Of a stretch of DNA of 64,000 nucleotides, positions 1-64,000 are shown piece by piece (the stretch's first letter is position 1; each line of letters opens with the position of its first letter). The notes beneath the pieces were generated by a model. The model searched no databases and was not told where the DNA came from. It saw only the letters and a program-made list of their open reading frames with translations. Source of the DNA: Ecdyonurus torrentis (Eukaryota; Arthropoda; Insecta; Ephemeroptera; Heptageniidae); assembly GCA_949318235.1 (NCBI GenBank), contig OX439127.1:6589534-6653533 (forward strand). Reading direction: 5' to 3'. A program made the translations under genes and the position numbers.

Positions 1-219
1 ATAAATCATTTTTTTGTTTCTTTCAACATTCGTCAACACACTGGCTCAAATAACAGATCCATACTTGAGGTAATGTATTTACAACTTTGATCATTTGGTT
101 GACGCTCGCTGGTTGGTTCTAAGTCTAACATTAACTTTAGCTTGCTGCCACAAAGTCAAAATATGAACCAGCTGGGCATGTCAGTGAGGCATATTTTTGG
201 TGAGAATTTTACTCATGCG

Positions 220-255
<36 letters not shown>

Positions 256-821
256 CATGAACTATAATATATTAAGGTGTAGAACATTTGTTTTATGTGA
301 GCAATTAGTTCCCAGTAATAAGTTACAATAGGAACAAAGAAATTTTCGGAAACAAAGAAATGTTTTCATAGTTAAATTGATATTTAACTCATTTTAATAA
401 TTTTTAATGCCTGTTCATACATATATAATTATTCAAAACCTCAATCCATACCATAAGATTTTTTGTCACTTTTTTTTAATCATGCTTATCAAATATTGAT
501 AGGTTACAATAGATAAAATAGAGATTATCAGTGACTAATGAGGAATGACTAGGTAGATAAAAATATAAATTTATATTATATATATATATATATATATATA
601 TCTCCAATATATTATGAAAAGTAAAAAAGTAAGTAAAATAATTTAACGGTTATTATTAATAATAAAAAAGTTTATCCCGAGTAGAACGCTAAGTATGACA
701 AAATATATGATTTTTCTATGAAATTTCAATGAAACGTTCCATAACGATGACACAACTGCGATTTAATGAAGACAAAGTATGACAAAGTCACAAAAATAAT
801 TTTTTTTAAATGTCTAACCAG

Positions 822-1211
822 GAAATTTCGATGACAAAAAAATGACATAACGACGACATGAAATTATTTGTTTTTACAAATATGAAATAAGTAATACAGC
901 AAAAAATTATTGATGAAATAACGATGGCAGTTTTATTTTTTAAAAACCTAAATGCGACACAACGAAGACAACGATTAAAATTCAATATGTATGAAATAAC
1001 GATGACACGAAGAAATAATAATTTATTGGCTTTTTACATGAATATTGAATTTTTAAAATTATTTCTTCGTTGTGTTGCATTTAGATTTTTTGAAAATTAA
1101 AGCTGCCATCGTTACTTCATCAATAAGTCTTGACTGTCATACTTATTTCATATTTACAAAAATAAAAATGTTCATGTCGCCGTTATGTCATCTTTCTGTC
1201 ATCGAAATTTC
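822..1211. mobile_element. Foldback MITE, about 390 bp (copy A)
   Basis: Long imperfect palindrome. The left arm (GAAATTTCGATGACA..., GATGAAATAACGATGGCA, CGACACAACGAAGA) is matched by the reversed right arm. The arms pair over most of about 180 nt, with a loop near 1030. The same structure is in copy B at 28912-29303. Confidence 0.75.
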
Positions 1212-1404
1212 TATTTTAGCTTGTAGATTGATATAAAAATACCATACATACAGAAACGCTGTTTAGTGTTATATGTGTATATTTGTATAACAAAAAAAAA
1301 TATAATAAATTATTGTCATATTATTATACTACTGTAACTCACTTCATAATTTAAATTAATTTTATGGATTAAAAAAATGTAACAACAATTGTTCAGTATT
1401 AATA

Positions 1405-1600
1405 ATAATAATAATATTGATTTATTGAACAAGGAAATTTTACAGACAATACACAGTCATGTCACAAAACATTGAAATTGCTCAAAAGGATAACTAAAAA
1501 GGCAAAGCCCATCAAGTTAGTTATCCATAAAAGTAATAAAAAATAAAATAAAAAGGTAAAAAATACAACAAATTAGACATTATACATGTTTTTGAAACAA
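1405..1600 (-). mobile_element. LINE-like 3' tail remnant
   Basis: The minus strand ends in TTGTTCAATAAATCAATATT followed by (ATT)n, preceded by GGGCTTTGCCTTTTTAG. The same arrangement (GAGCTTTGCCTGTTTTGAT, CAATAAAACC, (ATT)n) occurs at 63435-63560. This looks like the 3' end of a 5'-truncated non-LTR retrotransposon with a simple-repeat tail. Copy B has it at about 29475-29660. No coding part is present. Confidence 0.45.
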
Positions 1601-1697
1601 AGCTGCTGATATATCTTTAATGTTACAATTTATTTTATTATATAAACCAAAGCTTCTAGAAAAAAACGAATCATTATAATAGTTGACGTTGATTCTA

Positions 1698-3498
1698 CAC
1701 GGTAAAAAAAACAGGAAAATAATTTTTATTTTCAATTTTTGCTGGTGAAAAAATGTGGTTACAGAAATAATTTTTCATGTTTTAGGAGCAAAAAGATTTT
1801 CAATTCCTCTTTTTTTCTTTTTTTGTTTATTTTGCTGCAAAGCGAGAAAAGAGGAAGCAATACGCTCGGTCTAGTAGGGGAGAATTTTTTTTCTCTCAAC
1901 CTGAAAATGTTTTTGGGTAAAAAAGAAGAATCATTACAAACGTTTTCAATAAAAAATCCTATTTTTGACCTTTTTATTATATTTTCTTATATAATGACAT
2001 GTTTTAAATTATTCGTCAATTTCCTTCTTCTTCTTCTTTTTTTTTTTTTTTTTTTTTTTCCTTCATTTGTTTCCCTTTTTTGATTGCATTGAATTTAAAA
2101 TAAAAAATTAAAGCTATACGATAATATTGGGAAAAAAAAGGAAATCGTAAAATATATTATTTTTAATAACAAGTTTATTTTAATTAAAATATTATCTAAA
2201 AAGGTTTATTAATTTAATTTAAATTATATAAATATAATATATATATATATATATATAATATATATTATATATACATATTATATACTATACATATATTATA
2301 TATGTACTATTATATACATACAGTATATAATATTATAATATTACAGAGTATATTATTATATTATAGGTATTTGCTTCAATGCAGGGACATTTGCGATTGG
2401 TTACGCTAGTCCTTGAAATGTGTTAAGCCCCCTAAAAGTATGTGTGTGATTTTACAAAAAGTGTCGAATTTTACTTACAAAATAAGCAGAAAAAAGAAGA
2501 CACTTGAAAAAAACATACCCTCAAGTCAATGAAAGTTATAAAGTAAGGGGGTGGTTTGACACGGTTTGTAACGGCACGAAAAATGACCTGATGTGCCGCA
2601 ACTTCCTGCCTAGTTGCAACGCAGTGCAGTTGCTTTTAAGATTTCAAGCTTGTGGTGTCGACATCTAGAACTCAATTTCTGTTATTGAAGTAAGTATTAA
2701 TTTTTGTTTCATTTTTTTAAGCTGTCTTCACATTATAATATTTATACTTTTTAATTTTTTTTTTTTTTTAATACTGATTCTTTGTTGTATACACGTAGAT
2801 TAAAAAGTCTTCCTCTTAATCGTTTTCTTTCTTTAACATAATTGTTTTAACTTTTATTTTTTTATATATAAATTTTTTGAATAACTCATTATTCCATCTT
2901 CCAAAAATGTTTCCAAACCATTCACATAATATAGTTACATATCGAACGAGTTTTCTGTGATGAAAAAATAAAACTATGTAGTTGTGATTAAATTTGAATT
3001 ATAATAATTTTTTACGGTTCATTTCTAAAATGCTTTCTATCTAAGTCTTTTACTTGTTTGTTTCTTTCTCAAATGATTAGTGCAGAGACCGTAATGATGT
3101 ATAGAAAATTGTTAATTTTAATAAGATCAAAAATTAAAATAATCGTAAAAAAAAAATATTTAATAAATATAATACCTTGTTATAACTATAGTTTTATTTT
3201 GCAAATAACAAAGATAATGCTTTATTTTAATTTCTTGATATTTATGTTTTGTCTGCATGATTTTTGGTAAGGACTTTTTTGTGATAATAACTTATAAAAA
3301 GTAATCGTCCGATAAATGTAATGTATATTATTTTCGGTTTCAACATTTTATCATACGTTTATCTAAATTTAAAAAAATAATAATAAAGAAACAAAGAAAA
3401 AAATAACAAAGAAAGAAAAAAGAGAAAGTAAGATTCAATTGAACAAAAATTCGACTTCCCATTTGTCTCATTCTGCCTCCCTACCCTCCCGCAACAAC

Positions 3499-3596
<98 letters not shown>

Positions 3597-5423
3597 CTTC
3601 CTCGCTCATTCTTTCTTACACTATTTTACAAATTTTATGCTATAAATTAAAAGCTATATTGAATGACCATAATTTTATAAATTAGAATAAACTTTTAATA
3701 TTGTATTTAGTTTGCACTAATTTGAATATCTTTTATGTTACTTGATAATTTGTATATATTTTCAAATTTCATTTATGATTGATTATATTTAACAATTTTA
3801 TTTAAAAATATATATATATTATTTTAATCGCAGCTCTAAATGTAAAAGAAAACACAATTCAGTAAATTTCGTTTCAATTCTTTAAGCAACATAGTTTTAT
3901 TTAATGCGCTATTTCTAATTTCATTCTAACAATTTCTTAATTTTGCAGATCTATCATTTGAATGCCAGTTGAAGAAGTTATGCTGAAGCTATCACCAAGA
4001 CGGCGGTGAAGAAATATACAAGCATCTGCAGATTAAAGTTCATTCTGTTTAAAATATCAATTATGCATTAAAACATTCGACGGCACCCGGTTCAAATTTT
4101 AAATACATCTTTTAGTACCAGCTCTTTGTATAAATCCTTTACGTTAAAAACTTTTTTTTTCTTGTAACAAAATGTGATTTTTTTTTTAATTTGTATAAAC
4201 TATATAGTAAAATGTGTAACATACAATATTTACAAATAATTTCACGAAACTTTTGTAAATATATTTTTCTTATTAATAAGATAATAAAATAAATTTCTTT
4301 GATTAGTTGGTTTTTAGACGAGTTATACTCTATTTTATGCATTACTTATGTTATTTCTTTTTTTTGAGATCTATTTATATAGGTAAGTAAAACTGATGTG
4401 AAATCTATCTGTTTATATGTGTCATTTTTATTTAATGTAATTAATTTTATTTTTCTAAGTAATATATTAAAATAATAATTTTAAAGAAAATTGTTCCGTC
4501 ATATAAAAACGGTTTTATTTCTAAATTTAAATATTTTTGTAATGTTTGATTAAATTGTTTATAATAAGTGAAAACTATTTTTAAATTAATTTTAAAAAGT
4601 TGTAATATTATTTATTTTTTTGTCTGATGTTCAATAAGTTAAAAGAAATTTTTATCATATTAATAATGATTTGTCGATTTATTATCTGTGTTAATTTTGA
4701 ATGCATGCAGAATCAAGCCTTATATATAGTGTAATATATATATTTTTATTTAATACACTAAAATGTAAAAGTTATTCTTTTATATGTTTCACTGATATAT
4801 TATTATGTTTATGTCATTTTTTCTTAAGAAAATTTTAAAATAAAATTGTCTACACTTGCAAAATAAATTTTATTGTATGTATTTTTCATTATATATGTAT
4901 TATCTGCCTTACCTATACTAGTTTATATTATATTTTAGATTATAATATTAGGTTGCTTTTGGTATATTGTATAATAATAATACTTTTTCATATTTCTTAC
5001 AAGTTTTTTATGCTAATTATAAAATAAAAATAATAATAATAAAAATATAAAAATAATTAAGTAGCAATAAAAATCACTCTAAACATAAAAATATTTGCTT
5101 GGAAACAAATTTTTTCCGTTCTAAAATAAAAATAAAATCTGCATCACAGCAGTAAATTATTTGTTTACAAACAAATATTTTTCTTTTACGCCATAATTTA
5201 AGTATTTACGCTAAGCATTAGAAAATATTACGCGGAGAAAAAAATTCTATCTTGCGGGAGCAAAATCAGTTTCCCTTCGGAAGTAGAATTATCCGTCCGC
5301 AGTCGGAAATATTCGGCTCGGCTGGCGCGAAATATTTAGTTCCGAGACGAAAGTTTTCCTGACGGAGTGGAAAACGAGTCTAACCCTAAAACATGAAAAT
5401 AGTGGCTCGTATTTTTTATCGTG
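1698..5423. mobile_element. 3.7-kb TA-flanked terminal-inverted-repeat element, copy A only
   Basis: Copy B (29776) has an empty site reading GATTCTAGGTACAA. Here 3,726 bp are inserted between duplicated TA dinucleotides (1696-1697 and 5424-5425). The ends form a short imperfect inverted repeat, CACGGTAAAAAA against CACGATAAAAAA. TA target duplication suggests a Tc1/mariner-like or similar cut-and-paste element, but no transposase is recognisable, so it is non-autonomous or composite. Internally it holds a GC-richer block (2370-2690) ending in a GTAAGT donor-like site, a TTTTGCAG acceptor-like site at about 3948, and a (CT)n array at 3501-3597. Confidence 0.75.
3501..3597. repeat. (CT)n microsatellite
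   Basis: About 48 dinucleotide units with one TTT interruption, inside the 3.7-kb element. Confidence 0.95.
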
Positions 5424-5830
5424 TAGGTACAATAAACTCATAGTAGAGTCGCTATTTCGCAATCTGGTGGATTTAGATCTAATAGCGACCCTATTAGCTG
5501 AGAATACAGGCAAGAATAAAAATAAGAATAAAAATCGAGACTCATGTTCATTTATACACTATTTTTGTGTTAAAATTCAGTTAATTTATTATTATTATTA
5601 TTATTCCATTATCATTAAAAAGTTTTCTTATGTGTTGCATATTAAATACATTTTGCACAACAAGGCTTTTTTATTTTTAGAATACATTCAAGGTGCATTT
5701 TTTTTTTGCTATCATATATTTTATACGCTTAAAAAATATTACTGAATGACTATTTTTGTCTTTCAAAAGCTTTTTAAAGTTTAAAAAAAATAGTTATGTT
5801 TAATCTAGCGTAGAACAAATTATTTTATTA

Positions 5831-5833
<3 letters not shown>

Positions 5834-5896
<63 letters not shown>
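5834..5896. repeat. (CT)n microsatellite (copy A)
   Basis: Downstream of receptor A. The copy-B homologue is longer (30186-30267). Confidence 0.95.
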
Positions 5897-5897
<1 letters not shown>

Positions 5898-6033
5898 ATA
5901 TTTTAAAACTACATAGACCAATGAAACATGAAACTTAATGTTATGCAATAATTTTAACATGATCTGTAAAAAAAAATGTAAAACATAAAATACAGTTTAA
6001 AAGAACATTTTGAAAAGATTGTTGGTGGTTAGG

Positions 6034-7273
6034 TTACTTCAAAAGAGTGTTGTTGATAGAGAGGAACATTGCGAGGATCCATCCAAATGCCTGGAATCAG
6101 TAACAAAAATCAGTTCATATTAGAAAAAAAATTATTTTACAATTAAAAAGCAACAACTGCTTTTTACTACATTATACTAATATGTACTTACATCATTATT
6201 ATATAGTGTTTTATTCAATAAATCAATATTATATATTATACTAAGTTTGTGAAAGACTCATAGACAGATAAATTTAAGTCTCAAAAAGAAATGAAAAAAA
6301 AAAAAAGCAAATTGTTGATTTTAATTGTTTTTCTAGTAATCAAGTAATTATCTTGAGTGAATAATTTTGAAATTGTATTTATGTTAAAACTTACAAACGA
6401 AAAAGTTTTATATCTCAACGAAACAACGTAAGATCTTCCAATACAAAATGGAATTGGCCTCATGCATCTCAACATCATTGTTTGTAGCATTCCAGAAAAG
6501 ACTTTCCAATTTTTCGGTACATCAACGGATTTAGAAAAACAGATTTTTCCCAGTTTTTGTTCCTGAAAAAGAGAAAGATAGAGGAAGATAATTATAATAT
6601 TTGTAATAATTATGCTAGTTTAATGCAGCAACATTTATGTAAAACATCCCAATTTATGTTTTGTTGTTCTTGTACAGTGATTAAGTGATTACGATTATTA
6701 TAATAGTTAACATGTTCAGTATAATTACTTATGTTATTACAAAATAGAAACATGTAATCTACAATCTATAGCAATTATTCAATGCAGAATAAATTTAATT
6801 ATATAATTTTTTCCGTGTTCACATAGTACGATTGTAATAATGTATTTTACCATTTAAATCAAGTACTTTTTTTTTCTCATAAGAATAACATTACACATTT
6901 TTAATTTAGTGCAAGTATTTGAATGGAAAAATGTAAACTTCCTATGCCTCTGCTTTTTAACTTTAAATTTGCGTTGTCCAAAAAAAAAAAAAAAAAAAAA
7001 AAAAAAAGTGTGCAAAATTTTAAAAATGGGTTAAAAAATAAACAAACTTATAACTTATCAATGATACATGATGCTAAAAAAGCACTAGCAAACGACCTTG
7101 ACGTCAAAGTCAATACTTCCGAAGTATTATTTTTTGGATTCTGAGCTTTTTATTGTATGTATATGTTAGCTTATATGTTACTTATGTTAGTCATAAGTCA
7201 TAATAATATCACTCTTATTCTTATTGTAAATTAAAATAAATATTTTTACTTTTTTTTATTTAACGTGTCGTGT

Positions 7274-7343
<70 letters not shown>

Positions 7344-10300
7344 CTTATATCAAATAATTGAGTTCAGAAATGTTCATTTTTCGGCTTTTGATTTTTCTAT
7401 TTTGACCACAACTGGTTCTGGTCAAAATTCAAAGACCAAAACTAGATATAAATGTTTACACCGGGTTTTGCTTTTTGCGAAATGCTCAAAACTAGTATGG
7501 ATCAAAATTTCGTGACCAAAAGCCGAAATAAACTGGCATTCCGGGTTTCGGCAAAAAGCGACGAACCAAAAGCCGAAATGAGCAAAAATACCTAGTTTGG
7601 GTCAATTTCGGGTTTTGATGCTAACATATATAATAGACTAAGTATCAACATTTTTGATTTCCCGAATTTCAACTAATTTAGTTTTTTTTTTTTTTTTTTT
7701 CATTCAATTGATTTCATATTTAAGAAAATGTTAGCTTCAAAGCTGAGTAAACTATACACAGTAAAAGTTTCAGTATATTAAGATAATTTTTATAAACTGG
7801 AGATTATGCGATTATAAACTTCATTTCTCTATAAGAAAGCATTTTAAATCAAGAAAAAATCGCAAAGTCGTCTGTTTCCACTTTTTTTAAAATTTTTTAA
7901 CTAAAATTATTTATTTATTTATTATTAAATTTTTTTCCAAAGTATAACTTGTAATTTTAAATATAAGAACCAAACCAACACTTACAGTATCAAAAGCTTG
8001 CTCTGCGCACATGCAAAAACAAAAAAATTGCCATACAGAATAACTTAAGAAAGTAAAATATATGAATGTCAAAATGAAGGAATAAAAGTCTCCATCCACA
8101 ACTGCTGCTTTCATCTGTAAAATAAAAAGTATTTATTATTAAATGAAATAAAAAATCTATACATATTCTACATATCTTATTTTCTCCAGCATAGTTAAAT
8201 AAATATAAGAAATATTATAAGTTGCTTAATTATACAGCAGAAATTACACGTAATATTTTGTTTTCATGATCGTATATTAAATATGACGCCTGGCTTCGTC
8301 AATGTTAGATAATAAGAAGAACTGTTCATAAACTAACATTTAATGGCCCATGGGCCTAAGGCGCAAACTCATGATCATCTTGCGAGATATGCAACTTGTC
8401 GCATATCTTTTACGTCATATATAGTTACAGTTTCAGTTTCATTTAGGTTTTATTTTAAAAAGCATGAATACACGACTTTACCATAGCATAAGTATAATAT
8501 ACACTATAGGGTGTATGCATTCATGTTAAAGTCAACGCCATGTTGGATAACTCAATAACATGGGTGGCATAGGACAAAAAATCATTTTGCCAATTTAAAA
8601 ACACTATGCAATATTTTTGAGAACATTGATGCTGTAAATATGTTGAATTAGCATCTCAAGTATGTGAGAAAAATTAGAAATAACACAAAATTAACCGATT
8701 TCCCAAAGAAAATATGCTTAAATTAAGTTTGTCCTATGCTGAGCAATGTTATGCACTACTCCAGCATGGCCTCCAAGCGCAATAAATATGACGTCATCCG
8801 CATACACCCTATATTATATGCAGTGGGTTGTATATCTTACAGGATGCTTGCAAGCTTGTCTTGTTGGGCTACCATGGGGTTACGGAAGGTCTTTGGGTCA
8901 TTATAATATGTGAGTCAATGAACAGTTCATCTCATTATCTAACATTGAAAAAGCCATGTTATGTAAACCTTAGCTAAACTTCCTCTTTAACATAAAAGTT
9001 GTATAATATACTTACAGTATTTACGATCTCAAATACGACACATGATATTAAGAACATTCGTACTATGGACAGCAACATTGGTGTTCCAAAATTTTTGTTG
9101 AAATCCATTGACATTCTGAAATTTAAAATTTATAAATTGAGTATAATATTATATTAAAAATAATAACAGTAAAGTACATAAGCATTTATTTATTGCATTT
9201 AGGTTATACTGTATGTAAATTAAAATTTGTGCATATATAGGTACTGTATGGAGAAATTAGTAGAGAGTATAGAGTACAAAATATTGCTGCATGTGAAATA
9301 CGTATTTATATATTCGAATGCTTACGGATAACCCGCACATGCTACATGCTATATCTTTAAATATTTAGAGAAAATAATCCCATGCATTGAGGCACAATCA
9401 AAGTTTTTTATAGGGCGACTCTCTAGAAACATTTATATTCAACTCAAAAAACCTCAGTCGATTTAAATCGGGCATGCCTAAAGTATCGCCCATTGTCACA
9501 TTTGAGGAGAAGGGGGGCGGCTGGGCGATACCGTAAAAGGTCGAACGGCAGGTAACTCAGGTTTTTTGAGTTGAATATATGTGTTGAGAGCATACATTTG
9601 TTTTCTAAGTTTATATAAAGGTAAAATCAAAATAATAATACAATGTACAGCAAGTTTTATTAAAAATGAGACACAAAGGATTTTACGTATTTTTACCGCA
9701 CCGTAAGTTATAGTTTGCTTTAATATGACTGAAATCACTTACAATCGCCCTCAAAACAGCTGTTTTCCTATTATTTAATATTGTATTTTCTTTTTGATCA
9801 AAATATTGCATATATACATATACTTACTGTCCTACATGCTGGTGAACTGTAATACTATAAATAAATTGTTCTTCCAGTTTTTTTTTATCATATTTTGTTA
9901 TTGGCTCAGATGGAATGTCAATATTATTAACTAATTCACAAATTTGACTCAAATATATTTTAATTATGATAAGTAAATATAAAGGTATTAATTCAATAAA
10001 TATTAAAGATATTACGATTGCTGGTGCTATTATTATCAATATTATTTTCTTTACATATGAATTTAAAATTTCATCAACACTAAAAGTGTGAGATTCTAAT
10101 GCTCTATATATTGTTGCAAGGAACATTATTACTAATGTAAAAGTTACAAAAATTGTACATAATTTTTTAAATTTCTTATTACTATTATTTATTAATTGTT
10201 CTTTAAATTGATAATGATTTACCAGTATAGCAAATTGACTGTATATATCTTTCACTTTATATTTCAATATACAAAATTTAGTGTATGTTAAAGTAAGTAC

Positions 10301-10507
10301 TGCAAATCGCCAAATTATTAGTAAAGTTTCTTTGCCATTTTTAAAATATTTAATAAGGATGAAGAATAAAAGTATAATAGCAATTAGAGTTGTATATGAA
10401 CACCAATACATATATATTTTACTCAAAATTCTTTTTAGATTTGATTTATGACTCCATGCTATAAGACCAGCAATTTTTAAAAGTAATAATCCGAACTGAA
10501 AATGCAT
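6034..10507 (-). CDS. Odorant receptor (insect 7tm_6), copy A, five coding exons
   Basis: Predicted ligand-binding subunit of an insect odorant receptor channel, which works in olfactory neuron membranes together with the Orco co-receptor. My exon model on the minus strand is 10507-9828, 9115-9016, 8114-7986, 6562-6395 and 6090-6034. All introns are GT-AG, with donors of the GTAAGT type and acceptors TTTCAG, TTACAG, TTTCAG and TCCAG. Phases join in frame, giving 377 aa; family members are usually 370-420 aa. Exon 1 starts at an ATG and encodes 226 codons with several hydrophobic segments, including an HQH motif near its end. Exons 3-5 give the last transmembrane segments, and the PIPFCIGRSY...SLRYKTFSF block resembles the conserved C-terminal region of the family. 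It looks intact. Intron 3 holds a 463-bp insertion and intron 1 a 142-bp MITE. I cannot name the subfamily or ligand, and UTRs are not visible. Confidence 0.85.
7164..7626. mobile_element. 463-bp TG...CA insertion with TATA duplication in receptor A intron 3 (solo LTR or MITE)
   Basis: It begins TGTTAGC and ends GCTAACA, is flanked by TATA on both sides (7160-7163, 7627-7630), and is absent from copy B. The 4-bp duplication and TG...CA ends fit a solo LTR. On the minus strand an AATAAA lies about 90 nt from the 3' end. It contains a (CT)n array (7276-7340) and several copies of CCAAAAGCCGAAAT-like motifs. A MITE with 7-bp inverted ends is the alternative. It is unrelated in sequence to the LTR of the big element. 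Confidence 0.7.
7276..7340. repeat. (CT)n microsatellite
   Basis: Internal to the 463-bp insertion of receptor A intron 3. Confidence 0.95.
8507..8811. mobile_element. TAGGGTGTATGC MITE (copy A)
   Basis: 305 bp with inverted ends TAGGGTGTATGC / GCATACACCCTA, flanked by TA. It lies in intron 2 of receptor A and carries TGACGTCA near its right end. The family recurs at 43907, 48620, and in degraded form at 17793, 59834 and around 63060-63880. Confidence 0.8.
9436..9577. mobile_element. 142-bp TA-flanked MITE in receptor A intron 1
   Basis: Inverted ends TATTCAACTCAAAAAACCT / AGGTTTTTTGAGTTGAATA, flanked by TA. Copy B at 44834 shows the empty site CATTTATGTG. It is typical of a Tc1/mariner-derived MITE. 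The interior is GC-richer, with a GGGGGGCGG run. Confidence 0.85.
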
Positions 10508-10932
10508 TTTTTTCCCCTTTTTAATTTAACTTCTGTAACAGTAAAAATTATTCTTTCTCTTTTATATATGCTGTCACTCTTTTTGAATATTGTTAATATC
10601 AATTTATGTTTATATGAAAATTGACATAGTTTTTTATTTATTTATTTTTTTGTAATAATTTTTGTAATAATAATGTTTGATTATTTTTTTACACTTAACA
10701 CCATCACTTATAAAACTAAAATATATTATGCACTAAAATACTGCAAAAGAAAATTATGTTTAAAAAAATATTATCTTCATTTCACTACACTTATAGGGGG
10801 TTTGTTTGATAGATTTTTGTGTAACACAGGAGAACAGGAGAAACAAAAGTATAAATCTGTCTGAGTGTTTATTACAAATGGAAGAACAGCATTATATTTG
10901 CATCTATTAAAGTCCTTGTCAAATTACTTTTA

Positions 10933-11278
10933 TATCATTTAGAATACTAGATTGATAATTACCATATCTTATTATCCATGAATTAGACACAAACACGTTG
11001 ATTTTGTATTTATTTTCATTTTAGCGGTTATTTCACGCATCTGACGTCACAATGTACCGATGGGGTCGTGATAGGGGTAAAGAACTTGAGGGAGGTGCTC
11101 TAATTTATCACGTGACCAGAGCGGTGACTGTGATTAACGTTGGTACATTGTGACGTCAGATACGTGAAATAACCGTTAAATTAAAAATAAATAAAAATAA
11201 ATACAAAATCAACGTGTTGGTGTCTAATTCATGGATAATAAGGTATGGTAATTATCAATCTAGTATTCTGAATGATAA
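10933..11278. mobile_element. Foldback MITE, 346 bp, near-perfect palindrome (copy A)
   Basis: The arms pair across almost the whole length: AATACTAGATTGATAATTA, TTATTATCCATGAATTAGAC and GGTTATTTCACG on the left are all matched inverted on the right. The loop is near 11090-11120. Both arms contain TGACGTCA. The element lies upstream (5') of receptor A. Confidence 0.85.
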
Positions 11279-12356
11279 AAAAGTAAGTTTGCAAAGGCTT
11301 TAACGAACGATTCAAATACTTTTCTGATTTTTTATTTCTAGAAATAATTAACTATAGCTATAAACATAAATTAGCAGCACACACACATACATATATATAT
11401 ATAAATCACTATGAATATTTGTATAAGACAATTATTACTTATAACAGTTATATATACGTGAGGATATATATAAGCACACGTAACTACTATTGAAAGCCAA
11501 AGAAGAAACTAAAATACTTCTTAACTTAACATTATATTTATATGCCCCTAAAATCATATGATTACGCATGCGTGTATTACTATTCAAAATTTAACTCATA
11601 TTATTTATTATTAATTTATTTTTAAAATTATTACTTTATATAAAAGATGGGGGGAGTGGCGGATTATAATATGAAACTTTTATTAAAACGCAACTATAAT
11701 TATTATTCTTACTTTTAAATATTTAATTATTTTATTAGAGCATTAGTTGTGGATTGAAATATACTTTATGATATAAAATATATAGTAACTGAGAATATAA
11801 CCAGCTGCAAAATTATATGGCATTGAAGTTTTGCAATAATGAGAAGGAGGAGTTTTACAGTATCATGCATGGAAGGGTAAAATTAAAGAAAATATATTAT
11901 TGAAGAAATTGAAGCTCCCTTTGCTATTTACAATGTCACGCAATACGATATTAAATTATATAATATTATGTAATATTCACATGACAGTTTTTACGTAGAA
12001 GATTTCTTAGCCCTGGAACCTGACTTATATTATAATGGTTTGAAATAGTATGACTGTTCTTATATAAAATAACCAAGCAAGATGTCAAACATTTAAAAGT
12101 ACATCTATGATATAGAATTTATAGCTATTTTTATAAAGAAATCAATCAATCAATTGATCAATATACAAACAAACAAATAAAGGAAAAAACGAAACAATTG
12201 ACTATTAAATAACTTTCACAATATGACACTTAGGAAAAAAATAAGACTAACATGCAGAAGGAGTAGTTAATATTACATTCCATTGTCAGGCATAATCCAC
12301 GCCTTTTTAAATTGATTGATTGATAGATTGATTGGTAATTGATTGATTAATTGGTT

Positions 12357-12360
<4 letters not shown>

Positions 12361-12447
<87 letters not shown>
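12361..12447. repeat. (ATTG)n microsatellite (copy A)
   Basis: About 21 units, flanked by interrupted units from 12312 onward. The copy-B homologue 47605-47741 is a pure array of about 34 units. Confidence 0.95.
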
Positions 12448-12734
12448 CATTCATTGATTGATATTTATATATTTTTCATTTATTTTATTATATAAAATTC
12501 CAATAATATTTCAATGGATAAATGTATAACATTTGTCGAGAAGGAAAAAAGTTTGAGCTTTTCCTAAACAATTATTGCCTAAGCATTGCTAATGATAATT
12601 CTATATGCAAATTCTACTAATGCTACTGAAAATGTATTATTTTGTAACTGCATATCCAGTCTTGGATAGATAAACGTGAAAACATGCACATACAGGAAGA
12701 AATGTAAATAATGCCGTAAGTCATTATTTCATTT

Positions 12735-13083
12735 TAAAGCCATAGACCACATAAAACCACATGACATGTGCTTTTTAATGAATAAACACGAAATGGGATC
12801 TTCAAAACTGTTGACAATTTTTACCAGAATGTTAATGTAGCCCCACGAGAGAACGTGAAAATACTGTAAAGTATGCAATTTGCGTGTAAATTAATGTTTA
12901 TGACGTCAGAACCATGCAAAAAAATAGTATGAAAATGTTGTGCGGGTTGCACAAATCAAATATTCTGATCACTGCTACGGGGCTACTGTTGGGTTTTGAG
13001 ACAAACTAATGTTATTTATGTAAATCCCATCAAGTGTTTTGTGATATAAATGCTTATGTTTTTATCTGGTCTATTCCTTTAAG
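12735..13083. mobile_element. Dispersed non-autonomous element, ATAGACCA ends (copy A)
   Basis: About 345 bp with imperfect inverted ends (AAGCCATAGACCACATAAAA against AAGGAATAGACCAGATAAAA). Copies lie at 52454-52801 (duplication) and inverted at 20541-20884. A diverged relative is at 21033-21338. It contains TGACGTCA. Confidence 0.75.
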
Positions 13084-13505
13084 AACGTTAAAAAAAAAAA
13101 AAAAAAAAAACAATATATTTTTATGGTTCAATAGTCATAATGCAATATAGCAAACGCTGCAGCATTTAACAAATTACGCTAAAAATTCGATAGCATGTTT
13201 ATTACGTATATAGTATTTTTTGTCCGTACTTCAATTTTGAAACGTTTTATGCTGGGGGGGGGGGGGGGGGGGGGGGAGAGAATAAATATTTAGAAAAACT
13301 ACCAGCAAATGTGAGATGTCAACCACAGCTGCATCCGCGCGTGTACAATGTCCACGTGGCGTGGTGTTCAGCAGCAATTTTTCAGGGATCCATATGGTTA
13401 GAAATCTTGGACCACTCACTTACTCTTTCAATCAAAAAAAAGTGATAGAAGTTGTGCAGAATTTGCGACAATATGAAAATGTAAACAATCACGAGCTTAG
13501 TTCAT

Positions 13506-13622
13506 CGGGACAGCTTAATTTATTTCACAATAATAATAAGTAACTTTATTAAGGCGTTGTGAGGGCTTGACAGCACTGTTTTACAAAACCTTGACCACAA
13601 CATCACAAGTAAACTTTACATA

Positions 13623-13625
<3 letters not shown>
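13506..13625 (-). mobile_element. LINE-like 3' tail remnant (copy A)
   Basis: The minus strand reads CGCCTTAATAAAGTTACTTA followed by TTATTATT, preceded by CAAGGTTTTGTAAAACAG. Duplicated at about 53240-53345. A long poly(A) on the plus strand follows (13627-13678 in copy A). Confidence 0.35.
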
Positions 13626-13681
<56 letters not shown>

Positions 13682-14274
13682 ATACAGATACAGCATTAAA
13701 ACAACACATAATATTATAACAAATTAAAATTTATATATTGCTAGAATTTCAATTTTATTATATAATTTTTTCCATATAAATTATGAGAGAAATATACAAA
13801 AAAAAATCTTTTTTTTTTTTGCTTATTTTAAATATATAATTATAAAACAAGAAAATTTAAATATACTATATGGTAGACATTGTTAGTTTATTAAAGTTTT
13901 GTAAATAATGAGCAAGTATATAAAATAAAATACAACCGGCAATTTTATTTCACATTCTAAAACAGAAAAGTAAGTAACTTTTAATCATTTTCTAAAATCG
14001 TAAAATGACGTCACTGGCAGCAACGTTATGCATTATGCATGTTAGCATAGGACTCCAAAGGACATCTATCCATGCATCACAAATTCCTTTTTAATAAATA
14101 TGTTGTAATCGCTTGCATTTTTTTTAGTCATCCTCATTCATATACACATACACGACGCATATAATTTTGTTTTACAAATTTCTTTCTTTCATGCTTCAAA
14201 TGTGAATACTTTATACTAAACAATCTTATCAACTTTTAATTATATTTTATATCCTTTTTACTACTGTATAAAGT

Positions 14275-14278
<4 letters not shown>

Positions 14279-14336
<58 letters not shown>
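14279..14336. repeat. (GA)n microsatellite (copy A)
   Basis: 29 units. The copy-B homologue near 54030-54050 has only about ten. Confidence 0.95.
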
Positions 14337-14339
<3 letters not shown>

Positions 14340-15510
14340 CAGGTTTGATGCTTGCTATAGCGAGTTGCGACTAACAGCGCTCACTTCAATCAGGCGCACA
14401 TAAGTCTGTAAGAGGTACAGTAATGCTCCAGCTTAATACATCATGAATTACGTCACTCTTATTATCAATATTTTTGCCCCATATTATAATTTTCTCGTTT
14501 TGCTTACATAAAATATTAGAATGCAATGTACACTCGACAACGATAATATATTTTACCAGTCAAAAACTCGCGCTAAATTTGCAATGTTGTTCTCATGAGA
14601 AAAACACGCACTGGATTTAAATGTTAAAATTTATTATCGCGGTCCTGTGCTAGCTCGGGTAGATGAAATGTAACACAGTAAAGTCTAATGGTCTGTGCAC
14701 AATAACACGTAAATTCACGTAACTTTCCCGTTATATTCCAAATGACATTGATTGATGAATCTTCACGTAGGAGTTGTGTGTATTTACGCGTCATTGTGAA
14801 CAGACCTTTATGGTGTATACGTGTTAACTGTCTTTACAGCATTTACTTTACTCGTCAAGTTGACGTGAAGTAAAAGCAGAATGTGTAACAAGAGCGAGAA
14901 TCAGCCTCTCAAAAAAATACGAAATAATAAGAAATGCAGAATGTCCATAGAATTTCTTTTATTATTATTATTGTAAGTTATTTTATATTGTGCCACAATT
15001 AAACTTTTATTAATAATTAATTATACACGAATACAGATTCATCGAACAAAATTTTAACTACTGTATATAAAGCTATTTATACTATAAAAACAACTAAAAA
15101 GATCCTCAAAATATTTCTTTTTTCCTTTTACAATAATAATAATAATAAAATAGTGATAAAGTTGTTCTATTTTAGCATCATTTATGTAATAATAACTTAA
15201 ATGCAGTATAAATAAATGACGTAATTTATTTGTGTACAAATTATTGTGACAATTGTATGCCTTCTCACTGGAAAGGATTTGTTCTGGCATAAACTGAAAC
15301 GATTATGGCATCATGATACTTACCTTACTTACCTTTTACAAATTGTTGTACAATGTATTGTAAAAATGATTAGACAGATGAAATATAATGAAAGTGTTGT
15401 GTTAACTTTATTTAATTAACATACAAATCCTCATTTTAAGAAACATATATTCACTTTTACCATCTTTCTTGTTTTACTGATATTTAGATCAGATACGTCT
15501 TATTTTCCCT

Positions 15511-15914
<404 letters not shown>

Positions 15915-16781
15915 CACGGACAGTAATAAATTCAGAGAGTTTAAGTGACACGAAAGAATAAATAAGGTAAATAAAGCTGCATTCATATCATTTCAGCATT
16001 TATTAGGCTAAATTAAAACTTCAAATAAGTAAATAATTATTCTGTTTAAAATAATATCTTTTCCCGATAGCACTATTATTATGCACTGCAGTATAAATTA
16101 TGCTGCATAGAACAAATGTTGTAGAAAATAGTTAAGCATAACTACTAATTTTATTCATGAATGATTTAAATATTGTGGCACGTTCTTAAAGTTTTGCTCA
16201 TAGACATCATCATGTGATCACAAGAAATGTTCAATTTTAATTAATAGGGCGATAGTGTTAAATTTTTTTATTGTGATTTGATCTAATATTTCTTTTATAA
16301 AAGCTCGTTCTGTAAACTACACACAAAAATTGACCCGGCTTCGAAAATGTTCCTTTGTTATAATAGCTGATTATGACGTCGTTACCTGTTTACTACGTTT
16401 ATACATATGGTCGATCATTGTTATTTCTTCGTTTAGAACTTTGAACTTGATAACATGAAAGAAACTCCACAAAAAAAGTTATATGCTCTTCATGCGACTC
16501 AATTTTGTTGCCTCAAAAAACAAGATCAACCATTGAATGTGTCGTATTTTGTTGGTCCCGATACTAGATATACTCCCGATATACTAGGTACTCCCGATCT
16601 AGACATATATTTAAATATTGATGTAGCTCTTATTTAGCAACATTTCTGCTACTATGACGTAATTATGAAGCACAAATTACGTAATTTATACTTTCCATGT
16701 GCATATTGAAAATAATCATAATAATATATAATAAGGAAAAAAATGTTTTATGTGTATATGGACACTCAACCTTCTATAATT

Positions 16782-16948
16782 CGATGCCGCTTTCTTAGAA
16801 AAAGGTCAACATGTCATCTGAAGTGACAGCATTGTTGCCAGATTTAATCTTCATTAATGGAGCTACAGTTGTCCTGCGAGGTTAAATCTGGCAATGCTGC
16901 TGTCACTTAAGATAACATGTTGACCATTTTTGAAAATAAGCGGCATCG
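16782..16948. mobile_element. Foldback MITE, about 167 bp (copy A)
   Basis: The arms pair from CGATGCCGCTTTCTTAGA through CCAGATTTA to its inverse TAAATCTGG...GCGGCATCG, with a loop at about 16850-16880. Copy B has it at 58016-58175. Confidence 0.75.
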
Positions 16949-17792
16949 CTTTGATGGGTATAGATTAAGACAAGGCTGACTGGCTGAGTGTACCTTCTAC
17001 ATGTGTATGTGCGCCTGATCAATGTGAAGCAGCAATCAATCAAGCTTTTTGTTAAAAAAAAAAACTAGTATGTTTTGATTGAGGCTAATAAAATACCGAG
17101 CTGGTATGGTCTTACATGCATTCTATGACGACGTAAAGCATTCGGGAGGTGCATAATGGATGTGATTGCACCGTCAAGCTTGCTCATAGTTTCCACGATT
17201 TCTCTAGGCAAATGCCAGGCTGTGTAATTAGGCCGTGGCTGGCCTACATTAGCAGTTTCTATTGTACCTGTTGATAAAACATTGTCTTGACGGGACTATA
17301 GAGAAGGACTAGCACGATAACACAAAATGGCAAGAAAAAAAGTTTTAAACTATTATGTCGTATAGCATATTTATTTTTGAATTTTTCATTTTAGCATCAT
17401 AAAGAATTTTGGCATAAATTAAGGAAGTTATTCTGTTTGTTCACAAAGACAAAAGTGTAATTACAAATTATATTTGTCACATTTTATATAATTTAATGTT
17501 CACTCGATTATAAAAATAAATATAGTATAGATTTCGCATAAGAATAGTATTGCAAAATTTGCAACATACGTTATTAATACAGTTTGCGTCCTCTAGTGTT
17601 AAAATATGACAGCAAAAGCATGTGTATAAAGCAAATTTAATAAGTAATAAAACGGAACATAGTTTCTTTTTTTTTCTCACTCTTTCTTTCTTTTCTATCT
17701 ATGCTGAGCGTGGAGCCTGCGTGGAGCTCCACTCAACAATAAAGACAACCTCTTGTTGAGTTATGTCCTTCCAATATATCTCGCAGTAATAT

Positions 17793-18125
17793 TCATTCAT
17801 TCATTCATTTAGTAATTCATTCATTCATTTTAAAGATTGACGCCGTGACTCAATAACATGGACCGAATAGGAAAATGATTCATTTTGCCAGTGTAAGAAT
17901 ACTAACGTAAGCAATATTTTTAAGAGCTTTAAATTAATTAAAAGCTTTAATTAGTATATGTCAAGAATGTGAAAAAAATACTAATAATCTAATAAAACAA
18001 AATTAACCAATGTCTCAAAGAAAATAGTCTAAGCTAAATGTCCTAAGCTGAGTAATGGTATTCATTACTCCAGTATGGTGTAAAAACACATTAAATATGA
18101 CGTCATTTGCATACACCATGTACAG
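17793..18125. mobile_element. TAGGGTGTATGC-family MITE, degraded (copy A)
   Basis: Shares CTCAATAACATGG, CATTTTGCCA and GACGTCATTTGCATACACC with the family. Its 5' end has turned into short ATTC repeats. The copy-B counterpart is 59834-60123. Confidence 0.65.
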
Positions 18126-19298
18126 TATGATATGTCTGTATGTACATAATGTACGCGTTTATCAATTGTTTTCTAGGTGAAGTGACATGATAATGTTACA
18201 ATAATTGTGCCACAAATTGAATAAAAGGCTAAAGAAACAAACCTTACCTTAATTTATAGATTCTTTTATAAAAGAAATAAAAAAAATTAAATATATATAT
18301 ATAACAAATAATAATAATAAAAATTTGATAAGTTATTTAAATTATTATATTTTTTTATGCATTTCTATGTTATACATTACATGTTTCTGTATAGGATGCA
18401 GTGTAATTATTACCTGGGATGAAAGATAAATGTAATATATTATATATTTTTATTGGTATTATTTTTCAAAATACAAAGAAAGTGATAAAAACACTTTCTA
18501 ATAAATGTTGTTACTATTAATTAATAATTATGTCATTATGATAAATATTATTATAAGACAATACTTTTAAGTTAAAACATGGCAAGGTCAGTTAATATTA
18601 AATTCAAAATGGCTTAAAATATGGAAAATATAGTCAAAGTAATCATTAATATCTTTAAAAAAATGGAATCAATAAAAGATAAAGCAATATCAATATGTGC
18701 AATACATAAAAATTGTAGTTGTATTTGTTTCTTTTTTGATCTCATGTGACTTAAATAGACCAATAGATTACATTTGTATATTATTTTGATTTTTTTTAGT
18801 AATTTTTTGTGATCACTTGTGTGTTATTGACAAGTACAATAATCAATTATCATCATATTCAATATTGAGTGGTCCATTTTTTTAACGTAACATGTATTTA
18901 TTTTTACTATTTATCTAAAGCTGTAAGTAATCAATATTAAATCCAATATCACATATTCGAATTATATACAAGCTTTTTTTCAATGTTCTTATGGAAACGC
19001 TCTTATTATCTTAAAACTAAAATTTAAAATAAAAGTCAGAATATTCTGACGTCGTATTTCAATTTTTAAAATAAAAATTTATATACTTTAGGTAAGAGAG
19101 AGAGCGAGTGACACAGAGAGAAAGAGAAAGAGACAGGAGACAGAGAGAGAGAGAGTGTGTGTGTGGGAGGGGGGAAAGAATATGACAATTAATGTCTGAT
19201 TTCAAAATTTTGCATTGCCCCTCCCCTCTTATATATTTTTTAATACATACAAATAAAAATAATCTGCATAGCTTCTCTATCGCTTCAAAATGTATCAT

Positions 19299-19386
19299 GT
19301 GAAATTATCATGAGCTCGCCAAACGTTCCATCTACATAGGATTTACAGTGTCAGATGGAACGTTTGGCGCACTCGTGATAATTTCA
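19299..19386. mobile_element. 88-bp foldback element
   Basis: Two 35-nt arms (CCAAACGTTCCATCT / AGATGGAACGTTTGG at their inner ends) separated by about 18 nt. A decayed relative of one arm appears at about 61918-61945. Confidence 0.65.
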
Positions 19387-20272
19387 CTTGTAACGATTTG
19401 CCGCGATATATAGAGACAATAGTTAACGCTGCAATAAACAGATTCTATATTGTAGAAGCGCAGGTTTTGTTATTTTGTTATATAACATAAGTGTAATTAC
19501 GCAAAAGAAATGACTAAAGAGTTACTATTTTTTAAATAAATTTGTTAGATATGCAAAGTTTTTTAAGATGTAAAGAGCTAACTATTTACTACTGAATAAA
19601 TAATGTTTACTTATTATAATATATATACTTATAATATGTTACAAATTACTGTATTTTTTTTACGCATGTTGCGCAAAATAGTTTTATCTTATGTTGTAAG
19701 CTGGCATGTATATTTTTAATTCTGTATTTAATATATTATAATTTCATGTTCACTATTATTATTTATTTTTAGGGTTTAAATCAAGCTTTATAGTGATTTT
19801 AATGAGTTAAATAAATACATGTTAAAAATAAGACTGCACTACGCAAAAAAAAGAGAGAGAGAGAGAGAGGGAGAGAGTAATATATGCCACCATCCTTTTT
19901 CCAATTCATCATAAAAAAAGAGATGCACAAATTGAATTGACAATTGTCAATTTTGAAACAATTATAAGTTATGCTGATTTAGTTTCTTGCTCTTGTTTAG
20001 GTATTTTTATTATATTATGCATTTTTTATGAACTCGTTAAAGATAGTGAATCTCTCCAAAACAGCAGCTTTAAGATATATATTTTTAATGAAAAAAAATT
20101 ATTGTTTTAGATACTCAATTAAAAAAATATTTATAGCATATTAATACGATTTTTTTTTTTATTATTATGGTAAATTGTTTATTCCGATTTTTACACCAGT
20201 TTGTCTTTCAATTAAAATTGAAAAAAGAAATTAAAAAAAATCATTTCTGCAATGAAGATTATCCTGGTATGC

Positions 20273-20330
<58 letters not shown>

Positions 20331-20540
20331 CCTCAATAATCTACGTTGCAAATAATTATGTTTTAGACATTAGACATTATTGCACATCACTTATTTATTT
20401 TACATTTTTTAATAGATTGCTAATATAATAACTCTTTTATACTAAAAGTAAAAATATAATCTAAGGCAACGTGTATCAGCAAAAATAAAATATAATTGAT
20501 AAAAAAAGTAATTAATAATTAAAAATATGTAAACTTACAT

Positions 20541-20884
20541 TAAGGAATAGACCAGAGAAAAACATAAGCATTTATAACACAAAACATTTGATGGGATTTA
20601 CATAAATAACATTAATTTGTCTCAAAACCCAACTGTAGCCCCGTAGCAGTGATCAGAAATTTAGATTTATGCAACCCGCACAGCATTTTTGCATACTAAT
20701 TTTTGCATGTTTCTGACGTCATAAACATGAATTTTCACGCAAACTGCATACTTTACAGTTTTTTCACGTTTTCTCGTGGGGCTACATTAACATTCTGATA
20801 AAAATTGTCAACAGTTTTGCAGATCCCATTTCGTGTTTATTCATTAAAAAGCACATGTTGTTTTATGTGGTCTATAGCTTTAGT
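20541..20884. mobile_element. Dispersed non-autonomous element, ATAGACCA ends, inverted copy
   Basis: Reverse-oriented relative of 12735-13083, about 90% similar by eye. It lies in the copy-free spacer, so it is an independent insertion. Confidence 0.75.
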
Positions 20885-21032
20885 ATTTTATCACCAACAA
20901 GAATACAATCAAAATAGAAGAAAATGTAGTTAAAAATTCCAATAGTTTGCAGCAGACATTTATTATAATGTTTTACGATGCACGTGCTGTCTAGACGATG
21001 ATTAGTCACGCATACACAGTCATAAAATCTTA

Positions 21033-21338
21033 AAGTGACTCTCCAGACCAGACAACATACCCTTTTATTTCAATAAACACTTAATGGGAATTCCCAAAAA
21101 TAGAGTTATTTTCTCCAAGAACCCAATGCTTTAAACGTAAAAGAAAATTTTCAACTTATGCAACCCGCAACACTTTTTCTAATAACATCACTAGCCATGA
21201 CGTCAGAAATAGTGTGTTTTTGCCTACTTTACAATTTTTAGAGCTCTTTTACATTTGGGTAGTAATGAAATTTGATAATGTTTCACTTTGTATTAAAAGA
21301 AATAAAAGTGCATGTTGTTAGGCCTGGAGAGTAGCTTA
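21033..21338. mobile_element. Diverged relative with CTCTCCAG ends
   Basis: Ends CTCTCCAGACCAGACAACAT and the inverse of ATGTTGTTAGGCCTGGAGAG. It shares GCAACCCGCA and TGACGTCAGAAA with the 20541 element and has the same layout. Confidence 0.6.
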
Positions 21339-21770
21339 TTTAACTTTTAAAAACTTACAATTTTAAAAACTTTTAAATAATAAGTTTCAAAGTATACAAT
21401 TACTCAAGTAAAACTCATGTAATGTAAAAATTTAACGTTTTTTTTTACACTCAACAATATTCTAAATAACAAATTTAATTGATTTGATTTAACCATTATT
21501 TATAATATTGTATATTAGACAGTACGAGATCTAACATTCTTATCTATATCTCAATTAAAACGTTAATTATTTGATAAAATGCTTTTTGATTATAATTAGC
21601 CGAGGAAGATAAATAATAGTGAGTGTTGATAGATTTACGTGTGAGACTTGCGATGTCTGGACATTGCTTTACTTCAATGATATGTTACATGATGTGATGC
21701 AAACAATTAGGCTGCTTCGTTTGTTTTAAAACCTCACCTTGTTTATTTCTAAAAAAAAATACTATAATCA

Positions 21771-21804
<34 letters not shown>

Positions 21805-21926
21805 GATGGTTTAGTACTCTCAAAAAAGCAAAATAAAAAAATCTATGCTCTAATTTCTTTTGATCTTGTTTATTTGTTGTAAAACTTTTAAATAATATAA
21901 TTACATATATATTGTTTATAGTGGTT

Positions 21927-21988
<62 letters not shown>

Positions 21989-22274
21989 ATCCTCGTGTCT
22001 CTGTCTTTCTGTCAAAAGAAAAAATATATTATTTTTCTTAATACTTTTTATTATTATTACTTCTTTTTTATTATTATTAATTCCATTTTATTTTTGTCAT
22101 GTAGAAAAAAATAACAGAAAGAGAGAGAAAAAATCAAGTAAAAACGGTGCTTTCTTTAAAAAAAAAAATAAAAAAAGGGGCCAGTACTACCAGATAAAGA
22201 AAAAAATTATGTAGAACTCGTCCTTTGTTTTACTTTATTTTTGTAATTTGTGATTTAAAAATATTTTAACGTGT

Positions 22275-22318
<44 letters not shown>

Positions 22319-22938
22319 TTATGCCTCTCTTATCCTGTCAACAGCAACAAAAACAACAACAACAACAAAACAAAGTCGACAAAGTTGCATTGGTGAGAGT
22401 AATCCTGTAGTCCACGTGGAGTTAAAGAATCGTCAATAAAGCTCATAATAACAAGCATTACATTGCTAGAAAAGACCCTCAGTAAAATAAGATTTTTAGC
22501 GTACAGTTATTGGTGATTGAAGTTTTATGCAATACAGATTGTATAACAGTCAGAGGCTTTGTGTTAAATTTTGTCTGAGAAATCTCAAACTTAAACTTTC
22601 CCACCACATATATCACTGCTGATTATTATTATTATTTTTAATTATTATCTTTTTTTCAAGAGTGCAAATTACAAACATATCATATAATATTGAAAATAGT
22701 TGAGAAGCTTTTTATTTTATTGTAGAAAATCAAACTAGGAAAGTTTCATAACTTTACAAACTTTGATGGTATAGCTCTAAGACAAGTTATCATTTTTAAA
22801 AACCATATATGTACCAGAACTAACAATAGACAACTTACATACCTTTTTTAATGTTTTTGATAGCTATTTAGGTAAAATAAATAAAATTGGTGTATATAAA
22901 ACTTCTTAAAAAATGCTTCTTCATAATTAAAATAAGTC

Positions 22939-23136
22939 TTAAAATGCAAGTTTCATTAGTAATATAAGGACGGTAACCATTACACCGACAGACTGTTCAC
23001 TTTTATAATTTATTTTATTAACATTATTGTTAAAATCGTTCTGAAGAGTTCGCAGCAATTGGACAATTTTATTTCCAAGCGACCAAATTTTTAAAGCAGC
23101 TGATATTTTCTCCAACAGCCTTTTAAAAAACTTGCG
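22939..23136 (-). other. Possible orphan exon of unknown type
   Basis: An acceptor TTTTTGCAG ends at 23137 and is followed by a 65-codon frame to TAA. Base composition is less AT-biased than nearby DNA, and the peptide is basic with a hydrophobic end (VMVTVLILLMKLAF). Just upstream, in phase across a possible 90-nt intron, is an open KLVKHIISFITKDNQ segment ending before GTGATT. I do not recognise the family. It could be chance. Confidence 0.2.
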
Positions 23137-23384
23137 CTGCAAAAAGATAGCATTTTTAAAGAAATTTTATATCTATTAATATTACTTCAATTTTATAAAG
23201 AATTATTGAAGGCTGTAAAAAATCACCTGGTTGTCTTTTGTAATAAAGCTGATGATATGTTTTACCAATTTGCCTTCAAAAATGCTAAATTTGCAATATT
23301 ATTCTTGTAAAGAAAACACTCGTTGAGCTTAAATTATAACATATTTTCTAAGTCAAGTGTACTGTGTGCATAAACGTACATGAA

Positions 23385-23600
23385 TGAAAATAACTGCGTA
23401 ATAATTATGCTAGCTAATTTTCAGCACAATTTGATCAATACAGTAAAATTGATGCTATACTGCATAATAGTTATGATATATAGCAAAAATATTATGTTGC
23501 ATAGGAAATTTATTTATGTAGTTCTAATTTAGCATAATTGATGCTATAATGACATAAATGCAGCATAAATATGTGATTTATTCTTCCGTGTATATTCGTA
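23385..23600. mobile_element. GCATAAATTATGC-type MITE
   Basis: Inverted relative: TAATTATGCTAGCTAATTTTC at one end, GACATAAATGCAGCATAAAT near the other, and CTTCCGTGTA at the terminus. Confidence 0.6.
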
Positions 23601-24271
23601 CATAAGAAGAAGAAAAAGATTCTTTTAAGATAACTAAATCACAAAATAATTCACGTGAGACTAATTGACCTGTGTTTACTAAGCAATCACGTAATATTTC
23701 TCATTATTAATGTTTTTTTTAAATAATATATATTTGGAACTTTTTCGATAATTTTTTTATCTTCTTTTTTCAAGACATTTAAATACGAACAAAAAGAATA
23801 TGATTATGAAAATAGTTTTGTTTGTTTTATATAATTCTTAAACCTAAAAGTAGAAAAGTAGTTTCAATTTTAAGAATAAGAAAAAAGAAATTTATCGATA
23901 TTGCTAATGTAATTTTGAATGCAATAATTTATTTTATAATAAATAGTAATAATAATTATAATTTAATAATTTTAAACTTTATATACTTGTATCAATTTCA
24001 TATGTAAAAATAATTAACCTCTGCATGCAAGAAGAATTTTTTGTAATGAATTTACTAAATAATTGTTTAAAATAATTTATATCATTCACTTTATTCGTAT
24101 ATAGCACCAACTACTGTATGATAAGTGGGATTTTTTTGTTGTAAGTTATTGTAATTAATATTTATTTATATATTTTTTCCTTATTAATTTTTTAAATCAT
24201 CATGCAAGTCGATAAAAAATTATAAAATAATGCAGCAAGGCAGAAGAATGTAATAAAATTACACGTATATA

Positions 24272-25186
24272 CAGGGTCGGCCTGGCCAGGTCCGCTAGTC
24301 CGCGATTGCGGACCGGGCCCCCCCTCGGCGCGGGCCCTTGCCGTGCCTACAACACTCCAATTAAAAAAAGAAAAGGAAAAAAAAAAAAAAAAAAAAAAAA
24401 GAAGAAGAAGAAAAAGAAAATTAAAAGGACAATTTCAGACTGATAAATTTTCTTTTTCTTTCAAAAGACGATAAGAAATTACATCCAATCTTAAAATTCT
24501 ATCCACTTTTAATTTTTAAAAAAATTGCACTCCTTAGTGAACTCTAGTCTAGTGGTCAATTAGCAATTGTTTTGTTATTGTCCACCTCCTTCATATAATT
24601 TGTCCCCCTTTATATTGGTAAAAATAATAAAAAAAAGTGATTTTTTGATTGATCGGCGGGGAAGAAATGTGACTTGGTGCGGCAAGTGTGTCAGTGTGAC
24701 AATACTAATTAGTAAAGATAAATTTATAATTAAATTATCGCTCCTAAATGTTTTCTAAACCAGAATATAAATTATATAAACACAATACTGGTGCACTGAA
24801 ACGTACTCAGTCCGCTAGAAAAGAATTGGATAAGTGTGGAAATGATCCTAAACAAAGAAAGCTGTCGTTCTCCGCGTTTAAATAAAATAGTTGATTTTAT
24901 TCAATTGTATTTTTTTAATTTAAGCTTTTTTGTTAACACCATATTTTTCTCCATTATCTTAGCTCATTTAAAAACATTATAATGATTTTATTTGTAGTGT
25001 GCATGTCATAAAAATCTCATACAAAAGTGAAGTATTTTAAGTAAATTCCTAATTAAAAGGGGGCGTGGCCTCAAAAAATTTTCGCCTGCGGCGCATTTTT
25101 TGGGGGCTTCGCCCCCAAACCCCCCTTTGTTCGCGGGCCCTTTTGTAATCTCGCGGACCGGGCCTTTTCCTCCCAGGCCGACCCTG
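24272..25186. mobile_element. hAT-like element, 915 bp, with perfect 8-bp target duplication
   Basis: Terminal inverted repeats of 14 bp (CAGGGTCGGCCTGG), flanked by CGTATATA on both sides (24264-24271, 25187-25194). The subterminal regions are strongly GC-rich (GGACCGGGCC, GGGGGCGTGG) against an AT-rich interior. The 8-bp duplication and CAGGG ends are hAT features. A short interior frame ending about 24884 has a KQRKLSFSAF-type C terminus. It might be a remnant of the N-terminal part of a hAT transposase, but this is weak. No full transposase is present. Confidence 0.85.
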
Positions 25187-25780
25187 CGTATATAGAAAAG
25201 TAACTATATACGCAATAATAATGCTAATGCCGCAGTATTTATGCATAACAACATATTTTATGCAATATTGTAAAGTCATTATTTTTAAACTATACACAGT
25301 CCAGATGTTCAGCATAAATCGATAAAAATATACTTAAAAGTAGAGGGTGAATGACTTGAACCGGAAATCAATAAAAGAGGAACTATATATTTTCACAATA
25401 ATTCTTCGTACATTCTTTGTGTCCCGCAAAACAAACACTATATTTTCAAATGAAATCGGGTATAAATATAAAAAATGCTTTGTTTTTCCAAAAAAAAAGT
25501 TTCATTAATATTTATGTTTATAAAAAAAAAAAAGTTTCTAATTTGACTAAAATTTGTCGTTATAATTTGAATGTCCTGTTTAGCATGTAATCTTTAAAGT
25601 GGAATAACTCAAAAACTTTGATCGTGTTAGCACATGTTTGACATAGCTTAACTTTTAAGAACCATTTTTACTTCACTTTGCTTTAATATTATGATTTATA
25701 CGACTTTAGTTTGCGAGATATCAGCCAGTCACCTATTTCCTCAGAGCAAAAAATTATATCATATTATTATTATATTCTAA

Positions 25781-25913
<133 letters not shown>

Positions 25914-26199
25914 TTTCTACCACTAACAAGTTTAACTGTACATTGAATTTATTTAATTTTGAAGAGCTTTCAATCAAAGGTTCATTGTCAAGACTATATG
26001 TATTATCAGTAATTATATTTAATCAATATTTTTATTTTCTATTTCATATCCTGTAAGTTAGATAATTTTGTGGTCATTTTGCAGGTTGCCTATAGCATAA
26101 CTTTCAAGGAGCATAATTATTTCATATTGCGCAATAAAGAATTAAATAGGGGAGGAAAAAAGTTAAAAAAAAAAAAAGCCAAACTGACAAAAAAAAAAT

Positions 26200-26510
26200 C
26201 GAGAGGCAATGTTAACTTGGCCGACCATCCTGACTGAGTGCTTCCTCGGTTTCTTTAGTCTGTTATGGCAAATGCCGGGATGTTTGCTATTGACCGTGGC
26301 CGACCTGTTTTGGATGAACTCGCACTCAGTCAGGATGGTCAGCAAAATCTCTCCAAGGTAGATCCTCGCCATCGCCAGGCTTACGTAAAAGCCTGGACGG
26401 TGACTGGGATTAAACCTATAACCTGTTGCATGCAAGTCAGTCACGTGAACCACTATAGACCTGGAGTGAGACGTACACCCTCGATCTACACTCACAAAAC
26501 AATCGTAAAA
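26200..26510 (-). mobile_element. SINE-like element with tRNA-related head and palindrome
   Basis: On the minus strand, TAGTGGTTCACGTGACTG followed by AGGTTTAATCCC resembles pol III A and B boxes. A CATCCTGACTGAGTGC palindrome flanks the body (26223-26341). The body motif (TTTCTTTAGTCTGTTATGGC, AAATGCCGGG) recurs at 17125-17260, 58525-58640 and 62850-62985. Confidence 0.45.
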
Positions 26511-26556
26511 ACTTGCAAAATTTCAAGTAGGTTCTGAGAAAACGATAATTGCAATA

Positions 26557-26892
26557 TGAGGCGCGCCCCCACCCCCAAGGGTGAAACATTTTTAGAAACC
26601 TGAATACCTGTCCTATTATTTTAAAATTTTACTTGATCCACCTACAGCTTTTTTCAGCTGTTATGTCATTTTTTACAAAAAAGAGTGTTCAATGCCTGCA
26701 AAATTCCTATATAACTAAATTGAATGAGAAGCGCACCCTCCACCCCCAAGATGAGGACAGTTTTAGAAAGCTGACAACCTGTTCGAGACCTTCCCGTCAT
26801 TACATCAACCACTTTTACCTTATTAGGGCAGTTATGCCATTTTTGGCAAAAAGTGACTTCAACACATGCATAGGCTCATGCATGGCAAAAAG
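26557..26892. repeat. Two diverged tandem 168-bp units
   Basis: Each unit begins GAGNNGCGC and CACCCCCAAG, then TTTTAGAAA, a TTATGNCATTTTT motif and a CAAAAA(A/G)TG motif. A partial third unit lies at about 27462-27570. Origin unknown. Confidence 0.6.
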
Positions 26893-27378
26893 CCCATAAC
26901 TACTAGAACCGTACGTCTAAACAAAAAGTACTAAATACAAAAACTGCAGCTCCATCACGGTTCTAGCTATTGGTGAAATTGTTAGGGCTAATTTCAATGC
27001 ACCTTACGAGTTACAGTTAATTACGTGTTAAGGGTTGGTATTAGGACGGTGGATTTCTAACTTTAAATTAACAAAAAAATCGTTCTATTGGAATATCAAG
27101 TCAGTTTTCCAATAGCGTTATTAGTTTGGCCTGCGTGTGCTCAACCTAGAGTATGTTGAGTGAGACATTGCTAACACAGCACGCAAGTACAGTTCAAAAG
27201 AACACATCACCGTGGCAGCACTATGCAGTAATGGCAATATCTATATACTTATTTTGAAATGTATAAGTTTTTACTTAGAAGCGCTACCGTAAATGAAAAA
27301 TGTCAAATAGAAAAATTATAGCCCCATAACGACTCTATGCATCTCTAAATAAAACTACCACTTTAAGCTTAATTCTTG

Positions 27379-27411
<33 letters not shown>

Positions 27412-28564
27412 AAGAAAGAAAGAAAGGAAAATGAACCCAAGTGCTGCAAAAAAAAAACCAAGTGCTGCACATTTTTGGAAACCTCAAGACCTGCTCTACC
27501 ACCCCCAACACAAACATCATACACTTTTTAACAATCCATTTCACATATTATTTTACAAAAAACCTACTTCGTTCTATTTATATTATGTTGTACGTACAGT
27601 ATTATTTGTTGTTTATGTTGTTTTAATTTATTAACATTCATGCTATATATAATAATATAAAACAAAAAAATGCATTGTAAATTGCATAATTCATACTTTC
27701 CGTGTAACAAACAATTAATGCAGCTAATCGGTATTGCACGCGGGGAAATTTATAAGTTTCCTCTAATTTAACATTACGTTTATGAGTTTTTTTTTTTTTT
27801 TTTTTTAATTTCTGAAACGAAATTTTTACTGGTTTCAGAGATATATTTTAATGATGAATACTAAATACTAGACATATTTTTACGTGTTTTAAGGCAGTTT
27901 TAAATCGATAACCTCTATTGATAAATCATTTTTTTGTTTCTTTCAACATTCTTCGCTCGTCCACACACTGGCTCAAATAACAGATCCATACTTGAGGTAA
28001 TGTATTTACAACTTTGATCATTTGGTTGACGCTCGCTGGTTGGTTCTAAGTCTAACATTAACTTTAGCTTGCTGCCACAAAGTCAAAATATGAACCAGCT
28101 GGGCATGTCAGTGAGGCATATTTTTGGTGAAAATTTTACTGCGTATTCAAAAAAAAAAAAAAAAAAAAAAAAAAGACATGAACTATATATTTAAGGTGTA
28201 GCACATGATTTGGCCTGAGTCATTGATTTCTAATTTACTTTCCATTTAAGTAATGATGAATGCGGACTGTGACGTCACAGATTGATTGTTTTATGTGAGC
28301 AATTAGTTCCCAGTAATAAGTTACTATAGGAACAAAGAAATTTTCGGAAACAAAGAAATGTTTTCATAGTTAAATTGATATTTAACTCATTTTAATAATT
28401 TTTAATGCCCGTTCATACATATAATTATTCAAAACCTCAATCCATACCATAAGCTTTTTTTTTTAACTTTTTTTTTAATCATGCTTATCAAAAAGTGATA
28501 GGTTACAATAGATAAAATAGAGATTATCAGTGACTAATGAGGAATTTTTAGGTATAGATAAAAA

Positions 28565-28705
<141 letters not shown>

Positions 28706-28911
28706 GAAAAGTAAAAAAGTAAGTATAAAATAATTTAACGAATAATATTAATAATAAAAAGGTTAATCCCGAGTAGAACGCTAAGTATGACAAATATATG
28801 ATTTTTCTATGAAATTTCAATGAAACGTCCCATAACGATGACACAACTGCGATTTAATGAAGACAAAGTATGACAAAGCCACAAAAAAATATTTTTTTAA
28901 ATGTCTAACAA

Positions 28912-29303
28912 TAAAATTTCGATGACAAAAAAATGACATAACGACGACATGTATTTTTTTGTTTTTACAAATATGAAATAAGTAATACAACAAAATATTT
29001 TTGATGAAATAACGATGGCAAATTTATTTTTCAAAAACCTAAATGCGACACAACGAAGACAACGATTCAAATTCAATATGTATGAAATAACGATGACACG
29101 AAGAAATAATAATTTATTGGCTAATTTTACATGAATATTGAATTTTTAATTATGTCTTCGTTGTGTTGCATTTAGATTTTTTGAAAATTAAAGCTGCCAT
29201 CGTTACTTCATCAATAAATTTTGACTGTCATACTTATTTCATATTTACAAAAAATAAAAATGTTCATGTCGCCGTTATGTCATCTTTCTGACATCAAAAT
29301 TTC
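28912..29303. mobile_element. Foldback MITE, about 390 bp (copy B)
   Basis: Duplicate of 822-1211 with a few substitutions and small indels. The arms still pair. Confidence 0.72.
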
Positions 29304-30182
29304 TATTTTAGCTTGTGGATTGATATAAAAATACCATACATACAGAAACGCTGTTTAGTGTTATATGTGTATAACAAAATAATATAATAAATTATTGTCA
29401 TATTATTATACTATACTGTAACTCACTTCATAATTTAATTTAATTTTTAGAATAAAAAATATAACAACAATTGTTCAGTATTAATAATAATGATAATATT
29501 GATTTATTGAACAAGGAAATTTTACAGACAATACACGGTCATGTCACAAAACATTGAAATTGCTCAAAAGGATAACTGAAAAGGCAAAGCGCATCAAGTT
29601 AGTTATCCATAAAAGTAATAAAAAATAAAATAAAAAGGTAAAAATACAACAAATTAGACATTTTACATGTTTTTGAAACAAAGCTGCTGATATATCTTTA
29701 ATGTTACAATTTATTTTATTATATAAACCAAAGCTTCTAGAAAAAAACGAATCATTATAATAGTTGACGTTGATTCTAGGTACAATAAACTCATAGTAGA
29801 GTCGCTATTTCGCAATCTGGTGGATTTAGATCTAATAGCGACCCTATTAGCTGAGAATACAGGCAAGAATAAAAATAAGAATAAAAATCGAGACTCATGT
29901 TCATTTATACATTATTTTTGTGTTAAAATTCAGTTAATTTATTTTTATTATTACTATTCCATTATCATTTAAAAGTTTCCTTATGTGTTGCATATTAAAT
30001 AAATTTCGCACAACAAGGCTTTTTTATTTTTAGAATACATTCAAGGTGCATTTTTTTTTGCTATCATATATTTTATACGCTTAAAAAATACTACTGAATG
30101 ACTATTTTTGTCTTTCAAAAGCCTTTTAAAGTTTAAAAAAATAGTTATGTTTAATCTAGCGTAGAACAAATTATTTTATTCT

Positions 30183-30185
<3 letters not shown>

Positions 30186-30267
<82 letters not shown>
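30186..30267. repeat. (CT)n microsatellite (copy B)
   Basis: Expanded homologue of 5834-5896. Confidence 0.95.
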
Positions 30268-30268
<1 letters not shown>

Positions 30269-30420
30269 ATATTTTAAAACTACATAGACCAATGAAACAT
30301 GAAACTTAATGTTTGCAATAATTTTAACATGATCTATAAAAAAAAAAAAAAAAAAAAAAACGCATTGTAAAACATAAATACAGTTTAAAAGAAATTTTGA
30401 AAAGATTGCTGGTGGTTAGG

Positions 30421-31370
30421 TTACTTCAAAAGAGTGTTGTTGATAGAGAGGAACATTGCGAAGATCCATCCAATTGCCTGGAATCAGTAACAAAAATCAG
30501 TTCATAGAACAAAAATTATTTTACAATTAAAAAGCAACAACTGCTTTTTACTATATTTTACTAATATGTACTTACATCATTATTATATAGTGTTTTATTC
30601 AATAAATCAATATTATATATTATACTAAGTTTGTGGAAGACTCATAGACACATAAATTTGAGTCTCAAAAAGAAATGAAAAAAAAAAAAAAAAAAAGAAA
30701 GAAAATTGTTGATTTTAATTGTTTTTCTAGTAATCAAGTAATTATCTTGAGTGAATAATTTTGAAATTGTATTTATGTTAAAACTTACAAACGAAAAAGT
30801 TTTATATCTCAACGAAACAACGTAAGATCTTCCAATACAAAATGGAATTGGACTCATGCATCTCAACATCATTGTTTGTAGCATTCCAGAAAAAACTTTC
30901 CAATTTTTCGGTACATCAACGGATTTAGAAAAACAGATTTTTCCCAGTTTTTGTTCCTGAAAAAGAGAAAGATAGAGGGAGATAATTATAATATCTGTAA
31001 TAATTATGCTAGTTTAATGCAGCAACATTTATGTAAAACATCCCAATTTATGTTTTGTTGTTCTTGTACAGTGATTAAGTGATTACGATTATTATAATAG
31101 TTAACATGTTCAGTATAATTACTTATGTTATTACAAAATAGCAACATGTAATCTACAATCTATAGCAATTATTCAATGCAGAATAAATTTAATATATAAC
31201 TTTTTCTGTGTTTACATAGTACGATTGTAATAATGTATTGTACCATTTAAATCAAGTACTTTTTTTTTCTCATAAGAATAACATTACACGTTTTTAACTT
31301 AGTGCAAGTATTTGAATGGAAAAATGTAAATTTCCTATGCCTCTGCTTTTTAACTCTAAATATGCGTTGT

Positions 31371-31403
<33 letters not shown>

Positions 31404-32170
31404 GCAAAAATAAAAATGGGTTAAAAAATAAACAAACTCATCAATGATACATGATACTAAAAAAAGCACTAGCAAACGACCTTGACGTCAAAGTCAATAC
31501 TTCCGAAGTATTATTTTTTGGATTCTGAGCTTTTTATTGTATGTATATTGATACAAAGAGGGGTCTTTGTAGTCATAATTTAGAAGTTAGGTCTAAAGTT
31601 TACGTAGCTTTATAGAGTCATAAGTGGGATATTCGTTTAGCAATAAAACAATCATGTTCGCTTTAGTCGGATTATTATAAGTTTTATTAAAGTAAGTTAT
31701 ACATACCAGAGTATAGTGACGAATGAGGGTGTAAGATAGTGGTCTGACAACCTGTGTATATTGCGTCTGACTTAGGAAACAATCTGCGACCGTATGAGAG
31801 CTACTTCCTATGCTATTGACACATATATACACTTTTTACTTATATGCGGAAATGACTCTTTGTATAATTATTATACAAAGTATGACGTCTATTACATTAC
31901 TAATGTATCCTGTAATTATCCTGACCACACATCTTACTCCCTTATCGTAACATAACCCCCCTTCTTAAATTTAGTTCGTCCCCGAACTATTATTTATTTT
32001 CAGATAAGGATTATATTACAATTTACATTTATTATTTTTATTTTATTTAGATTACATTGTTAGTCACATATTTTAAAGGATATATTGTTATTTTATTATA
32101 TTTTTATATATATATTATATTAAAGGATATATTGTTATTTTATTATATTTTTTTTAAAACATAAATGGTT

Positions 32171-32231
<61 letters not shown>

Positions 32232-32937
32232 TGTATAGATAGTTATACTTGATTAAAAATTATTTATTATTGATTAACATAGTTATTAAAATATATCATA
32301 ATTTGATTAATTTATATTTTGAATTATCATTTTCTCACTGTATAGAATTGTCCAGTATTCTTTGCATGTGTCGTCAATTTATATATAATCATTCAATGTA
32401 CAATTTAAATGTTAAAAAAGATGAATAAAAAAAATGTAAATTTATTTCATATTAAATGCCATTAAAATTTTCCCAAATTTGTGATAATGTTCAACACTGG
32501 ATTTTCCTGAGCTGGTTTTCATTTGTAGAATATATGAATCACACCAAATTCTGAGAAGTATGTCAAACTGAGGTTCTCTTAATAGTTGGATCTCCTTTTG
32601 TAACACTTGTCAGATGTATATGTGACTGCTTTGCTGCAGGTATTCCATATTGATTCATTACACACCATTTTCTGTAAAAAAATTCAATGTTAATTTTACA
32701 TACAATATGAATATTTTTTAACATTTTCCTGAAATAGCAATTTTATTATTGTATTGTATACATATAAATAAATACCTGTACATATATGATTTTCTTATTT
32801 TATATACATTTATATATATATGTTTTTAAACTTTTTTGCAACACATATATATCTATGTATTTTATGTTTTTTAATCATATATATATATATATTTATGTTA
32901 CTTTTTCTAGAACATGTTTTTTCTCTTTCTTTTTTCA

Positions 32938-32981
<44 letters not shown>

Positions 32982-35236
32982 CATTAAGTGTTTATATATT
33001 TTATTTCACTTATACTTATCTACATATAAAGTTTATGAGCTTCACATGAAGTATAAATACAAGTGTTTTTTCATAAAAATATATAAATATATATATTTTA
33101 TATTTTAATCTTTAAATACTAAATGAGTGTATTCATTCCTTTCTTCTGCAGATTTCATTACTAAATAACCATCTTTTCCTGTTACTAATTGTTCTTGAGT
33201 TGTGGTAGGTCGATGTGTAAATGTCACCGTCTTTGATACTTGTTGTGGTTGTTGACTTGATGTTCCTGGCATACTGATTTTGGTTTCCTGTGTTCTTGCC
33301 CTCCTTGGTTTAGGTGTAGCACTAGTATTACCTTGCGGCATTGGTATAGGTAATGGACGTTGCACATTCGGTTGAACTGTCATTGGAATCACTACATTTG
33401 GCGTTGGATTTTGATTAAATATTGCTGTTTCAAAACGATTCTCACGTGGACGTGTAATGTTCATCCTCCTTATAAATATATATATAACAATTGCAAGTGT
33501 TGAGATTATATTTATAATTATCAAAATATATAAATATATTAAATTTGGATTATCTTTATATAAATAAATTTTATCATTATAAAGTTCTTGATAATGAAAT
33601 GTTGGATTATATATTGATGATTGATCACTTACTTTTAAACTATTAATTTTACACCATGCTGATGGCAAAATGTGTTGTATTTTAATTGTATGGGTTTTAT
33701 TTAGGAAACAGGGAAATGTTGGTGAAATTGGTGTTATATTTTCAATTAGTATACTGCAATAACATGGTAATTGTATTACAAAACTTCCAATTTCTGAGTG
33801 TTGTAATACATGTGAAATTATTTCTTGACATTGAATTTTTATATTATTTCCTACATTTGTTAAAATAAATGTATCAAAATTAATTCGTGTCACTGAGGGT
33901 GAACGAGTTTCTTCACATTGCAGTGGACAAATTTCATTTATATTTTTTATATCAATTCCTCTTAAAATATATGTTAAACAGTAAACATATTGATTATATA
34001 AATGCACCATTGGTGTTACATAACAAAGGGTATTTTTTAATGGATCACAATTCATTTGCATCAATTTCTTTTCATTAGTTTGACTTAATATAATAGCAAA
34101 ATTGTCAATAGGCATATGTATTTTACATGTTAATGTATTCCATTGAAATGGAATAGAAGTTATTTGTTGCTTTATTATGCCTTTATTTAATGATATTAAT
34201 GGTAAATTAATGCCAATTAAAATTGTGTTTTCCGAAATAAGGCAGTCCATAATGGGTAGACCATAATATGCCAAAAGATTTGGTAATTCGATTGCCAATG
34301 TATAATCAAATTTTTTAATTTTTTCATTCAATTCTTTCATACCATTATATAATTTATAATGGGTAATTACAGTCATGTCTAATAATCTTGAATTGCATGA
34401 AGAAATTAAATTTTTATAAGAAGATATTGAATTTAATAGAATTGTTATATACGATGCAATAATATTGTCTGAACATAATAAAGTGATGTTTTCTTTCATG
34501 GAAATATTTGTTTCTATTGGTGGAATTTTGACCGTATATTCCTCTATTTGCATGAAAGTTTTTTCCAATTCAGCCAATATTTCTTGCGATGTAATTATTT
34601 GATGTACGTGTTTTTTATCAGCTAGTTGAAATCGCCAAGCTGTTATTTCGCCATCATCAAACAACGGTGTCGTACGTGCACTTCTTCGTAAATGGTTGGG
34701 TATATTTAATATATTATTATTGAAACCATTTATGTAATAAAATAATAATTGATATGCACGACACTGTTGTTCACAAGCTTTGCAAATATCATTAGCATAG
34801 GTATTCCAATGATTAAATTCTTCATAGATGTTATTATTATATTGAAAAATGATTGGTAATGAAGCTTCATAAGTTGTTAAATTTGGTTGAGCTTGGAAGT
34901 ATAAACCGGATGATATAGATACTCTATTGTCATTGCCACAAGCGTTATATATTATTAAGTAATGTAGAAGAAAATGTAGATTGAAGAGTTTCATGTTAGT
35001 TATTGTTATTATTATTTTTATTTTTTATTATATATATATTATATATATATATATATATTAGAGTTGTTATTAATTTTTTATTTTTATTTTTTATTTTTTT
35101 TTTTTATATATATACAAATATATATATTTATATATAAATATGTATATTTGTATTTTGATGTTTTTTGTTGTTAAATTATTTAAGTTATCTTATTATTATT
35201 AATTATTATTACTATTATTTTTAATTATTATTAGTA

Positions 35237-35290
<54 letters not shown>

Positions 35291-37575
35291 TGATTATTTG
35301 TGTTATTTATATAATATTAGTTGTTTATTTAATATTTTATATACGTGATGTTATTATAATTTTTTGTGGTTGTTGTAGATAATTGTCCGTTTCTGGTTTC
35401 TCATTAGTAATTGAGGTTTCCGGTTGCTCCGGAAGTTTCCCAGTCTCCTTTTCCACTTTATTTACTTTTTTCTGGTTCTGTAAATAAATATTACATACGA
35501 TTCTGATAATTTTATAAATCAGAACCGACATAATTATAAACATAATTGTATGAAATATAAAAGATATATAATTAAAAGTAGCTTCTATATAGGTTATTGG
35601 TGATGCGTTTGCCTGATTGATAAATAATGCAGGCATTAACAAATTTGGGTTTCTAAATATGATTATACCCAAAATAACCGTTAAAGTAACAGACCATAAA
35701 AAACTTATCGAATATGTAACTGTGCTTAACGTTTTATGAACTACACTTGGTGTTAACGATTGAATAAGTTGTGGTGTAGATGGTATTGTTAAATTAATAT
35801 GAGGCGTTGTTAAAACCCAATCTGTATTTATTATTTTTGACAGATTATGAAAAGTTATAGTATCTTTATCATTAAAATATGTAAGACGTAAAGAATTTAT
35901 ATCTTCTTTTGTCCAAAAAGCAGGAATAATATGATGCATTTCTGTTTTTTGACCCTCAGTTTTTAAACAGGGATACTGTTTTGGAATATGTAAATTATCT
36001 ACAGATAATTCACAATTACAAGGTAGATTTATTTGAAACGCCCCTATGCGCGCTGGAGGTGCAACAAATTTATAGAGTTTATCAGTACATTGAATATTTA
36101 TTATACCTTTTATATTTGTTAGTACAAATTTATTATAATCAATTTCAGTTACTTGTAAAAATGTTGTCTTTTGACATTTCATAACACAATTTGAATTAAT
36201 ATCCTGTATAGTAGCACCTTGCATAATTAATTTAGGACAAATGTAACCTTGTTGAGTATCACTCTGGTACCTAGGAAGAAAACAAAGTTTATTATTTGCA
36301 GTATAACAATTGGCCAGATTGCGTCCTGTAATAGATAAAATAACATCATTATTTACAGCTAATATAGTTGTTTCATGTTCCAATTTACATGTATCATTAC
36401 CATGCCAAGCAAATGGAATTGTAATCATGTCATAAAATTTCCAATTTGTATTTAATTTTTTAATTGGGACTTTATATTTAATTGTTATTTCTTTATTAGT
36501 CATTATGCAATCTGCTAATGGTAAAGCATAATATTTTGATAATTTATTTATGGGTATAGAAAGTTCATGATTATCTTCATTTAATTTTTTGTTTAATGTT
36601 AATAAATCAATTTTTAATATATCTGAGTTAACAATAATTGATGGTAAATGATTTGCACGACATGATTCAATAATTTGGTGTTTTTCATTTATTAAAATAT
36701 ATTGGAAAAATTCTTGAAATAACCAGAGTGAATATTTTATATCATGAAAAATTTCTGATGTATCTTTATTTTCCCATGTACTTACGTTTTTTATACCTGA
36801 AGCTAGAATTTTTACCTGATCTTGTATCATTTTTAAATTATTGTATGTATCGGTGTTACTCACATTCATACTTTGTGTTATTTCATATATTTTTGAATAT
36901 TGATTATAAAAATTAGTATTCAGTGTACTTATTTGTTGTTGATAAACTTCTTTGTTTACCTTTAGTGATTTAATTTCTCTCATTGTTGCTACGCCACAAC
37001 AATAACGTAGAAAATCCGAGATAAAATTTAATGCACGTTTTTCCCTTGTAAATGACATCATATCTTCCTTTATGCTATTTTGATAACGTTCTAAATAACG
37101 TGATAATTGAGTACCCATTTTTTGCAGCGTTAAATCTATATTACATCGTAGATTTTTTTCATTTCTTAAACTGCATTTTGAACTTCGTAGATCAAAACTG
37201 CGATCAAGCTCAAATTCCATGAATGAAGTTGAATAAATTAATGGAATTGATGCTTGATATGCGATTAATTCGGGTAGTGGTTTAAAAAACGCTCCCGATA
37301 CAATCATTGCTGGCATTACGTTGTTCTCGCTGATAACATCGTTGATGTTGAGTGATAGCACTTGTAGACATATGAAAATTATATTAATTTTCATTTTTTT
37401 TTTCTATAACAAAAAATATATACAATTAATTCATATATTTAAATTATTTTATTATTATTAATATATTGTTAATATATATTTATTTTATACATATATTTAT
37501 ATTTTACAAACATATAATTTGTGTTGATATTATATATATTTCTTTCTATTTATTTATTTATTTATTTATTTTTAT

Positions 37576-37616
<41 letters not shown>

Positions 37617-37620
37617 CACA

Positions 37621-37681
<61 letters not shown>

Positions 37682-40600
37682 GACTATATACAATTATAAT
37701 ATATTTATTTACTATTCATAATGTAACTTCATTTTTGCTGTACCTACAATATCATATGTTATATTTTTACCTTTACCCTTTTGTATTTCATATGTTTTAG
37801 CCCCAACTTTTTTTGTTATAACATATGGACCTTTGTAAAATGACATAAGTTTTGGAGATTTCCCTTTAACTCTTTGCGGAGTAAGAACTCTAACTTTGTC
37901 TCCTACTTGATACTCTATATGTTTCCTATTTGCATCATTTCTTTCCTTAGATTTAAGTTGTGATGCTGTTAGATTTTTTAATGCAATATTTTGTGCAATT
38001 TTAATTTTTTCTTGTATATCTGTGCATGTTTCAGTTTGTGGATGAAAAGTTAGTGCTTGATCATGTGGAAAATATGGTATTTTATTATATACAAGTTCAT
38101 ATGGACTTATTTGCATTGATGCTTGTTTTGAAGTATTGAATGCAAAAGTTATATGTGTGAGTGCCATATCCCACATATTTTGATCGGTATCGGTATACAT
38201 TGCTAACGAGTTACATAGAGTTTTATTTACTCTTTCGGTAAGACCATTAATTTCAGGTGTGTACGCTAATGTTACTTTTTTACTGCCACCTAACATCGTT
38301 ATCAGCTCCGTTATTACATGTGAAGTAAATACACGTCCTCTGTCCGATAGTAATATTTTTGGTGCTCCATAACGACATATAATGCGCGATAATAAGAAAT
38401 GAGCTACTGTTGGTATAGTTTGGTCTGGAATCGCTTTAGTTTCAATCCAACGTGTAGTGAAGTCTGTTGCTACAATTATATTTCTATTACCTGATGTTGT
38501 TACTTTGAATGGACCGAGTATATCAACGCTCCATTGTGTAAATTTTTCTTTAGGTGGTATTATTGGCATAAGTAACCCTGCGGGTTTCCCTGGAACTGCT
38601 TTACGACCCTGACAATGTACACATTTTTTTATAAATTGAGTAACTGTTTTATATAATTTTGGCCAATAATATTTTAATGTAATTTTATCAATAGTTTTTG
38701 CTTGACCTAAGTGACCTGAAATAGGGTCACTGTGATTAGCTATCATAACATCCTCTTGTAGTGAGGCAGGAATTGCCAATAAGTGTATAAGTCCTCTAGG
38801 ATTAGAATTTTTTTTATATAATACCTGATCTTTAATTATATAATTTTTTAATTTACGTTGAATAATTGCAGGTAAGTCAGGTGGATTATTTTCCATGTCA
38901 CTAATAATCTTTGCTAATTCAGGGTCGGACCTTTGTCCCAAAGCTATATCCTCAATAGAAAGTGACATAACGTCGATTATTGAATTTTCATTATACTGTC
39001 TGTGATATTCATAATTTTGTTCAGATTGTAATTGTTTGTCACATACCTTGTGTATTATTTCACTATAAGATGGTCCTATGTCACATGTAGGTATGTCTAA
39101 CATATCCTCATTATCGTCAGCTGGCAACACTGGACTTCTGGATAAACAATCAGGTATTTTATGAAGTTTACCTGATCTATACCTGAAGCTAATTTGCTTG
39201 TCTTGTAATTGCAGTGCCAATCTTGCCAGTTGACCTGTGTTAGGTGATATGTTATGCAACCAACATAAATTGCAGTGATCTGTCACTATTGTAACGCGTA
39301 ATCCCCAAATATATGGCTGGAAATATTTTATACTCCAAACAACACACACAAGCTCTAGCATTATAGCTGAATAATTTTTTTCTGATTTAGAAAGTGAGCG
39401 GGCTGCATATTCTACAGGATGCATGTGATTATCATCCTCAAGAATCATTAAAACAGCACCTAGACCAGCTGAAGTCGCTGCGTCACAATGTATTTCTATA
39501 TATTTCCCTAATTTGAAGTGAGCTAAGATAGGTGGGGAAATTAACAATTTTTTTAATATTTGAAATGAATTTTCACAATCTTCATTCCATGCTATAGGTT
39601 TTTTCTTATCAGATTTTGCGACTAATTCGTGCATAGGTTTGCATAATGCAGAGTAGCTCTCTATCCACCTGCGAAAATAGTTGCACATACCCAGGAAGCT
39701 TTGCAGAGATCTTAATCTGCTAGGGCGAGGAAATAAATCAATTGTCGCTGTTTTTGTTGGATTTGGAAGTATACCTTCAATTGTGATTATGTAACCTAAC
39801 ACCTTTACCTTTGACATTGCAAAAAAGCATTTAGACAATTTTAATTTTAAATTACTTTTACGTAGGCGTGAGAATATAGCCTCTAGGTTGTCTAAATGTT
39901 GATCGAATGTTTCACTTTGTGTAATTAAGTCATCAATATAACATACTACCTGTTTCCACTTAATTTCTTCCATTACAATATCCATAGTCTCTTGTAACAC
40001 CTGGCTACCTGTAATTAACCCTTGGGCGTGGCAGTTGAACTCATAGTGATTTAAGTCAGGTGTACAAAAAGCTGTCAGGTGTTTACAGTTTTCAGTAAGT
40101 GGTATTTGGAAGAAACTTTGATATAGGTCGAGTGTAGAAAAATATCTACCTCCTGATAGGTATGCTAATATGGTGTCTACGGTCGTAAAAGGTCTTATTT
40201 TATTTAAAATAAACGTATTTAGGATACGAAAATCTACCGTAAAACGAAAGGTGCCATCAGGCTTTCGTACGAGCACTATAGGTGCAGCATATTGTGATTT
40301 TGAATACCTTATAATTTTTGCTTTTAATAATTCTGCTACTTGTTGACGTATAATTTCTAATTGTAATAGTGATACTTTATATGGTTGTCTATATATAGGT
40401 TTAGTTCCTGGTTTGACTTTAATTTCGAAGGTGTGAACATTAGTGATTGAACTTTCAGCTAAACAAGTTGCAAAAATATCTGAGTATTTGTTTATTAAAT
40501 TATGCAATTTTATTTTTTCTTTTCTTGTAAGCATAGATCCAATCTGTTCCTCAGATATTTCTACAATTGTAGATTCTTTTGATAAGCAACAAATATCAGG

Positions 40601-43600
40601 GTAAATTTTCTCAATAATTGAACCAACTACAGTACGTGAGAAAATTATTTGTGGATCATCAGAAGTATTTTGCAATCTTACCATAAGTCGTTTACCTTTT
40701 TTTACAATAGTTGCAGTGACATTTTTTCGTATTAATAAGTTTTGATTTTGAGTGAATGTAATATTTTGTAACAATTTATTTTTTAATTGCTCGCTGCTAA
40801 CCAACAGGGCTTGATGCGGCGTGAGGCGAACATCAACATCCAGCGTTATCATGCATTTCCCGGGTGTGGCTTGCGTCACCTCTCCGGTAGAGCATTTCCG
40901 CTTTATGCGTGATGCAGTCTCAGGCTGGACCACATCCTGTTGTTGCAGTATTAATGTACTATTTTCGTAATTAATATTTGCTTTATAATCTTTTAAAAAT
41001 TGAATACCTAAAATAATGCAATTATTTTCGTCGAGATTTTCTCTTATATACATATCTTGTTTAAATTTATTTTCCCCAATTTGAAATATAATATTGACAA
41101 TACCCAAAGTTTCAACAATGTGACCACTTGCTGATCGTAGAGGTTGATTACATGGAGTAATTTTTTCATTTTTTATTAATTTTTTATCAATTAAATTTAC
41201 AGATGAGCCTGAATCAATCAGAGCATTTGTTTTTATTTTATTTACAGTAATAGGTAATAAAATTCTATCGTTATTATCAAATTGGAAGATTTTTTGTGAA
41301 TTACTGACAGCATGAACTTCCGGTTTTACTGTCTCCTTGCGTTTCCCGCTTGGCGGCAATGCATAGCTATATGTCCTACTCTGCCACAAATTTCGCAAAT
41401 TGGAGCATTATTTGAATTCCTACCTCCTCTATTATTTGAGTTAGGTGTTCGATTTTGACCTGTGTTTTGTGTATATGTGCGTGGGATAGCACCTGTAGAT
41501 GTTTGGTTTTGTGTATTTTGCCCTTGTTGTATATGTGTGTTGTTATCTGGGTTATTCTGTTGATTCTGTCTCCCATTATTACTGTTACCACCCCTTATGT
41601 TATTACTTTCATATTTTGTGTTGTTTTCTCGTGTATTATTTTGATAACTACCTCTATAGTTATTTCCCCTATAGTTATTTCCCCTGTAGTTATTCCCTCG
41701 ATAATTTTGATATTCTCTGGGATAACCATTGTTTTGTTGTGTTGGTAGAGGTTGTGTTTGTGTTTGGTTATTAAGACGTTGTTGCATATTTACTATGGTG
41801 AGAGATATATTATTTATAGCCTCCATAACGCGAGTTAACTCTGAGTTATCTTGCGTTTGAATTAAAGTAGCTGCATTCCGTTCAGCTAAAAGTTCCCTAT
41901 CTTGCGCTTTAGATAGAGTGTCCCATAAGTTATCAACAGTATGGATTTGATCTAAAGGAATGGCTTTCAAGAGTTGAGGTTGTAATCCCTTAATTATATG
42001 TTGTATTTGCTCATCAGGAGTCATATTTGGGTTAGTTCGATAACACAAATTTATAACATCATAAAAATATGTTTGTAATGGCTCACCAATTTTATGTACA
42101 CGTTCATACAATGATCGGTTAATCAGCATAGATTCACCTGGTTTGTGAAATTTCTGAATGAAATCAGTTTTAAAATGTTGCCAGGTGCTATGCGGATTTT
42201 GCCGATGATAACTTTCATACCATCCATATGCATCTTTACCTAGATATGCTGCAATACTAGCACGCTTTTTTACATTATCCCATCCATTTGAACTAGAAAC
42301 TGCTTCGTAACGGCTAAGATATCCGTTAGGTTCGTCCTTAATGTCGTATATTGGAATTTTTGTAGAAGGCATGACTTGAACCTCCACCACAGGAGGTGGT
42401 GGATTGTTTTGAGCCATTTTAATTAATTTTCGTTGTCTATTTAAATCGTTCGCATTACACCACACCCCATGCACAAAATTATATTCGAATGATCTGTTAG
42501 CTAGCCTACGACTACGTCTAGTTGGACTCTTTTTTTGTCGAATATTTCCTACCATCACCAAACATGGCTATTTTATTTAATAACGAATACCACTTATTTT
42601 ACCGAAATTGTAAGAAAATGCGCCTCCACCAATGATACAAAGAGGGGTCTTTGTAGTCATAATTTAGAAGTTAGGTCTAAAGTTTACGTAGCTTTATAGA
42701 GTCATAAGTGGGATATTCGTTTAGCAATAAAACAATCATGTTCGCTTTAGTCGGATTATTATAAGTTTTATTAAAGTAAGTTATACATACCAGAGTATAG
42801 TGACGAATGAGGGTGTAAGATAGTGGTCTGACAACCTGTGTATATTGCGTCTGACTTAGGAAACAATCTGCGACCGTATGAGAGCTACTTCCTATGCTAT
42901 TGACACATATATACACTTTTTACTTATATGCGGAAATGACTCTTTGTATAATTATTATACAAAGTATGACGTCTATTACATTACTAATGTATCCTGTAAT
43001 TATCCTGACCACACATCTTACTCCCTTATCGTAACAATATAATAGACTAAGTATCAAAATTTTTGCTTTCCCGAATTTCAACTAATTTAGTTTTTTTTTT
43101 TTCATTCAATTGATTTCATATTTAAGAAAATGTTAGCTTCAAAGCTGAGTAAACTATACACAGTAAAAGTTTCAGTATATTAAGATAATTTTTATAAACT
43201 GGAGATTATGCGATTATAAACTTCATTTCTCTATAAGAAAGCATTTTAAATCAAGAAAAAATCGCAAAGTCGTCTGTTTCCACTTTTTTTTTTTTAAATT
43301 TTAACTAAACTTATTTATTTATTTATTATTATATTTTTTTTCAAAGTATAACTTGTAATTTTAAATATAAGAACCAAACCAACACTTACAGTATCATAAG
43401 CTTGCTCTGCGCACATGCAAAAACAAACAAATTGCCATACAGAATAACTTAAGAAAGTAAAATATATGAATGTCAAAATGAAGGAATGAAAGTCTCCATC
43501 CACAACTGCTGCTTTCATCTGTAAAATAAAAAGTATTTATTATTAAATGAAATAAAAAATCTATACATATTCTACATCTTATTTTCTCCAGCATAGTTAA

Positions 43601-45064
43601 ATAAATATAAGAAATATTATAAGTTGCTTAATTACAGCAGAAATTACACGTAATATTTTGTTTTCATGATCGTATATTAAATATGACACCTGGCTTCGTC
43701 AATGTTAGATAATAAGAAGAACTGTTCATAAACTAACATTTAATGGCCCATGGCCCTAAGGCGCAAACTCATGATCATCTTGCGAGATATGCAACTTGTC
43801 GCATATCTTTTACGTCATATATAGTTACAGTTTCAGTTTCATTTAGGTTTTATTTGAAAAAGCATGAATACACGACTTTACCATAGCATAAGTATAATAT
43901 ACACTATAGGGTGTATGCATTCATGTTAAAGTCAACGCCATGTTGGATAACTCAATAACATGGGTGGCATAGGACAAAAAATCATTTTGCCAATTTAAAA
44001 ACACTATGCAATATTTTTGAGAACATTGATGCTGTAAATATGTTGAATTAGCATCTCAAGTATGTGAGAAAAATTAGAAATAACACAAAATTAACCGATT
44101 TCCCAAAGAAAATATGCTTAAATTAAGTTTGTCCTATGCTGAGCAATGTTATGCACTACTCCAGCATGGCCTCCAAGCGCAATAAATATGACGTCATCCG
44201 CATACACCCTATATTATATGTAGTGGGTTGTATATCTTACAGGATGCTTGCAAGCTTGTTTTGTTGGGCTACCATGGGGTTACGGAAGGTCTTTGGGTCA
44301 TTATAATATGTGAGTCAATGAACAGTTCATCTCATTATCTAACATTGAAAAAGCCATGTTATGTAAACCTTAGCTAAACTTCCTCTTTAACATAAAAGTT
44401 GTATAATATACTTACAGTATTTACGATCTCAAATACGACACATGACATTAAGAACATTCGTACTATGGACAGCAACATTGGTGTTCCAAAATTTTTGTTG
44501 AAATCCATTGACATTCTGAAATTTAAAATTTATAAATTGAGTATAACATAATATTAAAAATAATAACAGTAAAGTACATAATCATTTATTTATTGCATTT
44601 AGATTATACTGTATGTAAATTAAAATTAGTGCATATATAGGTACTGTATAGAGAAATTAGTAGAGAGTATAGAGTACAAAATATTGCTGCATGTGAAATA
44701 TGTATTTATATATTCGAATGCTTACGGATAACCCGCACATGCTACATGCTATATCTTTAAATATTTAGAGAAAATAATCCCATGCATTGAGGCACAATCA
44801 AAGTTTTTTATAGGGCGACTCTCTAGAAACATTTATGTGTTGATAGCATACATTTGTTTTCTAAGTTTATATAAAGGTAAAAATCAAAATAATACAATGT
44901 ACATACAGCAAGTTTTATTAAAAATGAGACACAGAGGATTTTACGTATTTTTACATCACCGTAAGTTATAGTTTGCTTTAATATGACTGAAATCACTTTT
45001 AATCGCCCTCAAAACAGCTGTTTTCCTATTATTTAATATTGTATTTTCTTTTTGATCAAAATAT

Positions 45065-45108
<44 letters not shown>

Positions 45109-45796
45109 ATACTTACTGTCCTACATGCTGGTGAACTGTAATACAATAAATAAATTGTTCTTCCAGTTTTTTTTTATCATCTTTTGTTGTTGGCTCAGAT
45201 GGAATGTCAATATTATTAACTAATTCACAAATTTGACTCAAATATATTTTAATTATGATAAGTAAATATAAAGGTATTAATTCAATAAATATTAAAGATA
45301 TTACGATTGCTGGTGCTATTATTATCAATATTATTTTCTTTACATATGAATTTAAAATTTCATCAACACTAAAAGTGTGAGATTCTAATGCTCTATATAT
45401 TGTTGCAAGGAACATTATTACTAATGTAAAAGTTACAAAAATTGTACATAATTTTTTAAATGTCTTATTACTGTTATTTATTAATTGTTCTTTAAAGTGA
45501 TAATGATTTACCAGTATAGCAAATTGACTGTATATATCTTTCACTTTATATTTCAATATACAAAATTTAGTGTATGTTAAAGTAAGTACTGCAAATCGCC
45601 AAATTATTAGTAAAGTTTCTTTGCCATTTTTAAAATCTTTAATAAGGATAAATAATAAAAGTATAATAGCAATTAGAATTGTATATGAACACCAATACAT
45701 ATATATTTTACTCAAAATTCTTTTTAGATTTGATTTATGACTCCATGCTATAAGACCAGCAATTTTTAAAAGTAATAATCCGAACTGAAAATGCAT
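30421..45796 (-). CDS. Odorant receptor (insect 7tm_6), copy B, interrupted in intron 3 by a retrovirus-like element
   Basis: Paralog of the gene at 6034-10507 with the same five-exon structure: 45796-45117, 44515-44416, 43518-43390, 30956-30789 and 30477-30421. All splice sites and the frame are preserved, giving 377 aa with about 15 substitutions against copy A. Examples are Y to D and K to T in exon 1, F to V and F to Y in exon 3, R to S in exon 4, and F to I in exon 5. Intron 3 is swollen to about 12.4 kb by the 11.5-kb element at 31549-43036, which lies in the same transcriptional orientation. Each LTR carries a sense AATAAA, so premature polyadenylation after exon 3 is possible; that would remove the last transmembrane region. 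Coding capacity is intact, but normal expression is uncertain. Confidence 0.83.
31549..31952 (-). repeat. 3' LTR of the retrovirus-like element
   Basis: 404 bp, apparently identical to 42633-43036. The sense AATAAA at 31688-31683 is the likely polyadenylation signal of the element. Because the element is in the same orientation as the host receptor gene, this signal could also act on the receptor transcript. Confidence 0.93.
31953..31969 (-). promoter_or_regulatory. Polypurine tract
   Basis: The minus strand reads AAGAAGGGGGGTTA immediately upstream of the 3' LTR. This is the expected position and composition for the plus-strand priming site of reverse transcription. Confidence 0.75.
31970..33104 (-). 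other. 3' non-coding region of the retrovirus-like element
   Basis: About 1.1 kb between env 2 and the polypurine tract. It is very AT-rich and includes two long T runs on the plus strand (32173-32228 and 32939-32978), which are poly(A) in the sense RNA. Apart from the possible exon at 32563-32671 I see no coding potential. Confidence 0.7.
32563..32671 (-). other. Possible accessory exon downstream of env 2
   Basis: A strong acceptor-like tract, TTTTTTTACAG, ends at 32672. The sequence after it is less AT-rich than its surroundings and is open in two frames. One runs 35 codons to TGA at 32563. The other starts at an ATG 4 nt after the acceptor and gives a 29-residue peptide with four cysteines, ending TAA. 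It may be a small spliced accessory protein, an alternative C terminus, or chance. No match is recognised. Confidence 0.3.
33105..34994 (-). CDS. Envelope-like glycoprotein 2, diverged paralog of Env 1
   Basis: 629 aa with an ATG start and signal peptide, in the same order and orientation as the first envelope gene and 342 nt downstream of it. Similarity to Env 1 is clear in the C-terminal ectodomain: YGLPIMDC against YALPLADC, IPFQW against IPFAW, FILTN against FVLTN, and IQLPCYC against INLPCNC, with similar spacing and shared cysteines. The N-terminal half differs. It has a possible basic processing site (RRSAR, 103-107), but the residues after it are acidic and polar, not a fusion peptide. 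One transmembrane segment (about 486-508) is followed by a long proline- and threonine-rich cytoplasmic tail of about 120 aa. It may be an attachment, partner or antagonist version of Env 1, but the function is unknown. I see no good splice acceptor just before its ATG. Confidence 0.82.
   Translation of the reverse strand: MKLFNLHFLLHYLIIYNACGNDNRVSISSGLYFQAQPNLTTYEASLPIIFQYNNNIYEEFNHWNTYANDICKACEQQCRAYQLLFYYINGFNNNILNIPNHLRRSARTTPLFDDGEITAWRFQLADKKHVHQIITSQEILAELEKTFMQIEEYTVKIPPIETNISMKENITLLCSDNIIASYITILLNSISSYKNLISSCNSRLLDMTVITHYKLYNGMKELNEKIKKFDYTLAIELPNLLAYYGLPIMDCLISENTILIGINLPLISLNKGIIKQQITSIPFQWNTLTCKIHMPIDNFAIILSQTNEKKLMQMNCDPLKNTLCYVTPMVHLYNQYVYCLTYILRGIDIKNINEICPLQCEETRSPSVTRINFDTFILTNVGNNIKIQCQEIISHVLQHSEIGSFVIQLPCYCSILIENITPISPTFPCFLNKTHTIKIQHILPSAWCKINSLKVSDQSSIYNPTFHYQELYNDKIYLYKDNPNLIYLYILIIINIISTLAIVIYIFIRRMNITRPRENRFETAIFNQNPTPNVVIPMTVQPNVQRPLPIPMPQGNTSATPKPRRARTQETKISMPGTSSQQPQQVSKTVTFTHRPTTTQEQLVTGKDGYLVMKSAEERNEYTHLVFKD
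35337..37394 (-). CDS. env: Envelope-like glycoprotein 1, F-type fusion protein
   Basis: 685 aa, starting at an ATG with a hydrophobic signal peptide. A furin-type REKR at 117-120 is followed by ALNFISDFLRYCCGVAT (121-137). This is the arrangement of cleavage site and fusion peptide found in baculovirus F and insect errantivirus envelopes. A heptad-like helical stretch follows (about 145-245). The Cys-rich C-terminal ectodomain (about 290-495) contains IPFAW and INLPCNC. There are two hydrophobic segments near the C terminus, about 558-580 and 608-635, then a charged tail. The expected role is membrane fusion at the surface of particles or infected cells. A splice acceptor ends at 37404, 9 nt before the ATG, consistent with expression from a spliced RNA. 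The frame is unbroken. The F-like assignment is from motifs only. Confidence 0.85.
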   Translation of the reverse strand: MKINIIFICLQVLSLNINDVISENNVMPAMIVSGAFFKPLPELIAYQASIPLIYSTSFMEFELDRSFDLRSSKCSLRNEKNLRCNIDLTLQKMGTQLSRYLERYQNSIKEDMMSFTREKRALNFISDFLRYCCGVATMREIKSLKVNKEVYQQQISTLNTNFYNQYSKIYEITQSMNVSNTDTYNNLKMIQDQVKILASGIKNVSTWENKDTSEIFHDIKYSLWLFQEFFQYILINEKHQIIESCRANHLPSIIVNSDILKIDLLTLNKKLNEDNHELSIPINKLSKYYALPLADCIMTNKEITIKYKVPIKKLNTNWKFYDMITIPFAWHGNDTCKLEHETTILAVNNDVILSITGRNLANCYTANNKLCFLPRYQSDTQQGYICPKLIMQGATIQDINSNCVMKCQKTTFLQVTEIDYNKFVLTNIKGIINIQCTDKLYKFVAPPARIGAFQINLPCNCELSVDNLHIPKQYPCLKTEGQKTEMHHIIPAFWTKEDINSLRLTYFNDKDTITFHNLSKIINTDWVLTTPHINLTIPSTPQLIQSLTPSVVHKTLSTVTYSISFLWSVTLTVILGIIIFRNPNLLMPALFINQANASPITYIEATFNYISFIFHTIMFIIMSVLIYKIIRIVCNIYLQNQKKVNKVEKETGKLPEQPETSITNEKPETDNYLQQPQKIIITSRI
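37395..37420 (-). promoter_or_regulatory. Splice acceptor upstream of env 1
   Basis: The minus strand reads TTTTTTGTTATAG with the AG ending at 37404, followed by a run of A and then the env 1 ATG at 37394. Errantivirus envelopes are normally expressed from a spliced subgenomic RNA, and this is a good candidate acceptor. The matching donor is not resolved; GT sites lie near 42604 and 42552. Confidence 0.55.
37712..41398 (-). CDS. pol: Pol polyprotein: protease, reverse transcriptase, RNase H, integrase
   Basis: 1228-codon open frame, entered from gag by -1 frameshifting; its first codon is TTG, not ATG. Domains in order, numbered on the open frame: aspartic protease with DSG at 62-64 and an ILG-type motif near 129-131; reverse transcriptase with LDLYQSFFQIPL (Asp 424) and the catalytic YIDD at 487-490; RNase H with Asp 639, Glu 682 and TDH at 707; integrase with an HHCC zinc finger (His 889, His 896, Cys 926, Cys 929) and a DD35E triad (Asp 959, Asp 1019, Glu 1055); and a C-terminal GPY/F module (YKGPYVI). 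Every catalytic residue is present, so the enzyme set looks functional. The domain order pro-RT-RH-IN is diagnostic of Ty3/gypsy rather than Copia. It ends 317 nt before the first envelope-like gene. Confidence 0.96.
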   Translation of the reverse strand: MRNLWQSRTYSYALPPSGKRKETVKPEVHAVSNSQKIFQFDNNDRILLPITVNKIKTNALIDSGSSVNLIDKKLIKNEKITPCNQPLRSASGHIVETLGIVNIIFQIGENKFKQDMYIRENLDENNCIILGIQFLKDYKANINYENSTLILQQQDVVQPETASRIKRKCSTGEVTQATPGKCMITLDVDVRLTPHQALLVSSEQLKNKLLQNITFTQNQNLLIRKNVTATIVKKGKRLMVRLQNTSDDPQIIFSRTVVGSIIEKIYPDICCLSKESTIVEISEEQIGSMLTRKEKIKLHNLINKYSDIFATCLAESSITNVHTFEIKVKPGTKPIYRQPYKVSLLQLEIIRQQVAELLKAKIIRYSKSQYAAPIVLVRKPDGTFRFTVDFRILNTFILNKIRPFTTVDTILAYLSGGRYFSTLDLYQSFFQIPLTENCKHLTAFCTPDLNHYEFNCHAQGLITGSQVLQETMDIVMEEIKWKQVVCYIDDLITQSETFDQHLDNLEAIFSRLRKSNLKLKLSKCFFAMSKVKVLGYIITIEGILPNPTKTATIDLFPRPSRLRSLQSFLGMCNYFRRWIESYSALCKPMHELVAKSDKKKPIAWNEDCENSFQILKKLLISPPILAHFKLGKYIEIHCDAATSAGLGAVLMILEDDNHMHPVEYAARSLSKSEKNYSAIMLELVCVVWSIKYFQPYIWGLRVTIVTDHCNLCWLHNISPNTGQLARLALQLQDKQISFRYRSGKLHKIPDCLSRSPVLPADDNEDMLDIPTCDIGPSYSEIIHKVCDKQLQSEQNYEYHRQYNENSIIDVMSLSIEDIALGQRSDPELAKIISDMENNPPDLPAIIQRKLKNYIIKDQVLYKKNSNPRGLIHLLAIPASLQEDVMIANHSDPISGHLGQAKTIDKITLKYYWPKLYKTVTQFIKKCVHCQGRKAVPGKPAGLLMPIIPPKEKFTQWSVDILGPFKVTTSGNRNIIVATDFTTRWIETKAIPDQTIPTVAHFLLSRIICRYGAPKILLSDRGRVFTSHVITELITMLGGSKKVTLAYTPEINGLTERVNKTLCNSLAMYTDTDQNMWDMALTHITFAFNTSKQASMQISPYELVYNKIPYFPHDQALTFHPQTETCTDIQEKIKIAQNIALKNLTASQLKSKERNDANRKHIEYQVGDKVRVLTPQRVKGKSPKLMSFYKGPYVITKKVGAKTYEIQKGKGKNITYDIVGTAKMKLHYE
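41326..42555 (-). CDS. gag: Gag polyprotein of the retrovirus-like element
   Basis: Structural protein that packages element RNA. The open frame extends to 42561, but its first two codons there are TTG and GTG; the first ATG is at 42555, giving 409 aa. The N terminus is basic (KKSPTRRSRR). A retrotransposon-Gag capsid-like region covers roughly residues 70-240 (YGWYESYH, F.TDFIQKFH, motifs typical of this family). Then follows a low-complexity N/Q-rich linker with tandem NYRGN units and, at the C terminus, one CCHC zinc knuckle (CEICGRVGHIAMHC, about residues 387-400). The knuckle is typical of Ty3/gypsy in general; Drosophila errantivirus Gags usually lack it. A 15-codon upstream ORF (42565-42518) overlaps the start in another frame. 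The 3' end overlaps pol by 73 nt and contains the frameshift site. Confidence 0.93.
   Translation of the reverse strand: MVGNIRQKKSPTRRSRRLANRSFEYNFVHGVWCNANDLNRQRKLIKMAQNNPPPPVVEVQVMPSTKIPIYDIKDEPNGYLSRYEAVSSSNGWDNVKKRASIAAYLGKDAYGWYESYHRQNPHSTWQHFKTDFIQKFHKPGESMLINRSLYERVHKIGEPLQTYFYDVINLCYRTNPNMTPDEQIQHIIKGLQPQLLKAIPLDQIHTVDNLWDTLSKAQDRELLAERNAATLIQTQDNSELTRVMEAINNISLTIVNMQQRLNNQTQTQPLPTQQNNGYPREYQNYRGNNYRGNNYRGNNYRGSYQNNTRENNTKYESNNIRGGNSNNGRQNQQNNPDNNTHIQQGQNTQNQTSTGAIPRTYTQNTGQNRTPNSNNRGGRNSNNAPICEICGRVGHIAMHCRQAGNARRQ
41341..41347 (-). promoter_or_regulatory. -1 ribosomal frameshift site (GGGAAAC)
   Basis: On the minus strand the gag codons GCG GGA AAC form the canonical slippery heptamer G GGA AAC in the correct phase. 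It lies 13 nt before the gag stop codon. A -1 slip here enters the pol frame at KRKETVKPE. Pol has no ATG of its own upstream of the protease, so it must be made this way. A short downstream pairing, GACAG with CTGTC, is possible, but no strong stem is obvious. Confidence 0.85.
42618..42632 (-). promoter_or_regulatory. Putative primer-binding site
   Basis: Directly next to the 5' LTR the minus strand reads TTGGTGGAGGCGC. A TGG-initial sequence here fits pairing with a tRNA 3' CCA end. The match resembles an alanine-type acceptor end, but I cannot settle the tRNA identity without the host tRNA set. Confidence 0.5.
42633..43036 (-). repeat. 5' LTR of the retrovirus-like element
   Basis: 404 bp, starting TGTTACGATA at 43036 and ending TTTGTATCA at 42633 on the minus strand. 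It contains a TATA-like TATAATA inside a small palindrome near 42950-42965 and a sense AATAAA at 42772-42767. It appears identical to the 3' LTR. It should supply the promoter for element transcription. Confidence 0.93.
43907..44211. mobile_element. TAGGGTGTATGC MITE (copy B)
   Basis: Duplicate of 8507-8811, in intron 2 of receptor B, with almost no change. Confidence 0.8.
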
Positions 45797-46226
45797 TTCT
45801 TTTCCCTTTTTAATTTAACTTCTGTAACAGTAAAAATTATTCTTTCTCTTTTATATATGCAGTCACTCTTTTTGAATAGTGTTAATATCAATTTATGTTT
45901 ATATGAAAATTGACACAGTTTTTTATTTATTTATTATTATTATTATTTGTAATAATTTTTGTAATAATAATGTTTGATTATTTTTTTACACTTAACACCA
46001 TTACTTATAAAACTAAAATATATTATGCACTAAAATACTGCAAAAGAAAATTATGTTTAAGAAAATATTATCTTCATTTCACTACACTTATAGGGGGTTT
46101 GTTTGATAGTTTTTTTGTGTAACACAAGAGAACAGGAGAAACAAAAGTATATATCTTAGTGTTTATGACAAATGGAAGAACAGCATTATATTTGCATCTA
46201 TTAAAGTCCTTGTTAAATTACTTTTA

Positions 46227-46572
46227 TATCATTTAGAATACTAGATTGATAATTACCATATCTTATTATCCATGAATTAGACACAAACACGTTGATTTTG
46301 TATTTATTTTCATTTTAGCGGTTATTTCACGCATCTGACGTCACAATGTACCGATGGGGTCGTGATAGGGGTAAAGAACTTGAGGGAGGTGCTTTAATTT
46401 ATCACGTGACCAGAGTGGTGACTGTGATTAACGTTGGTACATTGGGACGTCAGATACGTGAAATAACCGCTAAAATAAAAATAAATGAAAATAAATACAA
46501 AATCAACGTGTTAGTGTCTAATTCATGGATAATAAGGTATGGTAATTATCAATCTAGTAATCTAAATGATAA
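46227..46572. mobile_element. Foldback MITE, near-perfect palindrome (copy B)
   Basis: Duplicate of 10933-11278, located upstream of receptor B. One arm has changed TGACGTCA to GGACGTCA. Confidence 0.83.
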
Positions 46573-47603
46573 AAAAGTAATTTGGCAACGGCTTTAACGA
46601 ACGATTCAAATACTTTTCTGATTTTTTATTTCCAGAAATAATTAACTATAGCTATAAACATAAATTAGCAGCACACACACACACACACATATATAAATCA
46701 CTATGAATATTTGTATAACACAAATATTACTTATAACAGTTATATATACGTGAGGATATATATAAGCACACGTAACTACTATTGAAAGCCAAAGAAGAAA
46801 CTAAAATACTTCTTAACTTAACATTATATTTATATGCCCCTAAAATCATATGATTACGCATGCGTGTATTACTATATATTGAAAATGTTACTCATATTAT
46901 TTATTATTAATTTATTTTTAAAATTAATACTTTATATAAAGGATGGGGGGACGGGCGGATTATAATATGAAACTTTTATTAAAACGCAACTATAATTATT
47001 TTTCTTACTTTTAAATATTTAATTATTTTATTAGAGCATTAGTTGTGGATTGAAATATACTTTATGATATAAAATATATAGTAACTGAGAATATAACCAG
47101 CTGCATAATTATATGGCATTGAAGTTTTGTAATAATGAGAAGGAGGAGTTTTACAGTATCATGCATGGAAGGGTAAAATTAAAGAAAATATATTATTGAA
47201 GAAATTGAAGCTCCCTTTGCTATTTACAATGTCACGCAATACGATATTAAATTATCTAATATTATGTAATATTCACATGACAGTTTTTACGTAGAAGATT
47301 TCTTAGACGTGGAACCTGACTTATATAATGGTTTGAAATAGTATGACTGCTCTTATATAAAATAACCAAGCAAGATGTCAAACATTTAAAAGTACATCTA
47401 TGATATAGAATTTATAGCTATTTTTATAAAGAAATCAATCAATCAATTGATCAATATACAAACAAACAAATAAAGGAAAAAACGAAACAATTGACTATTA
47501 AATAACTTTCACAATATGACACTTAGGAAAAAAATAAGACTAACATGCAGAAGGAGTAGTTAATATTACATTCCATTGTCAGGCATAATCCACGCCTTTT
47601 TAA

Positions 47604-47741
<138 letters not shown>

Positions 47742-48085
47742 ATTTATATATTTTTCATTTATTTTATTATATAAAATTCCAATAATATTTCAATGGATAA
47801 ATGTATAACATTTGTCGAGAAGGAAAAAAGTTTGAGTTTTTCCTAAACAATTATTGCCTAAGCATTGCTAATGATAATTCCATATGCAAATTCTACTAAA
47901 TAATTTGTTAATAAGAAACTTCTTTTAAAATATATAATCCAAAAATAAATGTACCACTCACAATTTAAACCCAATAAAGAACTATTATTAATGATAAAAA
48001 TAAATCTCGGTGAAAAACTTGTAAAAATCAGACTGCAGTGAAATGACAACATTTTCTTTGTTTTTGAAGATCAGAAACTATTTCT

Positions 48086-48122
<37 letters not shown>

Positions 48123-48619
48123 TAAACTGAATATAAGCACAAAGAGATAAATACAAATTTATATTGAGTCAGTTTTAATGTTTCTGTAAAATTTAAGTTG
48201 ATTTATTTTCACTTGTGAACGTTCCTATAAAATTTTAAAATAGGGCTATAGGGCTATAGAAAATATTAATATATGAACGAAAGATAGTAAAATAATAGGA
48301 TATGGAAATATTTATAGGTTAGAATTGTGAACATTGTGGTGGTGGTGGTGTATTTAATTACATGAAACAAAATAATTTGCACTCAAAACAACACGAAACA
48401 TTTATTAAGCTACAATTCAATTAAATATTTCCCACTTGCCAAAGAATTACATGCATTTTTTTTTCAATACAGCAATACCAATTCACACTTTTTTTTATTA
48501 TTTATTTAAATGTAAGCGAAATGTACGTTATTGTATGGTTATTATATCTTTAAATGATTGATACTTAAAAAATAAAAGAAGTTTATTCTTGTTACGTTTT
48601 CTAAATTTTAGGTTCTGTA

Positions 48620-48935
48620 TAGGGTGGTTTCATTCATGTTAAAGTCGACGTCATAAGTGAGTACTAAATAGCATTGGCCGGTATAGGAAAATGGCACATT
48701 TTGTCAGTTTAAAAATACTTCGCAATTTTTTTGAGAGCATTGATGCTGTTAACAGGTTGAATTAGTACCTCAAGTATGCAAGAAAAATAGTAATAACCAA
48801 AAAAACAAAAAAAAAACAGCTAATTTCCAAAGATAATAGCCAAAAACTACCTTTGCCCTATACTGAGCAAAGTTAATCATTGCTCAAGATGAGCATCGAA
48901 AAGCACTCAGAATGACGTCATGCGCACACATCCTA
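48620..48935. mobile_element. TAGGGTGTATGC-family MITE, diverged
   Basis: Begins TAGGGTGGTTTCATTCATG and ends CACACATCCTA, with TA flanks at both ends. The internal order of motifs is that of 8507-8811. It is nested in the copy-B-specific block. Confidence 0.7.
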
Positions 48936-49341
48936 TAATATATATTGATGAACTCAAAATTACTAAGTTATATACTATTGTATTAAAGGATCAAGCTATT
49001 ATTACATTTTTAATTGTGTTCTCATAGCATTCAAAAACTTTATTGAAAAAGTTTTAAAAATATATTCGATGTGTTCGTATATTTCTATAGCATTCTATAC
49101 AGAGACTTTTTTTTTATGAGATTTTTGTATAAAATAAATGCCTACATGCTTGAACACATAAATACATTACTGAGCATATAACATCAAACAAACGTTTTTA
49201 GCGGTATAGATGGTTTAGACTTGTAAAGTGTTCTTGGTGAGTCGAATAAAAATGTATATTTTAAATAAGCTTTTATAGTGCCAAATAATAATTTAAAAAC
49301 AGCATTTTTTTGATGGGGGGAGGGGGGGGGGGGAGGAGGGG

Positions 49342-49373
<32 letters not shown>

Positions 49374-50683
49374 TCAGCAATGTAAGTGCTGATATCTAAA
49401 TCTAAGAGGTGGAGAATAACAGAGAAAGTTAAGTCACAAAATCGCCAATAAAGGTTATCAGTTTAAAAAATTCTTAAAAATTGTCTGTCTTAAAACACGT
49501 ATGAATAGTATTTATCATTTAAAGATCTCCGGAATCAATGCAGTAGTTTTCTCAAAAGTCGCAAAAAAAAAAAAAAAAAAAAAAAAAAAAGTGGGTTGGG
49601 GGGGGGGGGGGTTGTCCTCATAAGCAAAATGTAAAATTAGGGAACTCTTATAGTTATATAGCATTCCCTTGCGCGCTAAACCGATATTTTGTGAATGGAA
49701 AATAAATAAAAATCAATGATTCCGGCCAAACCAATTTTGTTCAAAGTGTTCCACGCCTATAAGATTTTTTTTTTGCCAGGTAGCTTACGTACGATAGAAT
49801 AGGATATATTTAAGTTTAAAAGTTGAAAGCCACGGAAATTCAAGCAATAAAGTAGTTCACTCAAAATTTTGTTATAATAAAATAAATAGCACTTATAAAC
49901 GATATGGCTTGTTTTGAATAGACTCATAAATGAGTAAGAGGGAATCGCATTAGGCCGTACCAAATATCAAATTCTGTTTGCACTAAAAAAGAATGTATTA
50001 AATTTTATTTTAATATACGGTGAAATTAACCTAAAATGCATTGATGAAATTGTGATTGAGAAATGAGTGAAACCTAATTTTAATTTAGCTATCAAATAAG
50101 AATATAAATTGTACGATTATATGTGATAGGAGATTGATAGCCTTATTTATACGGCTTCATACACGTCTGACAAATAAGTACGAAAATCTCTTTTTACTTT
50201 TTACAGTTTAAAAATAAATATTATCGTACAAAAATATTATAAATGGTTAAAAAAAACTTATCTGCAATAACAGTACTTTTCTTTAGCTTCTTAATCTGTG
50301 TTGAAACCCTTTTTTATGAGTCGTATGATTTGCAAAACACCTCTATGTGTATGCACAATGCACACAAACATTAGATATTTTGTGTAATTGCTAGTCATAA
50401 TACTTTTAAAAGATTTAAATTTAATTAATTTTTAATTTTAATTTACGTATTTATATATGGTTATCTTTAATCCTATTGTATATAGAAATAAGGGAGAGGG
50501 GATAGAGCCATAACATATAAAGTATGTGACACATGCATACTGTAAATGTTATATACTTTTATTTCCATATGATGCATGTTTTCTTTAATTTTAATACTAA
50601 AGAAGAGTTTTATTGGACATGCATAAGCATAACTCAACAATTATTTTCACTGTCACAGAGGAGCATTAAAATTTTGATTATAC

Positions 50684-50843
50684 ACGGAAAGAATAAATAA
50701 CGTAATTTATGCTGCATTTATATAATTATAGCATAAATTATACTAAATTGGAACATCATAAATAGTAATGCTGTACTACATAATAATTATGCTATATAAC
50801 ATAATTTTTTATGCAATGTAGCATAAATTATGCCGTATTAAAG
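50684..50843. mobile_element. GCATAAATTATGC-type MITE
   Basis: Starts ACACGGAAAGAATAAATAAC, then GTAATTTATGCTGCATTTAT. It is dense in short GCATAA/TTATGC palindromes. Related copies are at 23385-23600, 57040-57220, 62335-62540 and 62630-62720. The right end here is cut by the foldback at 50844. Confidence 0.6.
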
Positions 50844-51143
50844 GCGTATATCACCTAGAACAAAAAAGTTGTGCAATATCCTAACAAACTGAAAATCAAC
50901 GTTGATTTCGCCAGAGTCGTTGATTTCTAATTTATTTTCCATTCACTGGCGGTCACTGATGATGTCACAGCTCGCTTAATTGTTTTACGCGCGCGTAAAC
51001 CGGGCGAGCTGTGACGTCATTGATCGCCAGTGTCATTTTGTGAATGGAATATAAATTAGAAATCAACGACTCCGGCCAAAAATAACATTGATTTTCAGGT
51101 TTGTCAGGATATTACACAACTTTTTTGTTCAAGGTAATCTACG
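50844..51143. mobile_element. 300-bp foldback MITE with a GC-rich core
   Basis: Near-perfect palindrome centred at about 50995 on ACGCGCGCGT. The outer arms include CAAAAAAGTTGTG, GAAAATCAA and GATTTCTAATTTA with their inverses. Pieces of the same family occur at 28206-28290 and near 49690-49735. Confidence 0.85.
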
Positions 51144-52453
51144 TTTTTTTTTTTTTTTTTTTTTTTTTTTTATTAATGTTTCAAGCATAATTTTTTTTGT
51201 GTGCCTAGAGATGCTTGAACCCTAATCATTTTTATTTAAATTTTTATTATTATATTTAATCACAACCTAAAATTAGAGCACGTAAATTTAAATTAAAAAA
51301 AGAGCAATAATAATGAGAAATCCAAATGAGGTTATGCGTATAACATAAAAATATAACAAAACTCACGCATAACATGAACAGAAAATAGGTTTTGCCTATT
51401 ATTACTATTCTTTTAGAATAAGATTCAAACATTTTTTATGTAGCTCTACACTAAGACATGCTGTGGTAACCTAATTTCAAGCTTTAATTTACATAATTAA
51501 ATTAGTTTTTGTAGGGTATACATTAGGTATAAATGCAGCATGATTTTAGATTTCGAGTTCACTAAATTATAAAATTTAAACATAACAAAGTGTATTTTAA
51601 TTATTATATTTTTTGTTTTGCCTAAAGATGCGTTTACGAATGAATTTGTTGATTCTAAACTAATCATAAAAAAGCTAAATATTCATAGCAAGGAAAAAGA
51701 AAATTGAAAAATCGAATCGAGTGTATGCGCATGGCATTATATAATATAAAAAAACTCTCACATTACACAGAAGTTGAACAGAAAAAAAGGTTTTGCACAT
51801 TAATAATATTAGCTTTAGAATAAAATTCAAATTTTTTTTAGGTAGTTCTTTAGTGTGACATGCTGCGCTAACCTAATTTCAAATTTTAATTAACAAATTA
51901 AATTAGTTGCAGCAGTTTAAACATTAGATATAATTGCTCAGAGAGACTTGAGTCTATAATAAAATGTATCATTAAAGCAACATAAAAATATTATGTTTTA
52001 CAGTATATTCATTGGTGCATGCTATTTTATTTAGCATCCATTGCAATAAAATGAGAGAAATTCAGAATACATCACGTGTAATTAATTTTTGCGTGTTCAT
52101 GTAACTCATCGGTTTAGCGCATGGACGGGGGAAAAGCTAAGGGTACCCTAATTTAACATTAAGCTTATGAGGAAAAACACGCTTTTTGTGTTTTTTTGAG
52201 AAAACTTTTCCTCCGATTCTGAGGAAATTTAAATTAGGAATACAAGACATACTTTTACTTGTTTTAAGCCATAGAAAATTTTAAAGAATTTTTTAACCGA
52301 TGATTATCTCCTTTTCCGTTTACTATAGATTTTTTTTAATGCTGCTGAAAATGTATTATTTTGTAACTGCATATCCAGTCTTGGATAGATAAACGTGAAA
52401 ACATGCACATACAGGAAGAAATGTAAATAATGCCGTAATTCATTAGTTCATTT

Positions 52454-52801
52454 TAAAGCCATAGACCACATAAAACCACATGACATGTGCTTTTTAATGA
52501 ATAAACACGAAATGGGATCTTCAAAACTGATGACAATTTTTATCAGAATGTTATTGTAGCTCCACGAGAAAGCGTAAAAAAACTGCAAAGTATGCACTTT
52601 GCGTGAAAATTCATGTTTATGACGTCAGAAACATGCAAAAATTATTATGAAAATGTTGGGCGGGTTGCATAAATCAAATATTCTGATCACTGCTACGGGG
52701 CCACTGTTGGGTTTTGAGACAAACTAATGTTATTTATGTAAATCCCATCAAGTGTTTTGTGATATAAATGCTTATGTTTTTTTCTGGTCTATTCCTTTAA
52801 G
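52454..52801. mobile_element. Dispersed non-autonomous element, ATAGACCA ends (copy B)
   Basis: Duplicate of 12735-13083. Confidence 0.75.
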
Positions 52802-54981
52802 AACGTTAATTTAAAAAAAAAAAAAAAAAGCCCAAACAATATATTTTTATGGTTCAATAGTCATAATGCAATAGCAAACGCTGCAGCATTTAACAAATTA
52901 CGCTAAAAATTCGATAGTATATTTATTAATTACCTATATAGTATTTTTTGTCCGTACTTCAATTTTGAAACATTTTATGCTGGGGGGGGGGGGGGGGGGG
53001 AGAAAATAAATATTGAGAAAAACTACCAGCAAATGTGAGATGTCAACCACAGCTACATCCGCGCGTGTACAATGTCCACGTGGCGTGTTGTCCAGCAGCA
53101 ATTTGTCAGGGATCCATATGGTTAGAAGTCTTGGATCACTCACTTACTCTTTCAATAAAAAAAGTGATAGAAGTTGTACAGAATTTGCGACACTATGAAA
53201 ATGTAAACAATCACGAGCTTATTTCATCGGGACAGCTTAATTTATTTCACAATAATAATAAGTAACTTTATTAAGGCGTTGTGAGGGCTTGACCGCACTG
53301 TTTTACAAAACCTTGACCACAACATTACAAGTAAACTTTACATAAGCAAAAAAAAAAAAAAAAAAAAAAGATACAGCATTGAAACAACACATAATATTAT
53401 AACAAATTAAAATTTATACATTGCTAGAATTTTCAAATTTAATATATAATTTTTTCCATAAATTATGAGAGAAATATACAAAAAAAAGTTTTTTCCATAA
53501 ATTATGAGAAAAACATACAAAAAAAAGTTTTTTTTTGCTTATATTAAATATATAATTATAAAACAAGAAAATTTAAATATACTAGACATAGTTAGATTAT
53601 TAAAGTTTTGTAAATAATGAGCAAGTATATAAAATAAAATACAACCGGCAATTTTATTTCACATTCTAAAACAGAAAAGTAAATCGTAAATCTAAATCGT
53701 AATCTAAATCTAAAATTGTAAAATGACGTCTCGGGCAGCAACGTTGTGCATTATGCATGTGAGCATAAGACTCCAAAAAATTAACTAAAACAACGCAAAA
53801 ATTAGAAATTTTCACATCTATCCATGCAAGACAAATTCCTTTTTAATAAATATGTTGTAATCGCTTGCATTTTTTTTAGTCATCCTCATTCATATACATA
53901 CACGACGCATATAATTTTGTTTTACAAATTTCTTTCTTTCATGCTTCAAATGTGAATACTTTATACTAAACAATCTTATCAACTTTTAATTATATTTTAT
54001 ATCCTTTTTACTACTGTATAAAGTTGATGAGAGAGAGAGAGAGAGAGAGAAGGCAGGTTTGATGCTTGCTATAGCGAGTTGCGACTAACAGCGCTCACTT
54101 CAATCAGGCGCACATAAGCTTGTAAGAGGTACAGTAATGCTCTAGCTTAATACATCATGAATTACGTCACTCTTATTATCAATATTTTTGTCCCATATTA
54201 TAATTTTCCCGTTTTGCTTACATAAAATATTAGAATGTAATGTACACTGGACTATGATAATATACAGTATTTTACTAGTAAAAAACTCACGCTAAATTTG
54301 CAATTTAATTATGGATGAGAAATACAAGCACTGGATTTAAATGGTAAAATATATTATCGCGGTACTGTGCTCACTCGGGTAGATGAAATGTTACGCAGTA
54401 AAGTCTATTCACAATGACACGTAAATTCACGTAACTTTCACGTTATAATCCAAATGACATTGATTTATCTTTACGTAAGAGTTATGTGTATTTACGCGTC
54501 ATTGTGAACAGCCCTTTATGGTGTATACGTGCCAACTGTTTTTATATCTTTTTTCTCCTCGTAAAGTTGACGTGAAGCAGAATGTGTAACAAGTATAAGA
54601 AAGAGGATCAGCCTCTCAAAATAATACGAAATAATAAGAAATGCGGAATGTCCATAAAATTTGTTTTATTATTATTATTATTGTAAGTTATTTCCAAGGT
54701 TTATAATAAACCTTGGTTATTTCTATATTGTGCCACAGTTTAACTTTTATTATTAATTAATTAATACACGAATAAAGATTCATGAAACAAAATTTTACTT
54801 ACTGTATATAAAGTTATTTATACTATAAAAACAACTAAAAAGATCCTCAAAATATTTATTTTTTCCTTTTACAATAATAATAATAATAATAAAATAGTGA
54901 TAAAGTTGTTCTATTTTAGCATTATTTATGTAATAATAACTTAAATGCGGTATCAATAACGTAATTTATTCTTTCTTTCTT

Positions 54982-54982
<1 letters not shown>

Positions 54983-55055
<73 letters not shown>

Positions 55056-55056
55056 G
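54983..55056. repeat. (GT)n microsatellite
   Basis: Copy B only, followed by GA-rich sequence at 55073-55215. Confidence 0.95.
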
Positions 55057-55179
55057 TGTTTGTGTGTGTCGAAGAGAGAGAGAGACAGACAGACAGAAGG
55101 GAAAATAAGTAGAAAAATATACACAATAACCCTGTTAACTAAAATATATAGAAAAAATATAGAAAAAGTTTCGTATTTT

Positions 55180-55219
<40 letters not shown>

Positions 55220-56795
55220 AAGTGACACGAAAGAATACATAAGGTAAAAAAGCTGCGACCATATCATTTCAGCATTTATTAGGCTAAATTAAAACTTTAA
55301 ATAAATAAATAATTATTCTGTTTAACATAATATATTTTCTTTATAGTACTGTTATTATGCACTGCAGTATAATTTAAACTGCATTGAACAAATGTTCTAT
55401 AAAATAGTTAAGCATAATTACTACGTGGTAATTGTTATTCATGAATGATATAAATATTGTGGCAAGTTCTTAAAGTTTTGCTCATAGCCATCATCATATG
55501 ATCACAAGAAATGTTCAATTTTAATTAATAGGGCGAGAGTGTTGAATTTTTATATTATAATTTGTTCTAATATTTCGTATATTATGTAAAGTAGACAGAC
55601 TGCTATACTTTCATTGCAACATACTGAATTGTTTAATGTTATTCTGATTTGAACTTTAATTTTACTTCGCATATTAGGAAATATTTAGTTATGTATTATA
55701 TATATAGGAGTTAAATGTATTTCTCATAGTAATATAGTAGCGTGCTTTCGCTTTAAGTCAGGGCAATAAATATTTTAAAGAATAAGAAACAACATTATTA
55801 TTTAAACAACATTATTTAAACATAATGTTATATGTGGACACAAAATAATGTTGATAATAAATTTTTGTTTTTATTATTTCATAAAGTGTCGTCACTTATT
55901 TCCGGTTCAGTTGATAGGACTCATTGTCCTGACAGTGCATTTTGTTCAATAATCAATAATTCATTATGTATATTTGATCTGCTGCTAATTTGTTGTTTGA
56001 ACAATAAAGAATTTTATTTATTTATTTGAGAATAGTCTTGTATTTACTTTTTGGCACTCTGTCAATATATATTTTTTTCTATTACCTATTTCTTTTAATG
56101 GAGAATATTTTTGCCATCATTCTCCGTATATATACAAGATATTTCCAAAACAGAACATATTATGTTCAAAGTAAGTTATATAAAATTAAAAGTTGTACTA
56201 ATTATGCTATCTCAATTTCTGGTCTCTGCATGCAACAATTTATGCTATGCTGTGTAATAACTGTATAAATGTTTAAAAAAATTACAAAAATAAAAACTGT
56301 GTTTTACAGAAAAAATATTTATATATTCTATTTAGCAATATTAATGTTGTATAATTATGATATGAGTCAACTAAATTACGCATAGTCTTTCCTTTCCTTG
56401 TAGAAACAGTAAAAAAAACATTATAAAAGCATAAAAATGTTTCCAAATTACAAATTTCAGCAAAGAAAAAGTTAAAACAGCTAGGTTATTATTTTGCTCT
56501 GCATGACATATTAAGTAGTATTGTTGCTCAATCTGTCTTATCCTGAGCTCGTGTAGCGTCCTAGAACGCAGTACACTTGTCTGATGCTCTGCTCGATGGC
56601 AAAGCCTCCCCACTCTCTCACTCATTCAAGTGTTGAAAGTATTGCAGCAAAGCTGGCTTAAAAGTAATTTTGCTGTACAACAAAACTCAGACAACTTTGT
56701 CAACTTCTCAGTTTCAAATATTTATGAGCAAAAATCATGTTGATATAATTGAATTAAAAAAAACTGATAAAAATACAGAAAAAAGTATGTGTGTG

Positions 56796-56964
<169 letters not shown>

Positions 56965-58015
56965 ATGCAATTAATGCATTCGTTAAAATTCTCCCTGTTA
57001 AAATAATCAAATGATGAGTTTAAAAAAAGGTATAACACGCTTGGAAATAATAAAGTACATAATTTATGCTGCATTTATGTTATTATACCATGTATAATGC
57101 TAATTTGGAACAACATAACATTAATGCCATGTAACATAATTATTATGTAGTATAGCGTAAATAATGCTGTATTGAAATAATTGTGCTGAAAATGTGCTAG
57201 CATTATTATTACGTAATTACTTTTTGTCAATGAATATATTTAACTTGAAATTTAAAATGTAACAAAAAAAAAGGATATGAATATAAGAACACAATAATAT
57301 GTTACCTTATAAAAGATATTCCATTATTGATTAGCTATAATTTTTTTTAGGGATTGGTCACATGGTTTCAAATGCATGTTAGAATATTTTGCTAATGCAG
57401 TATATAATAGAAAACACAGTATATATTGTATACCAAGGCTGAATCTGTAATATGTAAGAACACTTTTACAAACGCAATTAAAGTTTGTTTGTTTTGAACT
57501 ACTCACTGTCAGTAACGGTTTAAAAAATTGTTAAACTATTTATATACTTCATATAAAACACAAATCAATATGTCTATTATTTCTCATTCAATTATAAATG
57601 GAAGCGGTGCAATAGTTATCTTAAACATTGCAGCAACGACAAACGACGACATCAAACGTGTTTCTCCGCATGAGCGTATTTTTAAAATACGGGACACTTA
57701 ATTGCTAAGGAAATGTAACTTTACTTTCTGATCTGCTTTGCATACTGCCTTCACACCAAAATAATGATCAACTTGTACAACATAATACTTATAGTTGTTG
57801 GACGTCTACACAGTTTGGTATTCCCAATATAGATATATATTTTATATTTAAATATTTATGTAGCGCTTATTTAGCTACTATGACGTAATTATGAAGCACA
57901 TATTACGTAATTTATACTTTCCATGTGCATATTGAAAATTATGATATATAATAATATATAATAAAGAAAAAAATAGTTTTATGTGTATGTATACGGACAC
58001 TCAACCTTCTATAAT

Positions 58016-58175
58016 TCGATGCCGCTTTCTTAAAAAAAGGTCATCTGAAGTAACAGCAGTTTTGGCAGATTTAATCTTCATTAATGGAGCTACAGTTGTC
58101 CTGCGAGGTTAAATCTGGCAATGCTGCTGTCACTTAAGATAAAATGTTGACCATTTTTGAAAATAAGCGGCATTG
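58016..58175. mobile_element. Foldback MITE, about 160 bp (copy B)
   Basis: Duplicate of 16782-16948 with a small deletion in the left arm. Confidence 0.7.
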
Positions 58176-58285
58176 CTTTGATGGGTATAGATTTAGAGCA
58201 GTCTGAGTGTACCTTCTACATGTGTATGTGCGCCTGATCAAAGTGAAGCAGCAATCAATCAAGCAACCGGCCTTCTCTCTTGTCT

Positions 58286-58327
<42 letters not shown>

Positions 58328-58883
58328 GCAATGCAAAATCTAAGTAAGTCAATGTCCTACTGAGAATGTCAGATTAAATGCGCAATGTGGTGCACATTTG
58401 CTCTGATATTCTCACTTAGACACTTACTGTATAATATACTGTGCTTGCTGCTTTTTGTTAAAAAAAAATAGTATGTTTTGAGTGAAGCTAATAAAATACT
58501 GAGCTGGTATGGTCCTACATGCATTCTATGACGACGTACAGCATTTAGGAGGTGCATAATGGATGTGATTGCACCGTCAAGCTTGCTCATAGTTTCCACG
58601 ATTTCTCTATGCAAATGCCGGGCTGTGTAATTAGGCCGTGGCATTAGCAGTTTCTTTTGTACGTGTTGATAAAATATTGTCTTGACGGAACTTTAGAGAC
58701 GGTCTAGCACGATAACTAATATGGCAACAATAAAGTTTTAAACTATTATGTCGTATAGCATATTTATTTTTGAATTTTTCATTTTAGCAACATTTATGCT
58801 TTATTTACGGAATTTTGGCAAAAATAGATTAAATTATTCTGTTTTTTCGCAAAGACAACTAATTATATTTGTGACATTTTATA

Positions 58884-59535
58884 TAGGCTGACCATAATTA
58901 AAAGTGTGCAACCCGGGACACTGCAGAGCAATGCACAGAAGAGACCAAGAGGCCCGCGCGAAGCGCGGCCGGTGGTCCCCGCCGGAGGCGAAAAATTTTC
59001 AGAAAAGGGGGCGTGGCCTCCGAAATTTCATCAGTTTTGTGTCTATTTGCAACAGTTTATTTAAAAGTACATGGATTTTTTTCAATGCTTTCTGTCGTCT
59101 ATTTTTAAACTTTTCCCTGCAAATAAAAAAAAATAATAATAAAAAAAAAGTATGAAACAATTTTTTAATAATTAATAATAGTTATATCACAAATAACATA
59201 CGTAACCGACGTAACGTATGGTATGTGATGTGTACGTCCTATTTGAGCCGAAACACCCACTCTAAAAAAAAAATTAAAAAATAAATAAAAATTTGGCGTA
59301 ACTATGGTGTATAATTTTAATATGCTACGAAAAATATTACGAAAAAGCATCGACTATCTTTTGACTTTTTTTTTTTTTTTTTTTTTTTTCTCCGCGAGCT
59401 TTTAATTGTATACTTTTTATTAAAATTCCTGCAAAATATAAAACCGGGACATTGACGATTTTTGCAAAATCTTGCCGGGACTTTAGTGTTGAAACCGGGA
59501 CTGTCCCGGCTAATCCGGGACGGATGGTCAGCCTA
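58884..59535. mobile_element. hAT-like element, 652 bp, copy B only
   Basis: Inverted ends TAGGCTGACCAT / ATGGTCAGCCTA with 8-bp duplication ATTTTATA (58876-58883, 59536-59543). Copy A at about 17480 has the uninterrupted site. Inside are GC-rich segments (GCGCGAAGCGCGGCC) and a GGGGGCGTGGCCTC run shared with the element at 24272. No transposase frame. Confidence 0.87.
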
Positions 59536-59833
59536 ATTTTATATAACTTAGAATGTTCACTCGATTATAATAATAAATAGTACAGTATATTTTTATCATA
59601 AGAATAGTATTGCAAAATTTACAACATACTTTATTAATACAGTTTGCGTCCTCTAGTGTTAAAATATGACATTACAAGCATGTGTATAAAGCAAATATAA
59701 GAAATAAAACGGATCATAGTTTTTTTTTCTCCCTCTTTCTTGCTTTTCCATCTATGCTGAGCGTGGAGCTCCACTCAACAATAAAGACAACCTCTTGTTG
59801 AGTTATGTCCTTCCAATATATCTCGTAGTAATA

Positions 59834-60123
59834 TTCATTCATTCATTCATTTAGTAATTCATTCATTCATTTTAAAGATTGACGCCGTGAATCAATAACA
59901 TGGACAGTATAGGAAAATGATTCATTTTGCCAGCGTAAGAATACTAACGTAAGCAATATTTATGACCTTTAAATTAATTAAAAGCTTAAATTAGTATATG
60001 TCAAGAATGTGAAAAAAGTACTAATAATCTAATAAAAAAAAATTAACCATTGTCTCAAAGAATTAGACTAAAACGAAGTTTGTCCTAACATTAAATATGA
60101 CGTCATGTGCATACACCCTGTAC
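59834..60123. mobile_element. TAGGGTGTATGC-family MITE, degraded (copy B)
   Basis: Duplicate of 17793-18125 with an internal deletion near 60080. Confidence 0.62.
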
Positions 60124-60573
60124 AGTATGATAAGTATGTACATATTGTACGCTTTTATCAATTGTTTTCTAGGTGAAGTGAAATGAAACTATTACAATAT
60201 TTGTGCCACAATTTGAAAAAAAAGGTTAAAGAAAGAAACCTTACATGGAAATCATAATTTTTTTAAAACCTTTAAGACATTATTAAGATATACATTAGTA
60301 ACTCTTTAGTACAAACCAATAACTTGGTTGAAAAAAGTTTAAAGAGTAACTCGTTAGCATAAACATAATTTCTTTAGCGGTAAATAGTTAACTCTGTAGA
60401 TTCTAAAAAACTTGGCACGTATCTAATGAATTTGTTATATAAAAAAAATCTAAATAGTTATTCTGCTGTATCAACTTCTTAGTGAGCAAAAATTTAGTTG
60501 CGATAAATTATTAAGAGAAAAAAAGATAAATAAGAAAAAAGTAAGCTGATAAAAATAGTGAAAATAAGAGATT

Positions 60574-60746
<173 letters not shown>

Positions 60747-61749
60747 GACCATGCAATCAATGCATTCGTTAGATGTTTCCCAATATGTTAAAACAATCGA
60801 ATGAGTTTTAAAAAGGTATTTTATATCATTCCACATTACATTCAAAGTATAACAATAAATAAATTATATAATTGTAAGAACTTAATATAATGCTACCTTA
60901 TAAAAGTTATTTAATAATTGATTGACGATAAACATTTTTGTTAGATTATTGGTCACAAATTTTCAAATTCAAATTAGAATATTTGCAATCTTTATATTTA
61001 AGAAGACTTTTATAAGCGTATTTATTATTGTTATTATAATTCTAATTTTTAATTTTAATTTTTTTGCTACTCACTGTCAATAACGGTTTAAAAAATTGTT
61101 CAAAAACACATTGAAAAAAATTTCTAGTGTTTTCCATATAAAGATATCTCATGTAATGGTGCAACAGTTCACTATAAACAATTACAGCAAGAACAACTAA
61201 AAATGCGTTTCTTGCCATAAGCGTATTGTTTAATTAGGGGACCCTTAAATTTTCCTGCATACTTTACCAATAAGTTCCATTATTGGAAACTGATTGGCAA
61301 CTTGACAAATTTATTTAAAAAAATGTACTTTTTAAAAACAATCAACATTTTCTAATCAATGTTTGGATCTGCTTTGCATACTGCCTTCACACCAAGAATT
61401 CACACCTACGTGACGAGTAAAATAAATTGTGTAAAAATAGTTATCATCTTGTACAACATAATACTTATATAGTTTCTAGACGTCTACATTTTTTGGTACT
61501 CCAGACCTAGATAGATATTTTATATTTAAATATTCATGTTGTACATTTAGTATTATTTCTGCTACTATGACGTAACTATGAAGCACAAATTACGTAATTT
61601 ATACTTTCTGTGTGCATATTGAAAATAATGATAAGGATAATAATATAATAAAGTAAAAATTATATTTATGTGTATAGGTATAGCTTTTACAGCTTATGTG
61701 CGCCTGATCAAAGTGAAGCAGCAAGCAAGCAACCGGCCTGCTCTCTTGT

Positions 61750-61786
61750 CTGATCTCTCTCTTCCCCCCCCCCCTCTGTCTCTATC

Positions 61787-61849
<63 letters not shown>
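61750..61849. repeat. (CT)n-rich array with a C10 run
   Basis: Follows AGCAACCGGCCTGCTCTCTTG. The same flank precedes the array at 58289-58324. Confidence 0.93.
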
Positions 61850-61854
<5 letters not shown>

Positions 61855-62334
61855 ATAATTATACATAACGAACTACTAACGAGTTGTCATTGCGTTGAAA
61901 TTTTTTATCTGCACTTATCACGAGAGCGGAAAATGTCCCATCTACTGCTGGAAACTATATACTAAGTTATTTTATATTTATTATTATCATTTAATTAATA
62001 TTTATAATTATATAATTCTAATAAAAAAAATTAACTGATGTACAGTTTAAACTGCTGGACAAATATGAGAGAATTATTCGCCTAATTTTGCCTACGAAAA
62101 AGATGATATTAAATATTATAATTATGCAAAGAAATGCGTCGAATTGAGAAATTGAGGTGAGATAAATAAATACGTAAGAACAATAAAAAGGCTGATAAAA
62201 ATAGAGAAAATTAAAGTGTGTGTATGTGTGTGTGTGAGAGAGAGAGAGAGAGACAGTGACAGACCATGCAATCAATGTATTCGTTAAAATTTTTCCTTTA
62301 AAAATATTCAAATGAGTTTAAAAAAAGGTAATTC

Positions 62335-62540
62335 ACACGAAAATAATGAATTACGTAATTTATGCTGCATTTATGTCATTATTACATAAATTGGAGCTAA
62401 ATTGAAACAATATTAATAATTATGCTGTACAACATAATATTTATGCTAGTTAACATAATAATTAGGTATAGTATAGCATAAATTACGCTGTATTGAACAA
62501 ATTGTGCTGGAAATAAACTAGCATAATTATATCGGTGTCA
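62335..62540. mobile_element. GCATAAATTATGC-type MITE
   Basis: Contains ATTACGTAATTTATGCTGC and ends in CTAGCATAATTAT. It has the same motif order as 50684 and 57040. Confidence 0.6.
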
Positions 62541-62737
62541 TATTATTGTCAGTGCTACTGATAGTAAAAAATATCACATTTAAAATGAACAATCAAAGAT
62601 GCACATAGACACACAAGGACAAACACAAACAATTAGTAATAATTTTGCTAGCTCATTTTGAGCACATTTTATTTAATACAGCATCATTTATGCTATACTG
62701 CATAATAATAATATTTCATAATTAAATACCGAGCTAG

Positions 62738-62985
62738 TACATGGCCGAGTGGTGAATTCAGTTGACTCGTAACTGCGAACTTCTCACTGAGTATATAGGC
62801 TCAAGTCACTGATGAGTGTATACGTCCAGTGTGAGAGCCCAACACGTTGACAAAGCATTCGGAAGTCTCATGATTGATGTGATTCCACCGTCCAGAATAC
62901 CTATAGTTTCCACGGTTTCTCTAGTCAAATGCCGGGCTTTGTAATAAGACTACTGCACGGCCGACTCGTGTGCACAGTTTCCATA
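62738..62985 (+). mobile_element. SINE-like element with tRNA-Ser-like head
   Basis: ATGGCCGAGTGGTGAATTC matches the A-box region of serine tRNAs, and GGCTCAAGTCACTG lies at the B-box distance. The body (GATTCCACCGTCC, TTTCCACGGTTTCTCTAGTC, AAATGCCGGGC) is shared with 17125 and 58525. It does not fold as an intact tRNA. Confidence 0.5.
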
Positions 62986-63070
62986 AGACAATGTCGGTAC
63001 CAAGGAGACTAGGGGAAAAATATGTTACATGGCAGAACTATTATGTCGTCTTTCATAATTCATAATTCCT

Positions 63071-63396
63071 ATTCATTCATTCATTCATTCATTCATTCAT
63101 TCATTCATTCATTCATTCATTCATTCATTCATTCATTCATTCATTCATTCATTCATTCATTCATTCATTCATTCATTCATTCATTCATTCATTCATTCAT
63201 TCATTCATTCATTCATTCATTCATTCATTCATTCATTCATTCATTCATTCATTCATTCATTCATTCATTCATTCATTCATTCATTCATTCATTCATTCAT
63301 TCATTCATTCATTCATTCATTCATTCATTCATTCATTCATTCATTCATTCATTCATTCATTCATTCATTCATTCATTCATTCATTCATTCATTCAT
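63071..63396. repeat. (ATTC)n microsatellite, about 81 units
   Basis: Uninterrupted 326-bp tetranucleotide array at the 5' end of a degraded TAGGGTGTATGC-family MITE (ATTGACGTTATTACTCAATAA follows). Confidence 0.97.
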
Positions 63397-63434
63397 GCTA
63401 AATATTGACGTTATTACTCAATAACATGTTCCGC

Positions 63435-63600
63435 ATAGGAAATAATAATAATAATTAAAGGTTTTATTGAGCAAATAAATACAATTCAATTATTATATCA
63501 TAGTCTAAGGAGGTTGCTCAACGGAAGATCAAAACAGGCAAAGCTCATACAAAATTTTATATCCAAATAAACAAAGTAAAAATAAGTAACATAATGTAGA
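63435..63600 (-). mobile_element. LINE-like 3' tail remnant
   Basis: The minus strand shows GAGCTTTGCCTGTTTTGAT, then TGCTCAATAAAACC and (ATT)n. It is related to 1405-1600. Confidence 0.45.
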
Positions 63601-63603
63601 CAT

Positions 63604-63655
<52 letters not shown>

Positions 63656-64000
63656 TAAAAGGGAATACATTTATATAGATTACACATTTTGCTAATATAA
63701 ATATACCATATGTAATATTTTTGAGAGCATTGATGTTGTTAAATGCTTAAATTAGTGTATATCAAGTATGTGTGAAAAAATACTAATAACAAAATATTAA
63801 CCAAAGTCTCAAAGAAAATAGCCAAAAACTAAGTTTGTTCTAAGTTGAGTAATGTTATTCATTACTCCAGTACGGCGTATGTACGTATATCAATTGTTTG
63901 TTACGTGAAGTAACATGATAATATCACAATAATTGTGGCACCATTCAATAAAATGTGAATGCAAATAATGATACCCACAACTTATTGTTATAATATAATA

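What the first reader, a model, noticed from the sequence alone, without database searches (positions are those of the whole stretch)
33105..37394. One retrovirus-like element with two tandem, diverged envelope-like genes
Both frames are intact and encode a signal peptide, a Cys-rich ectodomain and a C-terminal membrane anchor. They share ordered motifs (LP..DC, IPF.W, F.LTN, I.LPC.C), so they are paralogs. Only the first has a furin-type site followed by a fusion-peptide-like segment. The second has lost that and gained a long cytoplasmic tail. Known insect errantiviruses carry a single F-like env. A division of labour (fusion versus attachment), a heteromeric glycoprotein, or a self-interference protein are possible. 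That both remain open in an element with identical LTRs argues the second gene is maintained.
Basis: partly seen in the sequence, partly recalled or inferred. Interest (0 to 1): 0.9.

Follow-up and report, generated by a model that had tools for sequence, protein, structure and literature searches.

The report
Retrovirus-like element with two envelopes
A recently inserted virus-like jumping gene in an animal genome, probably an insect's, carries two intact, distantly related envelope genes side by side, of which only the first has the layout of a membrane-fusing protein, hinting at an unusual split of roles that needs confirming in other copies.

Summary
A complete Ty3/gypsy-type provirus lies on the minus strand (31549-43036): identical 404-bp LTRs flanked by ATAT, gag, pol (in-phase GGGAAAC slippery site) and two intact frames, env1 (685 aa) and env2 (629 aa). 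They are true paralogs (30% identity over 290 aa, E = 1e-33; 12 of 12 env1 core cysteines paired). Similarity is confined to an N-terminal block (shuffle z = 9) and the Cys-rich core (z = 50); it is not significant between cleavage site and core (z = 1.9) or after the core (z = 0.3). So env2 kept the head but not env1's putative fusion segment or anchor. Corrections: env2 keeps a minimal RxxR (RSAR) at env1's site; env1 has two C-terminal hydrophobic segments. Neither Env matches a Pfam envelope family and env1 misses the published F-type motif, so "F-like" rests on layout. env1 has a splice acceptor 9 nt before its ATG; env2 has none comparable nearby. Most likely env2 is a non-fusogenic accessory glycoprotein. 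No relative of either Env was found in the collections searched, structure models failed, and the host-genome search did not complete, so whether other copies keep both genes is untested.

The parts
42633..43036 (-). 5' LTR, 404 bp, TG...CA
   Evidence: self-BLAST, 100% identical to 31549-31952; ends read from sequence
31549..31952 (-). 3' LTR, 404 bp
43037..43040 (.). target-site duplication ATAT, 5' side of element
31545..31548 (.). target-site duplication ATAT, 3' side of element
42618..42631 (-). putative primer-binding site TGGTGGAGGCGCAT, one base after the 5' LTR; tRNA not identified
   Evidence: read from sequence
41326..42555 (-). gag, 409 aa from ATG 42555, CCHC knuckle near the end
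   Evidence: Retrotrans_gag 25.6 bits against cut-off 24.1; zinc-knuckle models below cut-off; frame and ATG
41341..41347 (-). -1 frameshift slippery heptamer G GGA AAC, in phase, four codons before the gag stop
37712..41407 (-). pol frame: protease, RT, RNase H, integrase (probably entered by -1 frameshift)
   Evidence: Pfam RVT_1, RT_RNaseH, rve, Integrase_H2C2 above cut-off; protease models below cut-off
37404..37428 (-). putative splice acceptor ...TATATTTTTTGTTATAG, 9 nt before the env1 ATG
   Evidence: highest pyrimidine fraction (0.65; next 0.59) among YAG sites in the 900 nt upstream
35337..37394 (-). env1, 685 aa: N-terminal hydrophobic segment, REKR 117-120, Pro-free post-cleavage region, 12-Cys core, two C-terminal hydrophobic segments
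33105..34994 (-). env2, 629 aa: RSAR 104-107 without a hydrophobic follow-up, 12-Cys core, one C-terminal hydrophobic segment, 119-aa tail ending in two YxxPhi motifs
34995..35336 (-). env1-env2 spacer, 342 nt, A 219 / T 101, stops in all three frames, no ATG (P = 0.54 by composition)
31956..31966 (-). polypurine tract AAGAAGGGGGG before the 3' LTR
   Evidence: read from sequence

Best explanation
SHOWN: this is a young, structurally complete Ty3/gypsy-type endogenous retroelement with two intact, paralogous env genes inside one LTR pair. Env1 has, in order, a short N-terminal part, REKR, a Pro-free segment, a 12-Cys core and C-terminal hydrophobic segments. Env2 keeps the N-terminal block and the whole 12-Cys core, but has no significant similarity to Env1 exactly where Env1 has its putative fusion peptide and helical region, nor in anchor and tail. 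INFERRED: env was duplicated, or acquired a second time from a relative, long before this insertion. Env1 is a cleavage-activated class-I-type fusogen made from a spliced mRNA. Env2 is a membrane-anchored, non-fusogenic accessory glycoprotein that still uses the shared head to bind what Env1 binds (the cell receptor, or Env1 itself). It thereby assists attachment or limits re-infection and unwanted fusion, with its tail (two YxxPhi motifs) governing uptake from the cell surface.
For: Complete element with identical LTRs and matching ATAT; gag and pol domains; in-phase slippery site. Paralogy E = 1e-33. Region-by-region shuffles: N-terminus z = 9.0 (0 of 2000 reach it), core z = 50 (0 of 500), post-cleavage region z = 1.9 (98 of 2000), C-terminus z = 0.3 (687 of 2000). 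Twelve of 12 env1 core cysteines paired. In simulated neutral decay of env2 at 0.1 substitution per site 0 of 300 replicates stayed open, mean 12 stops; the real pair shows no nucleotide similarity at E <= 0.01, yet both are open. env1 acceptor, and a GT directly after the gag ATG that as a donor would join gag ATG and env1 in frame. Tail motif YLVM-x8-YTHL: 0.24% of 20,000 shuffles show such a pair (pattern chosen after seeing it; two or more YxxPhi in any spacing: 4.9%). The flanks are collinear with the paralogous site without the element in the same window, which argues against a misjoin of two elements.
Against: Only one copy was seen. No relative of either Env was found: none of 5558 candidates (env2) or 4556 (env1) at E <= 1e-3; none in four viral-contig scans with env queries or one scan of bacterial/archaeal contigs. 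No Pfam envelope family at E <= 10. Structure models unusable. The eight best acceptor candidates for env2 lie 483-1331 nt upstream, inside env1, and five of them score as high as or higher than env1's own acceptor, so the simple score does not single out env1's site and env2's expression is unproven. Env1's 20 residues after the cleavage site are only mildly hydrophobic (Eisenberg mean 0.12, Env2 0.00), and heptad signals are not significant (24 of 300 shuffles for Env1, 83 of 300 for Env2). Env2's retained RxxR could mean it is still cleaved.
Confidence: 0.5

Rival explanations
1. Obligate two-part entry system: Env1 is the fusion subunit and Env2 the attachment subunit, both needed on the particle, as with F plus attachment protein in paramyxoviruses (recalled analogy).
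For: Env2 keeps the head and its own anchor while the fusion segment is not recognisable; both frames intact.
Against: Env1 keeps the same 12-Cys core itself, so nothing shows it lacks a receptor-binding part; no dedicated splice acceptor near env2.
Confidence: 0.2
2. Env2 is a second, differently activated fusogen: cleavage at RSAR still occurs and the divergent downstream segment works as a fusion peptide.
For: RSAR occupies the column of REKR; the mean hydrophobicity of the 20 residues after the site differs little between the two (0.12 and 0.00).
Against: The residues after RSAR include charged residues and proline, and the region up to the core is 32 residues shorter with three prolines against none.
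Confidence: 0.08
3. Passenger: a mosaic element that picked up a second env by recombination with a relative; env2 is open only because little time has passed since then and it has no role in this element.
For: Single copy seen; no relatives found; identical LTRs mean the insertion itself is too young to show decay.
Against: env1 and env2 have nearly the same G+C at the three codon positions (0.35/0.30/0.17 and 0.35/0.32/0.17), lower than gag and pol, as expected of long co-residence, though common origin could give the same.
Confidence: 0.15
4. Assembly artefact: the low-complexity spacer between env1 and env2 joined two elements wrongly.
For: The spacer is 342 nt, 94% A+T, with a 29-nt A run, a place where assemblies can fail.
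Against: Both ends carry the same LTR and TSD, and the two flanks are neighbours, apart from another insert, in the paralogous copy at 5424-9436, so both ends belong to one insertion.
Confidence: 0.07

Closest known systems
Insect endogenous retroviruses (errantiviruses: gypsy, ZAM, Idefix) with env-F
   Same: LTRs, gag-pol, env 3' of pol behind a splice acceptor, cleavage site, conserved cysteines, membrane anchor (env-F features and splicing as in passages of PMC12992720; -1 frameshift in gypsy is recalled)
   Different: That paper's passages treat 17 full-length env-F proteins and repeated env loss, and its text holds 'two env' and 'second env' 0 times; here there are two env genes. No Pfam envelope match, the published motif is not met, and pol could not be compared with a named errantivirus.
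Ephemerovirus G and GNS (rhabdovirus tandem glycoprotein paralogs)
   Same: Consecutive paralogous glycoprotein genes in one genome, sharing conserved cysteines (PMC4334499, passages)
   Different: Negative-strand RNA viruses and another protein family; an analogy only.
Group I baculoviruses with GP64 plus a fusion-defective F homolog (recalled; the one search returned no paper)
   Same: An F-type protein without fusion activity kept beside a working fusogen
   Different: The two baculovirus proteins are unrelated to each other; here they are paralogs.
HERV-V ENVV1/ENVV2
   Same: Two related env genes near each other in one genome
   Different: They lie in separate proviruses placed in tandem by duplication (PMC2567338, passages); here both lie inside one LTR pair.

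Membership tests
Ty3/gypsy LTR retroelement (Metaviridae) | LTR pair with TG...CA ends and 4-6 bp target-site duplication | tested here: met
   (404 bp, 100%, ATAT)
Ty3/gypsy LTR retroelement (Metaviridae) | pol order protease-RT-RNase H-integrase | tested here: met
   RT, RNase H and integrase models above Pfam cut-off, protease models (best E 7e-5) below it; 228 proteins at E <= 1e-20 of 6444 candidates, 120 listed, best 40% identity
Ty3/gypsy LTR retroelement (Metaviridae) | primer-binding site and polypurine tract | tested here: inconclusive
   Polypurine tract read from sequence; TGG-initial site one base after the LTR, tRNA not identified
Insect errantivirus / env-F clade | pol groups with errantivirus pol | not testable with these tools
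   No named errantivirus among the 120 hits listed; quick tree of 54 of them plus the window places it with unnamed metagenome rows (SH-aLRT 95 and 99; window row flagged for odd composition)
Insect errantivirus / env-F clade | Env recognised as baculovirus-F type | tested here: not met
   No Pfam envelope family for either Env at E <= 10; only unrelated matches below cut-off; no positive control was run
Insect errantivirus / env-F clade | RxxR followed by GxxxxxGxxxKxxxGxxDxxD (motif as printed in PMC6085415) | tested here: not met
   Env1 has REKR; 0 of 6 motif residues match without a gap; shifted by one residue G matches and R for K, E for D are similar (own reading)
Insect errantivirus / env-F clade | env expressed from a spliced subgenomic RNA | tested here: inconclusive
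   Candidate acceptor and donors in sequence for env1; no RNA data
Class-I-type (F-like) fusion protein | short N-terminal part, furin site, fusion peptide, helices, Cys-rich domain, anchor, in this order | tested here: inconclusive
   Order of REKR, Pro-free segment, Cys-rich core and C-terminal hydrophobic segments in Env1 fits; fusion peptide only mildly hydrophobic, heptads not significant, fold models failed

The most novel reading that the evidence does not exclude
A retroelement lineage evolved a two-protein envelope system by duplicating its own fusogen: Env1 fuses, while Env2 is a head-only paralog with an uptake or signalling tail that controls binding or re-infection. I know of no such division of labour inside a single LTR element.
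Probability: 0.3. Interest if true: 0.85.

Novelty: new variant of a known kind. Interest (0 to 1): 0.6.

Why it matters
Insect endogenous retroviruses infect the germ line from somatic ovarian cells with an Env protein (PMC13172572 and PMC12992720, passages). A lineage with a fusogen and a non-fusogenic paralog in one provirus would show that env duplication and division of labour can evolve in retroelements, and it would give a natural test of how such elements control attachment, re-infection or toxic fusion.

Tried and rejected
Chance ORFs: rejected. Two proviruses side by side or nested: not supported; self-BLAST of the window shows one LTR pair, and the element's four proteins have no other tblastn match in the window at E <= 1e-3 except env1 and env2 to each other. 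Solo LTR at the paralogous site: rejected; the insert of about 450 bp there is another sequence with GTTAGC...GCTAAC ends. Nucleotide similarity between env1 and env2 (E <= 0.01), or between the two spacers (low-complexity filter on): none, so no recent duplication unit is visible. ATG-free env1-env2 spacer as a sign of design: rejected, P = 0.54 by composition. Heptad repeats: not significant (24 of 300 and 83 of 300 shuffles reach the observed value). Late-domain motifs in gag: none of the patterns searched. PDB sequence searches: six dihydroorotate dehydrogenase sequences at E about 0.04 for env1, none for env2, three at E about 1 for the two-sequence profile, all taken as chance. IMG/VR: eight scans, four with env queries and four with pol queries, gave one distant gypsy-type contig, L001, with no same-strand frame of 120 aa or more after its pol. 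Bacterial and archaeal genome contigs: no env relative; 36 contigs with pol, taken as probable eukaryotic contaminants. In these 36 and L001 (37 loci) env1 and env2 have no tblastn match at E <= 1. These scans look only for short exact peptide patterns, so distant relatives can be missed. Fold searches were not run because both models had mean pLDDT under 35.

Literature: 10 searches (two searches returned no paper). None of the titles and abstract starts listed describes one LTR element with two env genes, but lists were capped. In PMC8672886 (zebrafish ERVs) 'two env' occurs once, in a passage I was not shown. The most relevant paper (Chary and Hayashi, eLife 108449) is not held, so an earlier report there cannot be excluded. 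PMC12440569 (outline), PMC12859917 and PMC11952523 (passages) were looked at and did not bear on two env genes.
Full report
What is there. On the minus strand of the window lies a complete LTR element, 31549-43036. Its two LTRs are 404 bp and identical, with TG...CA ends, a TGG-initial site one base after the 5' LTR and a polypurine tract before the 3' LTR. Both sides carry ATAT. The window also holds a segmental duplicate of the host region: 5424-7164 and 7622-9436 match 29777-31548 and 43032-44836. The element is absent from that copy, which carries an unrelated insert of about 450 bp at the same site. Apart from that insert the flanks are neighbours in the paralogous copy, so both ends of the element belong to one insertion, most simply made after the host duplication.

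Gag and pol. The gag frame has a Retrotrans_gag match just above cut-off and zinc-knuckle matches below it. Pol has RT, RNase H and integrase models above cut-off and protease models below it. The two overlap with pol in the -1 frame, and a canonical G GGA AAC heptamer sits in phase four codons before the gag stop. Pol has 228 relatives at E <= 1e-20 among 6444 candidates, of which 120 were listed, the best at 40% identity. Among the first 24 listed, the named ones are mostly the pseudoscorpion Cordylochernes, with one mite, one cichlid fish and one bacterial metagenome bin. In a quick tree of the window and 54 of the 120 listed proteins it pairs with an unnamed metagenome protein, P0013 (SH-aLRT 95), inside an eight-row set (99). 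Branches are long and the window row was flagged for odd composition. No named errantivirus pol was among the hits, so that clade could not be tested.

The two env genes. Env1 (685 aa) and Env2 (629 aa) are both open from ATG to stop, far beyond chance (longest simulated frame 181 aa in 300 runs). BLASTP gives 30% identity over 290 aa, E = 1e-33. I split the proteins and tested each part against shuffles. The N-terminal part is related (z = 9.0, 0 of 2000 shuffles), carried by one 24-residue block. The Cys-rich core is strongly related (z = 50, 0 of 500), with 12 of 12 env1 core cysteines paired. The segment between the cleavage site and the core is not significant (z = 1.9, 98 of 2000), nor is everything after the core (z = 0.3, 687 of 2000). 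The divergence therefore falls on the putative fusion machinery and on the anchor and tail. Env1 has REKR followed by 125 residues without proline up to the first core cysteine; Env2 has RSAR in the same column, then a 93-residue stretch with three prolines. Against a clear-cut loss of function: mean hydrophobicity of the 20 residues after the site is only 0.12 in Env1 and 0.00 in Env2, and heptad signals are not significant in either. Env1 has two C-terminal hydrophobic segments. Env2 has one, followed by a 119-residue tail with 21% Pro+Gln that ends in YLVM-x8-YTHL. Such a pair of YxxPhi motifs occurs in 0.24% of shuffled tails, but the pattern was chosen after seeing it; two or more YxxPhi at any spacing occur in 4.9%. 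Double YxxPhi or ITAM-like motifs in retroviral Env tails are recalled, not searched.

Expression. Env1 has a T-rich acceptor 9 nt before its ATG, the best-scoring YAG of the 900 nt upstream by a small margin (0.65 against 0.59). A GT directly after the gag ATG would, if used as a donor, join gag ATG to env1 in frame, although an upstream out-of-frame ATG complicates this; another candidate donor lies at 42602, before any ATG between LTR and gag. Splicing of env from exons upstream of or within gag is described for Drosophila ERVs (PMC12992720, passages). For env2 the eight best acceptor candidates in 1500 nt lie 483-1331 nt upstream, inside env1; several score as well as env1's own. The second nearest of them, at 35478, would leave one 16-codon upstream ORF, and the nearest lies only a little downstream or upstream of the same region in that list (483 and 618 nt from the env2 ATG). 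How env2 is expressed is open.

Selection. No orthologs were available for dN/dS. The argument is indirect: env1 and env2 share no nucleotide similarity at E <= 0.01, while simulated decay of env2 breaks its frame at 0.1 substitution per site in 300 of 300 runs. Both genes were thus kept open in their lineages for much of the time since they diverged. This does not tell whether both served one element throughout, or were brought together later by recombination.

What it is called. Env1 has an order of parts like an F-type, class-I fusion protein, but family membership was not shown. Pfam gives no envelope family at E <= 10, only unrelated matches below cut-off; no positive control was run. The motif printed for insect ERV and baculovirus F proteins (PMC6085415, passages) is not met beyond RxxR. 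AlphaFold2 with two sequences failed for full-length Env1 (mean pLDDT 31) and for its Cys-rich core (34); Env2 was not modelled on its own. I therefore call the element Ty3/gypsy with env, errantivirus-like in layout, without filing the Env proteins as Baculo_F.

How it probably works. The pattern of conservation fits a fusogen plus a head-only paralog. The closest analogy in print of which I saw passages is the rhabdovirus G/GNS pair (PMC4334499); the fusion-defective F homolog of group I baculoviruses is recalled. I consider a non-fusogenic accessory role of Env2 most likely (0.5) and an obligate two-part entry system less so (0.2).

Limits. One copy, one locus, unnamed host. Four viral-contig scans with env queries and one genome-contig scan gave no env relative; four viral-contig scans and one genome-contig scan with pol queries brought 37 loci, none with a match to either Env at E <= 1. 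Two protein-database searches gave no Env relative at E <= 1e-3. The search of the host's own genome did not complete (22 requests). The titles and abstract starts listed in ten literature searches described no such element, but the most relevant paper was not held.

Noticed in passing
43391-45814 and up to about 30956, minus strand: The element sits, in the same orientation, in what looks like an intron of a multi-exon membrane-protein gene resembling an insect chemoreceptor (donor GTAAGT near 43391, acceptor TTTTTCAG near 30956). Pfam did not recognise the exons, so this label is a guess.
   Followed up: partly
about 7165-7621: The paralogous copy of that intron carries a different insert of about 450 bp with GTTAGC...GCTAAC ends and a CT microsatellite at the very same ATAT site: apparently two independent insertions at one target.
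   Followed up: partly
31953-33104, 34995-35336, 37395-37711: The three non-coding spacers of the 3' half hold long A runs (56, 29 and 36 nt on the sense strand) and TA repeats, which seems unusual inside a young element.
   Followed up: partly
33120-33167 (env2 codons 610-625): Env2's tail ends in YLVM-x8-YTHL, ITAM-like or a double endocytosis signal.
   Followed up: partly
1-18273 and 27921-60268: Large segmental duplication of the host region; the eight pieces longer than 450 bp (LTRs left out) are 88-98% identical.
   Followed up: no
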